64,000 nucleotides of DNA from Hemileia vastatrix (taxonomy: Eukaryota; Basidiomycota; Pucciniomycetes; Pucciniales; Zaghouaniaceae), in the NCBI GenBank assembly GCA_030280995.1, contig JASXTE010000005.1, positions 24,124,001 through 24,188,000 of the forward strand, written 5' to 3'. Of this stretch, positions 1 through 64,000 are shown piece after piece (within the stretch, counting starts at the first letter, position 1; each line of letters starts with the position of its first letter). The position numbers were made by a program, and so were the translations under genes. Below the pieces are notes generated by a model. It ran no database searches, was not told the DNA's origin, and saw only the letters and a list, made by a program, of their open reading frames with translations.

Positions 1-3000
1 ATGCTTGAATTGAAGCATTCTTAGGATCATTTAAGATAGTAACCAATTTATATAAATCAGAATCTTTATCATATGAATCCAGTTTTAATTGTAATGACTC
101 CTCTTCCAGATCAACTATAAATATACCATGGATATGAACAGTATCATCTTCAGGTACATAAGCAGGATTTGAGTCATTATTTGGAAGAGGCAATCAAGAC
201 AGCATATCAACATTGGAGTGAGCATTTCCAGCCCTATGGATAATTGTCATCCGTCCTCTGTATTCTTGAACAGCAAGTTGCCACCTGAACATATGTCTGT
301 TAGGTGTTTTCAGGTTTAAGAGGGACTTCACAGCACTACAGTCAGTTACCAATTCAAACTTTTGGTCATCTAGATAGTAATGAAGTTTTTCAAGAGCCCA
401 AACAACTGCTAAGCACTCTAATTGAGTGGCACCATATTTCAATTCACTATTTCTCAAGGTTCTTGAAATATAACAAATTACAACCTCTGAGGATTTATCA
501 TTTATAATTTGTTTCTGGTGAAGGGCAGCACCCAGACCAATAAAGCTAGCATCAGTGTATAGGACAAAAGGTTTGTTGAAATCTGGAAGAGCCAATATAG
601 GGGCTGTCATTAAGCAACTTTTTAATGTATCAAAAGATTTTTGACAGTCATTATTCCAGAGAAAGGCAACATCTTTTCTGGTCAGTTTTGTAAGAGGCAA
701 GGATATGACCTGATAGTTTTTAATATATTGTCTATAATAGCCACACATACCCAAAAAACTTTAAATTTCTCTTACAGAAGTTGGTGCTTTCACATTTTGG
801 ATGGCAGCAACTTTGTTTTGGTCTACACAAATTTGCAAGCCTGACACAACATGGCCAAGGACTTTCAAGGATTGAAAACCAAATTTACACTTTTTTAAGG
901 ACAAGTTCATATTGATTTCATCCATTTTTTGGAAAACTCTAGTTAAGTGAATCATATGTTCATCAAAAGTTTTAGAAAAAATTATAATGTCATCAATATA
1001 AACCATGAGCCATCCTTCAATTATTTATTGATGGAAAGTGTTATCCATGACTTTTTGAAAAACTGAAGGAGCATTTTTAGGGCCAAATGGCATCCTAAGA
1101 TACTTATATATTCCCTTATGAGTAGCAATAAGCAAAAAGTTTTGAGAATTTTTCTCAACTGGAACTTGATGATATCCTTTATTACCATCCAGACAACTAA
1201 TAAATTTTGCACCTTGCAAGGTAGCATGTATTGAATTAATTATGGGTAAAGGATAAATATCATCAACAGTATAAGTGTTCAATGCTCTGTAATCACCACA
1301 TAATCTAGCCTTATCTTTTTCATAAGAAATCAAGACTGGGGAGATTACACAATATTTGGGGGTGACATCCCCTTTCTCAATGATATTCATTTTTAATTAT
1401 GTGGCAATATTATCTTCAATATCCTTTCTTTTTGTTGGAGAAGCAGGATATGGTTTTTTCTTAAGACTGGGAGGAATATCACTCAAATTACAGGATAAAG
1501 TAATTTTCATTTCTTCCTGAACAATTCCTAAGACATGAGAACCATGAGCAAAAGCCATAGGGAAAGAGGTAATTGAGGCAATAATAGAATCCTTTTGTTC
1601 ACTAGTTAACTGATCACCAAAAGAAGCAGTATTTATTTCATTTAATAAATCATGCATTTCAATTTTTGTTCTGCCTTTACACTGGATTAGTGAGTTAGAA
1701 GACTTTAACAGATGCCCAGAAGGTTTTCTAGAGGAGGAAATTTTGAATTTCCTTTTGCCATTCAATCCCAAGGTGAAGCAATTATTTTCTGGGTCCAATT
1801 TCACACCAAACATGGTTAAAATATCATTACCCATAATAAACCAATTGCTTAAATTATCATTTTGCATTACAACAAATTCACAAATAGCTCTGACAAAACC
1901 ACCATTATATTTGAAGAATACAGAGATTTTGTATTTGCCAACAGGAATTAAGGTAGAACCATACCCTCTCCATTTTTCAGAAGTTATAGGTAATAATTTA
2001 CTCAAATAATCCTTATCTACTGAAGCTAAAGCCTTTTCAGAGACTACACTTCCTCCAGCACCAGAGTCAAGAACTACATCAACATTTCTACCATTAATGA
2101 TAACAGGTGCTTTCAAGGGGGATATGGCTATAGAATTGTTAGTAATATCTTTAATTATTTCAGCATTTTCCACTGAAGATAAATCCAATACACATTCTTC
2201 AGATATATTATCTAAATAATGGACATCCTGTTCTAACATTAAAACATCTTAAACAGAGTCATTGCCATAGGAGATATCACTTTCACAATCACTAGAAGAA
2301 TTATTGACATCAATTTCAGCTTCATCAGTGTCTTCATTTTGTTCAACAAGATGAATTTTCTTGTCACAAACATGACCCTTTTTCCATGGTTTATTACATT
2401 TATAACAAGTATTTGTTGCATATTTTTTAGGTGCAACTGGGGCAGAGGGTTTACCAGATTTTTCTAGGAGCTTTGTAGAAGGTTTATTCTGATCATTATA
2501 AGATTTACCAAGGTAATTCTTTGGTTCATATCTATGGTTGAGTAGTACCTCATTACCGATATTAATGAAAGAAGAATTTTTCCTTACATGCTCAGTTCTA
2601 GCCACAATCAAATATCTAAGAGAATTTGGTAATTTATACAAGACTTTATCTCTCCAAATATCATAATCCATCTTTGGATCAATTGCTCTTAGGAGTTTTG
2701 TTACTTTCATAAGAAAAACAATGGGCTTTTAAACAGAGGAGGATACACCGCGCAATACGGGGGGCGGACTTGTTAGCAAGTCCGCAACCTTGGACTCAAA
2801 TTCACCACAGATTGAACACACATTGAGCTATTGACAAAGGAACCATACAATCAGGGATGAACACCACTCAGCATAACAGTTTTTGTGGGTCTTCAAGTAG
2901 AGTTCAGTATGAGTTCAGTATGAGTTTAGTCTGAGTTCCATCTGAGTTCAGTCTGAGTTCAGGTTGGGGACTTGCTAGCAAGTCCACCCCCTATATTGCG

Positions 3001-4992
3001 TAGTGATACATATCTAGTATTCTCATACAGTCTTTGCTGAGCTAACCTGAATTTTGAGCCACCAAACTGATTCTCAATCAAGGATTTCCAATCATTCCAT
3101 GTATAATGATTGTTATATAAAAGGACAGATTCATACCACATCAAGGCTACATTGAAAAATAAAGAAATTAGCTTAGAAACAATTTCCTCATCAGGTATTT
3201 TATAAGATCTTTTTAAATTATCAATTCTTTGGATAAAGTGTTGCCAATCAGATGAAGAATCACCATCAAAGGTAGGATATTGGTCCAACTTAGGCAAATT
3301 TTTCTGACTACTGGGATGGTCCATTTTTTGGTTTGAATTATTCGTTATTAATAATTCCTGAAGTTTAGCCAGATGTTCAGAAATTTCATTATTTACAGAA
3401 ACAGCTGGTGCATGACCATCACAAGATTTTTTGCTAGTAGCAAAAGATTTTACAGACTCATTGTCAGTTTGTTTTATGGTTGAAATATGAGGAAGAAAGG
3501 AGGAACTCTGCTCAGGTTCTTTTCCTTTATTTTTATGCAGCTTATGGACAGCATTCTCATTCATACCATTAATGATGGTTAAGGTTGAGAATTTTTCCTG
3601 CAGGTCAGACACATAGTTTCTTATTCTTGGAATTTCAGACATCTGGTCATTTACTTTTGCAAGTGATAGAACATTTCTGTCCTCAGAAACTGTGTGTTTG
3701 GAACTTAGTGCATGGAAATCATTCTTTAGCTTTTTAAACTCATTTTGTAGAGATTTTATTTCACTTTTTAATGAATAATTTTCTTCAATAAGGGGTTTCA
3801 ATTCACTCAAGGTCTTATGTAGATTGATATTTTTATCTGAGATAGCTCTATGGTCACTCCTTATTTGTTTTTTTTGGCTAAGAACAATATTCAAGGTTTC
3901 TTTGATTTTAAAATAAGCTGTATCCTGTACAGAAGATCTTACTTTACATTGCAAGTGCAAATTATTTAATCTATCATTCTCATGGATTACCACATCTCTC
4001 AAATGTTTGTCTTTCACAACATTAAAATCAAGGGTATCTTTCAATATTTCTTCAGAAGTTTTTTCAATTAAGTCATAGACTTCAGGGGAAACAGAATCAT
4101 TCTTAATTGCAAGAGAAGGATTAATTAAAGAAGTAGAAGTCAAATGTAGAGGTTCATCAAATGACAATTTGCTAATTACATTAATAGGGCTACTAGTTAC
4201 AGGAATCTGTCTTTTAACAGGTTTAACTGTTCTTTCACCATGCTCAATAATATTACCTGCAGAAGAAGTCTTATTAGAAAACATTCCCAAGTGACTATAA
4301 ACCAAATTACTTACCATGGCAGAGGAGGAAACTTCCCCTGAGACTGAGTTTGGGATTGTGCTTGGGCCTTCTTTCTCCTGCCTGGTTGGTAAGGATGAGG
4401 AGGAGGATGGAAATTGGGTGTTCTGGATGGGCCAGGCTGATGATGAGGAGGATGTTGCACATTCTGCTGGTAGTGACTCATTAGATAATCCCATTTCCAT
4501 TGCTCTACTTCCATAGTACTTTGATTTTGTGTGAAGGAGCTGGGGGGCTGTGAAGGTTGAGTCTGAAACTGAGGCTGATTGGGAGGCAACTGAGGAGGGG
4601 CCTGTGCCTAAATTTGGTTCCTGAGTTCCTGAACTTGAACCCACAAGGTGTCCACTTTTGCCTTTTATTTCATTTTTTATGTCCTCAGTTCTTCGATATG
4701 ACTGGAAAGATTGCTAATTTGTTGGGGCAGAGGAAGCTTTTTTATTTTGAATCCTTTTGGAAGATCTTCTTGAGGTACTGGAGGTTTTACTTCCTTCTGT
4801 TGTGCTGGGGGAAGGGGGTTTGATTTGTTTACTTCTCCTGTCATTTCCACATCCTGAATTATGTGATTTTTTCTTGTTAGCATAAGATTTTTTATGTTCA
4901 ACTTTAGAAGAACTCACAGTATCAGCATCATAATCAATTTCAATTCCATCCACTCGCATGTTATCCATTTTCTCAGCCAAATTGTTGGACAT
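1..4992 (-). pseudogene. gypsy gag-pol polyprotein, decayed
   Basis: The start MSNNLAEKMDNM at 4992 matches the start of the related copy at 29869. Reading leftwards: charged Ser-rich N-terminus, long coiled-coil segment, capsid-like region (WQHFIQRIDNLKRSYKIP), CCHC-type knuckle CYKCNKPWKKGHVC near 2395, aspartic protease DVVLDSGAGGS near 2080, reverse transcriptase with MVYIDD near 1000, and RNase H with VLYTDASF near 560. Stops interrupt the frame near 4712, 2246, 1394, 1022, 758 and 191, and the MITE at 2746-3005 splits gag. Compared with the other copy the stops come from mixed changes (CAG to TAG, GAA to TAA, AGA to TGA, TTA to TAA). The protease keeps DSGAGG where the other copy has DSGARG, so this dead copy preserves the more usual protease residue. 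Confidence 0.9.
2746..3005. mobile_element. CACTA-type MITE, copy 1
   Basis: A 260-bp non-coding insertion with terminal inverted repeats of about 27 bp. Read outward-in, the right end begins CACTACGCAATATAGGGGG and the left end CACCGCGCAATACGGGGGG. It is flanked by the 3-bp duplication ATA (2743-2745 and 3006-3008). Near the right end is a run of GAGTTCAGTCT-like subterminal repeats and a palindrome GGACTTGCTAGCAAGTCC. CACTA termini, a 3-bp duplication and subterminal repeats are the known signature of the CACTA/EnSpm superfamily. The same element recurs at 22835-23095 and 58992-59230. Confidence 0.85.
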
Positions 4993-5673
4993 AATAGTGG
5001 GAAGACTAATTAATTCTTAAAAAAAAATTAATAAAAATCAGTTAATAATTTGCTCCAAATAAAAAAAATTTATTAATTAAATTATATAAAAAAAGTTTTT
5101 AATATAAAGTAATATTTATAAAAAATAATTAATAAAATGGACTGCAAAGAAAATATTAGGAATAAACAATTAAGTTGTTTTCAACCAATTAATTAAATTA
5201 CCAATATTAAATATGGCAACATATGGGACTAAGTACAAAGTACTATTTAAGTCAACAAAAATTAAACAAAAATTAATAATAATAATAAAATTAGTTTAAT
5301 AATTCGATTTTTATTAATAATAATGTTAATTTCTTCTAGGACTAAGAGGAATTTAACACTCTATAATGGTCAACTAGGAAAATAAATATAATAAATGAAC
5401 ACTTACACTCAGTGAATCAGCAATTAAGCCACAATCACTGTTATTGCAGTAAAAATATAGTAATATGAGTGAGAGGTGCAAATGTTAACTTACTATAGTG
5501 ATTGGAAAATCACTTCAAAGTAATAGATGAATTAATTCAATATAAACCTAAAATATCGAACCCAAGTTCAAAACATGGTTGCGGCAAAAGTTTCTTTTTT
5601 TGCTGGGTGGTCTGTGCGCTATGTTGTTTGTCGCAAGTCTCGATCGTCGTCGTCATTTGGAAAGGCTCCTACT
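4993..5673 (-). other. G1 leader between 5' LTR and gag
   Basis: Non-coding AT-rich leader of the gypsy element. A primer-binding site should lie next to the LTR at about 5662-5673. On the minus strand the sequence there is AGTAGGAGCCTTTCC, and the other copy has ACTGGGGACCTTTCC at the same place. I cannot assign the primer tRNA. The part next to the LTR (about 5560-5670) is richer in CG than its surroundings and conserved in the other copy. Confidence 0.6.
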
Positions 5674-6900
5674 TGTCGGCCAGTCGTCTAGAAGAAGGTA
5701 AGAAAAGGGGGAGAAATGGAGGAGAAAAGGGAAATAGGCACAAAAGGTTTATAGGAAAATAAAAGAAATAAAATAATAATTTATTTAGAGTGAGGCAATG
5801 ATGAGTTACTTGAGGGACAACAGTGAGGTTTTATTAAATAACTATATTATTTGATGTAAGGGTTCTGCGCGACAAACACTATAATTACTATCAGACTTAA
5901 AGAAACCTGTAAATAGTTATATAGAATTTAAATTAAAATTTTAATGCTAATAAAAATAATAATAAAAAGTATAAGTTGAAAGTTTGTTCAGATTTGATTT
6001 GTATAGTAAGTGATGAGGCTACAGGGGATTATCCAAGGCCTTTTTATAGGCAATGGGTCCTCTGAAGCGCTACTACATTTGTAAATACAAGAATCATGAT
6101 AAGATGAAACAAGAAAAATAAAAGAATAAGTGAAACATAACAATTTAGAGAAAAATATGAAACAGATAATTAAAACCCCAAATAAGAACCAAATTTTCCC
6201 ACCACTAATTCCCAATTCAGTAAGTAAAAATAGTGAGTAATTAAACAAGCCTGTGACATAGGAACTATGAGAAAAATAATTCAAAACAGATGGTACAGTC
6301 TGCTTTAAGGGTTTTTAAGTGAAACAAGAAAAAATATTTTGACGCAACAAAATATGTAATCAATTTTTATTTAGTATAAAGAAATTAATTAATTGTTCCA
6401 ACTATGTAATTAAATAATTAATTTAAATGAAACAAGTAATTAATTTATCAGTAAATTAAGTTGAGAATTTTAATACTATTTTATAAAATATTTATTTAAT
6501 TTTTTATTGACACAATTAAGGGTCCAAAAAACAGTGGCAATAATTATGGATAATAGTATATGAAAGGTATATTTTAATAATTAAATTTAATTAATTAAAG
6601 TAATTACAATATAAGATAACCACTTGAATGTAATTATCTTATAAGTTTTTAATTAATTAATTTATAATTATTAAATAAACAATGTGCCCTTTGTTATGGA
6701 ATATAATTAAATACTTTTAAATTATCTTATAATAAAATTAAAATAATATTTACTTTATTTATATAAATAAAATATTAATATGAATTTATTTGGTAATATA
6801 ATATTAATTTTAAATGCATACTCTGCAATTATTATGTCTTTATTTAATTCCAATAAATTGTATGTTTATTTACTGGGCTCCTGGGACAGCCTGGCTGACA
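5674..6900 (-). repeat. 5' LTR of gypsy G1
   Basis: On the minus strand it begins TGTCAGCCAGGCTGTCCCAG and ends CTGGCCGACA, a TG...CA type end with short inverted termini. It is 1227 bp long and homologous to the LTRs at 28036-29171 and 36074-37195 and to the solo LTR split across 16610-42289. A TATA-like CCTATAAAAAGG lies on the minus strand near 6040-6050, just before a conserved segment, and is the likely promoter. Confidence 0.88.
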
Positions 6901-7633
6901 CATAGCCTAATAATACTTATAAATGTGTTAATGGAGTCATAATATACTTATCATCTGTTATATTAAGTAATTATTGACATAAATAAGCTTAAATGTATAC
7001 ATAAAGCTCATATTCAGTAAAATATGCAGTATATTATGTATATTTATGTTTATAAGTGGGTATTAGCCTCTTAATAGCCTATAACCTTTGTTTTTCTGCT
7101 TATTTTAGGTCATATGGACGTAATCAGGGGATTCACAATTCCTGCAGAAGCATAGAAATCTATATCAGGCGCATACACTCAGGTTGGACAACTTAATCTG
7201 CTTCCTTGGATAAATATTCACGGATTTATGGGTTGGGAGGTCATTGCTGGGTTAATGTGGATGCTTGGGGATGTTATTGGGGGCTTGGACATTTTATTTG
7301 TTTCCTTTATATGCTTTGGGTTTCATTTTATCTCTTTTGGATTACTTATTTTACCTGTTTCTTTATGGTATCTGCTTTTATCTGGATTTTCTAATTATGT
7401 TTTGGGTCTGTGTTATCAATAATTGTGATGGAGGGTCCTTACTAGAGGTCTGAGTGTTGAATCTGCTTGAAGTGGACGCCATTGGGAGGTGATGGGCCCT
7501 CACAGTGCTGTAACTGCGGGGGATAGCAGTGACATCATCTGGATTGAAGGTCTGTGCACTCCAGGGGATTTGGGTATAAGTAAGGAGGGATTTTGATGGT
7601 TATTTATCATCAATTACTTACTACAATTTAATA
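6901..7633. repeat. Repeat A, left part of a split copy
   Basis: Matches 23800-24500 at roughly 75-80 per cent by eye, including TGGACAACTTAATCTGCTTCC and GGAGGGTCCTTACT. Its start was removed by the G1 insertion, and H1 separates it from its right part at 13789-14062. Open frames of about 60 codons here are T-rich and not conserved in frame. It is probably an LTR or solo LTR of an unidentified family. Confidence 0.7.
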
Positions 7634-7680
7634 GGGGGTATCAATGTTGACTGATCCGCAATTAAATTAATTGTGGAAAA
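7634..7680 (+). repeat. H1 left terminal inverted repeat
   Basis: Starts GGGGGTATCAATGTTGACTG followed by a small palindrome around AATTAAATTAATT. It is preceded by TTTAATA. Its inverted partner lies at 13745-13788. The same end recurs reversed at about 14376-14422 and 41260-41302. Confidence 0.8.
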
Positions 7681-8006
7681 TAATCTGCATACCCCAATTA
7701 TCTTCCGCAATTATTTTTGCTAATAATTGGGTTATTAGACACTTTACGTGTCAATGTTGACCTCTTATACAACATTTTTTACTCTATTTTTCATAACCAC
7801 ATATCGGAAAACCTTCTGTCATAACCACATCTTGGACTACTCCCTGGATATGCCTTCTACCTTGCTGCGCACTTCCATTCTCATCCCATCCTGTTCATTC
7901 TATCCGCTCAGAATTTCTCCCCATTTCATCTATTTGATTCTGCTCCTTTTCATCTCGCTATCTCATCTTCTTGTTTCTGCTCCTTTTTATCTTCATTTAT
8001 AATAAC

Positions 8007-9407
8007 ATGCCTCATCATCCTAGATCTTCTCAAAGGCAGCCATCACCCAGTTGTTCTTCAATTCCCACTACTTCCTCTTTCCCCCGCTCAGCCGAGAAAT
8101 CAAAGACCATTCAATTAAAAAAAGATGAACATCTCATTCTTATCAACTGGCTGAAAACCAAATCTAACTATGATTCTTGTTTTGGTACTGAGTATGCCAC
8201 TAAAGTAGGACGGCCCCCCGCATCAAAAGTTAATGGCCATCTTCTAATGGCAAATGAATTACGGAATAAGACCAAGGGAAGGATTGATCTTTTGCCTAAA
8301 CAGATGTCTGAACGATTCAAGCATTACCGAGCAAAATACAAGAAGACAAAGGCTCTTTCATCTTCCACTAGTTTTGGGGTTACTGACAACGATATAACTA
8401 AGGGCATAAAATCCATAGACAATAAACTTGAAACTTTATGTCCTTACTTTAAAGAGATGGATGCAAGTTTTGGAGAGCGAGCCAATGTTAATCCTGTAAA
8501 CATGTTGGATGGTGAAGATCCTATCTCGAAACATGATGTTGAAGCAAATCTTTTCCTATCCTCTTCCTCCACTCAAGCCTCCTCTCTTCTAAATTCTACG
8601 AATCTAGATAGCTTTGCTATTGATCCTATTGGCAATTTAACCCAACCCAATCTAACTCAGGTCTGTTTTTTTTCTTTTATCTTATCAATACTTTTTTTTA
8701 TTTACTTAGATTTTCTTATTTCTTAAAAGGCTGATGAACAAGCCCAGGACCGACAATCAACTGAGTCTGAAGCTAGTGACAATGATGAGGAGGAAAATGC
8801 TATGTTGAACAAAAAGCGAAGGGCTTCAAGTAGTCTAAATTTCCACTCCCAAAGAAGACAAAAAAGTGATACATCATCACAAACCCCTTTTTTGTCTATG
8901 GAACAATTTTTAGAGAAACGTGATGCTGGTAAGTGATACCATACCTATTAATACTTTATTCTGTTTTTCTTCTACTTTTTGTTAACATTGCTTATCACTC
9001 TAGAACAAGTGGAAGCTGCTAAAGAGACTCTAAAGTTTGAAAAGCAAAAATATGAGCTCTCTTTAAGGAGGGATGATAGGCTACAAGATATGGAATAGAG
9101 GAAGTACGAGCTCTCTTTACAGAAGGATGATTGGGCCCAAGATTTGGAGGAGAGGAAGTACTAGCTCTCTTTACGGAAGGATGATTGGGCCCAAGATTTG
9201 GAGGAGAAGAAGTTTGAGTTAACTCTAAGTATTGAAAAATCAAAAAAAGAGGAGAAAAAACTCGAACATCAAAACCTATTAGAGCAGATGAAATATAAGT
9301 TTGATCATGAAGAAAATTCCAAAAAGAAAGGTTTCTTGATAGAATGTGTTAAAGATAATAAATCTGTTGAGGAAATTGAACATTTAAAGAAATTGTTGGA
9401 TGACTAG
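8007..9407 (+). pseudogene. H1 accessory DNA-binding protein (Harbinger ORF1 type), two stops
   Basis: Three exons: 8007-8660, 8730-8928 and 9004-9407. The introns are GT...AG, 69 and 75 bp, phases 0 and 1, and the total is a multiple of three. The N-terminal part (KKDEHLILINWLKTKSNYDS onward, then KTKGRIDLLPKQMSERFKHY) resembles the Myb/trihelix-like second protein that Harbinger transposons need beside their transposase. That reading rests on position and character rather than a database match. The C-terminus is a charged coiled coil with 18-residue repeats (KYELSLRKDD...QDLEER). TAG stops interrupt two of these repeats, near 9097 and 9163. The copy at 39564-40911 is intact. An upstream in-frame Met (7971) would add MFLLLFIFIYNN, but it sits in T-rich leader sequence, so I prefer the Met at 8007. 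Confidence 0.78.
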
Positions 9408-9525
9408 TTTGTTTTATTTCTCTCACACTTCAACTGTTAATATTTATTTGTACATAAAATTTCCAATAATTTCCTTTATTTCATTACTCTACCACTTTTT
9501 TTAAATAAAATTTTCATGTCTCCTT

Positions 9526-9965
9526 TGAAAATTTGACGATCCCCCACCCCTGGATTTTTTTGAAGTAAGGGGTGGGTATCACAAAAATTCTTTCATGTCA
9601 TGAATCTTGAAAGTCTTATTTGAAAATTTGGCTTTACTACCTCCTGCATTTTACTGGTATCCCAAAAATTCTTACATGTCAAGAATTTCACAAGTCTTAT
9701 AAGAAATTTTGGCAAAACCCCCCATGAATTTTATTGAAGTAAGGGATGGGTATCACCAAAAAATTTTCACCAAAATATTTACAAGTCAAAAAAATTCTAT
9801 ATCTGTTTTAAAAAATTGGCGATACTCTCCCCTGCATTTTATTGAAGCAAGCGGTGGGTATCACCAAAATTTTTCTAAGTCATCAATTTCACATGTCAGA
9901 TTTGAAAATTTGGCAATACCCCCCCCCCTGCATTTTATTGAAGTAAGGGGTGGAAGTCATCTAAA
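9526..9965. repeat. Tandem repeat block of H1, about five units
   Basis: Units of about 80-110 bp, each with GAAAATTTGGC, a C-run, TGCATTTTATTGAAGTAAGG, GGGTATCACC and an AT-rich tail. The units differ in length of the C-run and by deletions. The same block, reversed, is at 39008-39430, and a two-unit version is at 22135-22340. It always sits between the Tet-like gene and another gene of the H elements. Confidence 0.8.
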
Positions 9966-10142
9966 TCTAATATAATTACATAAATTATTAAATAAATATC
10001 TAATATATATCAATTTCCCTAGTTTAAAGTAATGACAATTCCTCAAGCCAAAATGCAGACCAAGTCTAGAAACAAAAGTTTGGGACTTTCTACAGGTATA
10101 GGCAAGAGGAACCTCACAAATCAAACAAATAAATGTTATCAT
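9957..10142 (-). other. Conserved short open frame downstream of the Tet-like gene
   Basis: A 61-codon frame containing VPLAYTCRKSQTFVSRLGLH and ending NYIRFR. The same frame is open in the other two H copies (21933-22136 and 38807-39010) with few changes. It could be a last exon of the Tet-like gene or a small separate ORF. The conservation is also what recent copying of the element would give, so coding status is uncertain. Confidence 0.4.
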
Positions 10143-10256
10143 GATTACCTGTTATACAACCAAAGTTGTTGGCTCATCACATTACTTGAGAAAATTGATA
10201 TATAAAAAATATTTATTAAAAATTTATGAAAAAATATAAAATTTTCGATGACAACT

Positions 10257-10905
10257 CTAATCCCCATACTTTTTGGATCTAGATAAAGTTTTTTTAAATC
10301 GAATAACCTTACCTTCTTTCTTTACCTTATTGGTTCTTTGTATCAACTTATTACTGATTTGAAATGAGCAACCAAAATGTGTGAAATCTTGACAGGATTC
10401 CAAACCAGGAGGAGCTTTGGTCGTTTGATAATTATCATTAGATGAATTCCAAATAGTTTTGATGATACCATTTCCAAAACCAAAATCGATGATGCACCGG
10501 TGGTCTGGAAAATATAAACCATGTCATTTGATTTTAGCTGGAGATGGTATTGGTTGGCCAGTAATCGGTTTGATATATGAGAATATACCAAAAGTAAGAA
10601 AATTGGTGTCCTTGGTATCAGTGTGAATTTTATTGTGAAATCCAGAATGAGTGATATTAACATTAGAAAATAAAAGATATTTGTGGCTGATATCTTCCCA
10701 TTTGGAGTCACACCAATTCGGTATTCCAACTTTGGTTGCAAGTTCATAATTTTCTTCAAATGCTTTATTACAGAGCTTTTTGAGTCGAAAAGCAAGAAAA
10801 GAGTCAAAGGAAGGTAGAGTGTCCCATAAGCAAAAATCTTCATCTTTTTGAGCTTTAGTGATATTCTTGACCAAAGAATATATGCCTATCTAATTGAAAT
10901 GCCTA
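10257..10905 (-). pseudogene. Tet-like 2OG-Fe(II) oxygenase, decayed (H1 copy)
   Basis: Known members of this family (TET/JBP, expanded in basidiomycetes and rusts) use Fe(II) and 2-oxoglutarate to oxidise 5-methylcytosine or thymine in DNA. The frame runs from about 10905, after a TAG acceptor, to a TAG stop at 10257-10259. Visible marks: a fold entry ITHSGFHNKIHTDTKD containing the iron-binding H-x-D (HTD), then FGIFSYIKPITGQP, YFPDHRCIIDFGFGNGIIKTIW and FTHFGCSFQIS, in the order I recall for rust Tet-like proteins. Defects: a TGA at 10524-10526 before HGLYFPDH, a TAG near the exon start, and Tyr (NYQTTKAPP) where the two other copies have the expected distal His (NHQTTKAPP). Family assignment is from remembered motif order, without a search. 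Confidence 0.7.
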
Positions 10906-12146
10906 GATAATAATCATATAAGAGTTTCAGAATCCTTATCCTCTAAATATGCAATATAAAAATGTGAAATAAGACAAGTGAAATTTGGAAAAAAGGCTCA
11001 ACTTCAAAGGTCAAAATCTCAGCAACCACTGAACCTAATTCAAACCTGTTTGTGGGAAATGAAATATATGCTTTAGTAGAATCTTCAGTTAAAGGACATG
11101 TGATTTAAATAAACCTAACCCTAATTTGTTACATAAAAAAATGAAATAAAAATTTAAATTGGGAAAAAAAAGGCTCAACTTTAATGGTCAATATCTCAGC
11201 AACCACTGAATCAAATTCAAATCTGTTTGCAGGAAATGAAAGATAGCCTTCAGGAGAATCTTCAGTAAAAAGAACATTAGATTTGAATAAACCTAACCCT
11301 AAAACCGAGTCTGATTTTCAAAATTTTACAAAAACTTGAAAAGTGGTAATGAAGATGAGATCAAAAGGAGTTTTATAAGTTCACTGTTATCCAGATAAGA
11401 GTCATACATATATTTAAGTATGAAATTTTCATAAAAGGAATGAGATATCATATAGGTATGAAAAAAAGGAGATGAAACTTACCTTGATTGAAAAGTAGGA
11501 AAAATAGAGTGAGAAAGATTGATGTTGGAATTGTGGGGAAATTGAATATGGAGTAAGTGAAATGCATAAAGAATGAGCAATGTATGTGTTTCAATGAAAT
11601 GGAGCCAAAAAAAAGTGAAATAAGGGAAAGGGGGGATAATGACAATGCCAAGGAGGGATGAAGAGTAGGGTGATGGAGCTAAAAGAGAAAGTAAAGAGGG
11701 AGAGAAAAAAAGGTTAATTATACCATCGAAATCCAAAATAACCACTTACAAAAAAAATTTAGATAAAAAAAATAAAAAAAACAGAAAAAAACAAAAAAAA
11801 TTATAATTAGTAATCAAAAAATCAAAAAAAAAAGAATAAAATGACTTACCTGGAGAGATGAGATGACAAAATGAATGAAACCAAATTGTTTGAGGGATGT
11901 TGGAGGAGAATAGGAAAAGGATATGAGGGATGAATGAAAAAAAAATCACTGACAAAATATGCAATTTCAGAAAATATGCGATTTCATGTTGAGCTGGTGA
12001 AAGAAAACCAATGAGCCATCCAAAAAAAAGATATTCACCGTAAATTCAAAAAAAAAATGAATATGCAACAAACCAAAATATAAAACCAAGTGAATAAAGT
12101 ACACAAAGAGGACATTTGGAAAGTATGAAAACATAAAAATTAAAAA
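10906..12146 (-). other. H1 leader and intron-like region upstream of the Tet-like gene
   Basis: On the minus strand this holds T-rich segments and at least two fungal-type splice donors (AG/GTAAGT near 11857 and 11483), with short pyrimidine-rich exon candidates between. It is nearly identical to 19950-21180 on the plus strand. Two copies of a segment reading GGTTGCTGAGAT occur near 11030 and 11205. I see no convincing protein in it. Its ORFs are low-complexity F/L/S/I runs. Confidence 0.55.
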
Positions 12147-13460
12147 TTAAAAGCGTTGCAAAGTGAAACGTTGGAGAGTAATTGGCATTATAATGGAGCG
12201 TATGCCAGTTGATTGAATGATTTGTGAATCAAGGGAGGGGAATGCCAGTGGTGGTTCAGGATCCTCTTCTTCATAAAGATCATTCCACTCATCCTTTAAA
12301 TCAGCGCAAATATTGTGGAGTATTACACAAGTCAAGATCCAATGATTTGCAGTTTTGATCTCCAATTTTTTTTGAAATTGGATTCTGAGCTCCCGAAGAC
12401 TAGAAAATTTTCCCTTTAAAATACCTATAGCATGTTCAATTCGTACTCTTGATTGTGCAAGGTGATAATTAAAGGCAGTTTTGGGGTCATTTTCTGAAGT
12501 TGCACCACGGAAAGCAGGTATAATGTACTTTCCACTTGCATATGCTGAGTCTGCAAGGAGGTACTGAGATTCGTCAAAGTATGAGTCAGGGGATTGAGAA
12601 ATCCTCATTCTTTGGAAGATGGAAGAGTCATGACATGATCCAGGGAAGCCACTGTGAAAAGCAATAAATTTTTTATTGACATCATATACAGGTTGAACGG
12701 CGATAGAGTATCTAGAAAGAAGATAAAAAGTTAGATTGTAAAAGATGAGAACTTGGAGAAGATTTGGAAGAAACCTTTTTTTGTGATCAAAATAATGGTT
12801 GCCATCATGAGCAGGCTTTTGACTCAAAGTTATAGTTGTGCCATTAACAAATCCTACACAGCCAGGGAAACCTTCAGCTTGCATTACTTGAGAGGATTCA
12901 AGTCGCTGTTCTGGAGTTGGCCAAGCAAGAGTTTGAGACTTGAGGGAAAGGATAGCAATCATACAGCGCTTGGTGTATAATATCACGGTACCATATCCTA
13001 TGTTAAAGAGATTATCCAAATGTCTTACGGAAGCACCATTTCCATTTGAGACAAAGCAACATAGAGCAAAAGCAAGTTGAATGGCAGGATTACACTGTTT
13101 GTTATGAGAATTGTTATGGAAGATAGGATGTTCAGAAATGAGTTGATAAAGTTTGAAGAAAGAATCGGGAGAAGTTCTAAAAAGTTGGGTGAAGTTTAAA
13201 TGAGGAATGTTGAGAATGGAGGCCAGATTATATCGGGGATCATGATAAAGATTTGGCCCCCTGGTGATGATGTAACGCTTTTTGGAAAGTAAACACATAT
13301 AAGCTAAAGCATCTTCCAAATAAGAGTCAGATTTATAGTAGAGAACTAAAAGTAAAGTGATGGCATTAATAGTGGAGTGAAGTAGCCGTATAGTAGAGAG
13401 GTGTTTCATTGTTGCCGGTGGAAGGGTTATGTGATGAGGGAAGTGGGAATTCACCACCAA
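12147..13460 (-). CDS. PIF/Harbinger DDE transposase (H1), first catalytic Asp changed
   Basis: An open frame of 437 codons. A likely 63-bp in-frame intron (12712-12774, donor AG/GTTTCT, CTAAC branch, TAG acceptor) would give 416 residues and join HKK to RYSIAVQ, the usual family reading. The fold is that of DDE_Tnp_4: a helical N-terminal part (FTQLFRTSPDSFFKLYQLI), GNGASVRHLDNLFNIGYGTV, then the catalytic core. First acidic position: GFVNGTTI, Asn at codon 12843-12845 where family members and the copy near 22400 have Asp. Second: GSCHDSSIF (12627-12629). Third: RIEHAIG (12435-12437). Loss of the first Asp predicts no catalysis unless editing or an error explains it. It is transcribed from the right TIR, opposite to the accessory gene. 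Confidence 0.85.
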   Translation of the reverse strand: MVVNSHFPHHITLPPATMKHLSTIRLLHSTINAITLLLVLYYKSDSYLEDALAYMCLLSKKRYIITRGPNLYHDPRYNLASILNIPHLNFTQLFRTSPDSFFKLYQLISEHPIFHNNSHNKQCNPAIQLAFALCCFVSNGNGASVRHLDNLFNIGYGTVILYTKRCMIAILSLKSQTLAWPTPEQRLESSQVMQAEGFPGCVGFVNGTTITLSQKPAHDGNHYFDHKKRFLPNLLQVLIFYNLTFYLLSRYSIAVQPVYDVNKKFIAFHSGFPGSCHDSSIFQRMRISQSPDSYFDESQYLLADSAYASGKYIIPAFRGATSENDPKTAFNYHLAQSRVRIEHAIGILKGKFSSLRELRIQFQKKLEIKTANHWILTCVILHNICADLKDEWNDLYEEEDPEPPLAFPSLDSQIIQSTGIRSIIMPITLQRFTLQRF

Positions 13461-13788
13461 ATGTGAAGTTGGGGTGTGTAGATAGAAAAAAAACTTAAGT
13501 GTTTGCCACCAAAATTAAGTAGCATAGAGTGAGGAAAGACTTAAGGATGGCATCAGCAATTATGAGTCATTTGACTTTCTTGCAAATCCATCATGGATGA
13601 GATGAGTTTGTGATCAGGAATTAGGAATGGAAATTGGGGTATAAGAGGTGGGATAATGCATTAGGGTGGATTCCTTATCCACTAGCCCCAGGGCTAGTGG
13701 ATAAGAATCTTCTGCAATTAATAATGTCTGATCCCGGCAAAAAAAATTCCTGATCCCTAATTGCGGATCCCTGAACATTGATACCCCC
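13461..13788. repeat. H1 right subterminal region and TIR, with hairpin
   Basis: Non-coding end of H1. It contains a perfect 15-bp stem with a 2-base loop (13674-13705, centre ACTAGCCCCAGGGCTAGT) and ends in the inverted repeat closing at 13788. The same arrangement is at 14423-14759 and, reversed, at 16807-17135. It is found only at the transposase-side end. Confidence 0.75.
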
Positions 13789-14062
13789 TAATAAAACAAT
13801 TTAATACAATTATTAACATTTAGAAATATATTATAAAGCCTTTTATAAGTTGATATTATCATTATATAAGCTATAACTATATTCTATTTATCTATTTTCC
13901 ACCACTAAGCACACATTTAAATCCAAGTATTGTGAGTTTTATTTGAGTATAACTATTTTATTAGTCTTCCCCTGAGGTTTAATCACTAAATCATTTATCA
14001 ATAAGTAGTAGGGCCATAAATAAATACTATTATATCATACTTATATACTAGACATACTGACA
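13789..14062. repeat. Repeat A, right part of the split copy
   Basis: Matches 24515-24790, including CTATTTTCCACCACTA and AGTCTTCCCCTGAGGTTTAA. It continues the repeat interrupted by H1. It ends about 14062, where an H-type fragment begins. Confidence 0.7.
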
Positions 14063-14422
14063 GAGTGAGATGAAAAGGAGCAGAATCAAATAGATGAAAT
14101 GGGGAGAAATTCTGAGCAGATAGAATGAACAGGATGGGATGAGAATGGGAGTGCGCAACAAGGTAGAAGACATATGCAGAGAGTAGTCCACGATGTGGTT
14201 ATGGAAGAAAGTAGGCCAAGATGTGGTTATGACAGAAAGTTGTCCAATATGTGGTTATGAAAAATTGAGTAGACAAATGTTGGATAAGAGGTGAACATTG
14301 ACACGTAAAGTGTCTAATAACCCAATTATTAGCAAAAATAATTGCAGAAGATAATTGGGATATAAGGATTTTTATCTGCAATTAATTTAATTGCAGATCA
14401 GTCAACATTGATACCCCCTAAT
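14063..14422 (-). mobile_element. Truncated H element, accessory-gene end
   Basis: Reverse complement of the leftmost 340 bp of H1: pyrimidine-rich promoter region and TIR, ending GTCAACATTGATACCCCC at 14422, then TAAT. There is no gene. The inner break is at the repeat A junction. Confidence 0.75.
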
Positions 14423-14759
14423 GAAGTATCATAGAGTGAAGAGACACATAAGGATGAGAAAAAATGTTATGTGTTCGCCACCAAAATTTAGTATCATAGA
14501 GTGAGGAAAGACTTAAGGATGGCATCAGCAATTATAAGTCATGTGACTTTCTTAAAAATCCATCATGGATGTGATGAGTTTGGGATCAGGAATTAGGAAC
14601 GGAAATTGGGGTATAAGAGGCAGGATAATGCATTATTGTGGATTCCTTATCCACTAGCCCCAGGGCTAGTGGATAAGAATCTTCTGCAATTAATAATGTC
14701 TGATCCCGGCAAAAAAAATTCCTGATCCCTAATTGCGGATCCCTGAACATTGATACCCC
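14423..14759 (-). mobile_element. Truncated H element, transposase end
   Basis: Near-identical to 13490-13788, including the hairpin (14646-14677) and a TIR ending CCCCC at 14759, flanked by TAAT. Together with the preceding fragment it gives two H ends in the same orientation side by side, the product of truncation or recombination, without any gene. Confidence 0.75.
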
Positions 14760-15639
14760 CTAATGAATGAGTCAAAAAAAGTGGCACGAGGTTTTGGAAA
14801 TTACAGAAGGTACTTGAGCAACTTTGCTCATTTGATTATATGACTACAGAATAAATTAGTTACTAGAGTTTAATTGAGTAACGATTGGGGAGTAAGTCGG
14901 TAAAACATGCATACCGAACCACTTTACCGACACGGCTGCGGATGCTCTAAATAAGAATCGCGAGGACCCATTACGTCATAACAATTGGTGTCCCAAGGCG
15001 TGAATCCCATAAGGGGTTGGTGAGGTTTCTGTTGCTTCCATATTGGGAATTAGAGTCCCCGGCGAAACCTCCGGGTAATGAATTGGCGAATTTCTCCCAA
15101 GTTAGCACGAGGTGTTAGCTATATAATTAAACCTGTTGGTGCGACATATGGTTGTTCTTAGGTTCTTTCCAAGAGTTCGATTTATGCCATCTCAATAGAA
15201 GGACTCGAAGTGACGTTAATTTGTAGATTTGCTAGTATTTACCTGAAACCACTTGCTGAATGAGGTGAGGTGGGAAAAGTTGGCTGTTTGAATAAGTGTA
15301 TACCAAAATCATCTAAGAATTTGGGTTAACCCGTTTTCTTTGTGTCTTTAGATAATAATCTAAACGTGACCTGCTATGCAGTAATGCCAACTAACTCAGA
15401 AAAAATCACAAAGAAAGTTTCACCTATCCTTTCAAGGATTTGCATGCCCACAAAGCAAGTTTCATGATGGACTAACTGGAAGTAACACTGCAGGTCTAAA
15501 AAATACCGGTACCCATTCAGATCTCTGGTGAAGGAGGATATAAACATGGCAGTTCTATGTGGACAATGTTCAACATCCCATCATAAAAATATTTTTAAGC
15601 CTAATAAGCACAACAAAGACAGACATATTTTTTATAATT
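14760..15639 (+). promoter_or_regulatory. Upstream region of the secreted-protein gene
   Basis: About 880 bp with no recognised repeat and with more CG and CpG than the neighbouring transposons. No long frame is present. A short upstream frame starts at 15546. I cannot point to a defined TATA box. It is taken as promoter and 5' UTR by position only. Confidence 0.4.
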
Positions 15640-16299
15640 ATGATTCCCCGCATCAAATTTCAACTCTTAAATTTTTTGTCTCTATACTGTCTAACACTAT
15701 TGTTTTTATTCGTTGCTTTAATTCAAGCAAACGGCTGGAGTGAATGGAGGGTTATTCCGAACAGCGTACAAGTCACACACAATGACTTAGAGTGCACGGC
15801 ACAAATTGTTGGAAATAGAGATCCTTCTATAACTGTGTTTGTAAAAAATGTAGGAAGATTGTTTTATAAAGAATTTGAACTTCGGGCAGTGGGAGCACCT
15901 CGAGGTTGGAGGCAGAAAGTTGAGCCAGGCCAAGATTTAGATATAAGGGAGATAGCGGCACATACCCCAAACGTCATAGCTACTCAAATCCGTGTACGCG
16001 ATTTACATGGGCCCATGAGCTGGGGTAAGTTCTGGAAACTTCGAATTGGCGAAACAATAACACCCGGCGGCCTGGAATGTCGAACCCTTCATTTTGACGA
16101 GGAAGGAACTATTCTAAGCCTCTATTTAAGGAATCCAGGAACAGATTGGGTTAAGGAAGCGTATATTTACGATAAGAGGGAGAATAAAGTTGATGAAATA
16201 AGGGTAAACCCGGGCACAACGATACAGATGATTAATTTTGACATCCATCGCGGAGTAGGACCCACCTATAAAATCCGTGTACGGGATATTCCCCAGTAG
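15640..16299 (+). CDS. Secreted two-repeat protein, candidate effector
   Basis: 219 residues, no intron. The start at 15640 gives a classic signal peptide: basic start MIPRIK, hydrophobic core of about 20 residues (LLNFLSLYCLTLLFLFVAL), then IQANG before the mature N-terminus. An in-frame Met 27 codons upstream would bury it. The mature part is two diverged copies of one module, residues 36-121 and 132-216. Each opens with W-(R/K)-(V/L), has an LEC motif near position 16, a central V.PG or VNPG turn, and ends IRVRD. Only two cysteines remain after cleavage, one per module, so a single inter-module or inter-chain disulfide is possible. No family is recognised. Base composition and codon use are unlike the flanking transposons, with no stop or frameshift. 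It lies alone in a 1.8-kb island between H fragments and a gypsy LTR. Function is unknown; the effector role is inference from secretion and setting. Confidence 0.8.
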   Translation: MIPRIKFQLLNFLSLYCLTLLFLFVALIQANGWSEWRVIPNSVQVTHNDLECTAQIVGNRDPSITVFVKNVGRLFYKEFELRAVGAPRGWRQKVEPGQDLDIREIAAHTPNVIATQIRVRDLHGPMSWGKFWKLRIGETITPGGLECRTLHFDEEGTILSLYLRNPGTDWVKEAYIYDKRENKVDEIRVNPGTTIQMINFDIHRGVGPTYKIRVRDIPQ

Positions 16300-16604
16300 T
16301 AAGAGTGAGTCCATTTCTTAAATTTTTACCTTTCTTCGTCTAAAGTGATCCAAAATTTATTAATGTATTTTGATACCTCGTCATTCGTAAACAGGAGTAA
16401 GTTAGCATAGTGGAGGAAAAAAAAACTAAAACAAACACAGGAATCACTTTAAATGGTTTTAATATTCAATATTTGAAAGATTGGGTTACTGAGGAATAAT
16501 AGAAGAGTATCATGTTTTTAATATTTATACATCAATACGGTTATTTAGCAGTGTTAGTGTGAGAATTGATAATTAATATAGTCTACCTTTCCATATATAA
16601 CACT
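16300..16604. other. 3' flank of the secreted-protein gene
   Basis: About 300 bp of AT-rich sequence without an open frame or recognised repeat. It ends at the AATAG target duplication of the solo LTR (16605-16609). Confidence 0.5.
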
Positions 16605-16609
16605 AATAG

Positions 16610-16806
16610 TGTCAGCCAGGCTATCTCAGGAGCCCAGTAATTTATATAATAAATTACTGCAATCATATAAAGGAATAACATTATGTAATTACAATAAATT
16701 ATTAAAATAAAATTATATATATTTTATGAAGAAATAAAATAATTACTATACTTAATTTTATTATTAAATAAGTTTTATTACATAAACAAATATTATATTC
16801 TATAAT
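16610..16806 (+). repeat. Solo gypsy LTR, left part
   Basis: Begins TGTCAGCCAGGCTATCTCAG. Preceded by AATAG (16605-16609), which recurs at 42290-42294 just after the right part (41303-42289). The two parts together are 1184 bp, the normal length for this LTR family. H2 is inserted after ATTCTATAATA. Confidence 0.88.
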
Positions 16807-17135
16807 AGGGGGTATCAATGTTCAGGGATCCGCAATTAGGGATCAGGATTTTTTTTTTCCGGGATCAGACATTATTAATTGCGGAAGATTCTTATCCACT
16901 AGCCCCAGGGCTAGTGGATAAGGAATGCATGATAATGCATTATCCCGCCTCTTATACCCCAATTTCCATTCCTAATTCCTGATCCCAAACTCATCACACC
17001 CATGATGGATTTGCAAGAAAGTCACATGACTCATAATTGCTGATGCCATCCTTAAGTCTTTCCTCACTCTATGCCACTTAATTTTGGTGGCGAACACTTA
17101 AGTTTTTTTTCTATCTACACACCCCAACTGCACAT
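16807..17135. repeat. H2 left TIR and subterminal hairpin
   Basis: Reverse complement of the right end of H1. It includes the 32-bp hairpin at 16891-16922 and a T9 run. It is non-coding. Confidence 0.78.
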
Positions 17136-17382
17136 TTGGCGGTGAATTCCCACTTCCCTCATCACATAAGCCTTCCACAGGCAACAATGAAACACCTCTC
17201 TACTAGGAAGTTACATCACTCAACAATGAATGCTATTACTTTTCTTTTAGTTCTTTACTATAAATCTGACTCTTATTTGGAAGATGCTTTAGCTTATATG
17301 TGTTTTCTTTCCAAAAAGCAATACATCATCACCAGGGGGCCAAATCTTTATCATGATCCATAATATGATCTGGTCTCCATTT
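17136..17382 (+). pseudogene. Harbinger transposase N-terminal fragment (H2)
   Basis: Closely matches the first 75-80 codons of the H1 transposase (SYLEDALAYMCFLSKKQYII, GPNLYHDP). A TAA follows the Pro at 17361, and homology stops around 17382 after the equivalent of NLASIL. The catalytic domain is missing. The sequence then switches to a pyrimidine-rich segment with a splice donor. H2 therefore cannot supply transposase and would need another copy. Confidence 0.82.
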
Positions 17383-19333
17383 TACTTTTATTTTCTCAAC
17401 TCATCTCACCAGGTAAGTCTTTTTTTTTTTTTTTCTTGTTTTTTATTTGCTAATCATGAATTTTTTTATTTTGCTCTTTTTGTTTTTTTTTGTTGTTTTT
17501 TTTTTTTTTTTTTTTTTTGTAAGTCCTTTTTTTTTATTTTCAAGGTTAGACTATTTTTGTTTTTTTTTCTCTTTTTTCTCTTTTTTCTCTTTTTTTTTCT
17601 CTCCTTCACCCTCTTTAGCTGCCTCATTTCACCCCTTTTCCTCTCTCTTTACCTGCCTCAAGTCACTCCTTCTCCCCTCTCTTTACCTTCCTCAAGTCCC
17701 CCTTATTTCACCCTCTTTACCTGTCCCAAATCCCCCCTTTCCCCCCTCTTTAGGTGCCTCATGACCCCCCCTTCCCCTCTCTTTAGGAGCCTCAACCCTC
17801 CCCCCTTAGGTAGATATTGGGGAGGGGGCCGTTCCAGGAGAAGTGAGTAGATTTGTTGTGACATTGACTTGAGGATCTTCAAGCTATCTCATCTCAAACC
17901 GGCTAAAAATCAGTCTCAAATTCATTATCCACACACTTTCCCATCCCAACCCCAACCCAAAAACCACTCTTGCCTCCTTATCTGTCTGTGTTTGTCCAGC
18001 CTTGCTTTCTTGCCTTTTCTTCCTCCTTTTTTCTTCTTTCCTTCTCCATGAAATCTTCACCCTCTGACAAGGATCCAGAAATTGTCCTTGCCTCTGATGG
18101 CTCGTATCTTGAAAGAAGCAGTCTTGTCAGTGCACAGGCACTGGCTAAGCGTGTCTTATCCGCCAAGAATTGAATAATCCTTTATCTCCTATCAAACCTG
18201 CTTTCCTTTCTTCCTCTCCTTCCGAACCGCCTTTTGATCCTCATTTTGTTGTCTTATCTGCGCAGGATCCTTCTGGTAAATCTGTTTACAGGCTCTGGTA
18301 AGTCTCCACTTCCTTCACATGGCCTTTCTCTCTCCTCACTCTTGCTTTCTTTTTAGTCCACTCTCAACCACAACTCTTGCGCATCCTCCTCAGGATCATG
18401 CTTCACCTATTCCTCATCCTTCCATTCCTACTCTATCTGTCACGCAAGCCCTTCAAGCCCCTCCCCTTGACTCTCTTTTACCTTCTCCTCAAATTCATCC
18501 ATCTCAGCTCAATAATTCGGTAACACTTCTTAATCCTTCAAAATCAAATCTCACTGATCAATCAATACAAATGCGTGGTTAGTCTGTTTAGTTTACTATT
18601 CATCATTGTTTGCTACTCATTGAGGCACTCTTATGCATGCACTTTTCAATTGTGACTTATTTTAACAATATTGTTCTTTTTCTTCACAACAAAATTTATC
18701 TTTTAAAAATTTCAGTAAATCAAGCCAGCCTTTCTTCCCCCACCCAAACTAACATCATTGTACCACCTCCTGGCCTCCCTGGGAGCTCGGCTTTTCTATA
18801 TTTACCTGATCCTTCTCTCACTGACCCTGCTTCAGATTTCAAATTCAAGACTCGTCTTCAAAGCAGGCTCTCTAGGTCTGAACACGCTGGTCCTACCAAA
18901 AAGAAAAAGGCTGGGCTGGAGGGTCCTTGTGGGTCAGGTACTTTCTGCGATGGCAATATTCTTGGAAAGATTCTTGGCTGGAGAAATATTTTGATTGGAT
19001 CTGATTTTCAAAAGGAAAAATCCCACAGCCCCACGACTGTCACTAGAGAAGTTATCATAGGAATTCGGGTAAGAAACCAACAGCGCAACATCCGATTGTG
19101 CAAAATCTTTAGGACACAAAGTGGAAAACTGTCCATTGAGGCAAACAAAGGTGCTAATTCATCCACAAATCACGCAACTTCTGAATTCAATTCAGATTTG
19201 ATATTGTGTTGTCTTTCCAAGCCAAATTTATCTTCAAAAAGTTATTCTTCCTCAAATTTTGATGGGTGCCCTTTTGGAGGAGGTGTCAAACTGAATCAAT
19301 CTTTGTTTTGGTCTAAAGATAAACCATTTGACT
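17383..19333 (+). pseudogene. Unrecognised multi-exon gene carried in H2, 5' part
   Basis: After long T and C/T runs (about 17415-17800) a gene-like stretch starts at an ATG at 18048 (MKSSPSDKDPEIVLASDGSY). An apparent stop follows at 18171, then Pro/Ser-rich coding sequence. Likely introns are at 18299-18356 (GTAAGT...TTTTTAG) and about 18574-18715 (GTTAGT...TTTCAG, joining MR to VNQASLSS in frame). The last exon (to 19338) encodes a Ser-rich, basic protein with a KKKK stretch near 18905 and no recognised domain. The frame runs directly into the gypsy LTR and resumes at 37201. I do not recognise the protein. It has no match in H1, so it may be captured host sequence or part of another transposon. 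Confidence 0.5.
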
Positions 19334-19338
19334 CTTTC

Positions 19339-19538
19339 TGTCAGCCAGGCTATTCCAGGAGTCCAGTAAATGATATGTAACTTATAAGACCTGAAAGAGG
19401 GGGTAAGAATTGTATTTAATGTATATAAATTAATATTTTATTGCATAATAGAATTATATAAGTATTTTATTACATATAAGTGTTATATTAATTTTATGGG
19501 TTATATAAATTTTTTTATACATTTAAATTTAACATAAT
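19339..19538 (+). repeat. 5' LTR fragment of the gypsy block
   Basis: 200 bp with only a few differences from 36074-36273. It is interrupted by H4 after AACATAATA. Confidence 0.85.
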
Positions 19539-21183
19539 AGGGGGTGTCAGTTCTGGCAAATCCGCACTTAAATTAAGTGCGGATTTCAAACCAAATCAGC
19601 ACTTACAAATCAGCACTTAAATTTTGCAAAAAAGTCACTTATTTCAAAAAAGGGTGTCAGTTATGACCTCAAATCAGCACTTTTTTCCCGTTTTTTTTCA
19701 CAACCACATTTTGGCCACAAAACATCCCTTCCTTTCTTACCCCATCCCTGTCACATGTGACACACTGACCTTCCTTGCTACCTACCCATCAATCCTCGGC
19801 ACACACCCCTTCCTGAAATTTTCAATATTTTGACCAGGCATGTTTACATTCTTTTTTACTTATTTCTTCTACTTCTTAATCTTTTTTCTATGGGTGTCAG
19901 TTCTGACCTCAAATCAGCACTTTTTTCATGATTTTTTTTTCAAAACCACATGTTGGACACATCATCCCTTTCTTTCCCATACCATTTTGTACTCTCCAAA
20001 TGTCCTCTTTGTGTACTTCATTCACTTGGGTTTGTATTTTGGTTTGTTGCATATTCATTTTTTTTTTGGAATTTACGGTGAAAAATTTTTTTTGGATGGC
20101 TCATTGGTTTTCTTTCACCAGCTCAACATGAAATCGCTTATTTTGTCAGTGATTTTTTTTTTCATTCATCCCTCATATCCTTTTCCTATTCTCCTCCAAC
20201 ATCCCTCAAAAAATTTGGTTTCATTCATTTTGTCATCTCATCTCTCCAGGTAAGTCACTTTATTCTTTTTTTTTGATTTTTTGATTACTATTATAATTTT
20301 TTTTGTTTTTTTCTGTTTATTTTATTTTTTTTATCTATATTTTTTTTGTAAGTGGTTATTTTGGATTTCAATGGTATAAATAACCTTTTTTTTCTCTCCC
20401 TCTTTACTTTCTTTTTTAGCTCCATCACCCTACTCTTCATCCCTCCTTGGCATGGTCATTATCCCCCCTTTCCCTTATTTCACTTTTTTTTGGCTCCATT
20501 TCATTGAAACACATACATTGCACATTCTTTATGCATTTCACTTACTCCATATTCAATTTCCCCACAATTCCAACATCAATCTTTCTCACTCTATTTTTCC
20601 TACTTTTCAATCAAGGTAAGTTTCATCTCCTTTTTTTCATGCCTATATGATATCTCATTCCTTTTATGAAAAGTTCATACTTAAATATATGTATGACTCT
20701 TATCTGGATAACATTGAACTTATAAAACTCCTTTTGATCTCATCTTCACTACCACTTTTCAAGTTTTTGTAAAATTTTGAAAATCAGACTCGGAATTAGG
20801 GTTAGGTTTATTCAAATATAATGTTTTTTTACTGAAGATTTTCCTGAAGGCTAGCTTTCATTTCCCACAAACAGATTTGAATTTGATTCAGTGGTTGCTG
20901 AGATATTGACCGTTACAGTTGAGCCTTTTTTTTCCCAATTTAAATTTTTATTTCATTTTTTATGTATCAAATTAGGGTTAGGTTTATTTAAATCACATGT
21001 CCTTTAACTGAAGATTCTACTAAAGCATATCTTTCATTTCCCTCAAACAGGTTTGAATTAGGTTCAGTGGTTGCTGAGATTTTGACCTTTGAAGTTGAGC
21101 CTTTTTTCAAAATTTCACTTGTCTTATTTCACATTTTTATATTGCATATTTAGAGGATAAGGATTCTGAAACGCTTATATGAT
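19539..21183 (+). other. H4 left subterminal and leader region
   Basis: Repeated GGGTGTCAGTT...GACCTCAAATCAGCAC segments (19653 and 19892) follow the TIR, then the intron-rich leader shared with H1 (donors AG/GTAAGT near 20249 and 20617). It has only low-complexity F/S/I frames and no supported protein. Confidence 0.55.
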
Positions 21184-21839
21184 TATTATCTAGGCATTTC
21201 AATGATATAGGCATGTATTCGTTGCTCAAGAATATCACTAAAGCTCAAAAAGATGAAGATTTTTGCTTATGGGACACTCTACCTTCCTTTAACTATTTTC
21301 TTGCTCTTTGACTCAAAAAGCACTGTAATAAAGCATTTGAAAAAAATCATGAACTTGAAACCAAAGTTGGAATACCGAATTGGTGTGACTCCGAATGGGA
21401 AGATATCAGCCACGAATATCTTTTATTTTCTAATGTTATTATCACTCATTCTGGATTTCACAATAAAATTCACACCAATACCAAGGACACCAATTTTCTT
21501 ACTTTTGGTATATTCTCATATATCAAACCAATTACTGTCCAACCAATACCATCTCCAGCTAAAATCAAATGACATGGTTTATATTTTCCAGACCACCGGT
21601 GCATCATTGATTTTGGTTTGTGAAATGCTATCATCAAAACTATTTGGAATTCTTCTAAGGATAATCATCAAACGACCAAAGCTCCTCCTGGTTTGGAATC
21701 CTGTCAAGATTTAACACATTTTGGTTGCTCATTTCAAATCAGTCATAATTTGATTCAAAGAATCAATAAGGTAAAGAAAGAAGGTAAAGTTAATCAATTT
21801 AAAAAAACTTTATTTAGATCCAAAAAGTATGGGGATTAG
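21184..21839 (+). pseudogene. Tet-like 2OG-Fe(II) oxygenase, decayed (H4 copy)
   Basis: Same gene as 10257-10905. The exon opens after a TAG acceptor with HFNDIGMYSLLKNITKAQKD and ends at a TAG stop at 21837-21839. This copy keeps the distal His (DNHQTTKAPP) but has Asn for the iron-binding Asp (KIHTNTKD), the reverse of the H1 copy. TGA stops occur after LAL (about 21309), at 21570-21572 (the same place as in H1) and after FGL (about 21621). Neither copy could make active enzyme as it stands. Taken together they show that the ancestral gene had the full H-x-D...H set. Confidence 0.7.
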
Positions 21840-21932
21840 AGTTTTCATCAAAAATTTTATATTTTTTCGTAAATTTTTAATAAATATTTTTTATGTATCA
21901 ATTTCCTCAACTGAAGTAATGGGCCCACGACC

Positions 21933-22136
21933 TTGTGTTTTATAAATGGTAATCATGATAACATTTATTTTTTTCATGGGGTTCCTCTAGCCTATACCTG
22001 TGGAAAGTCCAAAACTTTTGTTTCTAGACTTGGTCTGCATTTTGGCTTGAGGTATTGTCATTACTTTAAACTAGGGAAAGTGATATATATTAGATATTTA
22101 TTTGATAATTTACATAATTATATTAAATTTAGATGA
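21933..22136 (+). other. Conserved short open frame downstream of the Tet-like gene (H4)
   Basis: Counterpart of 9957-10142 (VPLAYTCGKSKTFVSRLGLH... ending NYIKFR). It is open throughout. It may be a final exon or merely recent repeat sequence. Confidence 0.35.
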
Positions 22137-22340
22137 CTTCCACCACTTACTTCAATAAAATGCAGGGGGGGTATTGCCAAATTTTCCAATCTGACATGTA
22201 AAATTGATGACTTAGAAAAATTTTGGTGATATCCACCCCTTGCTTCAATAAAATGCAGGGGAGAGTATTGCCAATTTTTTAAAACAGATATAGAATTTTT
22301 TTGACTTGTAAATATTTTGGTGAAAATTTTTGACGAGAAT
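22135..22340. repeat. Tandem repeat block of H4, two units
   Basis: Reverse orientation of the H1 block (CTTCAATAAAATGCAGGGG...GTATTGCCAA). The second unit ends at the junction with the transposase fragment around 22340. Confidence 0.75.
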
Positions 22341-23225
22341 GTGAAAGTAATTGTTTCCACCTTGTGCAGGTTTCTGGCTCAAAGTAATAGCAGTACCATC
22401 AACAAAACCAATACATCTTGGGAAGCCCTCTGCTTGCATAACCTGAGATGATTCAAGTCGCTCTTCTTTTGTTGGCCAGGTAAGAAGTTGAGATTACAAA
22501 GAGTTGATGGCAGTGATACATTGTTTGGTATAAGTGTTAACTGAACCATACCCTAAATTAAAGACATTTTCTAAACGTTTCAAAGCAGCTCCATTGCCAT
22601 TTGAACCCAAATGACATAGTGTGATGGCCAATTGAATTGAAGGATGCTGTTGGTCTTTTTGAGAATTATTGTGAAATATGGGATGATCCTGAATAAGCTC
22701 AAGCAATTTAAGGAAAAATTCCTGAGAAGTCCTGAACAGCTGTCTAAAACTGGGTGTAGATAGGTTAAGAAGTGTTTGGATGGTGTACTTGGGGGTATGA
22801 AGTACTTGAGGCTTTCTGGGAAGAAGGTAACATTCACCACACAATATGGGGGGCGGACTTGCTAGCAAGTCCGCAACCTTGGACCCAAACTCACCATAGA
22901 TTGAACACACATTGAGCTATTGACAAAGGAACCATACAATCAGGGATGAACACCACTCAGCAGAACAGTTTTAGGTGGGTGTTCAAGTAGAGTTCAGTAT
23001 GGGTTCAGTATGAGTTCAGTCTGAGTTCCATCTGAGTTCCATCTGAGTTCAGGTTGAGGACTTGCTAGCAAGTCCACCCCCTATATTGCGTAGTGATTTT
23101 GTGGCCATTTTTGATAAAAAGACAAAATCTTCTTCTAGATCAGAATCAGAGTCCAAGAGCAGTTCAAGAGCCATGAAAGTCATTGCTTTATGTAATTTAT
23201 CACGATTTGAAAGTGAGGAAGGCAT
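22341..23225 (-). pseudogene. Harbinger transposase, sister subfamily, broken by a MITE (H4)
   Basis: Starts at 23225 with MPSSLSNRDKLHKAMTFMAL and an acidic stretch, is interrupted by the CACTA-type MITE (22835-23095), then continues CYLLPRKPQVLHTPKY, FRQLFRTSQEFFLKLLELI and GNGAALKRLENVFNLGYGSV. It keeps the first catalytic Asp (GFVDGTAI). It is truncated at about 22341, just after KPAQGGNNYF, where tandem-repeat sequence begins, so the second and third acidic residues are missing. Without the MITE and one ATT copy the frame reads straight through, so the MITE entered an open gene. It is roughly 50 per cent identical to the H1 transposase in this part. Confidence 0.82.
22835..23095. mobile_element. 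CACTA-type MITE, copy 2
   Basis: 261 bp, flanked by ATT (22832-22834 and 23096-23098). It carries the same termini, palindromes GGACTTGCTAGCAAGTCC near both ends and GAGTTCAG/GAGTTCCA subterminal repeats as copy 1. It has no coding capacity. Confidence 0.87.
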
Positions 23226-23650
23226 AACTCTTATATGATATGATATGAAGATGTAAATGATGTACGATGTTTTGAGTTATGAAGTGTTATGCTGCGGAGT
23301 GCTGCGTATGAATGGGATGATGCTGAAAAATCAGTGAAATGGGACTTGATGGTGAAATCAGCACTTTTGGTTGAGAAAGTGCGGATTTGAGTGAAATAAG
23401 TGACTTATTTCATTTTGAAATCCACCAGTATTGGGGCTAGTGTGTTTTGGAAATCCACACTTATTTAAGTGCGGATTTGTAAGTGCAGATTTGCCAGAAC
23501 TGAAACCCCCTAATATAGGTAGTATATAAAAAACTACCAATCCATGGCAGCTCCTTTAACAAAATCAATCAGGAAAAATGAGGCTTTCATATGGAATAAT
23601 GAAAGAGAAAATTCCTTTGATAAATTAAAGGAGTTATTAATAAACTATTA

Positions 23651-24790
23651 TGTTTAAAAAAGATAACCTTAATTAAAATAAGCTTATAAGTTAAAATTAA
23701 GGTTGTAATACATATATATATTGTTATAATGCTTATATATATAATTATTACACTATTATATGAAATATAGTAGTTTAAATAGCTTAAATATAGCCCTATA
23801 ATGCTTATTAACATGTTAATGGAGTCATTACATACTTATCTTAATTGATATTAAGTAATTATAGACATACATAAGCTTATATGTATGCATAAACCTCATA
23901 TTCAATGAAATATGTAGTTATATTATGTATATATAGGTCTTTAAGCTGGTTTTAACCTCTAAATAGCTTATAAGCTTTATTTTTCTGCTTATTTTATGTC
24001 ATATGGATGTATTCAGTGGACTCACAATGCCTAAACAAGCATATACACATTTTCAGGCACATGTATCCAGTTTGGACAACTTAATCTGCTTCCTTTAATG
24101 GATTTTTACAGATTTATGGGTTGGGATATGATTACTGGGTTAATATGGATGCTTGGGGATGTTATTGGGGGCTTGAAGAATTTATTTGGTTCCTTTATAT
24201 GCTTTGGGTTTCATTAGATACTCTTTGGATGAGTTATTTTACCTGTTTCTTTATGGTATCTGCTTTTATCTGTTTTTTCTATTAATGGTTTGGGTTTATG
24301 ATATCATTGATTGTAATGGAGGGTCCTTACTGGAGGTCTGGGTGTTGAAACTGCTTGGATTTGACTCCATGGGGAGGTGATGGGCTCTTACAGTGATGTA
24401 ATTTTTGGGGAGATCAGTGACATCATCTTGATTGAAGGTCTGTGCACTCCAGTGGATTTTGGTTTAAGTAAGGGAGAATTTGATGGGTTATTGGACATCA
24501 CTTACTTACTACAATTCAAATACACATTATAAAACAATTATTATCATATATAAATATATTATAAAGCATTTATAAACTGATATTATCTTTTTATTAGCTA
24601 TAACTATATTTTATTAACCTATTTTCCACCACTAGCACACACAAAAATTCAAGTATTGTGAGTTTATATTGAGAATAACTATTTTATGAGTCTTCCCCTG
24701 AGGTTTAATCACTAAATCATTTAGAGATAAGTAATTGGACCATTAATATTTACTATTAAATCATACTTAGATACTAGCATACACTGATAT
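23651..24790. repeat. Repeat A, copy 2, inside G3
   Basis: About 1.1 kb homologous to 6901-7633 plus 13789-14062. It replaces about 40 codons of RNase H in G3, so the insertion came with a deletion or is bounded differently than I can see. Boundaries are approximate, with no clear target duplication. Confidence 0.6.
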
Positions 24791-25590
24791 AAATTATCTG
24801 AAGTAGTCATCTGTTATATATCCAAAACCTTAAGAAAGACAGAATTAAGGTATGTTGCCACCCAGCTGGAATCTCTAGCCATTTTGTGGGCCCTGGAGAA
24901 ACTTTACTAATATCTGGATGACCAGAATTTTGAATTAATAACAGATTGAAGTGCAGTAAAATAATTACTAAACATGAAAACACTTAATACGCACATGTTT
25001 AGATGGCAACTAGCTGAACAAGATTACAGAGTTAAAATGACAATCACTCATAGAGCAGGAACATTTCATTCTAATGTGGATTTATTATCCAGAAGCCATT
25101 TTCCAAATGATACTGACAACCCAGCTTATGTACCTGAAAATGAGGTAATACATATATTTGGGATTTATATAGTGGATTTAGAGGAAGAATTTATGCAAAC
25201 TATATTGGAAAATTATTCATCTGATAAAGATTTGTCTAAATTATATGCCATTTTAAATGATCCAACTAATTCCTCTATGAGTGCAATAATTAAAAACTTA
25301 CCTTCAAAGTATAAAACTGCATTGGAAAAAGTTAAACTGTCAATTGAAGATTGATACATATATTACAGAAAAAAGCTAAGTAATGTAATATTTATACCAC
25401 CTTCTATGAAAGAGTTAATGTTAAGTACTTTTCCTGATGACATCTTAGCTGGTCATTTTGATTTTAACAAAACATTAACTAGAGTTAAAAATAAAGCTAG
25501 GTGGATAAACATGAAAAAATATGTACAAAAATACATTGACACATGTGACTCTTGTCCAAAATCTAAAAGATTGAGTGGGAAGAGAGCTGG

Positions 25591-26662
25591 TGTAGACAAT
25601 CCTATAGTAATAGCTATAGGCCTTGACCAAAGGAGTTGGAGTAAAACTGGAGAGAAAACCCCCTGTCCCTTTAGAAAAATAAAGTGAGATTTACCTGCTA
25701 CAGTAAATTGGTTCCTGTTTGCTAAAGCCCCTTTTCCAAAACACTTGACTTCCTGATCAGTCAAGAAGGTAGTCTCCAGAAAGACTACCAAACCAAATAA
25801 CTGAAATGTAGAACATTTTCCACACCAGAGAAGGCAATGATACTTGATGTAGGTTGCAAATCCACACCAGAGACAGCAATAATACTTGATATAGCTTGCA
25901 AGACTATACCAGAGAGCCCGGTTTCCAAGTTAAGTTAAATGAAGAACTCACTTTGAAACAAACACAGCCAATAGTGGCCAAAAAACAGTGAAAACTGAGT
26001 GAGGAAAAAGGATATCACCTCCAGATAGTTTTATGATAATTAAAGTTTCCCCAAACTGTCTTATTCACTATGCGCACACAGACCACTATCTAAGAGCCCA
26101 TGCACACCAACAAATTAGGCGTTCTTGACTTCCAAATTGCATAAAACCTCTCTAGAAACACTTCCCAGCCCTCTAGCACCAAGGCGGGCTGTCTGCCCAA
26201 TGTCGGGAGGCCTGCCTGAATCCAGAAAACCACCAAAAATACCCAAAATACTTAGAAAAATCTACTACAACAACTAAAACCTTTAAAACACGTAAATAAG
26301 CTATAACAACATTGTGAAATGAAATGTAGAGAAGATTTAGCTCATTCCAACGGTACTAAGCACTTAACCCTAAGACTTAATGTTAGCCCATAAAACACAA
26401 AAAACAAAATTAAACAGCAATCTTTTTAAATGAAAAATGAGAAATTATCCCCTTAATACTTAGAATTATGAAAAATGTCTCAAAGACATAGAATATAGAG
26501 AAAAACCAGGGCTATCCAATGTTGTTATCCACGTTCTCGTAGTCCCAATATTTGCTGAGTAATTCCAGAAAAACACCTAATTATTAAACAATGCAATTAA
26601 AGGCATATCAAAACAACACCAAATAAACCAATAAAGGCCTCTGCCAATGTTGGAAGACCACA
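25591..26662. mobile_element. Solo-LTR-like insertion in G3 integrase
   Basis: 1072 bp beginning TGTAGACAATCC and ending GGAAGACCACA, flanked by CTGG (25587-25590 and 26663-26666). Removing it and one CTGG rejoins the integrase frame after KRAG. TG...CA ends and a short duplication suggest a solo LTR of a family not otherwise seen here. No coding frame is supported. Confidence 0.65.
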
Positions 26663-27799
26663 CTGGGTTGTTACAAAAAATTGAGAAACCAAAAGCTCCA
26701 TGGGAAATAGTTAACATAGACTTTGTAACAGGTTTTCCAATAGCAGGGTATAATATTTATAACTCCTGCTGGGTAATTGTAGATAGATTTACAAAAATGT
26801 GTAAATTTATTCCTACCCACAAAGAGTTTTCTGCAAAGGACTTAGCTTTTTAATGGTGGATACAAATGTTAAATACAGCAGGATTCCCCAAAGCAATAGT
26901 TTCAGACAGAGATCCTAAATTTACTTCTGAGTTCTGGACATCTATTATGGAAGTTTCAGGTTGCCAATTGAAATTATCTGCAGCACACCATCCACAAACT
27001 GATGGGCTGGCTGAGAGAATGATACAGACTCTGGAAGATATGATCAAAAGATATTGTGAATTTGGATTAGAATACAAAGACAATGCAAAATTCACTCATG
27101 ATTGGGTAACATTAATTCCTGGCCTTTAATTTGCTTATAATAGCACAACTCATTCTGTAACAGAGAAAAAACCATTTGAACTCTGGCTGGGATATGTACC
27201 AAATAACTCAGTAAATCATTTAAACAAATTACCAAGTTTAGATACACACCCTGGTACTAAATATTTTATTCATATGCAAAAAAATGTGTAGAAAGCATGC
27301 AGAGGAATGCATTCAAAGAGAATTTGAATATGAAAACAAAAGGTGGGATAAATCTAATAAAGAATTTGAATTCAAAAAAGGAGATGAAGTCCAAATTCCA
27401 GCACTACATTTTAACTTACAAGGTAATGTTAAATTGAAAGATCCTTTTTTAGGACCTTAGGTAGTCTGTAAAATGGTTGGTTATAATGCTGTGGAAGTCA
27501 TATTATATGCCCCATATGATAGGAAACATCCAGTTCTCCCTAATTCATTATTAAAACCTTACCATGCAAATGATCCTCACCTCTTTCTAAAAAGAAGAGG
27601 AAGGCCTAAGAAACATCCTGAAGAACTTGTGGAAAAAGAAGAGATTGAATAAATACTTCAGAAAAGAATCCTTACTAAAGAGAAAGGAACTGAGTATTTA
27701 TTAACATATAATGGAAAATTAAATGAATTTGATAAATGGATACCTGAAGAAGAAATTTCAAATCTATCCTCCCTTCTTAAAATATTTAAACAGAAATAA

Positions 27800-28035
27800 A
27801 ATAATTTTCAACCAGCTGAAGGGTTAAAAACCAGTACTCATAATAATTTATTATGTTTTATTTCTTTAAAGAATTCATCTTCAATGCTACAGAATTTTCT
27901 GAATACCTGAAAAATAAAATAAAAAAAATGTGTAACTTATCATTTTTTATTGTTTTTTTTGGGTAGGCAAGTTTCAGCCTGGATATCGCCAGGAATTTGT
28001 TAAAATTACTTATAATTTATGTTAAACACATGGAC
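27800..28035 (+). other. Spacer between G3 and the middle LTR
   Basis: AT-rich and non-coding. No clear polypurine tract precedes the LTR at 28036, unlike at 36074, where AGTAAGGGAG does. Confidence 0.45.
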
Positions 28036-29171
28036 TGTCAGCCAGGCTACTCTAGGAGTCCAGTAAATGATATATAAATTATAAAACCTTAAAGAGTGGG
28101 TAAGAATTGTATTTAATGAATATAACTTAATATTTTATTGCATAATGAAATTATATAAGTATTTTATTATATACAAGTGTTACATTAAATTTATTGGTTA
28201 TATATATTTTTATATACAGTTAAATTGAACATAATATAATATATTCTACAAATAATGGTGCATTTTTATGTATTTAATAATTATAAATTTATATTTAATT
28301 AATTGAAAAACATATATTATAATTATAAGTGTAAAATTGATTTATAATATATTTAAATTAATTACTTAAATTTATATATTAAATAATACCTCTCATATGA
28401 TACAAAACAATAATTAATGACGCTTCTTTTGACCCTTAATTGTGTTAGAAAAAACAAATAAATTAATTTGGACTAAATTGAGATTAATTGCATGTTTTGT
28501 TGCGTCAAATTATTTTTTGTTTCACTTAAAATGTCTTTTAATCAGACTGTACCATCTGTTTGGAATTATTTTTCTCATAGCTCCTATGTTCCAATCTTGT
28601 TTAGTTATTCACTATTTTCACTTACTGATTTGGGAATTAATGATGGGAAAATTGGATTCTTAATTGGGGTTTTAATTAATTGTTTCATGTTTTTCTCTAT
28701 ATTGTTACGTTTCATTTACTCTTTTGATATATTTGTTTTATTCCATTCTAATCATTGTATTTACAAAGATAGTAGCGCTTCAGAGGACCCATTGCCTATA
28801 AAAGGGCCTTGGATAATCCCCTGTAGCCTGATCTTTTATTACACACTCAACAAATTAAATAACCATTTGATTACGTTTATATTTTTTTATTAGTAATACA
28901 AATCTAATTAAAATTTCTATACAACAAATCAAAGGTTGCTTTAAGTCTGATAGTAATTAAAAGTGTTTGCCGCGCAGAACCCTTACATTTAATAATATTA
29001 TTGTTAATAAAATCTAAGTCTTTGTCACCTCTCAAAGTTGCTCACCGTTGTTTCCCTCTCAAATAAATTAAATATATATTTTTGGTTTATTTCTTTATTT
29101 TCCCTTGTCCTCCTCCTTCTCTCCTCCTTTTTCTCCTATTTTTCTTACCTCTTCTAGACGACTGACCGACA
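28036..29171 (+). repeat. Gypsy LTR (5' LTR of G2)
   Basis: 1136 bp, TGTCAGCCAGGC...GACCGACA. TATA-like CCTATAAAAGGG near 28795. It precedes a PBS-like sequence and the intact gag-pol. It is visibly diverged (roughly 15 per cent by eye) from the 3' LTR at 36074-37195. Confidence 0.88.
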
Positions 29172-29868
29172 ACTGGGGACCTTTCCAAACGACGACGATG
29201 ATCAAGCCTGGCGACGAACGACAAAACGCACGGACCACCTATCAAAACAAAACTTTTGCCGCGACTGTGTTTCAAACTTGGGTTCGACATCTTAGGTTTA
29301 TATAATATTAATTTTTATATTATTTTGAAGTGATTTTTCGATCACTATAATAAGTTCACCTTTGCGCCTCTCACTCATATTACTATATTTTTATTGCAAT
29401 AACAGTGATTGTGGCTTAATTGCTGATTCACTGAGTGTAAGTGTTCAATTTTTAAATTTTTTTTTCCTAGTTGACCATTATAGAGTGTTAAATCCTCTTA
29501 GTCCTAGAAGAATTGACATTTTTTATTAATACAAATTGAATTATTAATTTAATTTTTTTTTATTATTAATTATTGTTAATTTTGGTTGACTTAAAAGTAC
29601 ATTGTGCTTAGTCCCAAATATATTGCCATATTTAATATTGGTAATTAATTGGTTGAATTAACTTAATTGTTATTCCCAATTTAACCTTGCAATCCATTTT
29701 TTTTAAAAAAAAAATTAATTTTTTTTTAATTATTACTTTATATTGAAAATTATTTTTTCTATAATTTAATTAATTAAATATTTTTTTTTTTATTTGGAGC
29801 AATTATTGACTAACTTTTATTATTTTTTTTTATAAAATAAAAAGTAAATTATAAATCTTCCCACTAGT
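29172..29868 (+). other. G2 leader with putative primer-binding site
   Basis: A PBS candidate TGGGGACCTTTCC begins two bases after the LTR (29174). The rest is AT-rich leader with T and A runs, up to the gag ATG. The primer tRNA was not identified. Confidence 0.5.
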
Positions 29869-32800
29869 ATGTCCAACAATTTGGCAGAAAAAATGGATAA
29901 CATGCAAGTGGATGAAATAGAAATTGACTATGATGCTGACACTGTAAGTTCTTCTAAAGTTGGTCATAAAAAATCTTATGCTAACACAAAGAATTCACAT
30001 ACTGCAGGATGTGGAAATGACAGGAAATGCAAACAAACAAAACCCCCTTCCCCCAGTACCACAGAAGGAAGTAAAGCCTCTAGTGCCTCAAGAAGGTCTT
30101 CCAAAAGGCTTCAAAATAAAAAAGCTTCCTCTGCCACAACAAATCAGCAACCTATCCAGTCATATAAAAGAGTTGAAGACAGAAAGTATGACGTAAAAAG
30201 CAAAGGTAGACACATTGTGGGATCAGGTCCAAGAACTCAGGAACCAGATTCAGGCCCAGGCCCCTCCTCAGTTGCCTCCCAATCAGCCTCAGTTTCAGGC
30301 TCAACCTTCACAGCCACCCAGTTCAACCATCCAAAATCCAAATACTATGGAAGTAGAGCAATGGAAATGGGATTATCTAATGAGTCACTACCAACAGAAT
30401 GTGCAACACCCTCCTCATCATCAGCCTGGCCCATCCAGAACACCCAATTTCCATCCACCTCCTCATCCCTACCAACAAGGCAGGAGAAAGAAGGCCCAAG
30501 CACAATCCCAAACCCAGTCCCAGGGGAAGTTTCCTCCTCTGCCATGGTAAGTAATTTGGTTGATAGTCACTTGGGTATGTTTTCTAATAAATCTTCTTCT
30601 GCAGGTAATATTATTGAACATGGTGAAAGAACAGTTAAACCTGTTAAAAGACAGCTTCCTGTAACTAGTAGCCCTATTAATGTAATTAGCAAATTGTCAT
30701 TTGATGAACCTTTACATTTAACTTCTACATCTTTAATTAATCCCTCTCTTGCAATTAAAAATGATTCTGTTCCCCCTGAAATCTATACCTTAATTGAAAA
30801 AACTTCTGAGGAAATATTGAAAGATACCCTTGATTTTAATATTGTGAAAGACAAACATGTGAGAGATGTGTTAATCCATGAAAATGATAGATTAAATAAT
30901 TTACACTTGCAATGTAAAGTGAGTTCTTCTGTACAAGATACAGCTTATTTAAAAATCAAAGAAACCTTGAATATTGTTCTTAGTCAACAAAAACAAATAA
31001 GAAGTGACCATAGAGCTATCTCAGATAGAAATATCAGTCTACATAAGACCTTGAGTGAATTGAAACCCCTTATTGAGGAAAATTATTCATTCAAGAATGA
31101 AATAAAATCTCTGCAAAATGAGTTTAAGAAGCTAAAAAATGATTTCCATGCACTAAGTACCAAACACTCAGTTTCTGAGGACAGAAATGTTCTATCTCTT
31201 GCAAAAGTAAATGACCAGATGTCTGAAATTCCAAGAATAAGAAACTATGTGTCTGACCTACAGGAAAAGTTCTCAACCTTAACCATCAATAATGAATTAA
31301 ATGAGATTGCTGTCAATAAGCTGCATAAAAATAAAGGGAAAAAACCTGAACAAAGTTCATCCTTTCTTCCTCATATTTCAACCATTAAACAAACTGACAA
31401 TGAGTCTGTAAAATCTTTTGCTACTAGCAAAAAATCTTGTGATGGTCATGCACCAGCTGTTTCTGTAAATAATGAAATTTCTGAACACCTGGCTAAACTT
31501 CAGGAATTATTAATAATGAATAATTCAAACCAAAAAATGGACCATCCCAGTAGTCAGAAAAATTGGCCTAAGTTAGACCAATATCCTACCTTTGATGGTG
31601 ATTCTTCCTCTGATTGGCAACACTTTATCCAAAGAATTGATAATTTAAAGAGATCTTATAAACTACCTGATGAGGAAATTGTTTCTAAGCTAATTTCTTT
31701 ATTTTACAATGTAGCCTTGATGTGGTATGAATCTGTTCTTTTAGATAACAATCATTATACATGGAATGATTGGAAATCCTTGATTGAGAATCAGTTTGGT
31801 GGTTCAAAATTCAGGTTAGCTCAACAGAGACTGTATGAAAATACTAGATATATATCCTCCTCTGTTGAAAAGCCCATTGTTTTTCTGATGAAAATAACAA
31901 AAATCCTTAGAGCAATTGATCCAAAGATGGATTATGATATTTGGAGAGATAAAATCTTGTATAAATTACCAAATTCTCTTAGGGATTTGATTGTGGCTAG
32001 AACTGAGCATGTAAGGGAAAATTCTTCTTTCATTAATATCTGTAATGAAGTACTGCTCAACCATAGATATGAACCAAAGAATTACCTTGGTAAACCTTAT
32101 AATGATCAGAATAAACCTTCTACAAAGCTCCCAGAGAAATCTAGTAAACCCTCTGCCCCAGTTGCACCTAAAAAATATGCAAGAAATACTTGTTATAAAT
32201 GTAGAAAACCATGGCAGAAGGGTCATGTTTGTGAAAAGAAAATTCATCTTGTTGAACAAAATGAAGACACTGATGAAGTTGAACTTGATGTCAATAATTA
32301 TTCCAGTGACTGTGAAAGTAATATCTCCTATGACAATGAATCTGTTAAAGATGTTTTAATGTTTGAACAAGATGTCCATTATTTAAATAATATATCTGAA
32401 AAATGTGTGTTAGATTTATCTTCAGTAGAAAATGCTGAGATAATTAAAGATATTACTAACAATTCTATTCCTATATCCCCTTTGAAGGCACCTGTTATCA
32501 TCAATGGTAAAAATGTTGATGTAGTTCTTGATTCTGGTGCTAGAGGAAGTGTAGTGTCTGAAAAAGCTTTGGCTTCAGTGGATAAGGAATATTTGAGTAA
32601 ATTATTACATATAACTTCTGAAAAATGGAGAGGGTATGGTTCTACCTTATTTCCTATTGGCAAATACAAAACCTCTGTATTCTTCAAATATAATGGTGGT
32701 TTTGTCAGAGCTATTTGTGAGTTTGTTGTCATGAAAAATGATAATTTGAGCAATTGGTTTATTATGGGAAATGATATTTTAACCATGTTTGGTGTGAAAC

Positions 32801-33642
32801 TGGACCCAGCAAATAATTGCTTTACCTTAGGAATGAATGGAAAAAGGAAATTCAAAATTTCCTCTCCTAAAAATTCTGGGCGTTTGTTGAAATCTTTTAA
32901 CTCACTGACCCAGTGTAAAGGTAGAACAACAACTGAAATGGATGATTTATTACATGAAATAAATACTGCTTCTTTTGGTGATCAGTTGACTAGTGAACAA
33001 AAAGATTCTATTGTTGCCTCTATTACCTCTTTCCCTATGGCTTTTGCTCATGGTTCTCATGTCTTGGGAATTGTTCAGGAAGAGATGAAAATTATCTTAT
33101 CCTGTAACTTGAGTGATATTCCTCCTAGTCTTAAGAAAAAACCATATCTTGCTTCTCCAACAAAAAGAAAGGATATTGAAGATAATATTGAAACATTATT
33201 AAAAATGAATATCATTGAGAAAGTGGATGTCACCCCCAAATATTGTGTCATCTCCCCAGTCTTGATTTCTTATGAAAAAGATAAAGCTAGATTATGTGGA
33301 GATTACAGAGCTTTAAACACTTATACTTTTGATGATATTTATCCTTTACCCAGAATTAATTCAATACATGCTACCTTGCAAGGTGCAAAATTTATTAGTT
33401 GTCTGGATGGTAATAAAGGTTATCATCAAGTTCCAGTTGAGAAAAATTCTCAAAACTTTTTACTTATTGCTACTCATATGGGAATATATAAGTATGTTAG
33501 GATGCCATTTGGCCCTAAAAATGCTCCTTCAGTTTTCCAGAAAGTTATGGATAACACTTTCCATCAAGAAATAATTGAAGGTTGGCTCATGGTTTATATT
33601 GATGATATTATTGTTTTTCTAAAACTTTTGATGAACATATGA
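29869..33642 (+). CDS. Gypsy gag-protease-RT, first part of a frameshifted polyprotein (G2)
   Basis: 1257 codons. Residues 1-90 are charged and Ser-rich. About 160-240 are Ser/Pro-rich and overlap another open frame. About 330-500 is a long coiled coil, and about 570-680 capsid-like (WQHFIQRIDNLKRSYKLPDE, WNDWKSLIENQFGG). The knuckle CYKCRKPWQKGHVC is near 772, a C-x2-C-x7-H-x-C spacing known in chromovirus Gag. The protease motif DVVLDSGARGS is near 885, RT LCGDYRALNTY near 1143 and MVYIDD near 1240. The frame is lost just after YIDD: the related copy G1 has a run of six T where this one has five, so one T is missing at about 33611-33615. RT therefore ends early. The second half continues in another frame from 33639. 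Apart from that base and Arg after DSGA, this is the best preserved retroelement in the window. Confidence 0.92.
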   Translation: MSNNLAEKMDNMQVDEIEIDYDADTVSSSKVGHKKSYANTKNSHTAGCGNDRKCKQTKPPSPSTTEGSKASSASRRSSKRLQNKKASSATTNQQPIQSYKRVEDRKYDVKSKGRHIVGSGPRTQEPDSGPGPSSVASQSASVSGSTFTATQFNHPKSKYYGSRAMEMGLSNESLPTECATPSSSSAWPIQNTQFPSTSSSLPTRQEKEGPSTIPNPVPGEVSSSAMVSNLVDSHLGMFSNKSSSAGNIIEHGERTVKPVKRQLPVTSSPINVISKLSFDEPLHLTSTSLINPSLAIKNDSVPPEIYTLIEKTSEEILKDTLDFNIVKDKHVRDVLIHENDRLNNLHLQCKVSSSVQDTAYLKIKETLNIVLSQQKQIRSDHRAISDRNISLHKTLSELKPLIEENYSFKNEIKSLQNEFKKLKNDFHALSTKHSVSEDRNVLSLAKVNDQMSEIPRIRNYVSDLQEKFSTLTINNELNEIAVNKLHKNKGKKPEQSSSFLPHISTIKQTDNESVKSFATSKKSCDGHAPAVSVNNEISEHLAKLQELLIMNNSNQKMDHPSSQKNWPKLDQYPTFDGDSSSDWQHFIQRIDNLKRSYKLPDEEIVSKLISLFYNVALMWYESVLLDNNHYTWNDWKSLIENQFGGSKFRLAQQRLYENTRYISSSVEKPIVFLMKITKILRAIDPKMDYDIWRDKILYKLPNSLRDLIVARTEHVRENSSFINICNEVLLNHRYEPKNYLGKPYNDQNKPSTKLPEKSSKPSAPVAPKKYARNTCYKCRKPWQKGHVCEKKIHLVEQNEDTDEVELDVNNYSSDCESNISYDNESVKDVLMFEQDVHYLNNISEKCVLDLSSVENAEIIKDITNNSIPISPLKAPVIINGKNVDVVLDSGARGSVVSEKALASVDKEYLSKLLHITSEKWRGYGSTLFPIGKYKTSVFFKYNGGFVRAICEFVVMKNDNLSNWFIMGNDILTMFGVKLDPANNCFTLGMNGKRKFKISSPKNSGRLLKSFNSLTQCKGRTTTEMDDLLHEINTASFGDQLTSEQKDSIVASITSFPMAFAHGSHVLGIVQEEMKIILSCNLSDIPPSLKKKPYLASPTKRKDIEDNIETLLKMNIIEKVDVTPKYCVISPVLISYEKDKARLCGDYRALNTYTFDDIYPLPRINSIHATLQGAKFISCLDGNKGYHQVPVEKNSQNFLLIATHMGIYKYVRMPFGPKNAPSVFQKVMDNTFHQEIIEGWLMVYIDDIIVFLKLLMNI

Positions 33643-36035
33643 TTCACTTGAATAGAGTTTTCCAAAAAATGGATGAAATCAATATGACCTTATCTTTAAA
33701 AAAGTGTAAATTTGGCTTTCAATCTTTGAAAGTCCTTGGCCATGTTGTGTCAGGCTTACAAATTTGTGTAGACCATAACAAAGTTGCTGCCATTCAAAAT
33801 GTGAAAGCACCAACTTCTGTAAGAGAAATCCAAAGTTTTTTGGGTATGTGTGGCTATTATAGACAATATATTAAAAATTATCAGGTCATAGCCTTGCCTC
33901 TTACAAAACTGACCAGAAAAGATGTTGCTTTTCTCTGGAATAATGACTGTCAAAAAGCTTTTGATACATTAAAAAATTGCTTAATGACATCCCCTATATT
34001 GGCTCTTCCAGATTTTAACAAGCCATTTGTTCTATATACAGATGCTAGCTTTATTGGTCTGGGTGCTGCCCTTCACCAGAAGCAAATTATTAATGATAAA
34101 TCCTCAGAAGTTGTAATTTGTTATATTTCAAGAACCTTAAGAAATAGTGAATTGAAATATGGTGCCACTCAATTGGAGTGCTTAGCAGCTGTTTGGGCTC
34201 TTGAGAAACTTCATTATTATTTGGATGACCAAAAATTTGAGTTGGTAACTGACTGTAGTGCTGTGAAGTCCCTCTTAAACCTAAAGACACCTAACAGACA
34301 TATGTTCAGGTGGCAACTTGCTGTTCAAGAATACAGAGGACGGATGACAATTATCCATAGAGCTGGAAATGTTCACTCCAATGTTGATATGCTCTCCAGA
34401 TTGCCTCTGCCAAATAATGACTCAAATCCTGCTTATGTACCTGAAGATGATACTGTTCATATCCATGGTATATTTATAGTTGATATTGAAGAGGAGTTAT
34501 TACAATTAATACTAGATTCATATGATAAGGATTCTGATTTAAATAAATTAGTTACTATCTTAAATGATCCTAAGAATGCTTCAATTCAAGCATTGATAAA
34601 AACTCTTCCTGCAAAGTATCAAAATGCTTTAAATAAAGGAAAGTTCTCTATTGAAGATGGTTATATATATTATAGAAGGAAGCTTACTAATGTAATTGTA
34701 ATTCCTCCTTCTATGAAAGAAACTATCCTCAAACTTTGTCATGATGACATATTAGCTGGTCATTTTGATCTTGAAAAAACATTAATTAGAATCAAAAACA
34801 CTTCATGGTGGGCTAATATGTCTGAAGACACAAAATTATATGTTGAATCTTGTGATTCCTGCCAAAAATCTAAAAGGTTAACAGGTAAGAGAGCAGGGTT
34901 ATTACAACATATTGAAGCACCTAGTGCTCCCTGGCAAATCATTAATATGGATTTTGTCACTGGTCTTCCTGTTGCAGGTAAAGACAGCTTTAACTCTTGT
35001 TGTGTAATAGTGGATAGATTCACAATAATGTGCAAATTTATTCCAACCCACAAAGATGTATCCACCAAAGAATTAGCTTTCTTATGGTGGTCTTACATGT
35101 TTAATATTATTGGTTTTCCAAAAGCCATTATCTCTGATAGGGATCCAAAATTCACTTCTGAGTTTTGGACCTCTTTGATGGATATTTGTGGCTGTGAGTT
35201 AAAATTGTCTACAGCTCACCATCCTCAAACTGATGGTCTAGCTGAGAGAATGATTCAAACTCTGGAAGATATGATTAGAAGGTATTGTGCCTTTGGTTTA
35301 GAATATAAAGACAATGACAGATTTACTCATGATTGGGTCACTCTTTTGCCTGGTCTTGAATTTGCATATAATAGCACTGTTCATTCTGTCACTGAGAAAA
35401 AGCCTTTTGAGCTTTGGTTAGGTTATGTCCCAAACACTCCTGCTCAGATTCTCAATAATAAATTATCTAAGTTGGAACTACAGCCTGGTGTAAAATCTTT
35501 TATGCAAATGCAACAGTTATGCATAAAACATGCTCAGAGCTGTTTTGATAAAGCATTTGAATATGAAAAGAAAAGATGGGATAAATCCCATAAAGAATAC
35601 ACATTTAACAAGGGTGATGAAGTGTTGATCTCTACTGTCCATTTCAATTTACAAGGTAACCACAAATTAAAAGATCCTTTTGTAGGACCATTTGTTGTTA
35701 AAAGGATGGTTGGTGATAATGCAGTAGAAGTTGTATTGTATTCTCCATATGATAGGAAACATCCTGTTTTTCCCATTTCTTTGCTTAAGCCTTATACTTC
35801 CAACAGTGACTTATTTCTCAAAAGAAGGGGAAGACCTAAGAAAAACCCTCAGGATGTCACAGAAACAGCAGAAATTGATAAAATTCTCAATGATAGAATT
35901 ATCACTTCTGAAAGAGGTACTGAATATTTATTGAGATATAAGAACAAATCATCTGAACATGATGCATGGATACCTGGTAAGGAGATTTCAAATCTGCCTA
36001 CTCTGTTGAAAAAGTACAAAAAGAAAAAATCTTAG
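33639..36035 (+). CDS. Gypsy RT thumb-RNase H-integrase-chromodomain, second part (G2)
   Basis: 798 codons, overlapping the first part by four bases in another frame. It shows the RT tail and connection (LGMCGYYRQYIKNY), RNase H (VLYTDASFIGLGAAL, ELVTDCSAVKSLL), the integrase HHCC finger (CHDDILAGHF...CDSCQKSKR, about 370-410) and the integrase core with Asp in NMDFVTG, Asp in SDRDPKF and Glu in LAERMIQ. A C-terminal chromodomain-like segment (EYLLRYKNKSSEHDAWIPGK, last 60 residues) follows, which in chromoviruses guides insertion toward particular chromatin. All catalytic residues I can check are present. The Met used as start is only the first Met after the frameshift and no evidence suggests separate translation. 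The whole element probably needs one extra base to be functional. Confidence 0.92.
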   Translation: MIHLNRVFQKMDEINMTLSLKKCKFGFQSLKVLGHVVSGLQICVDHNKVAAIQNVKAPTSVREIQSFLGMCGYYRQYIKNYQVIALPLTKLTRKDVAFLWNNDCQKAFDTLKNCLMTSPILALPDFNKPFVLYTDASFIGLGAALHQKQIINDKSSEVVICYISRTLRNSELKYGATQLECLAAVWALEKLHYYLDDQKFELVTDCSAVKSLLNLKTPNRHMFRWQLAVQEYRGRMTIIHRAGNVHSNVDMLSRLPLPNNDSNPAYVPEDDTVHIHGIFIVDIEEELLQLILDSYDKDSDLNKLVTILNDPKNASIQALIKTLPAKYQNALNKGKFSIEDGYIYYRRKLTNVIVIPPSMKETILKLCHDDILAGHFDLEKTLIRIKNTSWWANMSEDTKLYVESCDSCQKSKRLTGKRAGLLQHIEAPSAPWQIINMDFVTGLPVAGKDSFNSCCVIVDRFTIMCKFIPTHKDVSTKELAFLWWSYMFNIIGFPKAIISDRDPKFTSEFWTSLMDICGCELKLSTAHHPQTDGLAERMIQTLEDMIRRYCAFGLEYKDNDRFTHDWVTLLPGLEFAYNSTVHSVTEKKPFELWLGYVPNTPAQILNNKLSKLELQPGVKSFMQMQQLCIKHAQSCFDKAFEYEKKRWDKSHKEYTFNKGDEVLISTVHFNLQGNHKLKDPFVGPFVVKRMVGDNAVEVVLYSPYDRKHPVFPISLLKPYTSNSDLFLKRRGRPKKNPQDVTETAEIDKILNDRIITSERGTEYLLRYKNKSSEHDAWIPGKEISNLPTLLKKYKKKKS

Positions 36036-36073
36036 CATTTTTTTTTATTGTTTTTTTTTTTAGAGTAAGGGAG

Positions 36074-37195
36074 TGTCAGCAAGGCTATTCCAGGAGTCCA
36101 GTAAATGATATGTAACTTATAAGACCTGAAAGAGGGGGTAAGAACTGTATTTAATGTATATAAATTAATATTTTATTGCATAATAGAATTATATAAGTAT
36201 TTTATTACATATAAGTGTTATATTAATTTTATTGGTTATATAAATTTTTTTATACATTTAAATTTAACATAATATATTATATTCTACAAATAATGGCGCA
36301 TTTTTTATGTATTTAATAATTATAAATTTATATTTAATTAATTAAAAACATATATTATAATTATAAGTGTAAAATTTACTTATAATATAATTAAATTAAT
36401 TAATTATATTTATATATTAAATATCATTTTTTATAATATTAAACAATAAATAATGACGCTTCTTTTGACCTATAATTGTGTCAGGAAAAACTAATTAATA
36501 CTGAATTGAAATAAATTACATATTTGTTGCATCAGAATATTTTTGTTTCACTTAAAAATCCTTAAATCAGACTGTACCATCTGTTTTGAATGATTTTCCT
36601 CATAGTTCCTATGTTCCAGGCTTGTTAGTTATTCACTATTTTTACTTACTGATTTGAGAATTAATGGCGGGAAAATTGGATTCTTAATTGGGGTTTTTAA
36701 TTATTTGTTTCATATTTTTCTCTACATTGTTATGTTTCACTTACTCTTTGATATACTTGTTTTATCCTATTATAATTATTGTATTTACAAATATAGTGGC
36801 GCTTCAGAGGACCCATTGCCTATAAAAGGGCCTTGGATAATCCCCTGTAGCCTCATCACTTATTACACACTCAACAATTTAAAGATAATTTTATTACGCT
36901 TATTATTATTTTTATTAGTATTAAATTCTAATTAAAAATTCTAAATAACAATTTAAAGGTTGCCTTAAGTCTGATAGTAATCATAGTGTTTGCCGCGCAG
37001 AACTCTTACTTAAATAATATTAATATTAAATAAAACCTCAAATTGTTCATCTCTCAACTCACTTGTCATTGCTTCATTTTAAATAAATTATTTTTTTTAT
37101 TACTTTTATCTTTCTATTTACCTTTAGTACCTTTTCCTATTTGTTTCTCTTCTTTTTTGCCCCTTTTCTTCCCTCTTCTAGACAACTGACCGACA
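36074..37195 (+). repeat. 3' LTR of G2
   Basis: 1122 bp, preceded by the short purine tract AGTAAGGGAG. It begins TGTCAGCAAGGC, ends GACCGACA, and is followed by CTTTC. TATA-like CCTATAAAAGGG near 36820. It is nearly identical to 19339-19538 where they can be compared. Confidence 0.9.
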
Positions 37196-37200
37196 CTTTC

Positions 37201-38091
37201 CTTCAATGATCTGCAAGCTCAGATGCTGCTTTACTATGCTCTTCATCCCTTTCAGCAAGAGTTATCCAGCAAAATTTAGTTGGCAATCACATGAATTTCA
37301 AATCTGAAGACATTCATCATTCTGCTCCTCTTACTCCTATTTCTGCTCTTTCCAAAAAACAATACTGTTATTTGTTACCTATTTCCCTCTCTTCCAAGAA
37401 CGCAGGAGGTGTTTTGTTTCTACCTGGTGGTGCTCAATCTGCAGGAAAACCTTTTAGAGAAGATGGTAGACAAAAGACAATGCAATGTGTAGCATCAAAC
37501 GAGTCTATTTGGACAGAAAGGCCTATTCAATCCTCTATCACCTATGACTTTAAAGCATCTTCCTCTTACAACACAAGGCAAAAAAAAGTGCCTGAAAGTG
37601 TGAAATCAGAGGAGCAAACTGTATGTTTGAATTGTTATCAAAATCCCAAAATTTTCAATTTGTTTAATCAATAAAGTCATATATCTCTTAACACTCCCTC
37701 TCATACTACTTCACTCATAACACATCTTGACACAACTTGCTATCCCTCTGGATTATCATTTACTAAATCTCAGCCATTCAATTACCTTCAACATTCGCAG
37801 ACAGTTTCATCTGTGATTTCAAGTCAACCTAACTCCCCTGACTCACCTGTGCCTCCACATATATCGTCCAATCCTATGCTTACACAAGTTAAACGTTCTA
37901 GGACAGCATCTGCTTCCAATATGAGTGTTAATTCATTTAATTCTGCCAATGCTCACCATATCATGGTGACTTTGGTTCCTGGCAATGATCCACGCTTTGT
38001 GATTTGGGGCAAAAGGAATTCAGATGTCTCGTCTATGACCATTCCTCCCTCTTCTACCGAAAGCCATCAGTGTGACCCAAGAAGGATGTGA
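37201..38091 (+). pseudogene. Unrecognised gene carried in H2, 3' part
   Basis: Reads in the same frame as the exon that ends at 19338. The segment before the gypsy insertion ends KDKPFDSF, and after it the frame continues through SSDAALLCSSSLSARVIQQN and MNFKSEDIHHSAPLTPISAL to RRM at 38089. A TGA lies soon after the junction (about 37207) and a TAA at 37672-37674. Otherwise the frame is open for nearly 300 codons. The protein is Ser/Thr/Asn-rich, has a CVASNESIW and CLNCYQNP region and the run IMVTLVPGNDPRFVIWGK near its end. No domain is recognised. It is followed by T- and A-rich sequence with no supported exon. Confidence 0.5.
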
Positions 38092-38363
38092 GGATTGTGA
38101 CAACTTTAAGGAGAGAAGAAGGGAAGTGAAAATGAATCAATTGAAAGTCACGTGTCAATCGAGGGATATAAGAGAGCTAAAGTATACTTCACCTGTCAAG
38201 AATTTTTATATTTTTTTTTTGGTTTTAAAATTTTTTTTTTTAAATTTTTTAAAAGGATTTTGCTTTAAATTTTATTTTAAAAGATATTATTAGGTGAGTT
38301 TTTTTTTTAAAAAAAATGTGTTAAATTTTTTTTTGACATTTAAATTTTTTTTCAGATCAAAAA

Positions 38364-39010
38364 AATGTCTTCTTCTTCAGATTCACCCCTTACTTCTCTA
38401 TCATCTTCATCTTTATCCTCTTTATCCTCTTCATCTTTATCATCTCTATCATCTTCTTCAAAATCAACTTCAATACAATCATCTTCTAAATCATCAAAAA
38501 AATTATCATCGAAACTCTTTGGAATTCTTCTCAGGATAATCATCAAACAACCAAAGCTCCTCCTGGTTTAGAATCCTCTCAGGATTTCACTCATTTCAGT
38601 TGTTCTTTTCAAATAAGTCAAAAGTTGATTCAAAGAATCAACAAGGTAAAGAAAGAAGGTAAAGTTAATCAATTTAAAAAACTTTATCTAGATCCAAAAA
38701 GTATGGGGATTAGAATTGTCATCAAAAATTTTATATTTTTTCATAAATTTTTAATAAATATTTTTTATATATCAACTTCCTCAACTAAAGTAATGGGCCA
38801 ACAACCTTGTGTTTTATAACAGGCAATCATGATAACATTTATTTGTTTCATGGGGTTCCTCTAGCCTATACCTGTGGAAAGTCCCAAAATTTTGTTTCTA
38901 GATTTGATCTGCATTTTGGCTTGAGGAATTGTCATTACTTTAAACTAGGGAAATTGATATATATTAGATATTTATTTAATAATTTATGTAATTATATTAG
39001 ATTTAGATGA
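38364..39010 (+). pseudogene. Tet-like oxygenase C-terminal remnant (H2) behind a Ser-rich segment
   Basis: A low-complexity TCT/TCA run from an ATG at 38365 (poly-Ser, ending SSKKLSSKL) joins directly to the last third of the Tet-like gene: NHQTTKAPPGLESSQDFTHF then SFQISQKLIQRINKVKKEGK. The H-x-D half is missing. One A is absent from the A-run near 38680, shifting the frame before the usual stop. The conserved downstream frame (GVPLAYTCGKSQNFVSRFDL... NYIRFR) follows at 38807-39010. The join replaced the catalytic half with unrelated sequence. Confidence 0.65.
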
Positions 39011-39430
39011 CTTCCACCCCTTACTTCAATAAAATGCAGGGGGGGGGGGTATTGCCAAATTTTCAAATCTGACATTCAAAATTGATGACTTGTAAAAATT
39101 TTGGTGATACCCACCCCTTGCTTCAATAAAATGTAGGGGGGGGTATTGCCAAATTTTCAAATGTAAATGTAAAATTTTTGACTTGTAAATATTTTGGTGA
39201 TACCTGTCCCTTACTTCAATAAAATGAAGGGGGAGTATTACCAAAATTTCTTATAAAACTTGTGAAATTCTTGACTTGTAAGAATTTTGGGGATACCAGT
39301 AAAATGCAGGGGGTAGTAACGCCAAAGTTTCATATAAGACTTTCAAGACTCTTGACATGAAAGAATTATGGTGATACCCACCCCTTACTTCAAAAAAATG
39401 CAGGGGTGGGGGTTTTGCAAATTTTCAAAG
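39008..39430. repeat. Tandem repeat block of H2, about five units
   Basis: Same family as 9526-9965, reversed, including a run of ten G near 39040. Units of 80-110 bp share CTTCAATAAAATGCAGGGG, GTATTGCCAAATTTTC and ATTTTGGTGATACC. Confidence 0.8.
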
Positions 39431-39563
39431 GAGACTTGAAAATTTTATTTAAAAAAAGAATATTTAACATTAAAATACGAAATTTCAAGAAATACAGTAA
39501 ATAATTGTAAAATTTATGTACAAATAAATATGAACACATGAAGTGTGAAAGAAATAAAAGAAA

Positions 39564-40911
39564 CTAGTCAACAAAAAATTTCATTAAATGTTCTATTTCT
39601 TCAACAGATTTGTTTGCTTTAACACATTCGATCAAGAAATCTTTCTTTTTAGAGCTTTCTTGGAGATCATGCTTATACTTCATCTGTTCCATTAAGTTTT
39701 GATTCTCGAGTGTTTTTTCCTCTTTTTTGGATTTTTCAATACTAAGAGTTAACTCAAACTTCTTCTCCTCCAAATCTTGGACCAGATCATCCTTCCGTAA
39801 GGAGAGCTTGTACTTCCTCTCTTCCAAATCTTGTACTCTGTCATCACTCCTTAAAGATAGCTCGTATTTCTTCTTTTCAAAGCTTAGAGTCTCTTTAGCA
39901 ATTTCCACTTGTTCTAGAGTGAGAATAAAAATTAACATAAAGTAGAAGAAAAGCAGAGTAAAGTAATAAGAGGTATGATATCACTTACCAGCATCACATT
40001 TCTCTAAAAACTGTTCCATCAAAGAAAAAGGGGTTTGTGATGAAGTATCACTTTTTCTTCTTCTTTGGGAGTGGAAATTTAGACTACTTGAAGCCCTTTG
40101 CTTTTTTTTAAACGTAGCATTTTCCTCCTCATCATTGTCGCTAGCTTCAGACTCAGTTGATTGTGGGTCCTTAGCTTGTTCATCAGCCTTTTAAGAAATA
40201 AGAAAATCTAAGTAAATAAAAAAAAGTATTGCAAAGATAAAAGAAAAAAAAACAGACCTGAGTTAGATTGGGTTGGGTTAAATTGCCAATAGGATCAATA
40301 GCAAAGCTATCTAGATTCGTAGAATTTAGAAGAGGGGAGGCTTGAGTGGAGGAAGAGGATGTGAAAAGATTTGCTTCAACATCATGTTCGGAGATAGGAT
40401 CTTCACCATCCAAAATGTTTACAGGATTAACATTGGCTTGATCTCCAAAAATTTCATCCATCTCTTTAAAGTAAGGACATAAAGTTTCAAGTTTATTGTC
40501 TATGGATTTTATGCCCTTAGTTATATCATTGTCGGTAACCCCAAAACCAGTGGAAGATGAAAGAGCCTTTGTCTTCTTGTATTTTTCTTGGTAATGCTTG
40601 AATCGTTCAGACATCTGTTTAGGCAAAAGATCAATCCTTCCCTTGGTCTTATTCCGTAATTCATTTGTCATTAGAAGATAGCCATTAACTTTTGATGCGG
40701 GGGGCCGTCCTACTTTAGTGGCATACTCAGTACCAAAACAAGAATCATAGTTAGATTTGGTTTTCAGCCAGTTGATAAGAATGAGATGGTCATCTTTTTT
40801 TAATTGAACGGTCTTTGATTTCTCGGCTAAGCGGGGGAAAGAGGAAGTAGTGGGAATTGAAGAAAAACTGGGTGATGGCTGCCTTTGAGAAGATCTAAGA
40901 TGACAAGGCAT
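39564..40911 (-). CDS. H2 accessory DNA-binding/coiled-coil protein, intact
   Basis: Exons 40258-40911, 39989-40187 and 39564-39913 (654, 199 and 350 bp; 400 codons with no stop). Introns of 70 and 75 bp have GT...AG ends. Residues about 40-150 form the putative DNA-binding part (KKDDHLILINWLKTKSNYDS; LLPKQMSERFKHYQEKYKKT), about 160-220 acidic linker, and the second exon a basic patch (KKKQRASSSLNFHSQRRRKS). The third exon is a charged coiled coil with 18-residue repeats KYxLSLRxDDxVQDLEER. Compared with the H1 copy it has exactly one repeat fewer (54 bp). Active Harbinger elements need a transposase plus such a Myb-like partner to enter the nucleus and bind the ends. That role is assigned here by analogy. 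Start chosen at MPCHLRSSQ, matching H1; an upstream Met would add hydrophobic leader residues. Confidence 0.82.
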
Positions 40912-41302
40912 GTTATTATAAATGAAGATGAAAAGGAGCAGAAACAAGCAGATGAGATAGCGAGATGAAAAGGAGCAGAATGAAAGAAAAGAAATGAGGA
41001 GAGGTTCTGAGTGTATGGGATGAGAATGGGAGTGCGCAGAAAGGTAGAAGGCATATGTAGAGAGTAGTTCAAGATGTGGTTATGGCAGAAAGTAGGTCAA
41101 GATGTGGTTCTGACAGAAGGTTGTCCAAGATGTGGTTATGAAAAATTGAGTAAAAAAATGTCGGATAAGAGGTGAACATTGACACGTAAAGTGTCTAATA
41201 ACCCAATTATTAGCAAAAATAATTGCGGAAGATAATTGGGGTATAAGGATTTTTATCTGCAATTAATTTAATTGCTGATCCCTGAACATTGATACCCCCT
41301 AA
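40912..41302 (-). promoter_or_regulatory. Promoter-side end and TIR of H2
   Basis: Purine/pyrimidine-biased leader of the accessory gene, then the TIR closing at 41302 (…AACATTGATACCCCC), followed by TAATATC of the solo LTR. It matches H1 7634-8006 inverted. Confidence 0.7.
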
Positions 41303-42289
41303 TATCATGGTGCACTTTGTATGTATAAATTAATTATTTAAAATTATATTATAAGTGTAAATTTAACTTACACTGTAATTACAATTTCAATAATAAAACT
41401 TATATAAACTAAATACAACTTATCACATAATACTATCCATAAATATTGGGCGCTTCCTTGACCCTTAATTGTGTCACTAAAGTTACTAAATTAATTAAAA
41501 TATTTATTTAATATGATAAATTTAATTTCTCATTCTAAATAAGTTATTTTATTAAATTAATTAGTTGTTTCAATTAATTTAATAATTAAATTACTTGAAA
41601 TAGTTAAAATGATTAAATTAACTTTTCTTATACTGAATTAAGATTTATTAAAAGCGTGAAAATAATTCCTTTTGTTTTAATTAAACCTTTTCAGCTATTT
41701 GTATTCCTTCTTTTAGATTTCTTTCTCACAGTTCTCATTTTTCATACTCACATAGTTATTTGTTATATTAATTCTATTCTTTTTTGGAAATTTCCGATGG
41801 GAAAAGTAGTTGCTTATTCACGGGTTTATTTTTTTTATGTTTTTAATTAAATTCTTTTAATTATTTGTTTCACATTATTTTACCCTTTTGTAAATACTAT
41901 TGGAACGCTCCAGAAGGTCCTCTTGCCTATAAAAGGGATTTGGAAACCTCTCTGGTAGCTCATTACTTATTACACACTCAACTTGAATATATCTTAAATA
42001 TAATACGTTTATTTACAATTTTTATTAGTATTACAGTTCTAATTAAAATATTATATTAATAATTAAAGGTTGCTTTAAGTCTAATGATAAATATAATTGA
42101 TTGCCGCGCTTTGAACATAATTACTAGTTAAAATATATTATAATTTAAATAAACCCTTACAGTTGTGTCAAGTCTCCAAGTTATCTTGTCGCCCTCTCTT
42201 TTAAAAATATTTTTACTATTTAATTACTTTGTCTTCCTCCTCTCTATTTCCTTCTCCTTCTTCTCCTTCTTCTAGACAACCGGCCGATA
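41303..42289 (+). repeat. Solo gypsy LTR, right part
   Basis: Continues the LTR broken at 16806 (ATCATGGTGCA..., CGCTTCCTTGACCCTTAATTG, TATA-like CCTATAAAAGGG near 41928, GCCGCGC near 42103). It ends CGGCCGATA, followed by AATAG at 42290-42294. No internal region adjoins it, so the element was lost by LTR-LTR recombination before H2 arrived. Confidence 0.88.
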
Positions 42290-42356
42290 AATAGGCTATA
42301 AATACTTTCTCCACAAAGAAAATTTCATTTTCAAAATATATTTGGAAATGGAATCC

Positions 42357-42475
42357 TGTAGTTGTGCGTCAGTAACAGACTCCGAGAAGAGTCGGAGTTA
42401 GTCAGATGCACAATCTACAGTCTATATACAATGATCACGTGGTTGCTAAGTATTCTTATGACTATGTACATAACA
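42357..42475 (-). repeat. 3' LTR of copia C1
   Basis: 119 bp, partner of 47012-47130. The two differ by insertions and substitutions of around 10 per cent, so insertion is not recent. Confidence 0.88.
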
Positions 42476-42564
42476 GCCCCCCACTTTGCTGCCACAGTGA
42501 AAAAATTAAAGTAAGAATAATGATAAAATAAAAAAAATTGAAACTATAAAATTTGCAAAAGTAA

Positions 42565-45500
42565 TTAAGTAACCCCCAAGTGATGCCATTTGTCTGCAGT
42601 AAGAACAGGTCCAAAATTTTTTGTTAATAGATTGGTGTATTGGTCTGTACCTGGTACCCACTCTAATCTCATGTTACCTTTGTAGAGTTGTTCATTGACC
42701 AAGAAGAAGTAACAGTCAGAATGACGAGTACGCTTATTTGAGCGATTATTTTTTGCAGATGCCACAGAACTCTTGTTATCACAATGTAATGTAACACTGT
42801 CCATTGGCCCACAAATATCAACGAGTAAATTGGGTATCCAGATACTATCTTTTGTCGCTAAGCACATTGAAATACACTCCACAAAACATGTTGAGTCCAC
42901 TACGATTCTTTGCCGCTTGGAAGACCACAGAATAGGACATCTGTTAAGATATATGATATGGCCACTGGCAGACCTTGACCATTTGCCTCCAAATGAAGCA
43001 TCAGAGTAAGTTGTAAGTAATGGTTTATGGGTTGACACAGGGTATAGATGCAGCTTTAAATCACGGGTAGCTTGTAAATACCTTAATAAGTGATGTAGAG
43101 CCAGCCAGTGTGTATCTAGTGGTTTAGATGAGAAACAAGCAAGAAAGTTTACTGCATATGATAAATCTGGATGACTGGCTATTGCAATATAGTTTAGGCT
43201 ACCAATGATTGATAGATATTAATTAGATTTGATACCAACATTGTCAGGTTTAGCGGATGAGAGATCACAATTCATTGGTAATGGTGTCTTGCATTTGAGT
43301 CCACAGGGGTTGTAATACTGTAATACTTTATCAATTAATCTATGGCAGTCTAATTCAAAACCGCATTCAACTCTCTTCACCTTCATTCCAACTATACTAT
43401 CCAATCCCTCAGACCATTTCAACTCCATTTTCCTTAAAATTTCATCACTGCTACCCGTCACTACTCCATCATCCACATGAAGCTATACCACACCTGTTGA
43501 TGTTTTACCTTTAAGTATGTAAAGACTGATGTCATACTGACTTTCAATAAATCTAAGAGACTTCAGCTTGTCTGAAATATGAAGCCACCAGCAGCGAGCT
43601 GACTGTTTGGTGCTGTAAAGTGCTTTGTGAAGTTTTAGAACATTACCAGGTGGTGGTTCAATCCATAAGTCTTCCTCTACTCTGCTGTGCAGGTAAGCAG
43701 CCGTGACATCAAAAGACCCTACCTTCCAGCCATACATTGCCACCATAGTAAGTAGGATCCTTTGAGAGGCAAATGTTGCAGTGGGTGAAAAGGTGTCTTT
43801 GTAGTCAATACCCTCTTGCTGTTTAAAGCCCTTGGCAACAAAACGAGCTTTGAATTTTATGGGAGAGCCTTCAGGGGAGTTTTAAATTGCAAAGACCCAC
43901 TTTCCTTTCAAGGGAACAATATTTAGGGGTGGAGAAACTTCTGACCAAACATTTAGATGGGACATATTTTACATTTCTTGTTCACAGGCAGTCTTCCAAC
44001 TTGAGGCTTCCAGAGATTTCATCACTTGATTGAATGTTGAAGGAATAGAAATTAGAGATTGGGAAGTAGCTATTTGCATAGACTCAATACACATATATTG
44101 ACTTTCCAGCATTTGTTCAGCTGATAAATAACCAAATGAGAGGGAATTAAGTATATAATTGAGAGAATCTTTGGATGGTGAAGGAGGTGACTGTCATGCA
44201 ACTTCATGAGCTCCCTGAAGACCACCATGAAATTTGGCCATAGCAAATTCAAAAAGTCTGCCTGATTCTTCATTCCAAAATAACCATCCATAATTGTTTT
44301 TTGAGTATCCCACAACTCTGCATTCCAAAGCAAAATTGTCCAGTTTGGTCCCCACCTATTTATGAACATGTACATAGGCCTTTTCACCAAATATGCACAT
44401 GTTGTGAAAATCTGGTTTGGTACCAAAAACCATTTTGAGAGGAGTAGAGCAGGTTATTTTGCTATTGGGTAGGAGATTGTGTAAAAAAGATGCCCATTTA
44501 TATGAGAGACCCAAGAACAATTTTGGAAGGCCACTTTCAAGAAGGGATGTTTGAGCAATATCTCCTACTGTGTGATTGAAGCGCTCAGCAGTGCCATTCT
44601 GTTCAGCATGGTACAGCATAGTGATTTTGTGAGTAGCAACTATGGAGGATAGAAATATTTTCATTGCATTGCTATGTAACTCACCTCCATTGGTCCTGAG
44701 GACTAAAAGCTTTTTTCCAAGTGGCTGTGCTTAATTTGTTGTGGAAGGTTTTAAAAGCATCCATAGCATCATTTTTATTTTTTAACATAAAAAATTTGCC
44801 ATAAGTTGAGTAAGATTCCCTAAACAAAGCAGCCCATTTGTACCCACCTATTGCCTCATCTTTTATGGGGCCAATTAAATCACCTACAATCAGTGAAAGT
44901 ATTGATTCAGGTGCCAATTTGCATTGCACAGAAGTTTGGCTTTCACTTTTAGCAATGGCACAGTTAGCACAATCCACCATTCCTTTTGGACATTTGGAGG
45001 GAAGACCTGACCCAAGATTATGTTTAATGATATTCTTCAATACACATCCACTTGTATTTCCAAGCCAACAATGCAAGTCTAGAAGTGATCCTGAAGCTTA
45101 ATAAGGTCAATGAATAGAAGCTGAATTAACATCATCTATGAAGAGTTTGAAAAAAGAGCATTGTTTGTATGGTACATCTGGCAAAAGTAAAGTGTATGGG
45201 GATAACTTTTTAGATGATATTGCATGTTTAGTAGTATGTACAAGCCATATACGTCCATTCACATCAATCTTTGAAATTAAAACATTTTTATCATTAACAG
45301 AAAGAATAAATTCTTTTTCCGATGTCATGGAAAAATTAAAGCCCCCTTTTACCAAATCAAACAGTGAAGTCAGTGTAGTCCTGGCTTGTGGACAGAAGAA
45401 CACATTTTTAATGATGATCAGGAAGTTCAAAACAACTATATTCATATCTCCCATTCCAACAATAAATGACGGAGAACTTTCAGTGCCAACTTTGACAGGG

Positions 45501-46814
45501 ATGTGAGGAATGACAGGTCAATAGTTTGAGAGTAGACTTACATCACCAGTGACATGATGGGTGGCGCCTCTATTGAGTATAGCTTCAGAGGTAGAGGCAG
45601 GAGATTCCAATTTCCATTCAACACTTTTAAGATTGATATGATCAATGACAGTTGGTAGTGCTTCCATTGAGCTAGAGTCTACTTCAACAATTTCATCTCC
45701 TGCTTTGGCAAAACAAACACATATCTTTCCTTTGGGGTCAGAAGGCAAGTGGGAACGTTTTCCAAGGTTGTTAATATGTTGTTGAAGATCATAGTACATT
45801 TTCAAATCAGGGTTGTAAATGGGCAACCGGGTGAAGTAGGGACAGTCATTATGAACGTGTTTGGTGGAATCACAGTCAAAAAATTGTCATTGAGTGTTTT
45901 TGGGGCAATAGGAATCAACAGGATGTGGTCGAGTGAATGGTTGTTGAAGAGCATTGAGACTAATAGTTAAAACATCAGGCAATTCATGTGCCTGTTTCAC
46001 TATGGAAAGGTTGGTCTCAGCCGTTAAAATTTTGGTGAGAAATTTGTCAGAAGACATTGTCAGTGCATTGCAACAGGATTCAATAGCATGACTAATATCA
46101 GTAGAGAGATCAACTGAAGATAAGGGTAGGAAAACATGAGCCATGATGGCTTTCATGGAGGAGTTTGTGAAGTTGAAACTGGTGCCAATAATAGCATCAA
46201 TGTTCTCATTGACCTTTTCCCAATGTTTGGTGACAAAAGAAAAAGGTTGGGAGGGAATAGATATAAGAGATTTGAAGAGAGCAAGGTGGGAGGTATGAGT
46301 TGACCGATTGAATTTTTTATAGAGGGTCAAATAAGCTACTCAACAAGAGAAGTCCGGTTCAATGAGACTTTGGAGTTCAGATTTGATAGTATCAACAACT
46401 AGGATTCTTGCCATAAAATTACAGATATTTCCTGCAGAAGATGATGTATCCTCAAGGGTGTAAAAAGTGGTGCTAATATAATCAGACATTAGGGAACAAA
46501 ATCTTGCAATACCAATTGTGAAAATTCAATCCATCAACTTTAAGTTTTTCAACTCCAATGGTCAGTTTTGAAATTTCAGCTAATGCTTTGGGGCGGCATT
46601 AAATATCCTCAAGGGATATGGGTGGTTGGGTAGCAGAAGAGGGTGTCAAAGGTTCAGGATTAGACATGATGGGGTTCACTTCAGGTTTAGGAATAGTATG
46701 AGGAGGAGGATTGCGTAATGTGGAGGGAGAGGAGGTCAGTTGAGGTGTAAAAGAGGTAAAATTTTCATGTGGAACAGGGCCTTTGCAATGGGTATGACAT
46801 GAGGTATTGGACAT
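42565..46814 (-). pseudogene. copia gag-pol polyprotein, decayed (C1)
   Basis: Copia order, read leftwards: Pro/Ser-rich gag start (MSNTSCHTHC at 46814) and gag (46330-45887). The protease follows at ILNRGATHHVTGD (about 45550), where the catalytic DSGA has become NRGA. Next are GAG-pre-integrase (HCWLGNTSGCVLKN...DCANCAIAK), the integrase core (LIVGDLIGP, then EQNGTAERFNHTVGDI with the catalytic Glu), and reverse transcriptase (GWKVGSFDVTAAYLHS; LHVDDGVV in place of the usual YVDD). RNase H (TTYSDASFGGKWSR, LHCDNKSSVASAK) ends at 42565. Many frame breaks (near 45880, 45500, 45080, 44670, 43750, 43480, 43215) make it non-functional. Confidence 0.88.
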
Positions 46815-47011
46815 AAACTGGTTTGGTGATCAAAAAGGTGTATTAATCTTCAATGAGAGGGAGGGGCTGAATCAATGTATCAGCAAGGAAAGGTACCACC
46901 GCGGTGTAATGTTAATGGTGTTTAACATCAAACAATGTGTTGGACCGGATTTTAATCTTGTGAGTATACGCTTTCTTATTTTATGACAAGCACTAAAAAG
47001 GGACCATAACC

Positions 47012-47130
47012 TGTAGTTGTGCATCAGTAACAGACTGCAAGAATAATTGGAGTTAGTCAGATGCACAATCTACATTCTATATACAATAATCATGTGGTAG
47101 CTAAGTATGCTTATGACTATGTACGTAACA
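47012..47130 (-). repeat. 5' LTR of copia C1
   Basis: 119 bp, with the target duplication AATCC directly to the right. Confidence 0.88.
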
Positions 47131-47166
47131 AATCCTTCTCCAAACCCAATTCATCTATAGCTTTTA

Positions 47167-47330
47167 TGTACCAGCTACTATGTACTTATTTATGCATAAA
47201 AGTATATAGTCTGTAGTCACTGCGTCTCCTGTTCTCTGGTTCTTTCTGAATTTCTACAGGCTGACACTGTGCTACAGGTAAGCAATGCATTGGTTCTTTC
47301 CGGAGTTCTACTGGCTGAGACCATGCTAAA
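47167..47330 (+). repeat. 5' LTR of copia C2
   Basis: Shares GTATATAGTCTGTAGTCA and GGTAAGCAATGCATTGGTTC with the 3' LTR. It contains a 15-20 bp duplication (GGTTCTTTC...GTTCTAC) not complete in the other LTR. Confidence 0.8.
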
Positions 47331-48192
47331 GGTTATGGGCTGTACCCATGGGCATTGAAATGTTAGCCATAAATAAATCCACAATGTTAGCAACACTAGG
47401 AACGTTAGTAGCCAAAAGACCCTCAGCGCATGTCTGAAAGAGACTTACCTTCTGCTGGTGAAAATAATCCATCCCAGAGCACCTATCCAATATACAACCA
47501 AGAGCTATGCATCCTTGGAATTGACCCTCTAAAATCTCATCCCACTACCCACTGAAAAATGTGCTCCTCCACAACTTGCACGTCATCCATAACTCCTGCC
47601 CTGACACTCACCTTCCTACCCTCCTCCACAATTGAGAATAATCCCATCATTTCTCCTATAAAAAATTTCCCCTCCCCAACCACAACAACCTCATTTGCTT
47701 TCTAGAATCCCCTTGCTGGAAAAAATCACCTAAAACCCCCCTCCCCAATTAAAGTGCCACCAACTACTAGTGGTCAACCCTCTCACTTCCCCTCTCCTAA
47801 AGCAACTCCTTGATTCCGCTCTCTTACAGCAAGCCGATCCCCCACTTTTGAACCTAGCAAGCCTACACTGCGCAAATCATTAGCACAGGTCCCAAATCCT
47901 ATAGAGGACCTAAAGAAAGCAATTGGTGACCTAACCATATGTCTACCTGTGTTGGTTTCCCCCCCTGCAATAAATCCCTTCCCTCTTTTCCCCACCATCT
48001 TCCCATCACCTCACCCCAGTAAATAAATGCATGAGTGACTCAAACAGGGAAACTCCAGCAGGGAGATTGGTCTCCCCCTTTAGGAAGACCAATACCATTG
48101 GTAATTCATGCCCCATGCCGCCCCACATGTCAGCACAACTGCAAGTGCCACCCATTAGTATGATAGAGAGAGAATGCACCATATGAAATGTA
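47331..48192 (+). other. C2 leader and decayed 5' gag
   Basis: Pro/Ser/Asn-rich reading with many stops in every frame. It corresponds in position to the Pro-rich gag start of C1. Nothing else is recognised. Confidence 0.45.
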
Positions 48193-51100
48193 ATGAAGCT
48201 CACTAAATCTATTCCAGGCATTGAAAAAAGTGGCAGTAATTATTCTGATTGGCACAGCAATGAACTTGTGTTAATCAAATATTTTTTTGGCACCAGAGCT
48301 TATGAATTGAATGATGGTAATACACCTGATGACTTTGAAGATAGAGTCACTAACTCAATCCTAGTACACTCAATTTCACTTAATCTGTGCCATGAGATCT
48401 CCACTGACTAAAAAGCACATCAAACATATCTTCACATTAGCAACAAGTTCACAAGATTCAATCACATATCCATCATGACAGCTATTTATAATTTCATTAA
48501 TTTGAAACAAATTCAATTCACATCACAGAGCTAATATTTGGAAGCCTTCAATAAATGCTTTGACCTAATTGAAAAAAAGGGTATTGTGTTTGACCAGAAG
48601 ATTTTCAAAGCTCTAATGTCCCATGCTCTACTACCATTATCCCTGAAAGACCTTTACATTGATCTTTGTGTTGCTCAGGATAACTTCCCTGACTCAAAAT
48701 TGGTCACCTTTGAGGATTTCTATCAGCTCATGCCAACCTTAGCCCAGAACAGAGCAGATAGGGAGATAGTCTCCTCAGATCCTACTGCATCTTTGTCAAC
48801 TAAACCCATCTTTAATGCAGCTGCTCTCCCATAGTGTCATACTGAATCATACAGACCTCCTGGTACTCAAAGACAATGTCATAAATGCAAATCAACTGCC
48901 CACATTTTTTATACTGTCATTAAAACCCTTACTCATCTACCTTTTCCCCAAGACTCTTCATTATGAGAGAGTGTGCCACCCATTTTGCATCTGATCCAAA
49001 TGCAAAAAACAAACCAATTTACATCCTTTAAAAAAAGACCCCAATTAAGGCAGATTAGAGCCAGAGATGTTCAGGTTGAAGCCAATGAAGTCAATATTTT
49101 TGAGGAAAATGTTGAAGCCTTGTATGAGCAAGCTGCACATATTAATCTAAACAGTGCAGAGTGGTCACCTGAAGCACTTGCAGGGAATGTGGCAATCTTG
49201 GATTCTGGAGAAACCCATCATGTCACTGGAAATGTGAGCCTTCTCAGAAACTTCAGACTTCTTAAAAATCAAATCCCAATCAAAGTAGAAACTAACTATC
49301 CTTTCTCATTTATTACTGGTATAGGGGACCTTAAAAAAAATAAAAGGAGATGGAAAAGTTGTTACCATTACCTGTGTTTTTTACTGTCCAGATGTTAGAC
49401 ATACTCTTAATTCTCTTTTTGATTTTGTAGATAGTGGTTTCTGTTTTGGTTTATGTTCTGAAGACAAAAATTTAGGGATTTATTTTAAAGATGATATAAT
49501 TATGATGAGGAAACTAGAAAGTACAAGGAGGCATTGGATCCTAGATGTAATTAGGTTTAGTGATTGAAATCCAAATGATGTTTCTCCTTACCATTATTCC
49601 TTACATCCCTCTCTCTTGTGTACTGTAAAAAATAATGAGAATATCAACCAACCTCCAGCTGCAAAAGACTCCCTTATGGATTGGCACAGAAGACTTGTTC
49701 ATACCAAAGAAAACACAATCAGAAATATCATCAGAAATGGAATTGGTACTGGTTTTCCCTTTTCTATGCCACCAGGTAAGATTGACTGTGAAGATTTTCT
49801 GATAGAAAAAAGTACCATAAAGCATTCAGCTGCTTGAAAATCAAGACCTGAATCAATGTTTAGCCTTGTTGTTGGAGACCTGGTTGGCTCTTTGGATCCT
49901 ACCATTCATGGTGCTAGATGGGCAGCTATGTTCAAGGAAAGTTCAACTTCTTATGGTGAGGTGTTTCTACTCAATGCCAAATCTGAAGCCACATCTGCAT
50001 TTGTAAAATTTTATAAGAAGCTGGAGAATGTCACTGGATAAAAGCTTCAAGTATTAAAAACTGATGGGGAGGAAATTCACAGCAGGCAGATGGCTCAAAT
50101 CCTAACTGACATTAGAGCTATTCATGAAGTTACTTGTCCACACCACCATGAAAGAAATGGAGCCACTGAAATTTTTAACAGGACAGTTGGTGAGATTTCT
50201 AGGACTATTCTACTAGCAAGTGAGCTACCTGAATGTTTCTGGGGCCTGGCATATAAATGGGCAGCTCATGTTCAGAAATTACTCCCCAATGTCAAGACTG
50301 GTGACAACAACACTTCCCTGAAGCTCATGTAAAACTGTGATCCAACTGATTCCAACTTCAGAATCTTTGGTGAAACAGCTTTTTTCTACATCCACAAAAA
50401 AACTTGAAACAAACTGGACCAATGTGCTTTAATTTGTAAGTGTGTTGAATATCCTTTAAATAATGTGGGTTGTATTTTTTAGCATCCAGAATCAAATTCT
50501 TTTTCAAATCTGCTAGGGATGTTTTCCCTGGTGACCAACTTCCTGCTCACAAAGCTGCTTATCAACTTCCACCTTCTAAATGTTCTCATGATAATATCAT
50601 CAATTCCATAAAATTAGGAGATTTCAAGTATGAAAAACCTCTTATTTCTCAAGAAAAAGCTGTGCATGAAACTATAGAGAAAGGTTTTTCCCAATAATTC
50701 ATTATCCCAAAAACTCATTTGAAAGCTATTCTCTCACCTGAAAGTAAAAATTTGGAACAAGAAAGCAAAAAGGAGCTGTAAAATATGAGAGATATGGATG
50801 TTTTGTATGGGTAAAACCTCCTCCTGGTGCCAAACTAACCAACATAAAATGGGTCTTCTCTATAAAGAATACTTTGTCAAAATCACCAACCTACAAGGCA
50901 AGATATTTGTCCAAAGTTTTTTTACAAAATTATGGTATTGATTTCAATGACACATTTTCTTCAAAATGTATTCTTCTCACACTAACAGCTCATCACAAAT
51001 GGCCTGTCAAATCTTTTGATGTCACTTTTGCTTACCTTCACAGTCCAATTGATGAAGCAATTCGGGCCTGCCCTCCTGAAGGTTACCAGCTCCCTGACAT

Positions 51101-52204
51101 TGGAAAATCCCTACATTTAAAAAGGGCCTCTATGTCACTAAAAAAGCAGCAAGATGCTGGTGGCATCACATAGCCAGAAAATTGGATGCTCTGGGGTATA
51201 AGGCAAGTCAACAAGATAAAAGTTTCTATGCTCTCAGAAAATTGAGATGTGTGGGGTGATTTGGATACATGTTGATGATGGCATAGTTACTGTAATTAGT
51301 GAAGAGGTGTTGAAGGAACTAAAGAATGGATTGGATGGTAGTTTGAAGGTAAAGTGGAATGATAAAGTGGATGGTATTGTAGGTGTTTCTATCAAAGAAG
51401 TTCCAGAAGGTTTTGATCTGCACATTTCAAAGCTCATTGAAAAGATTCTGAGGACTCATAACCCCTCTGGATTGACAAGAAGATCCCCCTACCAACTAAT
51501 CTAGAATTTAACACAGACAAGGATGAAGAGGTAGCTTAGATACAACTAAATATCTCTCTATTCTAGGTGCTCTCAGTTATGTGGTGGTGGCAACTAGGCT
51601 GGATCTGTCCTTCCATGTCAAATTTTTATCACAATTCTCCTCCAAACCTAATTCCAATCACTGAATTTCACTAAAACACCTGATCAGATATGTTCAACAC
51701 ACTTCAAACCTATGTCTCCACATTCATCCTGAATGCAATTCCAAACTTGAATGCCTATCTTGTTCTGATTCAACTTGGAATAACAAGGAACTCTCAAGAG
51801 CTTAAAGCAAACATCTCCTTCTCCTACACTCTTTCCCTATTGTGTGGACCTCAAGACACCAATTAACAGTTAGTGATTTATCATGCACTGCTGAATATGT
51901 GGCACTTGGTGGAAGTATGAAGGATGTAATTTGGATCTCAAATATTCTTAAAGACATTTTTCCTGATATTCCCCAAATAAAGATCTTCTGTGACAACAAA
52001 GGAGAAATTGCCAATGCAAAAGAAAATCCAGGAAATAAGAGGACACAGCATGTGGATAGGTGTTTCTATCTTGTGAATGAACAGATCTTCCTAATAAAAG
52101 CAACTTTTGAATGGGTTCCCACTTCTCAAATGCATGCAGATATACTCACAAAATCACTGTGTCCATCTCTAAGAATTCTTAGAAGAAAGGATGTTTGTGT
52201 GTAG
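48193..52204 (+). pseudogene. copia gag-pol polyprotein, decayed (C2)
   Basis: Gag begins near 48193 (LTKSIPGIEKSGSNYSDWHS). A knuckle-like CHKCKSTAHIFYTV near 48877 lacks its last Cys. The protease is ILDSGETHHVTGN near 49197, with the catalytic Asp kept but Glu in place of Ala. The pre-integrase HRRLVH...DCEDF near 49690-49795 has Phe for the second Cys. Integrase follows (VVGDLVGSL; HHERNGATEIFNRTVGEIS), then RT (KWPVKSFDVTFAYLHS near 51000; WIHVDDGIVTV near 51260) and RNase H (LSCTAEYVALGGSMKDVIWI, FCDNKGEIANAK). Several stops and frameshifts are present. Both copia elements have HVDD rather than YVDD, so His is a family feature and not damage. Confidence 0.86.
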
Positions 52205-52329
52205 TGATGGGGTTATATTTTCTTTTTTCCTTACTTTATTTTCTTTATTTTTCTTTTTTTTGGAGTTAATTATATTTCCATGAGGGGATATCAGTAATAT
52301 TTTTAAATAACTAAGTGGAAGGAATTTTA

Positions 52330-52475
52330 TGTACCAGCTACTATGCACTTAGTTATGTATAGAAGTATATAGTCTGTAGTCAGGGGGTCTTCTGTTCTCC
52401 AGTTCTTTCCAGAGATATAAAGGTAAGCAATGCATTGGTTCTTTCTAAAGTTCTACAGACTGAAAAGGTGCTACA
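52330..52475 (+). repeat. 3' LTR of copia C2
   Basis: 146 bp, preceded by a purine-rich AAGTGGAAGGAA. It ends TGCTACA. Confidence 0.78.
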
Positions 52476-53095
52476 ATAACTTCATCTTTTCACACAATTT
52501 TAGATATAAATACTAGGCATTTAATTAAAATATTTTCCCTTAGTGAAATATCTTTTGTTACTTTCTGTTTTAATTAAATATTTACCTAAACCATTACAAT
52601 TATATTTTTCTCATAAAGCTTAAACTATATTTCTTACAATAAAATGGAGCCTGAAACTCAAATATTTTAGGTCTTGACTATGCCCCAGTCTCACATTGTA
52701 TATAGAGTAGCAAATGAATCATTGAAATGAGTATTCCTTTTTGACTCTCCAATCTTGCTAATAGGTTATGGGCCATTAGTGCTAAAACAATTTTCTATCA
52801 ATTTTCTTCCTACCTTCTAGAATAAATTTTTTTTGAAATTGTAATCATTGTACCTTTTTTGGGACTCATCATCCTTTTCTCTCATATCATTTTCCTTCTA
52901 CCTTGTCATCAATTTTTTGAAACACAAAACCTTTTTTTTCCTTATCCTTTTCTTTCCATTTTTAAGAATTTTTTTTTCCATTCTATCTTATTTCTGATTA
53001 TTTCTTTTCTATGTCTACACAGGTGATTAAGTTAGGTTCATCACAAGAGCCCAAAAAAAGTGGAAGTGGGTGCACTTCTCCCCAAACACCTTTTT
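52476..53095. other. Intergenic, no gene seen
   Basis: AT-rich sequence with pyrimidine-rich stretches. No coding frame above background and no recognised repeat. Confidence 0.5.
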
Positions 53096-53400
53096 TTCTC
53101 TTTTTCTTTTTCTTTTTTTTTCTTTTTCTTTTTCTTTTTCTTTTTCTTTTTCTTTTTCTTTTTCTTTTTCTTTTTCTTTTTCTTTTTCTTTTTCTTTTTC
53201 TTTTTCTTTTTCTTTTTCTTTTTCTTTTTCTTTTTCTTTTTCTTTTTCTTTTTCTTCTCCTTTTTTTCTTTTTTTTCTTTTTTTTCTTTTTTTTCTTTTT
53301 TTCTTTTTTTTCTTTTTTTTCTTTTTTTTCTTTTTTTTCTTTTTTTTCTTTTTTTTCTTTTTTTTCTTTTTTTTCTTTTTTTTCTTTTTTTTCTCTTTTG
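53096..53400. repeat. Long T/C microsatellite, two unit types
   Basis: A strand-asymmetric pyrimidine tract of about 300 bp. A TTTTTC hexamer is repeated about 25 times (to about 53255), then a TTTTTTTC octamer about 15 times (to about 53395). The unit changes across CTTCTCC at 53254-53260. Frames across it on both strands are pure F/S/L or K/R/E and not genes. No interspersed repeat surrounds it. Confidence 0.95.
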
Positions 53401-53821
53401 TTCCCTATATTTTTTCTCTCCCTCTTTTCCTTTTCTTTCACTCTTCTTTTCTAAATTATTCATTAGATTTATTAGTTAAATAAAAACTTGACAAAAAATA
53501 AAATAATATACTAATAATAATAATTCCATCTCAAAACACAACCACCACACCAACCAATCCACCAATTTATTCCCAAGTAACAGGAACAACAACATGGAAA
53601 CCACCCACAATTACAGCAAAACAATGAGCCACACCACCCACCACCTAAAATTAACCTGAAGATGCTGAAAATGAATATTTTGATCCTTACAAAAAACATC
53701 AAAACTTACCACCATCTGGTGATGAAGAGTACTGTGACACCAGAGCGTCAGCACAAAACACTGTTAGAAAACAAGTAACAGAAAAGATTTGAGAAGTTCA
53801 AAAAGAGATGTTCACACGGCC

Positions 53822-55420
53822 ATCAAAATTAAAATAGGATGGGTCCAACTTTCAACTCTTGTACAAGGAGCTGAAGATTATCCTAAATTACTACATAGGT
53901 GAGCCAGAATTTGTCACAAGGCCAAACCCATCAAATGGCTTGGCCAAAGAAGGAATAGGACAAGCTATAATCATAAACTCCATTGAGCTAAGCCTAAAAT
54001 CTCAAATAGTATCAATGGTTCCAAGTACCACAGCATTCAAACATCTTTGACTGCAATATAATGTTTTGTCAAGACCAGATCAACTAAATGCACTCAAAAA
54101 ATACTAGACATCTGCTCAAAAAATTTCCAAAATCCTATTGCAATTCTGTCCCATCTAAAAGACTGAAATGCTGACCTACATGCTCAAAACTTTAACTTCA
54201 ACAATGAGATGCTTGCTGCTATTTTCCAGAGAGCCCTTACAGATGATCCAAAATTGAGTGCAGAAATTTTGCAAGATTTGGAACTTCTTGTTAAATTCAC
54301 AGGAGTCAATCCTTCAACAGCCACCATCCAATGAACTATGAAAGCAACATGGGATAGACTAAAAAACAATAATAAAACTAATAGAACAAATAAAACTATC
54401 CCAATCAGAGCAAATAAAATTTCTACTAATTCTGCTGACACTTTTAATTCTCCTAGTGTGAGCAAACTTAATGCTACTCAGCCTCCCACCTTCTCACTCT
54501 ACTCTCCTGACACACTAGTAAATAACTTGCTACCAGATGACTCATTAAAACCCTCTTTCTCTGCTGCAAGAGCAATGATACAACTTCTGTGCTGGAATTT
54601 TAACTTTCCAGACCACCATAAAACCAACTTTCCAAAGGCTCCATCTTACAGTAATAGAAATAGAAAATTATCTAACTTAGTGCGAAATAATTTACAACCA
54701 GTCTACCCCCTTTTTATTCAACCATCCTTTGTCCCTCCTCTCAAAACCCTTAACAACTACCATAAAAGAACCACATTTCCATATCCCAGACATAAAATGG
54801 ACTCATATTGTCCCACCTACCCACAGAAACAACCCAACCACTCTACACCCAACATACTCACATCAAGAGCTAAGGCTGTGGAGCTCACTGATGATTCTTT
54901 CAAAGAAATGGCAGCTGCATTCCCAAGATTAAAAATTTCATCTGAGTACAACACAAAATCTCTTTTGGGCACAGGAGCCACTAATCATTTCTCTGGCAAA
55001 CTAAACAAGATAGTAAATTTTATACCCTTTAAAAAGTCTATTTCAATAAGAGGGGCAACTAATGAAACAATACCTTATATTAAAGGGAAAGAGACCATGA
55101 AATTGACTGGAATGAATGGGAGAACTATCAGTATTAGTCCTATGTTCTACTGCAAAGAAGCCTTAGGTATGTTGAACTCTCCAGCATCTCTCATCAAATC
55201 TGGAGCCACTATCACTTCAACTGACTCAAATGACCTTCAAATTAGATAAAACAAATAAATTCTATTCAATACCTATTTCAATAAAGATAAAGGTTTATGG
55301 TCCCTACCTTCACCAGTACCTAATCATGTATATAGTCCATTTCATGCCAAGACATCTAAATTAGATGTAGAAATATATAATAAATTTTAATATAACCTTA
55401 AGTTATTCAGTCTCAACTTG
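53822..55420 (+). pseudogene. copia gag-protease remnant C3
   Basis: Starts with a copia gag signature (GSNFQLLYKELKIILNYYIG, about 53840) and has stops near 54048, 54100 and 54334. It then runs open from 54338 to 55249, through an Asn/Pro-rich stretch to a protease-like LLGTGATNHFSGKL near 54964 (usual DSGA now GTGA) and the following beta-rich part (GATNETIPYIKGKETMKLTG). Pre-integrase sequence is barely traceable to about 55420. Integrase, RT and LTRs are missing. It is a different lineage from C1 and C2. Confidence 0.72.
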
Positions 55421-55475
55421 CCTTCCTCTTATCCTAATATCAGAAAGAGAACAAAAAATGAAGAAGTTTTATATA

Positions 55476-56556
55476 TGTTGTAAAAAGACTCTTACAGTTG
55501 CCTTGCTGTAAGTAGAATCCAAGGGAGTTGGATAAACAGAAGAAAAACCTGTCCCTTTAATTTAAATGAGAGTTAACAATTAACTAGGCTAAATAATATA
55601 CTAAAAATAAAATGAATTGTTGAAAAATAGTTCTTAACAAATTTGAGATGTAGAATTAAATTTCTTTATAATGAGGAAAAGAAATACAACAGTGACATTG
55701 TACTTAAAAAAGTTATATATATGATTGAATAATGTGTTTTTATAAAGCATTTTGTTTATGTGAACAGTTGTTAAATTTGAGTCTCTGAAGTTGAGAACTT
55801 TAAAATGATAAACTGAAAGTATATATTTATGAATTGTGTTATAAAATTTATAAAATGTTATGAGAAAGTGTCATATTTATAAGGGTATTACAATTATAAA
55901 AATTTTATGAAAAAGTAATGATGGTAGTTGTTAAAATGTGTTATTTTTTTAATAGTTAAGATGTATGAAGTCTGATGACCCTATCATTTGAAGTCTACAG
56001 GATTTATATTCATAGTATTTCATGTGCCCTACTTTTCCTAGCTGGAGCATTCCAGAGCTCATCTGGAGATCACCGTAGGTTGTACAGAGCTTTTCCAGAG
56101 AATTCTGGAGCTTTTACAGACTTCCAGACTCAACTAGAACCTTAAAAATGTAATAAAGATCTACAAAATATAAAGATGATAACTCTACATCTGAAGAGCC
56201 TCCAAATCAATTTTGGTAGCCTGCACAACCCTATTCACTGAACTAAAAATCATTAAAGTTAAGTAATTTATCAGAAATCAAAAATAATCAGTAATAATTT
56301 ATAAAATTATTAAAAAAATAAGAAAAATAGAAAAATTCTGAAGGATTTTGAGACTCCTAGCTATCATTTCCATGCACATTTGAGCCTCTACTTGCATTTC
56401 TTGACTTTTAATTAATTATTTCTTCCTGGACTTGTATACTTAGACATTTTCACAATAAACCATCATTTCTTTTATAATAAAAGTATATAAAACATTAGAT
56501 TGACCTTTCCAATCTTTAATTTAACAATCATACATTCATTTAAAATATTTTAAGTG
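55476..56556. repeat. Repeat B, copy 1
   Basis: About 1.08 kb beginning TGTTGTAAAAAGACTCTTAC. Direct repeat of 57550-58632 with scattered substitutions and small indels (shared: GTAGAATCCAAGGGAGTTGG, CTTCCAGACTCAA, TTAATTATTTCTTCCTGGA). TG start and direct duplication are LTR-like. No gene. Confidence 0.7.
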
Positions 56557-56755
56557 CCTTACTAATCTTTAGACTGCCACATCCTCCCTCCAATGAAGAA
56601 TGTCCCCATTCTTTAATTTTGCATATTTGTTTGACCACATATTCATCATCTCTTCATCCTCTTCAAAAAACTTCTCCTACTACTCCAATCCACTCCTGAA
56701 AACTTTTCACTTCATCTTATTATCAATCTCATCTTCAAAATTTCATCAAAAGACC

Positions 56756-57455
56756 TTGCTGTCCCATGTGAACTTTGCACCAAATACCAGGTACCTTGCC
56801 TGATCTCTAACCCTGGTCTTCCTGGGAAAACTTCCTGTAATCTTTGCAGGCTTAAAAGATTAAGGGTAATTTTCCAATTATTTCTTCCAAGACTAAAATT
56901 TATACTGGACCAGCTGTCCTTCCTGATCCAAAAATTTCTAAAAAGAGACTATCAAAAATACCCACCTTTTTCAGAAATATAAAGGCCAAAACAGCTTCCT
57001 CCTCCAAAAAATCCAACCCTGAGCTTTCTCCTCCTTCTCAGGATCCTAAACCTATCCTTCCAGTCTCACCCTTCAGCTTTGCTGAATCTTTATTTCCTGG
57101 CTCAAAAAATTAGTCCTTAACTGTAATTTTAATAATCCACCTACTAATTCCACATCCAACTAGAAATTCTCTTCCCACTCCTAAACTTTTCTCCTAAGAT
57201 ATTGAAATCACCAATAACAATGATGTTGGACAGGTGCAGATTGATTAAATTAATCATTGTCCAAAGTTTCCTAGATATCTCTTTCATAGTTTTTGTGATG
57301 TAATTATGAGAAAATTATTAACATATTTCCAGGAAACACCTGCTAATAATAATTACGATCTTATAAAGAGAGGGATAATGATGCAAAGTGTTAATACTGA
57401 TGTTGAAAAGTATAATAGAGATTATTTATTTTTACTGTTCTTCTCTTCTTTTTAA
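56756..57455 (+). pseudogene. Zn(II)2Cys6-like gene, copy 1, between the B repeats
   Basis: First exon: VPCELCTKYQVPC then NPGLPGKTSCNLCRLKRLR, a C-x2-C-x6-C-x12-C-x2-C-x6-C binuclear zinc-cluster layout typical of fungal DNA-binding proteins. The sixth Cys codon reads GGT here and one A is missing just before it. The start ATG found in copy 2 (61910) reads ATT here. A basic Lys/Ser/Pro tail follows (about 56870-57115). A second exon after CAG/GTGCAG (about 57232) encodes FPRYLFHSFCDVIMRKLLTY and EKYNRDYLF, also in copy 2. The 3' end has an AATAAAATAAA signal region near 57525. The gene is dead but recognisable. In fungi this motif usually marks a transcription factor. The small size and repetition suggest an expanded or mobile family. 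Confidence 0.6.
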
Positions 57456-57549
57456 AATTTTTTCTTTTAGTGCTGATAAAAAATATATGTTGTCTGGTTT
57501 ATCTTTAAAATTTTCTGTCTGACTTTAATAAAATAAACTTGATATAAGC

Positions 57550-58632
57550 TGTTTTAGAAAGACTCTTACAGTTTCCTTTCTGTAAGTAGAATCCAAGGGA
57601 GTTGGAAAAACCAAAGAAAACCCTGTCCCTTAAATTAAAATATGGGTTCACAACTAATGAAGCTAAAAACGCTACTTTATAATAAAAGATCAGTTGAATA
57701 TTATTTATTAACAGTTTAGAGATGTAGAGTCAGTTTTCTTTATAATGAGAGTAAGAAATACAACAGGGAAGCTGTACTAAGAGAAGTTATAAAAATGCTT
57801 GAATATTATGTTTTTAAAAATATTTTATTTTTATTGAAAACTGTTGTTAAATTCATGTCCCTGACATTAATACCTTTATAATGGTACCCTATAAGTATAT
57901 ATTTATGAGTTGTTGAGAAAAGTTTAAAAAATGTTATTAAAAAGTGTTATATTTATAAGGGTATTAAAATTAATAAAATGTTATGTAAAATATTTGTTGA
58001 TGTTGAATAAACTTCATTGCTGATAGTTAATGAAAAAGACATGGATGAATGAATGGATAATTTCAAATTTCAAGTCTTCAGGATTTATATGCATAGTATG
58101 TCATGTTCCATACTTTAACAAGCCTAAGCATCCTGGAGCTTGGACAAAGCTTGTCCGTAGCATTCCTGAGCCTGTACAGACTTCCAGACTCAATTAAAAC
58201 CTTAAAACACTAATAAAAAGTCAAGAAAAATTACAAATGATAGAAATACTTCTCCTCTGTCTTCCCATTATATTTTTGTAGTCTTCACAGCCCAATTCAT
58301 CTAATTAAAAGTCATCAAAGTTAATTAAATTATGAAAAATTAAAAAATAATTAAAAATACTTTATAAAATTATTAAAAATAGTAAAAAAATAGTGAAAAT
58401 TCCCCAAAAATTTCCAAAGCTTCTTGAGACTCAAGCTTTCATTTCAATACACTTTTAGACCTATACTTACATTTTCTGACCATTAATTAATTATTTCTTC
58501 CTGGAATCATATAAATAACCATTTTTGATTTAAACCATCTGCTCTTTTAAAATAAAAATTAATATAAATACAAATTAGCTTTCACCAATCTTAAAAAATA
58601 TAACAATATCCTACTTAAATAAAACTTAGTGA
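57550..58632. repeat. Repeat B, copy 2
   Basis: Begins TGTTTTAGAAAGACTCTTAC within the 3' flank of the zinc-cluster copy 1. Same length and direction as copy 1. End approximate. Confidence 0.7.
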
Positions 58633-58991
58633 TGTTGTGGCACACATCTCACATGAATTCAGCAAAAGTCTCAGGAGCACAGCAATGAATCAGTTCTCAC
58701 AAAGTGAAAAAATTTGGTTACCAAGAAGGATAGTCATGAAAGCACAACTAAGGGGTCTTCAAAAGAGCAGGAAAAATAGACTCTCCATGCTCAATTTTTA
58801 ATGGGGGAAGTATGGATATACAAGCAGTGGTGATAAGAGATAAAGTAAAGTGTATAAAAGTCTATAAGGCAAGACTATAATATGTACTTGAGGAAGCCAT
58901 GAACAGCACGAAAAGAATAGTATGAATAAAGGGGCATACAGCAATAATCAAGGGTATGAGCTTCACATTTTGAGATATGCGATGGACTTTA
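58633..58991. other. Intergenic, nothing recognised
   Basis: A-rich sequence without a supported frame, ending at the TTA target duplication of MITE copy 3. Confidence 0.5.
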
Positions 58992-59230
58992 CACCAAACA
59001 ATATGGGGGGCGGACTTGTTAGCAAGTCCACAACCTTGGACTCAAATTCACCACAGATTGAACACACATTGAACTATTGACAAAGGAGCCATACAATCAG
59101 GGATGAACACCACTCAGAAGAACAGTTTTAGGTGGGTCATCAAGAAGAGTTCAGTATGAGTTCCATCTGAGTTCTGTCTGAGCTCAGGTTGGGGACTTTC
59201 TGGAAAGTTCTCCCACTGTATTGCGTAGTG
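58992..59230. mobile_element. CACTA-type MITE, copy 3
   Basis: 239 bp, flanked by TTA (58989-58991 and 59231-59233). It shows the same left palindrome region and subterminal repeats. The right palindrome is degraded (GGACTTTCTGGAAAGTTC) and one subterminal unit is missing relative to copies 1 and 2. Confidence 0.85.
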
Positions 59231-59233
59231 TTA

Positions 59234-60325
59234 GATGTAAGCTACAAAAAACACAGCGGTGGTAAAAAAATAGATAGGAAAAAGTAGCACTAGAAGGATG
59301 AGTGGGTTAATAAGAAGCACTCAACAAATAGAAGAAAATAAAGTAAGACTTGAAGGAAGGGTACTTAATTAGTGCAAAGGGTTTCACAATTAGTGGATAC
59401 TCACACAGAAAGCGCAGGTCATTTTAATAGATATGAAAGAAATTATAGTATATATTATATAGTAAGTAGTCTCAAGAATTTTAGGGTATGTACAGAAAGG
59501 TGAAGCATCATTCACTAGTAGTAGTTTTACAGCATTGTTACAAGTGCTATTAGAACCAGGTTTAATCCTAACAAATTTACTTAGATTTTTGAGATACTTA
59601 GCTACTTTTTGATATTGTTGTGGTAGCACTGATCTTGTGTAGGAAAAACCAGTAGGGAAAGGGGGCTAGGCATACAAGGTATATAAAAAAGAACTCACTC
59701 TCAAAAATGGGGTGGTGAAGAAAGTGAAAAGTGAACTAGATTTATTATATATATGTAGATAAGAAATATAGATTTTTTTTTGTACACAAAGGGTGTGCAT
59801 ACCAGAAGTAGCACTGTAGAATTATTTTATTTCTACAGTAAGGATAGTATTAGATATTGTGCTTTAAGAGGGAGTGACTGAAAATACTAGCTCTTACTGA
59901 GAAAAGATCTAGCCAACAGATAGATTAATTATATTTAAATATATTATTTCTTTTCTTTAAAGATCTCTTTAAATTAATTCTTCTTTAACCCCCAAAAATA
60001 TATAACCACACTTACAGTTCCTGGAAGAAAGTCTTCAGGATTGAAGTTTTCCTCACAAAATCTACACTCAACTCTCATTTTCACTATGAGATTGCTCATT
60101 ATGGTCAAAGTTGTTGTGTATATTACAAATTTCACAACTAAAAATCATAATAATCAATATTTTTATACATATTTCATTTTGTAAAAAAAGGTGATTCCAT
60201 AAATTTTAAAGTAGGAATTTCTAAGCAATGAGACTTGTTTATATAGAAAGTTAGACTCAAATAACCCCTAGTTGTAACATCAAAGCATAAAAAAAGAAGA
60301 AAAGAACAAGCTAAAAATTTGAGAT
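59234..60325. other. Intergenic with one small unsupported frame
   Basis: Contains an 80-codon minus-strand frame (59629-59390, starting MLPQQYQKVAKYLKNLSK) with no recognised domain and no second copy in the window to test it. Otherwise AT-rich and featureless. Confidence 0.35.
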
Positions 60326-61364
60326 TCACCAGCGGGTGGATCCACCATTTGCATCAATGACAGCCTTCATATGAGCAGGCATTGATGACACTAAGTGAAT
60401 AGGAGGCTCCTTTGGAAAGTGGTTCCATAACATTTCAAGACTCTTAATCATTTCGGTTGGAGTTTTGGGTTGATAAGATTCTTAAATTCACACCTTGAGG
60501 CATCTCCAAAGATTTTTGATTGGGTTCAGGTCAGGTGATTGAGCATGCCAGTCTTCTATTTTTCAGATACCTGAATCAGCTCAGAACTTGGCAGACACCT
60601 TGGAAGTATGGATAGGTGCATTGTCTTCAAGAAGAATGAGATTCTGGCTGAAATTGTTTTCTTGAGGGAAAGGGATAAGCGAGTTCTTATAGACATCCTC
60701 AATCAATGAATTTGAAGTCACACCTCCATTGTTTGGAAAGAAAAAAAGTGGTATCTTGTTACCTCCTTGGAATGCACCCCACACCATCACACTAGATTTC
60801 CCACTCTTGAAAGTTGGCTGGAGACAATCGGGTGCATATTTTCTCCAGGTCTTTGCCACACCAATGTTTGACTTGAGAGCTTTCCAATCTCAAATGATGA
60901 TTCATCAGACCATATTACATGCATCCAATCAACAACAGACCAGCCAGAATACTTGTGAGAAAAATTCAATTGTTTTTGGCGGTGGACCTCGTTGACAAAT
61001 GGTTTCTTCACTGCAACTCTCTTGGTAAAGCCCAGCTCATGGGTTCTCTTTCTGATTTAAAGGGAGACAAAATAGTTGGTAGTGAGTTTGAAAGGTCACT
61101 CAACTTGGCTTTGCAATTAGAGAGGATGAGTTGTTTGAGTTCACCCATGTCTTGTGAGTTTGTTTTGAGGGGACAACCAAAACGGGGTGCAGTTTCAACA
61201 TTTCCCCTAGCTCCCCATCTCTCCAATATTGAGCAAACAGTAGAGTCAGTAACACCTAGCTTTCTATAAATTTCAGCTGGTGTGATTCCTGCTTCAGCCA
61301 TGCCAACAATGCAAGCTCGTTTTGTTATTGTAAGTTGCTTCCTTCCAGGTCTAGAGGTCGCCAT
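60326..61364 (-). pseudogene. Tc1/mariner-type transposase, decayed
   Basis: About 346 codons in length, the normal size. The N-terminal paired HTH (LTITKRACIVGMAEAGITPA, LGVTDSTVCSILERWG) is followed by the DDE core: WSDESSFEIG (first Asp), SVMVWGAF, LLEDNAPIHTS (second Asp), then WHAQSPDLNPIKNLW near 60520. In this last motif Tc1 elements have Glu (NPIE) as third catalytic residue and this copy has Lys. It ends GGSTRW with a stop at 60326-60328. Frame breaks lie near 61010 and 60855, with stops near 60581 and 60565. Terminal inverted repeats were not found by eye. Confidence 0.85.
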
Positions 61365-61909
61365 AGTGCAAGGAAAAGTAAAAAAAAATAAAGAAAATAA
61401 ATTAGTTTATATCTTGCCCAAATGAGAAAGAGTACAAAAAAATACTATACCAAATGAATCAGGGGAAGGTGAAAGACCAAAAAATAAAATCTTGAGGCGT
61501 TTGATATGATAGTGAACAAGTGATGGCTGGATGAAGTGGTGGTTAATGGAAGGTTCTATGCATAAAAAATCTTGAAGACATTCTTCTGGGCAATGTACAA
61601 TACTTGTTTCAATTTCTTTAAATATTACAGTGGCAGGCACTTCTTTTTAAATTAGTTTTGGGAAGGAAAACCAACCCATCTCATATTGTGTCTATAGCTT
61701 AGTATAATAGAACTCTCTTTCTACACCATACTAATCTTTAGGCTGCCACATCCTTCCTCCAATAAATAATGTCCCCATTCTTTAAATTTTCATATTTGAT
61801 TCAATCACATATTCATCTTCTCTTCATCTTCTTTAACCAACTACCCCAACTACTCCAATCCACTCCTGAAAACCTTTCACTTCATCTTATTATCAATTTT
61901 ATCTTCATC
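61365..61909. other. Spacer and 5' flank of zinc-cluster copy 2
   Basis: AT-rich. From about 61729 it matches the 5' flank of copy 1 (56560 on: CTAATCTTTAG, GCTGCCACATCC, AATGTCCCCATTCTTTAA), so the duplicated unit includes the promoter. Confidence 0.5.
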
Positions 61910-62602
61910 ATGTCATTGAAAGACCTTTCAGTTCCATGTGAACTTTGCGCCAAATACTAGGAACCCTTTCTGATCTCTAAGCCTGGTCTTCCTGGAATAA
62001 CTGCCTGTGATCTTTTCAGGCTTAAGAAAATCAAGTGTAATCATCCAATTATTCCTTGCAGAACTAACATATATACTGGACCAGCTTCCCTTCTTTATCA
62101 AACAATTTCTAAAAAGAGTCTATCCAAAATTCTTACCTTCTTTTGAAATATTAAGGCCAAAACAGCTCCCTCCTCTAAAAATCTAACCCTGAGCTTTCTC
62201 CTCCTTCTCAGTATCCCAACCCTATATTGCCAGTATTACCATTTAGCTTTACTGAGACCTTATTTCCTGGCTCTAAAAGCTAGTCCTTTATTTTAATTTA
62301 AAAAAACCCCTTACTAATTCACATCCATCTACAATTCTTTTCCCACTCCTAATTTCTTCTCCTAAGCTATTTAAATCACCAATACAGATAATGTTTCCCA
62401 GGTGCAGAGTGACTACATTTATCATCATCCAATGTTTCATAGATATCTCTTTCTTGATTTTTGTGATGACATGAAGAGAAAATTTTTAACATATTTTCAA
62501 GAAACTACTGCTAAAAATACTGAAGATTTAATGAAGAGAAGAATTTTAATGCAAAAATTTGATAATGATGTTGAAATATTTCAAAGAGATTATTTTTTTT
62601 GA
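61910..62602 (+). pseudogene. Zn(II)2Cys6-like gene, copy 2
   Basis: ATG at 61910 (MSLKDLSVPCELCAKY), then a TAG where copy 1 has Gln. The third Cys codon is changed (CCC, Pro, for CCTTGC). The fifth Cys is Phe (CDLFRLKKIKC) and the sixth Cys is kept. The tail (KIYTGP-like, then Lys/Ser/Pro-rich) has a TGA near 62140. The second exon is open (about 62402-62602) and encodes HHPMFHRYLFLDFCDDMKRK and EIFQRDYFF. Comparing copies 1 and 2 gives one ancestral gene with all six cysteines. Each copy has lost different ones. Confidence 0.6.
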
Positions 62603-63627
62603 CTGGTCTTCTCTTCTTTTTAAAATTACTTCTTTAGTTCTTGATAAAATGTTGTCTAGTTGATCTTTATAACTTTTTGTCTAACTTTAATAAAGTAAGC
62701 TTGATAGAACTCTATTTGCCTTGTGATTATTCCACTACTCAGAAAAAGGCTTGAATCCCTTCAAACTCCCCTCTAAAAGTCTCTAATTTTTCACAGCATG
62801 AGAGAAAGGGTCTCCTAAACTAGCCAAATACTTTGATTTCATTCCTACTGGGGTTCCCACTGAGAAAAATACTTTGATTAAATTCTTGCAATAAGGTCTT
62901 CCAAGCATCCACCTAAATAGTCTACCAATGAGACCCACAAATAGTACAACTTCTATATAACTTCAAAAGATTCAGCATCACAACATTCAAATAAACTTCC
63001 AGCACTTTAATCCACTTTAAAAATATTATCAGAATTTTCATATTCCCAGGCTCTCATGGCACCTTTATTTCCAGTCTTTAAAATCTCTATTATTAATCTA
63101 TTCCAAAATTACCACCTTTCTTTAATCATAAAATAGATTTTTAACCAATTGACATCTTCATTCCCTTAAGTTAGTTGCACCATATCCAGCAAAGATTGAG
63201 TTGTCCAATGACTGAATATCAGATTGAGTACTGATGAACCAGTGATAAATTTAAAATGATTGAATTGAATATCCTTTGAGATCTACATTCCATTCTAAAA
63301 ACCTTGAGGAACCAAACTTTTAATTGATTTCCAGTTTATAGTCTTGGTGGACCTCCCTACTGCAAAACCAACATAAATTGTCCATATAAAGAATGATATA
63401 CCAGTTTAAAGTCTTTGTGGATCAAATAGAAAGTAATTTCAAATTTAAGGTAATAGTTGACCAAATACCTGTAGTTCATTCCAGGATTAGGTCATGGGGG
63501 AACCAAACAGTCCGTCGATTCCAACTGCCTGCTACTGTCCTTGAGCCCAATTTCACCACTTTCCTTTTTCCATTCCCTATTCTCCTATCCAGGTTATACT
63601 TTCCATACTAATTAACAATTTTTCAAG
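62603..63627. other. Intergenic, no gene seen
   Basis: AT-rich, with phrases such as TTTATAGTCTTGGTGGAC and TTTAAAGTCTTTGTGGAT repeated near 63336 and 63403. Several short frames but none supported. Confidence 0.45.
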
Positions 63628-64000
63628 ATGAATCCTTCCAACTTCACTGAAGCTAAAGACCAAGCTTGTGACTAATGTTCCTTTATCCATCAAGAGAGAA
63701 TCTAAACCTAAAACCTGAGAAGACACACATACAATAGGGCCTGTTCCAACTGTTATGAGATGAAGAGAAAATGCTCTGGCCTCAAATATTGCTCACTCCC
63801 TCTTCCTGCCACCAGCTTTGCTTCGCATTTCAAACTATCTACTCCATCTCCGAAATTCCTACTCCTTTCAAACCATCTGCCTTTTTGAATATCCCTTCTG
63901 ACTCTGATTCTCTGGCTCCATTTTCATCAACTGCTCCTTTGGCTTCTCAATCTTTTCATTCAAGGCTCTCTTCTTCCATCCCTGAAATTTCCACTTCCCC
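63628..64000 (+). pseudogene. Zn(II)2Cys6-like gene, copy 3, diverged and cut by window end
   Basis: ATG at 63628, then QACD-stop-CSFIHQERI with Arg at the third Cys position, and after a loop of about 14 residues an intact second half ACSNCYEMKRKCSG. A frameshift follows. Ser/Pro-rich coding sequence continues in another frame (ISTPSDSDSLAPF-like) to the end of the window. Only the cysteine pattern and overall plan relate it to copies 1 and 2. Two in-frame stops occur before the second half. Confidence 0.5.

What the first reader, a model, noticed from the sequence alone, without database searches (positions are those of the whole stretch)
10257..10905. A TET/JBP-like DNA-base oxygenase gene travelling inside a PIF/Harbinger-like element
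Seen: on the strand of the H1 transposase and within the same TIRs lies a frame with the H-x-D entry (HNKIHTDTKD), a YFPDH...IDFGFGNGIIKTIW block and a distal basic/His position, the order I associate with rust Tet-like 2OG-Fe(II) oxygenases. The same gene occurs in H4 and, truncated, in H2. Known: TET/JBP genes in basidiomycetes have been linked to another transposon class (KDZ, Iyer and colleagues). Linkage to a Harbinger-type transposase plus a DNA-binding partner is not something I know to be described. Inference: the element could oxidise 5-methylcytosine at its own copies to evade silencing.
Basis: partly seen in the sequence, partly recalled or inferred. Interest (0 to 1): 0.88.

Follow-up and report, generated by a model that had tools for sequence, protein, structure and literature searches.

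The report
Tet oxygenase inside rust DNA transposon
A jumping gene in a rust fungus carries, next to its transposase, a worn-out copy of an enzyme gene of the Tet type, thought to strip methylation marks from DNA; such pairings were described in rusts in late 2025, and this one looks like a variant of them.

Summary
The reverse strand at 10290-10889 matches Pfam PF20515 (Tet-like 2OG-Fe(II) oxygenase; E 3.6e-17 and 4.3e-6 for its two pieces). It lies with a DDE_Tnp_4 transposase and a third gene between 31-bp TIRs (7634 and 13788). Eleven other loci of the 748-Mb genome carry the whole unit at 92-96%, so the oxygenase is part of the element. Corrections: the window copy is broken (in-frame stop, no match to the domain's first ~50 positions, Asn at the expected first catalytic Asp of the transposase); H2 is a full member of a chimeric 3.7-kb high-copy family, and H4 is the copy with a truncated oxygenase. 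The novelty claim fails: Kojima 2025 (PMC12730594) describes Tet-carrying Harbinger elements in rusts (PHISTA) and proposes the same anti-silencing role. But PHISTA is defined by TA duplications, whereas the 3.7-kb relative here fits a 3-bp AAT/ATT duplication, so it is filed as a variant, not as PHISTA. Further: a derivative spread with a dead oxygenase, about 17-fold CpG transition excess among copies (highest at TCG), and neighbouring retrotransposons almost free of CpG while the Tet element keeps a third of the expected CpG.

The parts
7634..13788 (.). H1: PIF/Harbinger-type DNA transposon, 6155 bp, three genes
   Evidence: TIRs; 11 other loci match positions 1 (or 3) to 6155 at 92-96%
7634..7664 (+). 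left TIR, preceded by TAATA
   Evidence: 28 of 31 identical to the right TIR; flanks
13758..13788 (-). right TIR, followed by TAATA
8007..9098 (+). third gene, probably three exons (8007-8660, 8730-8928, 9004-9098 by inspection of GT..AG); meets an in-frame TAG where H4 reads on
   Evidence: weak PF13837 Myb_DNA-bind_4 match E 0.062, below cut-off; first-exon protein 91% identical to H4's
9504..9966 (.). repeated spacer between the third gene and the oxygenase
   Evidence: self-matches
10527..10889 (-). Tet-like oxygenase, N piece (121 aa) with HxD
   Evidence: PF20515 E 3.6e-17
10524..10526 (-). in-frame TGA, present in 40 of 43 distinct copies read (most picked as best matches to H1)
   Evidence: 53 hits, 10 of them repeats of the same place
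10290..10523 (-). Tet-like oxygenase, C piece with YFPDH and distal His
   Evidence: PF20515 E 4.3e-6
9759..12125 (.). stretch shared at about 95-96% with the chimeric 3.7-kb family
   Evidence: 19 of 19 fetched loci
12147..13514 (-). DDE_Tnp_4 transposase frame; Asn at the expected first catalytic Asp (near 12845)
   Evidence: PF13359 E 1.9e-23; alignment; position
19540..23510 (.). H2: full-length member of the chimeric 3.7-kb family (truncated second transposase, oxygenase segment, other TIRs)
   Evidence: 96.7% to L032 over 3317 bp and 90.8% over 448 bp; flanks
38504..41304 (.). H4: truncated H element with third gene and C-terminal part of the oxygenase
   Evidence: 86.8% to H1 over 2890 bp

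Best explanation
H1 is a decayed copy of a three-gene PIF/Harbinger-type DNA transposon of a rust fungus, kin of the Tet-carrying PHISTA elements but, by its relative's fit to a 3-bp duplication, perhaps a lineage beside them. Shown: an oxygenase of the Tet-like family built into the unit, many copies, and a broken oxygenase in the window copy and in nearly all copies read of a chimeric high-copy derivative. Inferred: in readable relatives the enzyme oxidises 5-methylcytosine at CpG sites of element copies; this would lower methylation-based silencing and C-to-T decay and, acting in trans, could also serve non-autonomous copies that use the transposase of others.
For: PF20515 and DDE_Tnp_4. 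12 of 28 scored candidates, the window included, are complete from TIR to TIR at 92-100%. The third-gene/oxygenase junction is present in 35 of 40 scored candidates, the window included. The transposase stands beside six Puccinia proteins (support 91/98). H1 and an older H-like copy differ in the oxygenase with pS 0.73 against pN 0.25, a sign of purifying selection (pS close to saturation). 14 of 150 scored oxygenase hits have open frames of 200 aa or more, 12 of them with no stop inside the match. Substrate signature: among 16 copies of the 3.7-kb family, C/T differences at NCG are 0.20-0.40 against 0.005-0.030 elsewhere, highest at TCG.
Against: The window copy cannot work as it stands. Most scored oxygenase frames are 129 or 133 aa long, which fits the same stop. 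The 3.7-kb family carries the dead gene and multiplied regardless. Copies still decay at CpG, and CpG o/e inside the 3.7-kb copies (0.29) is no higher than outside (0.32), so any protection is partial at best. Against close relatives the N piece shows dN/dS of 0.94 and 1.16. No methylation, expression or enzyme data were seen. The host methyltransferase search (PF00145) did not complete. No PHISTA reference sequence was at hand.
Confidence: 0.72

Rival explanations
1. The oxygenase segment is a mobile unit of its own that landed in H1.
For: A 2.37-kb stretch (9759-12125) recurs with constant limits in 19 of 19 fetched high-copy loci.
Against: In those loci it sits inside a 3.7-kb transposon with its own TIRs (both ends found in 16 of 19), joined to a cut-off transposase fragment. 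H4 and 34 other scored loci share the third-gene/oxygenase junction across 9759, and 11 other loci carry the whole H unit across both limits.
Confidence: 0.04
2. The oxygenase is now a passenger: captured once, no longer needed, drifting while the transposase alone keeps the family going.
For: Stop shared by 40 of 43 copies read; Asn at an expected catalytic site in the H1 transposase too; copies decay at CpG; H1 against the 3.7-kb family gives dN/dS near 1 in the N piece (0.94 with L032, 1.16 with L002).
Against: Older divergence shows strong constraint (pN 0.25, pS 0.73); C-piece ratios to L032, L002 and H4 are 0.37, 0.38 and 0.19; many of the 150 scored PF20515 frames are long and stop-free.
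Confidence: 0.2
3. The enzyme adds a mark (hydroxymethyl, glyceryl or another modification) that shields or activates the element, or acts on 6mA or thymine, rather than removing 5mC.
For: Kojima names CMD1 (5gmC), CcTET (also 6mA), NgTET and human TET2 as nearest characterised structures and does not exclude other activities.
Against: The decay pattern points to methylated CpG as the threat. Nothing here tests the product.
Confidence: 0.2

Closest known systems
PHISTA (TET+ Harbinger with TA target duplications) of rust fungi, Kojima 2025, PMC12730594
   Same: Rust host, PIF/Harbinger-type transposase, Tet-like gene plus a third gene between TIRs, TA next to both ends
   Different: Here the 3.7-kb relative fits a 3-bp AAT/ATT duplication rather than TA; the third gene has a weak Myb/SANT-like match, whereas the paper finds none in its third proteins; a chimeric derivative with a dead oxygenase reached high copy number
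Nuwa and canonical PIF/Harbinger (per the paper: Nuwa has transposase plus Myb/SANT protein; both have 3-bp duplications)
   Same: Related transposase; a fit to 3-bp duplications; a possible Myb-like partner
   Different: Additional Tet-like oxygenase; AAT/ATT rather than the TTA/TAA that I recall for PIF
KDZ elements (Dileera, Kyakuja, Zisupton) with TET/JBP genes
   Same: DNA transposon carrying a Tet-like gene in basidiomycetes
   Different: Different transposase superfamily; 8-bp duplications reported for Zisupton

Membership tests
PHISTA (PHIS transposon with TA TSD) | TA target duplication | tested here: not met
   TA stands next to both ends in 18 of 18 (H1, H2 and the 16 of 19 fetched loci with both ends), but it does so in every shuffled pairing too, so it proves no duplication. 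The next base in agrees between sides in 16 of 18 (shuffles 9.3 on average; reached in 4 of 2000). Four insertions compared with clean empty sites (L037, L041, L044, L049) overlap by 5 bases where TA alone predicts 2. This concerns the 3.7-kb family; for H1 itself the empty-site comparison is unclear. A preferred AATAAT target with extra repeat units is not wholly excluded
PHISTA (PHIS transposon with TA TSD) | PIF/Harbinger-type DDE transposase grouping with rust TET+ families | tested here: inconclusive
   DDE_Tnp_4 E 1.9e-23; sister to six Puccinia proteins, 91/98; none of the paper's own family sequences was at hand
PHISTA (PHIS transposon with TA TSD) | Tet-like gene inside the TIRs | tested here: met
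PHISTA (PHIS transposon with TA TSD) | third protein without Myb/SANT domain | tested here: inconclusive
   PF13837 E 0.062 (H1) and 0.14 (H4), below cut-off; no relative among 134 candidates; model of mean pLDDT 46 is of no use
Nuwa (PIF/Harbinger) | 3-bp target duplication | tested here: inconclusive
   With element ends A...T, a 3-bp AAT/ATT duplication fits 16 of 18 flank pairs (shuffles 9.3; reached in 2 of 2000) and 18 of 21 with three short related elements (0 of 2000), and the four clean empty sites. L035 and L040 do not fit; a 1-bp duplication with TA ends fits as well (16 of 18)
Nuwa (PIF/Harbinger) | Myb/SANT partner protein | tested here: inconclusive
   as above: PF13837 below cut-off
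TET/JBP dioxygenase (PF20515 group) | family profile over cut-off | tested here: met
   63.5 and 27.3 bits against a cut-off of 27, the second barely
TET/JBP dioxygenase (PF20515 group) | HxD...H iron triad | tested here: met
   HTD and a distal His present, on either side of the stop; that these are the iron ligands is by analogy, not structure
TET/JBP dioxygenase (PF20515 group) | oxidation of 5mC | not testable with these tools
   no enzyme or methylation data
PU type of Kojima 2025 | PU-type conserved residues and tree position | not tested
   figures and supplementary sequences not held
KDZ transposons | KDZ-type transposase in the element | tested here: not met
   the transposase frame found in H1 is DDE_Tnp_4

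The most novel reading that the evidence does not exclude
In this genome mobile elements meet CpG methylation in two ways. Retrotransposons have purged CpG (the long-frame Gypsy at 29848-36035 has o/e 0.014-0.018), while DNA transposons keep CpG and carry Tet-like oxygenases. The oxygenase works as a shared good: families with a dead gene, such as the 3.7-kb chimera, still spread because readable relatives supply both transposase and demethylation in trans. The H family would then be a Tet-carrying Harbinger lineage with 3-bp duplications, beside PHISTA.
Probability: 0.2. Interest if true: 0.65.

Novelty: new variant of a known kind. Interest (0 to 1): 0.4.

Why it matters
If transposon-borne Tet enzymes really erase or rewrite methylation, they are a counter-defence of mobile DNA in eukaryotes. 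A genome with thousands of candidate copies in graded states of decay, and with CpG-poor retrotransposons beside them, would let one test by comparison whether an oxygenase protects the DNA that carries it.

Tried and rejected
Separate-insertion reading: tested and rejected. KDZ membership: rejected. PHISTA membership, which I first took as settled from the TA next to both ends: withdrawn. Missing first exon of the oxygenase between 10890 and 12146: nine pieces, no Pfam match. Relatives of the oxygenase N piece in the protein collection: none shared enough words within the allowed length range, so no direct comparison with named rust proteins. Third-gene relatives: none at E 0.001; fold of its first exon too poor to use. 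Solved structures with the N piece: one hit, transferrin-binding protein 2, E 0.021, taken as chance. I first took the transposase in L050 as part of the older L037 copy; its orientation shows a neighbouring copy, and the L037 copy has a cut transposase. The transposase ratios for L050 and the rows from 12300 on are therefore not used. Literature: searches gave no paper; PMC12730594 was the only listed title on Tet genes of DNA transposons. Of the other listed papers only PMC13297926 was opened (passages; it cites PMC12730594).

Full report
What is there. On the minus strand at 10290-10889 lie two open pieces of one frame with the order HTD ... YFPDH ... His. Both match PF20515, the Tet-like 2OG-Fe(II) oxygenase family: E 3.6e-17 over profile 51-159 and E 4.3e-6 over 177-211; the second is barely over the cut-off (27.3 against 27 bits). 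They are split by an in-frame TGA at 10524-10526. The first ~50 profile positions are not matched, and nine upstream pieces gave no match.

The element. The same strand carries a DDE_Tnp_4 transposase frame at 12147-13514 (E 1.9e-23). The plus strand carries a third gene from 8007. TIRs of 31 bp (28 identical) start at 7634 and end at 13788. Used as a query, this 6155-base unit gave 28 scored candidates in the window's own genome (748 Mb, 791 contigs). Twelve, the window included, run from base 1 or 3 to base 6155 at 92-100%; the rest are partial, five of them ending at exactly 3267 (window 10900). A second query over the third-gene/oxygenase junction (9000-10905) spans 1 to at least 1895 of 1906 in 35 of 40 scored candidates, the window included, at 93-100%; 11 of the 35 run to 1906 and the others end at window 10894-10900. 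One of the latter (C121:42975823) lies in a copy that one search shows full length, so that limit is partly local mismatch. The oxygenase is part of the unit.

The high-copy relative. The oxygenase stretch alone had 3882 first-look candidates, of which 40 were scored. I read 10-kb loci for 19 of the 39 non-window hits. In 19 of 19 the likeness to H1 starts at 9759 and ends at 12125. It lies inside a 3.5-3.8-kb transposon with other TIRs (GGGGGTGTCAGTTCTGGC...) and a cut-off fragment of a second transposase (53% identical over 176 aa to H1's) (both ends found in 16 of 19). H2 in the window (19540-23510) is a full member, not a truncated H1. Counting distinct places, 40 of 43 oxygenase copies read have the TGA; most of these were picked as best matches to H1, so the share is not that of the genome. 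This derivative most likely spread with a dead gene. Readable frames exist: 14 of 150 scored hits of the N piece have open frames of 200 aa or more, 12 with no stop inside the match. PF20515 itself gave 10849 first-look candidates, and 150 of 150 scored hits are over the cut-off, many of them long and stop-free.

Target duplication. TA stands next to both ends in 18 of 18 flank pairs (H1, H2 and 16 fetched loci), which I first read as the PHISTA duplication. Shuffling the pairs shows that TA is simply fixed on both sides. The next base in, A or T, agrees between the two sides in 16 of 18 (shuffle mean 9.3). With element ends A...T, an AAT/ATT duplication of 3 bp fits 16 of 18 (reached in 2 of 2000 shuffles); L035 and L040 do not fit. 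Of the 18 insertions, four have clean empty sites among the sequences held (L037, L041, L044, L049); their flanks overlap by 5 bases, where TA alone predicts 2, and 3 bp plus the fixed A and T predicts 5 in such targets. For H1 itself the comparison with an empty site is unclear (gaps 5, 0 and 15), as it is for L035 and L047; L031 has another copy of the family as its right flank. A preferred AATAAT target with extra repeat units remains possible. On this evidence I do not file the element as PHISTA; this raised novelty from new member to new variant and interest from 0.36 to 0.40.

State of the transposase. In the alignment with 11 relatives the expected first catalytic Asp reads Asn in H1 (the catalytic role is recalled from the family, not tested). 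By my count 82 of 101 scored transposase hits have no stop inside. In the two ranked lists, compared by eye, two pairs of transposase and PF20515 hits stand in the H1 order on one strand about 2.4-2.5 kb apart, both stop-free. About 0.05 such pairs would be expected if hits were spread evenly, though repeats cluster. A third pair within 10 kb has opposite strands.

Selection and swapping. H1 and an older H-like copy in L037 share the stretch 10900-12099 at 82-97% per 100 bases and the third gene at 82-91% (8000-8399), but only 47-76% over 10000-10899. Over 172 codons of the oxygenase pS is 0.73 and pN 0.25. The coding part being less alike than its flanks suggests that one lineage exchanged the oxygenase segment; the low pN to pS suggests constraint, with pS close to saturation and the bootstrap (0.095-0.264) usable in only 288 of 500 draws. 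Against closer relatives the picture is mixed: N-piece ratios are 0.94 (L032) and 1.16 (L002), C-piece ratios 0.37, 0.38 and, for H4, 0.19.

Methylation footprint. Among 16 copies of the 3.7-kb family, C/T differences are 0.20-0.24 at ACG, CCG and GCG and 0.40 at TCG, against 0.005-0.030 in the other contexts; summed from that table, 0.284 against 0.017, about 17-fold. H1-H4, H1-L032 and H2-L032 comparisons agree: 0.27-0.48 at CpG against 0.02-0.09; a Gypsy pair had only 5 such sites. Kojima cites TCG hypermutation as the Pucciniomycotina pattern (section read). CpG o/e is 0.33 in H1, 0.43 in its oxygenase and 0.41 in its transposase; 0.014-0.018 in the two long Gypsy frames at 29848-36035 and 0.073 in the other Gypsy copy (194-4713); 0.009 and 0.18 in two Copia-like stretches; 0.20 in a mariner-like one; 0.87 in the gene-like frame at 15544-16299. 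Inside the 3.7-kb copies it is 0.29, outside 0.32, so no local protection shows at that scale.

What is known. Kojima 2025 (PMC12730594; abstract and sections 4, 14, 23, 25, 26 and 34 read, plus passages) describes fifteen TET+ Harbinger families with TA duplications in six rusts, names the lineage PHISTA, and suggests that the enzymes counter silencing and hypermutation. Two anatomical differences are worth noting: the duplication (above) and the third gene. The paper finds no Myb/SANT domain in its third proteins; here PF13837 scores E 0.062 and 0.14, below the cut-off, so the question stays open.

Host. The best transposase relatives are Puccinia proteins (48% identity), and the tree puts H1 beside six of them (91/98). 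A rust is inferred; no tool names the species.

Limits. Genome counts are first-look candidates or best-scored subsets, not totals. No expression, methylation or enzyme data were seen, and the search for a host DNA methyltransferase did not complete.

Noticed in passing
29848-36035: Gypsy retrotransposon with two long frames (1264 and 809 aa, chromodomain at the end) and only 3 CpG counted in its two frames, o/e 0.014-0.018
   Followed up: partly
48967-52204: Copia-like stretch (label recalled from the look of its frames) with CpG o/e 0.009, while the Copia-like stretch 42565-46339 has 0.18
   Followed up: no
L037 1463-1984 and 77-1455: Older H-like copy whose oxygenase segment is far more diverged than the flanking element, with a sharp limit where H1 10898-10900 lies; the same place where five copies end
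   Followed up: partly
L037 3173-6905: A 3.7-kb element inserted in an H element; three related stretches of the window show the empty site, with a 5-base overlap of the flanks
   Followed up: yes
L035 7828-8026, L043 9319-9517, L047 1148-1346: Short elements of about 200 bp with related GGGGGTATCA-type ends, probably MITEs of the same group
   Followed up: partly
15544-16299: Open frame of 251 aa with a hydrophobic start and no Pfam match, CpG o/e 0.87, gene-like composition among repeats
   Followed up: no
14058-14425 and 14459-14758: Further H-type ends beside H1, a cluster of TIR fragments that can mislead the choice of the right end
   Followed up: partly
61008-61364: HTH_23 / paired-box-like frame, probably part of a Tc1/mariner-like remnant
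   Followed up: no
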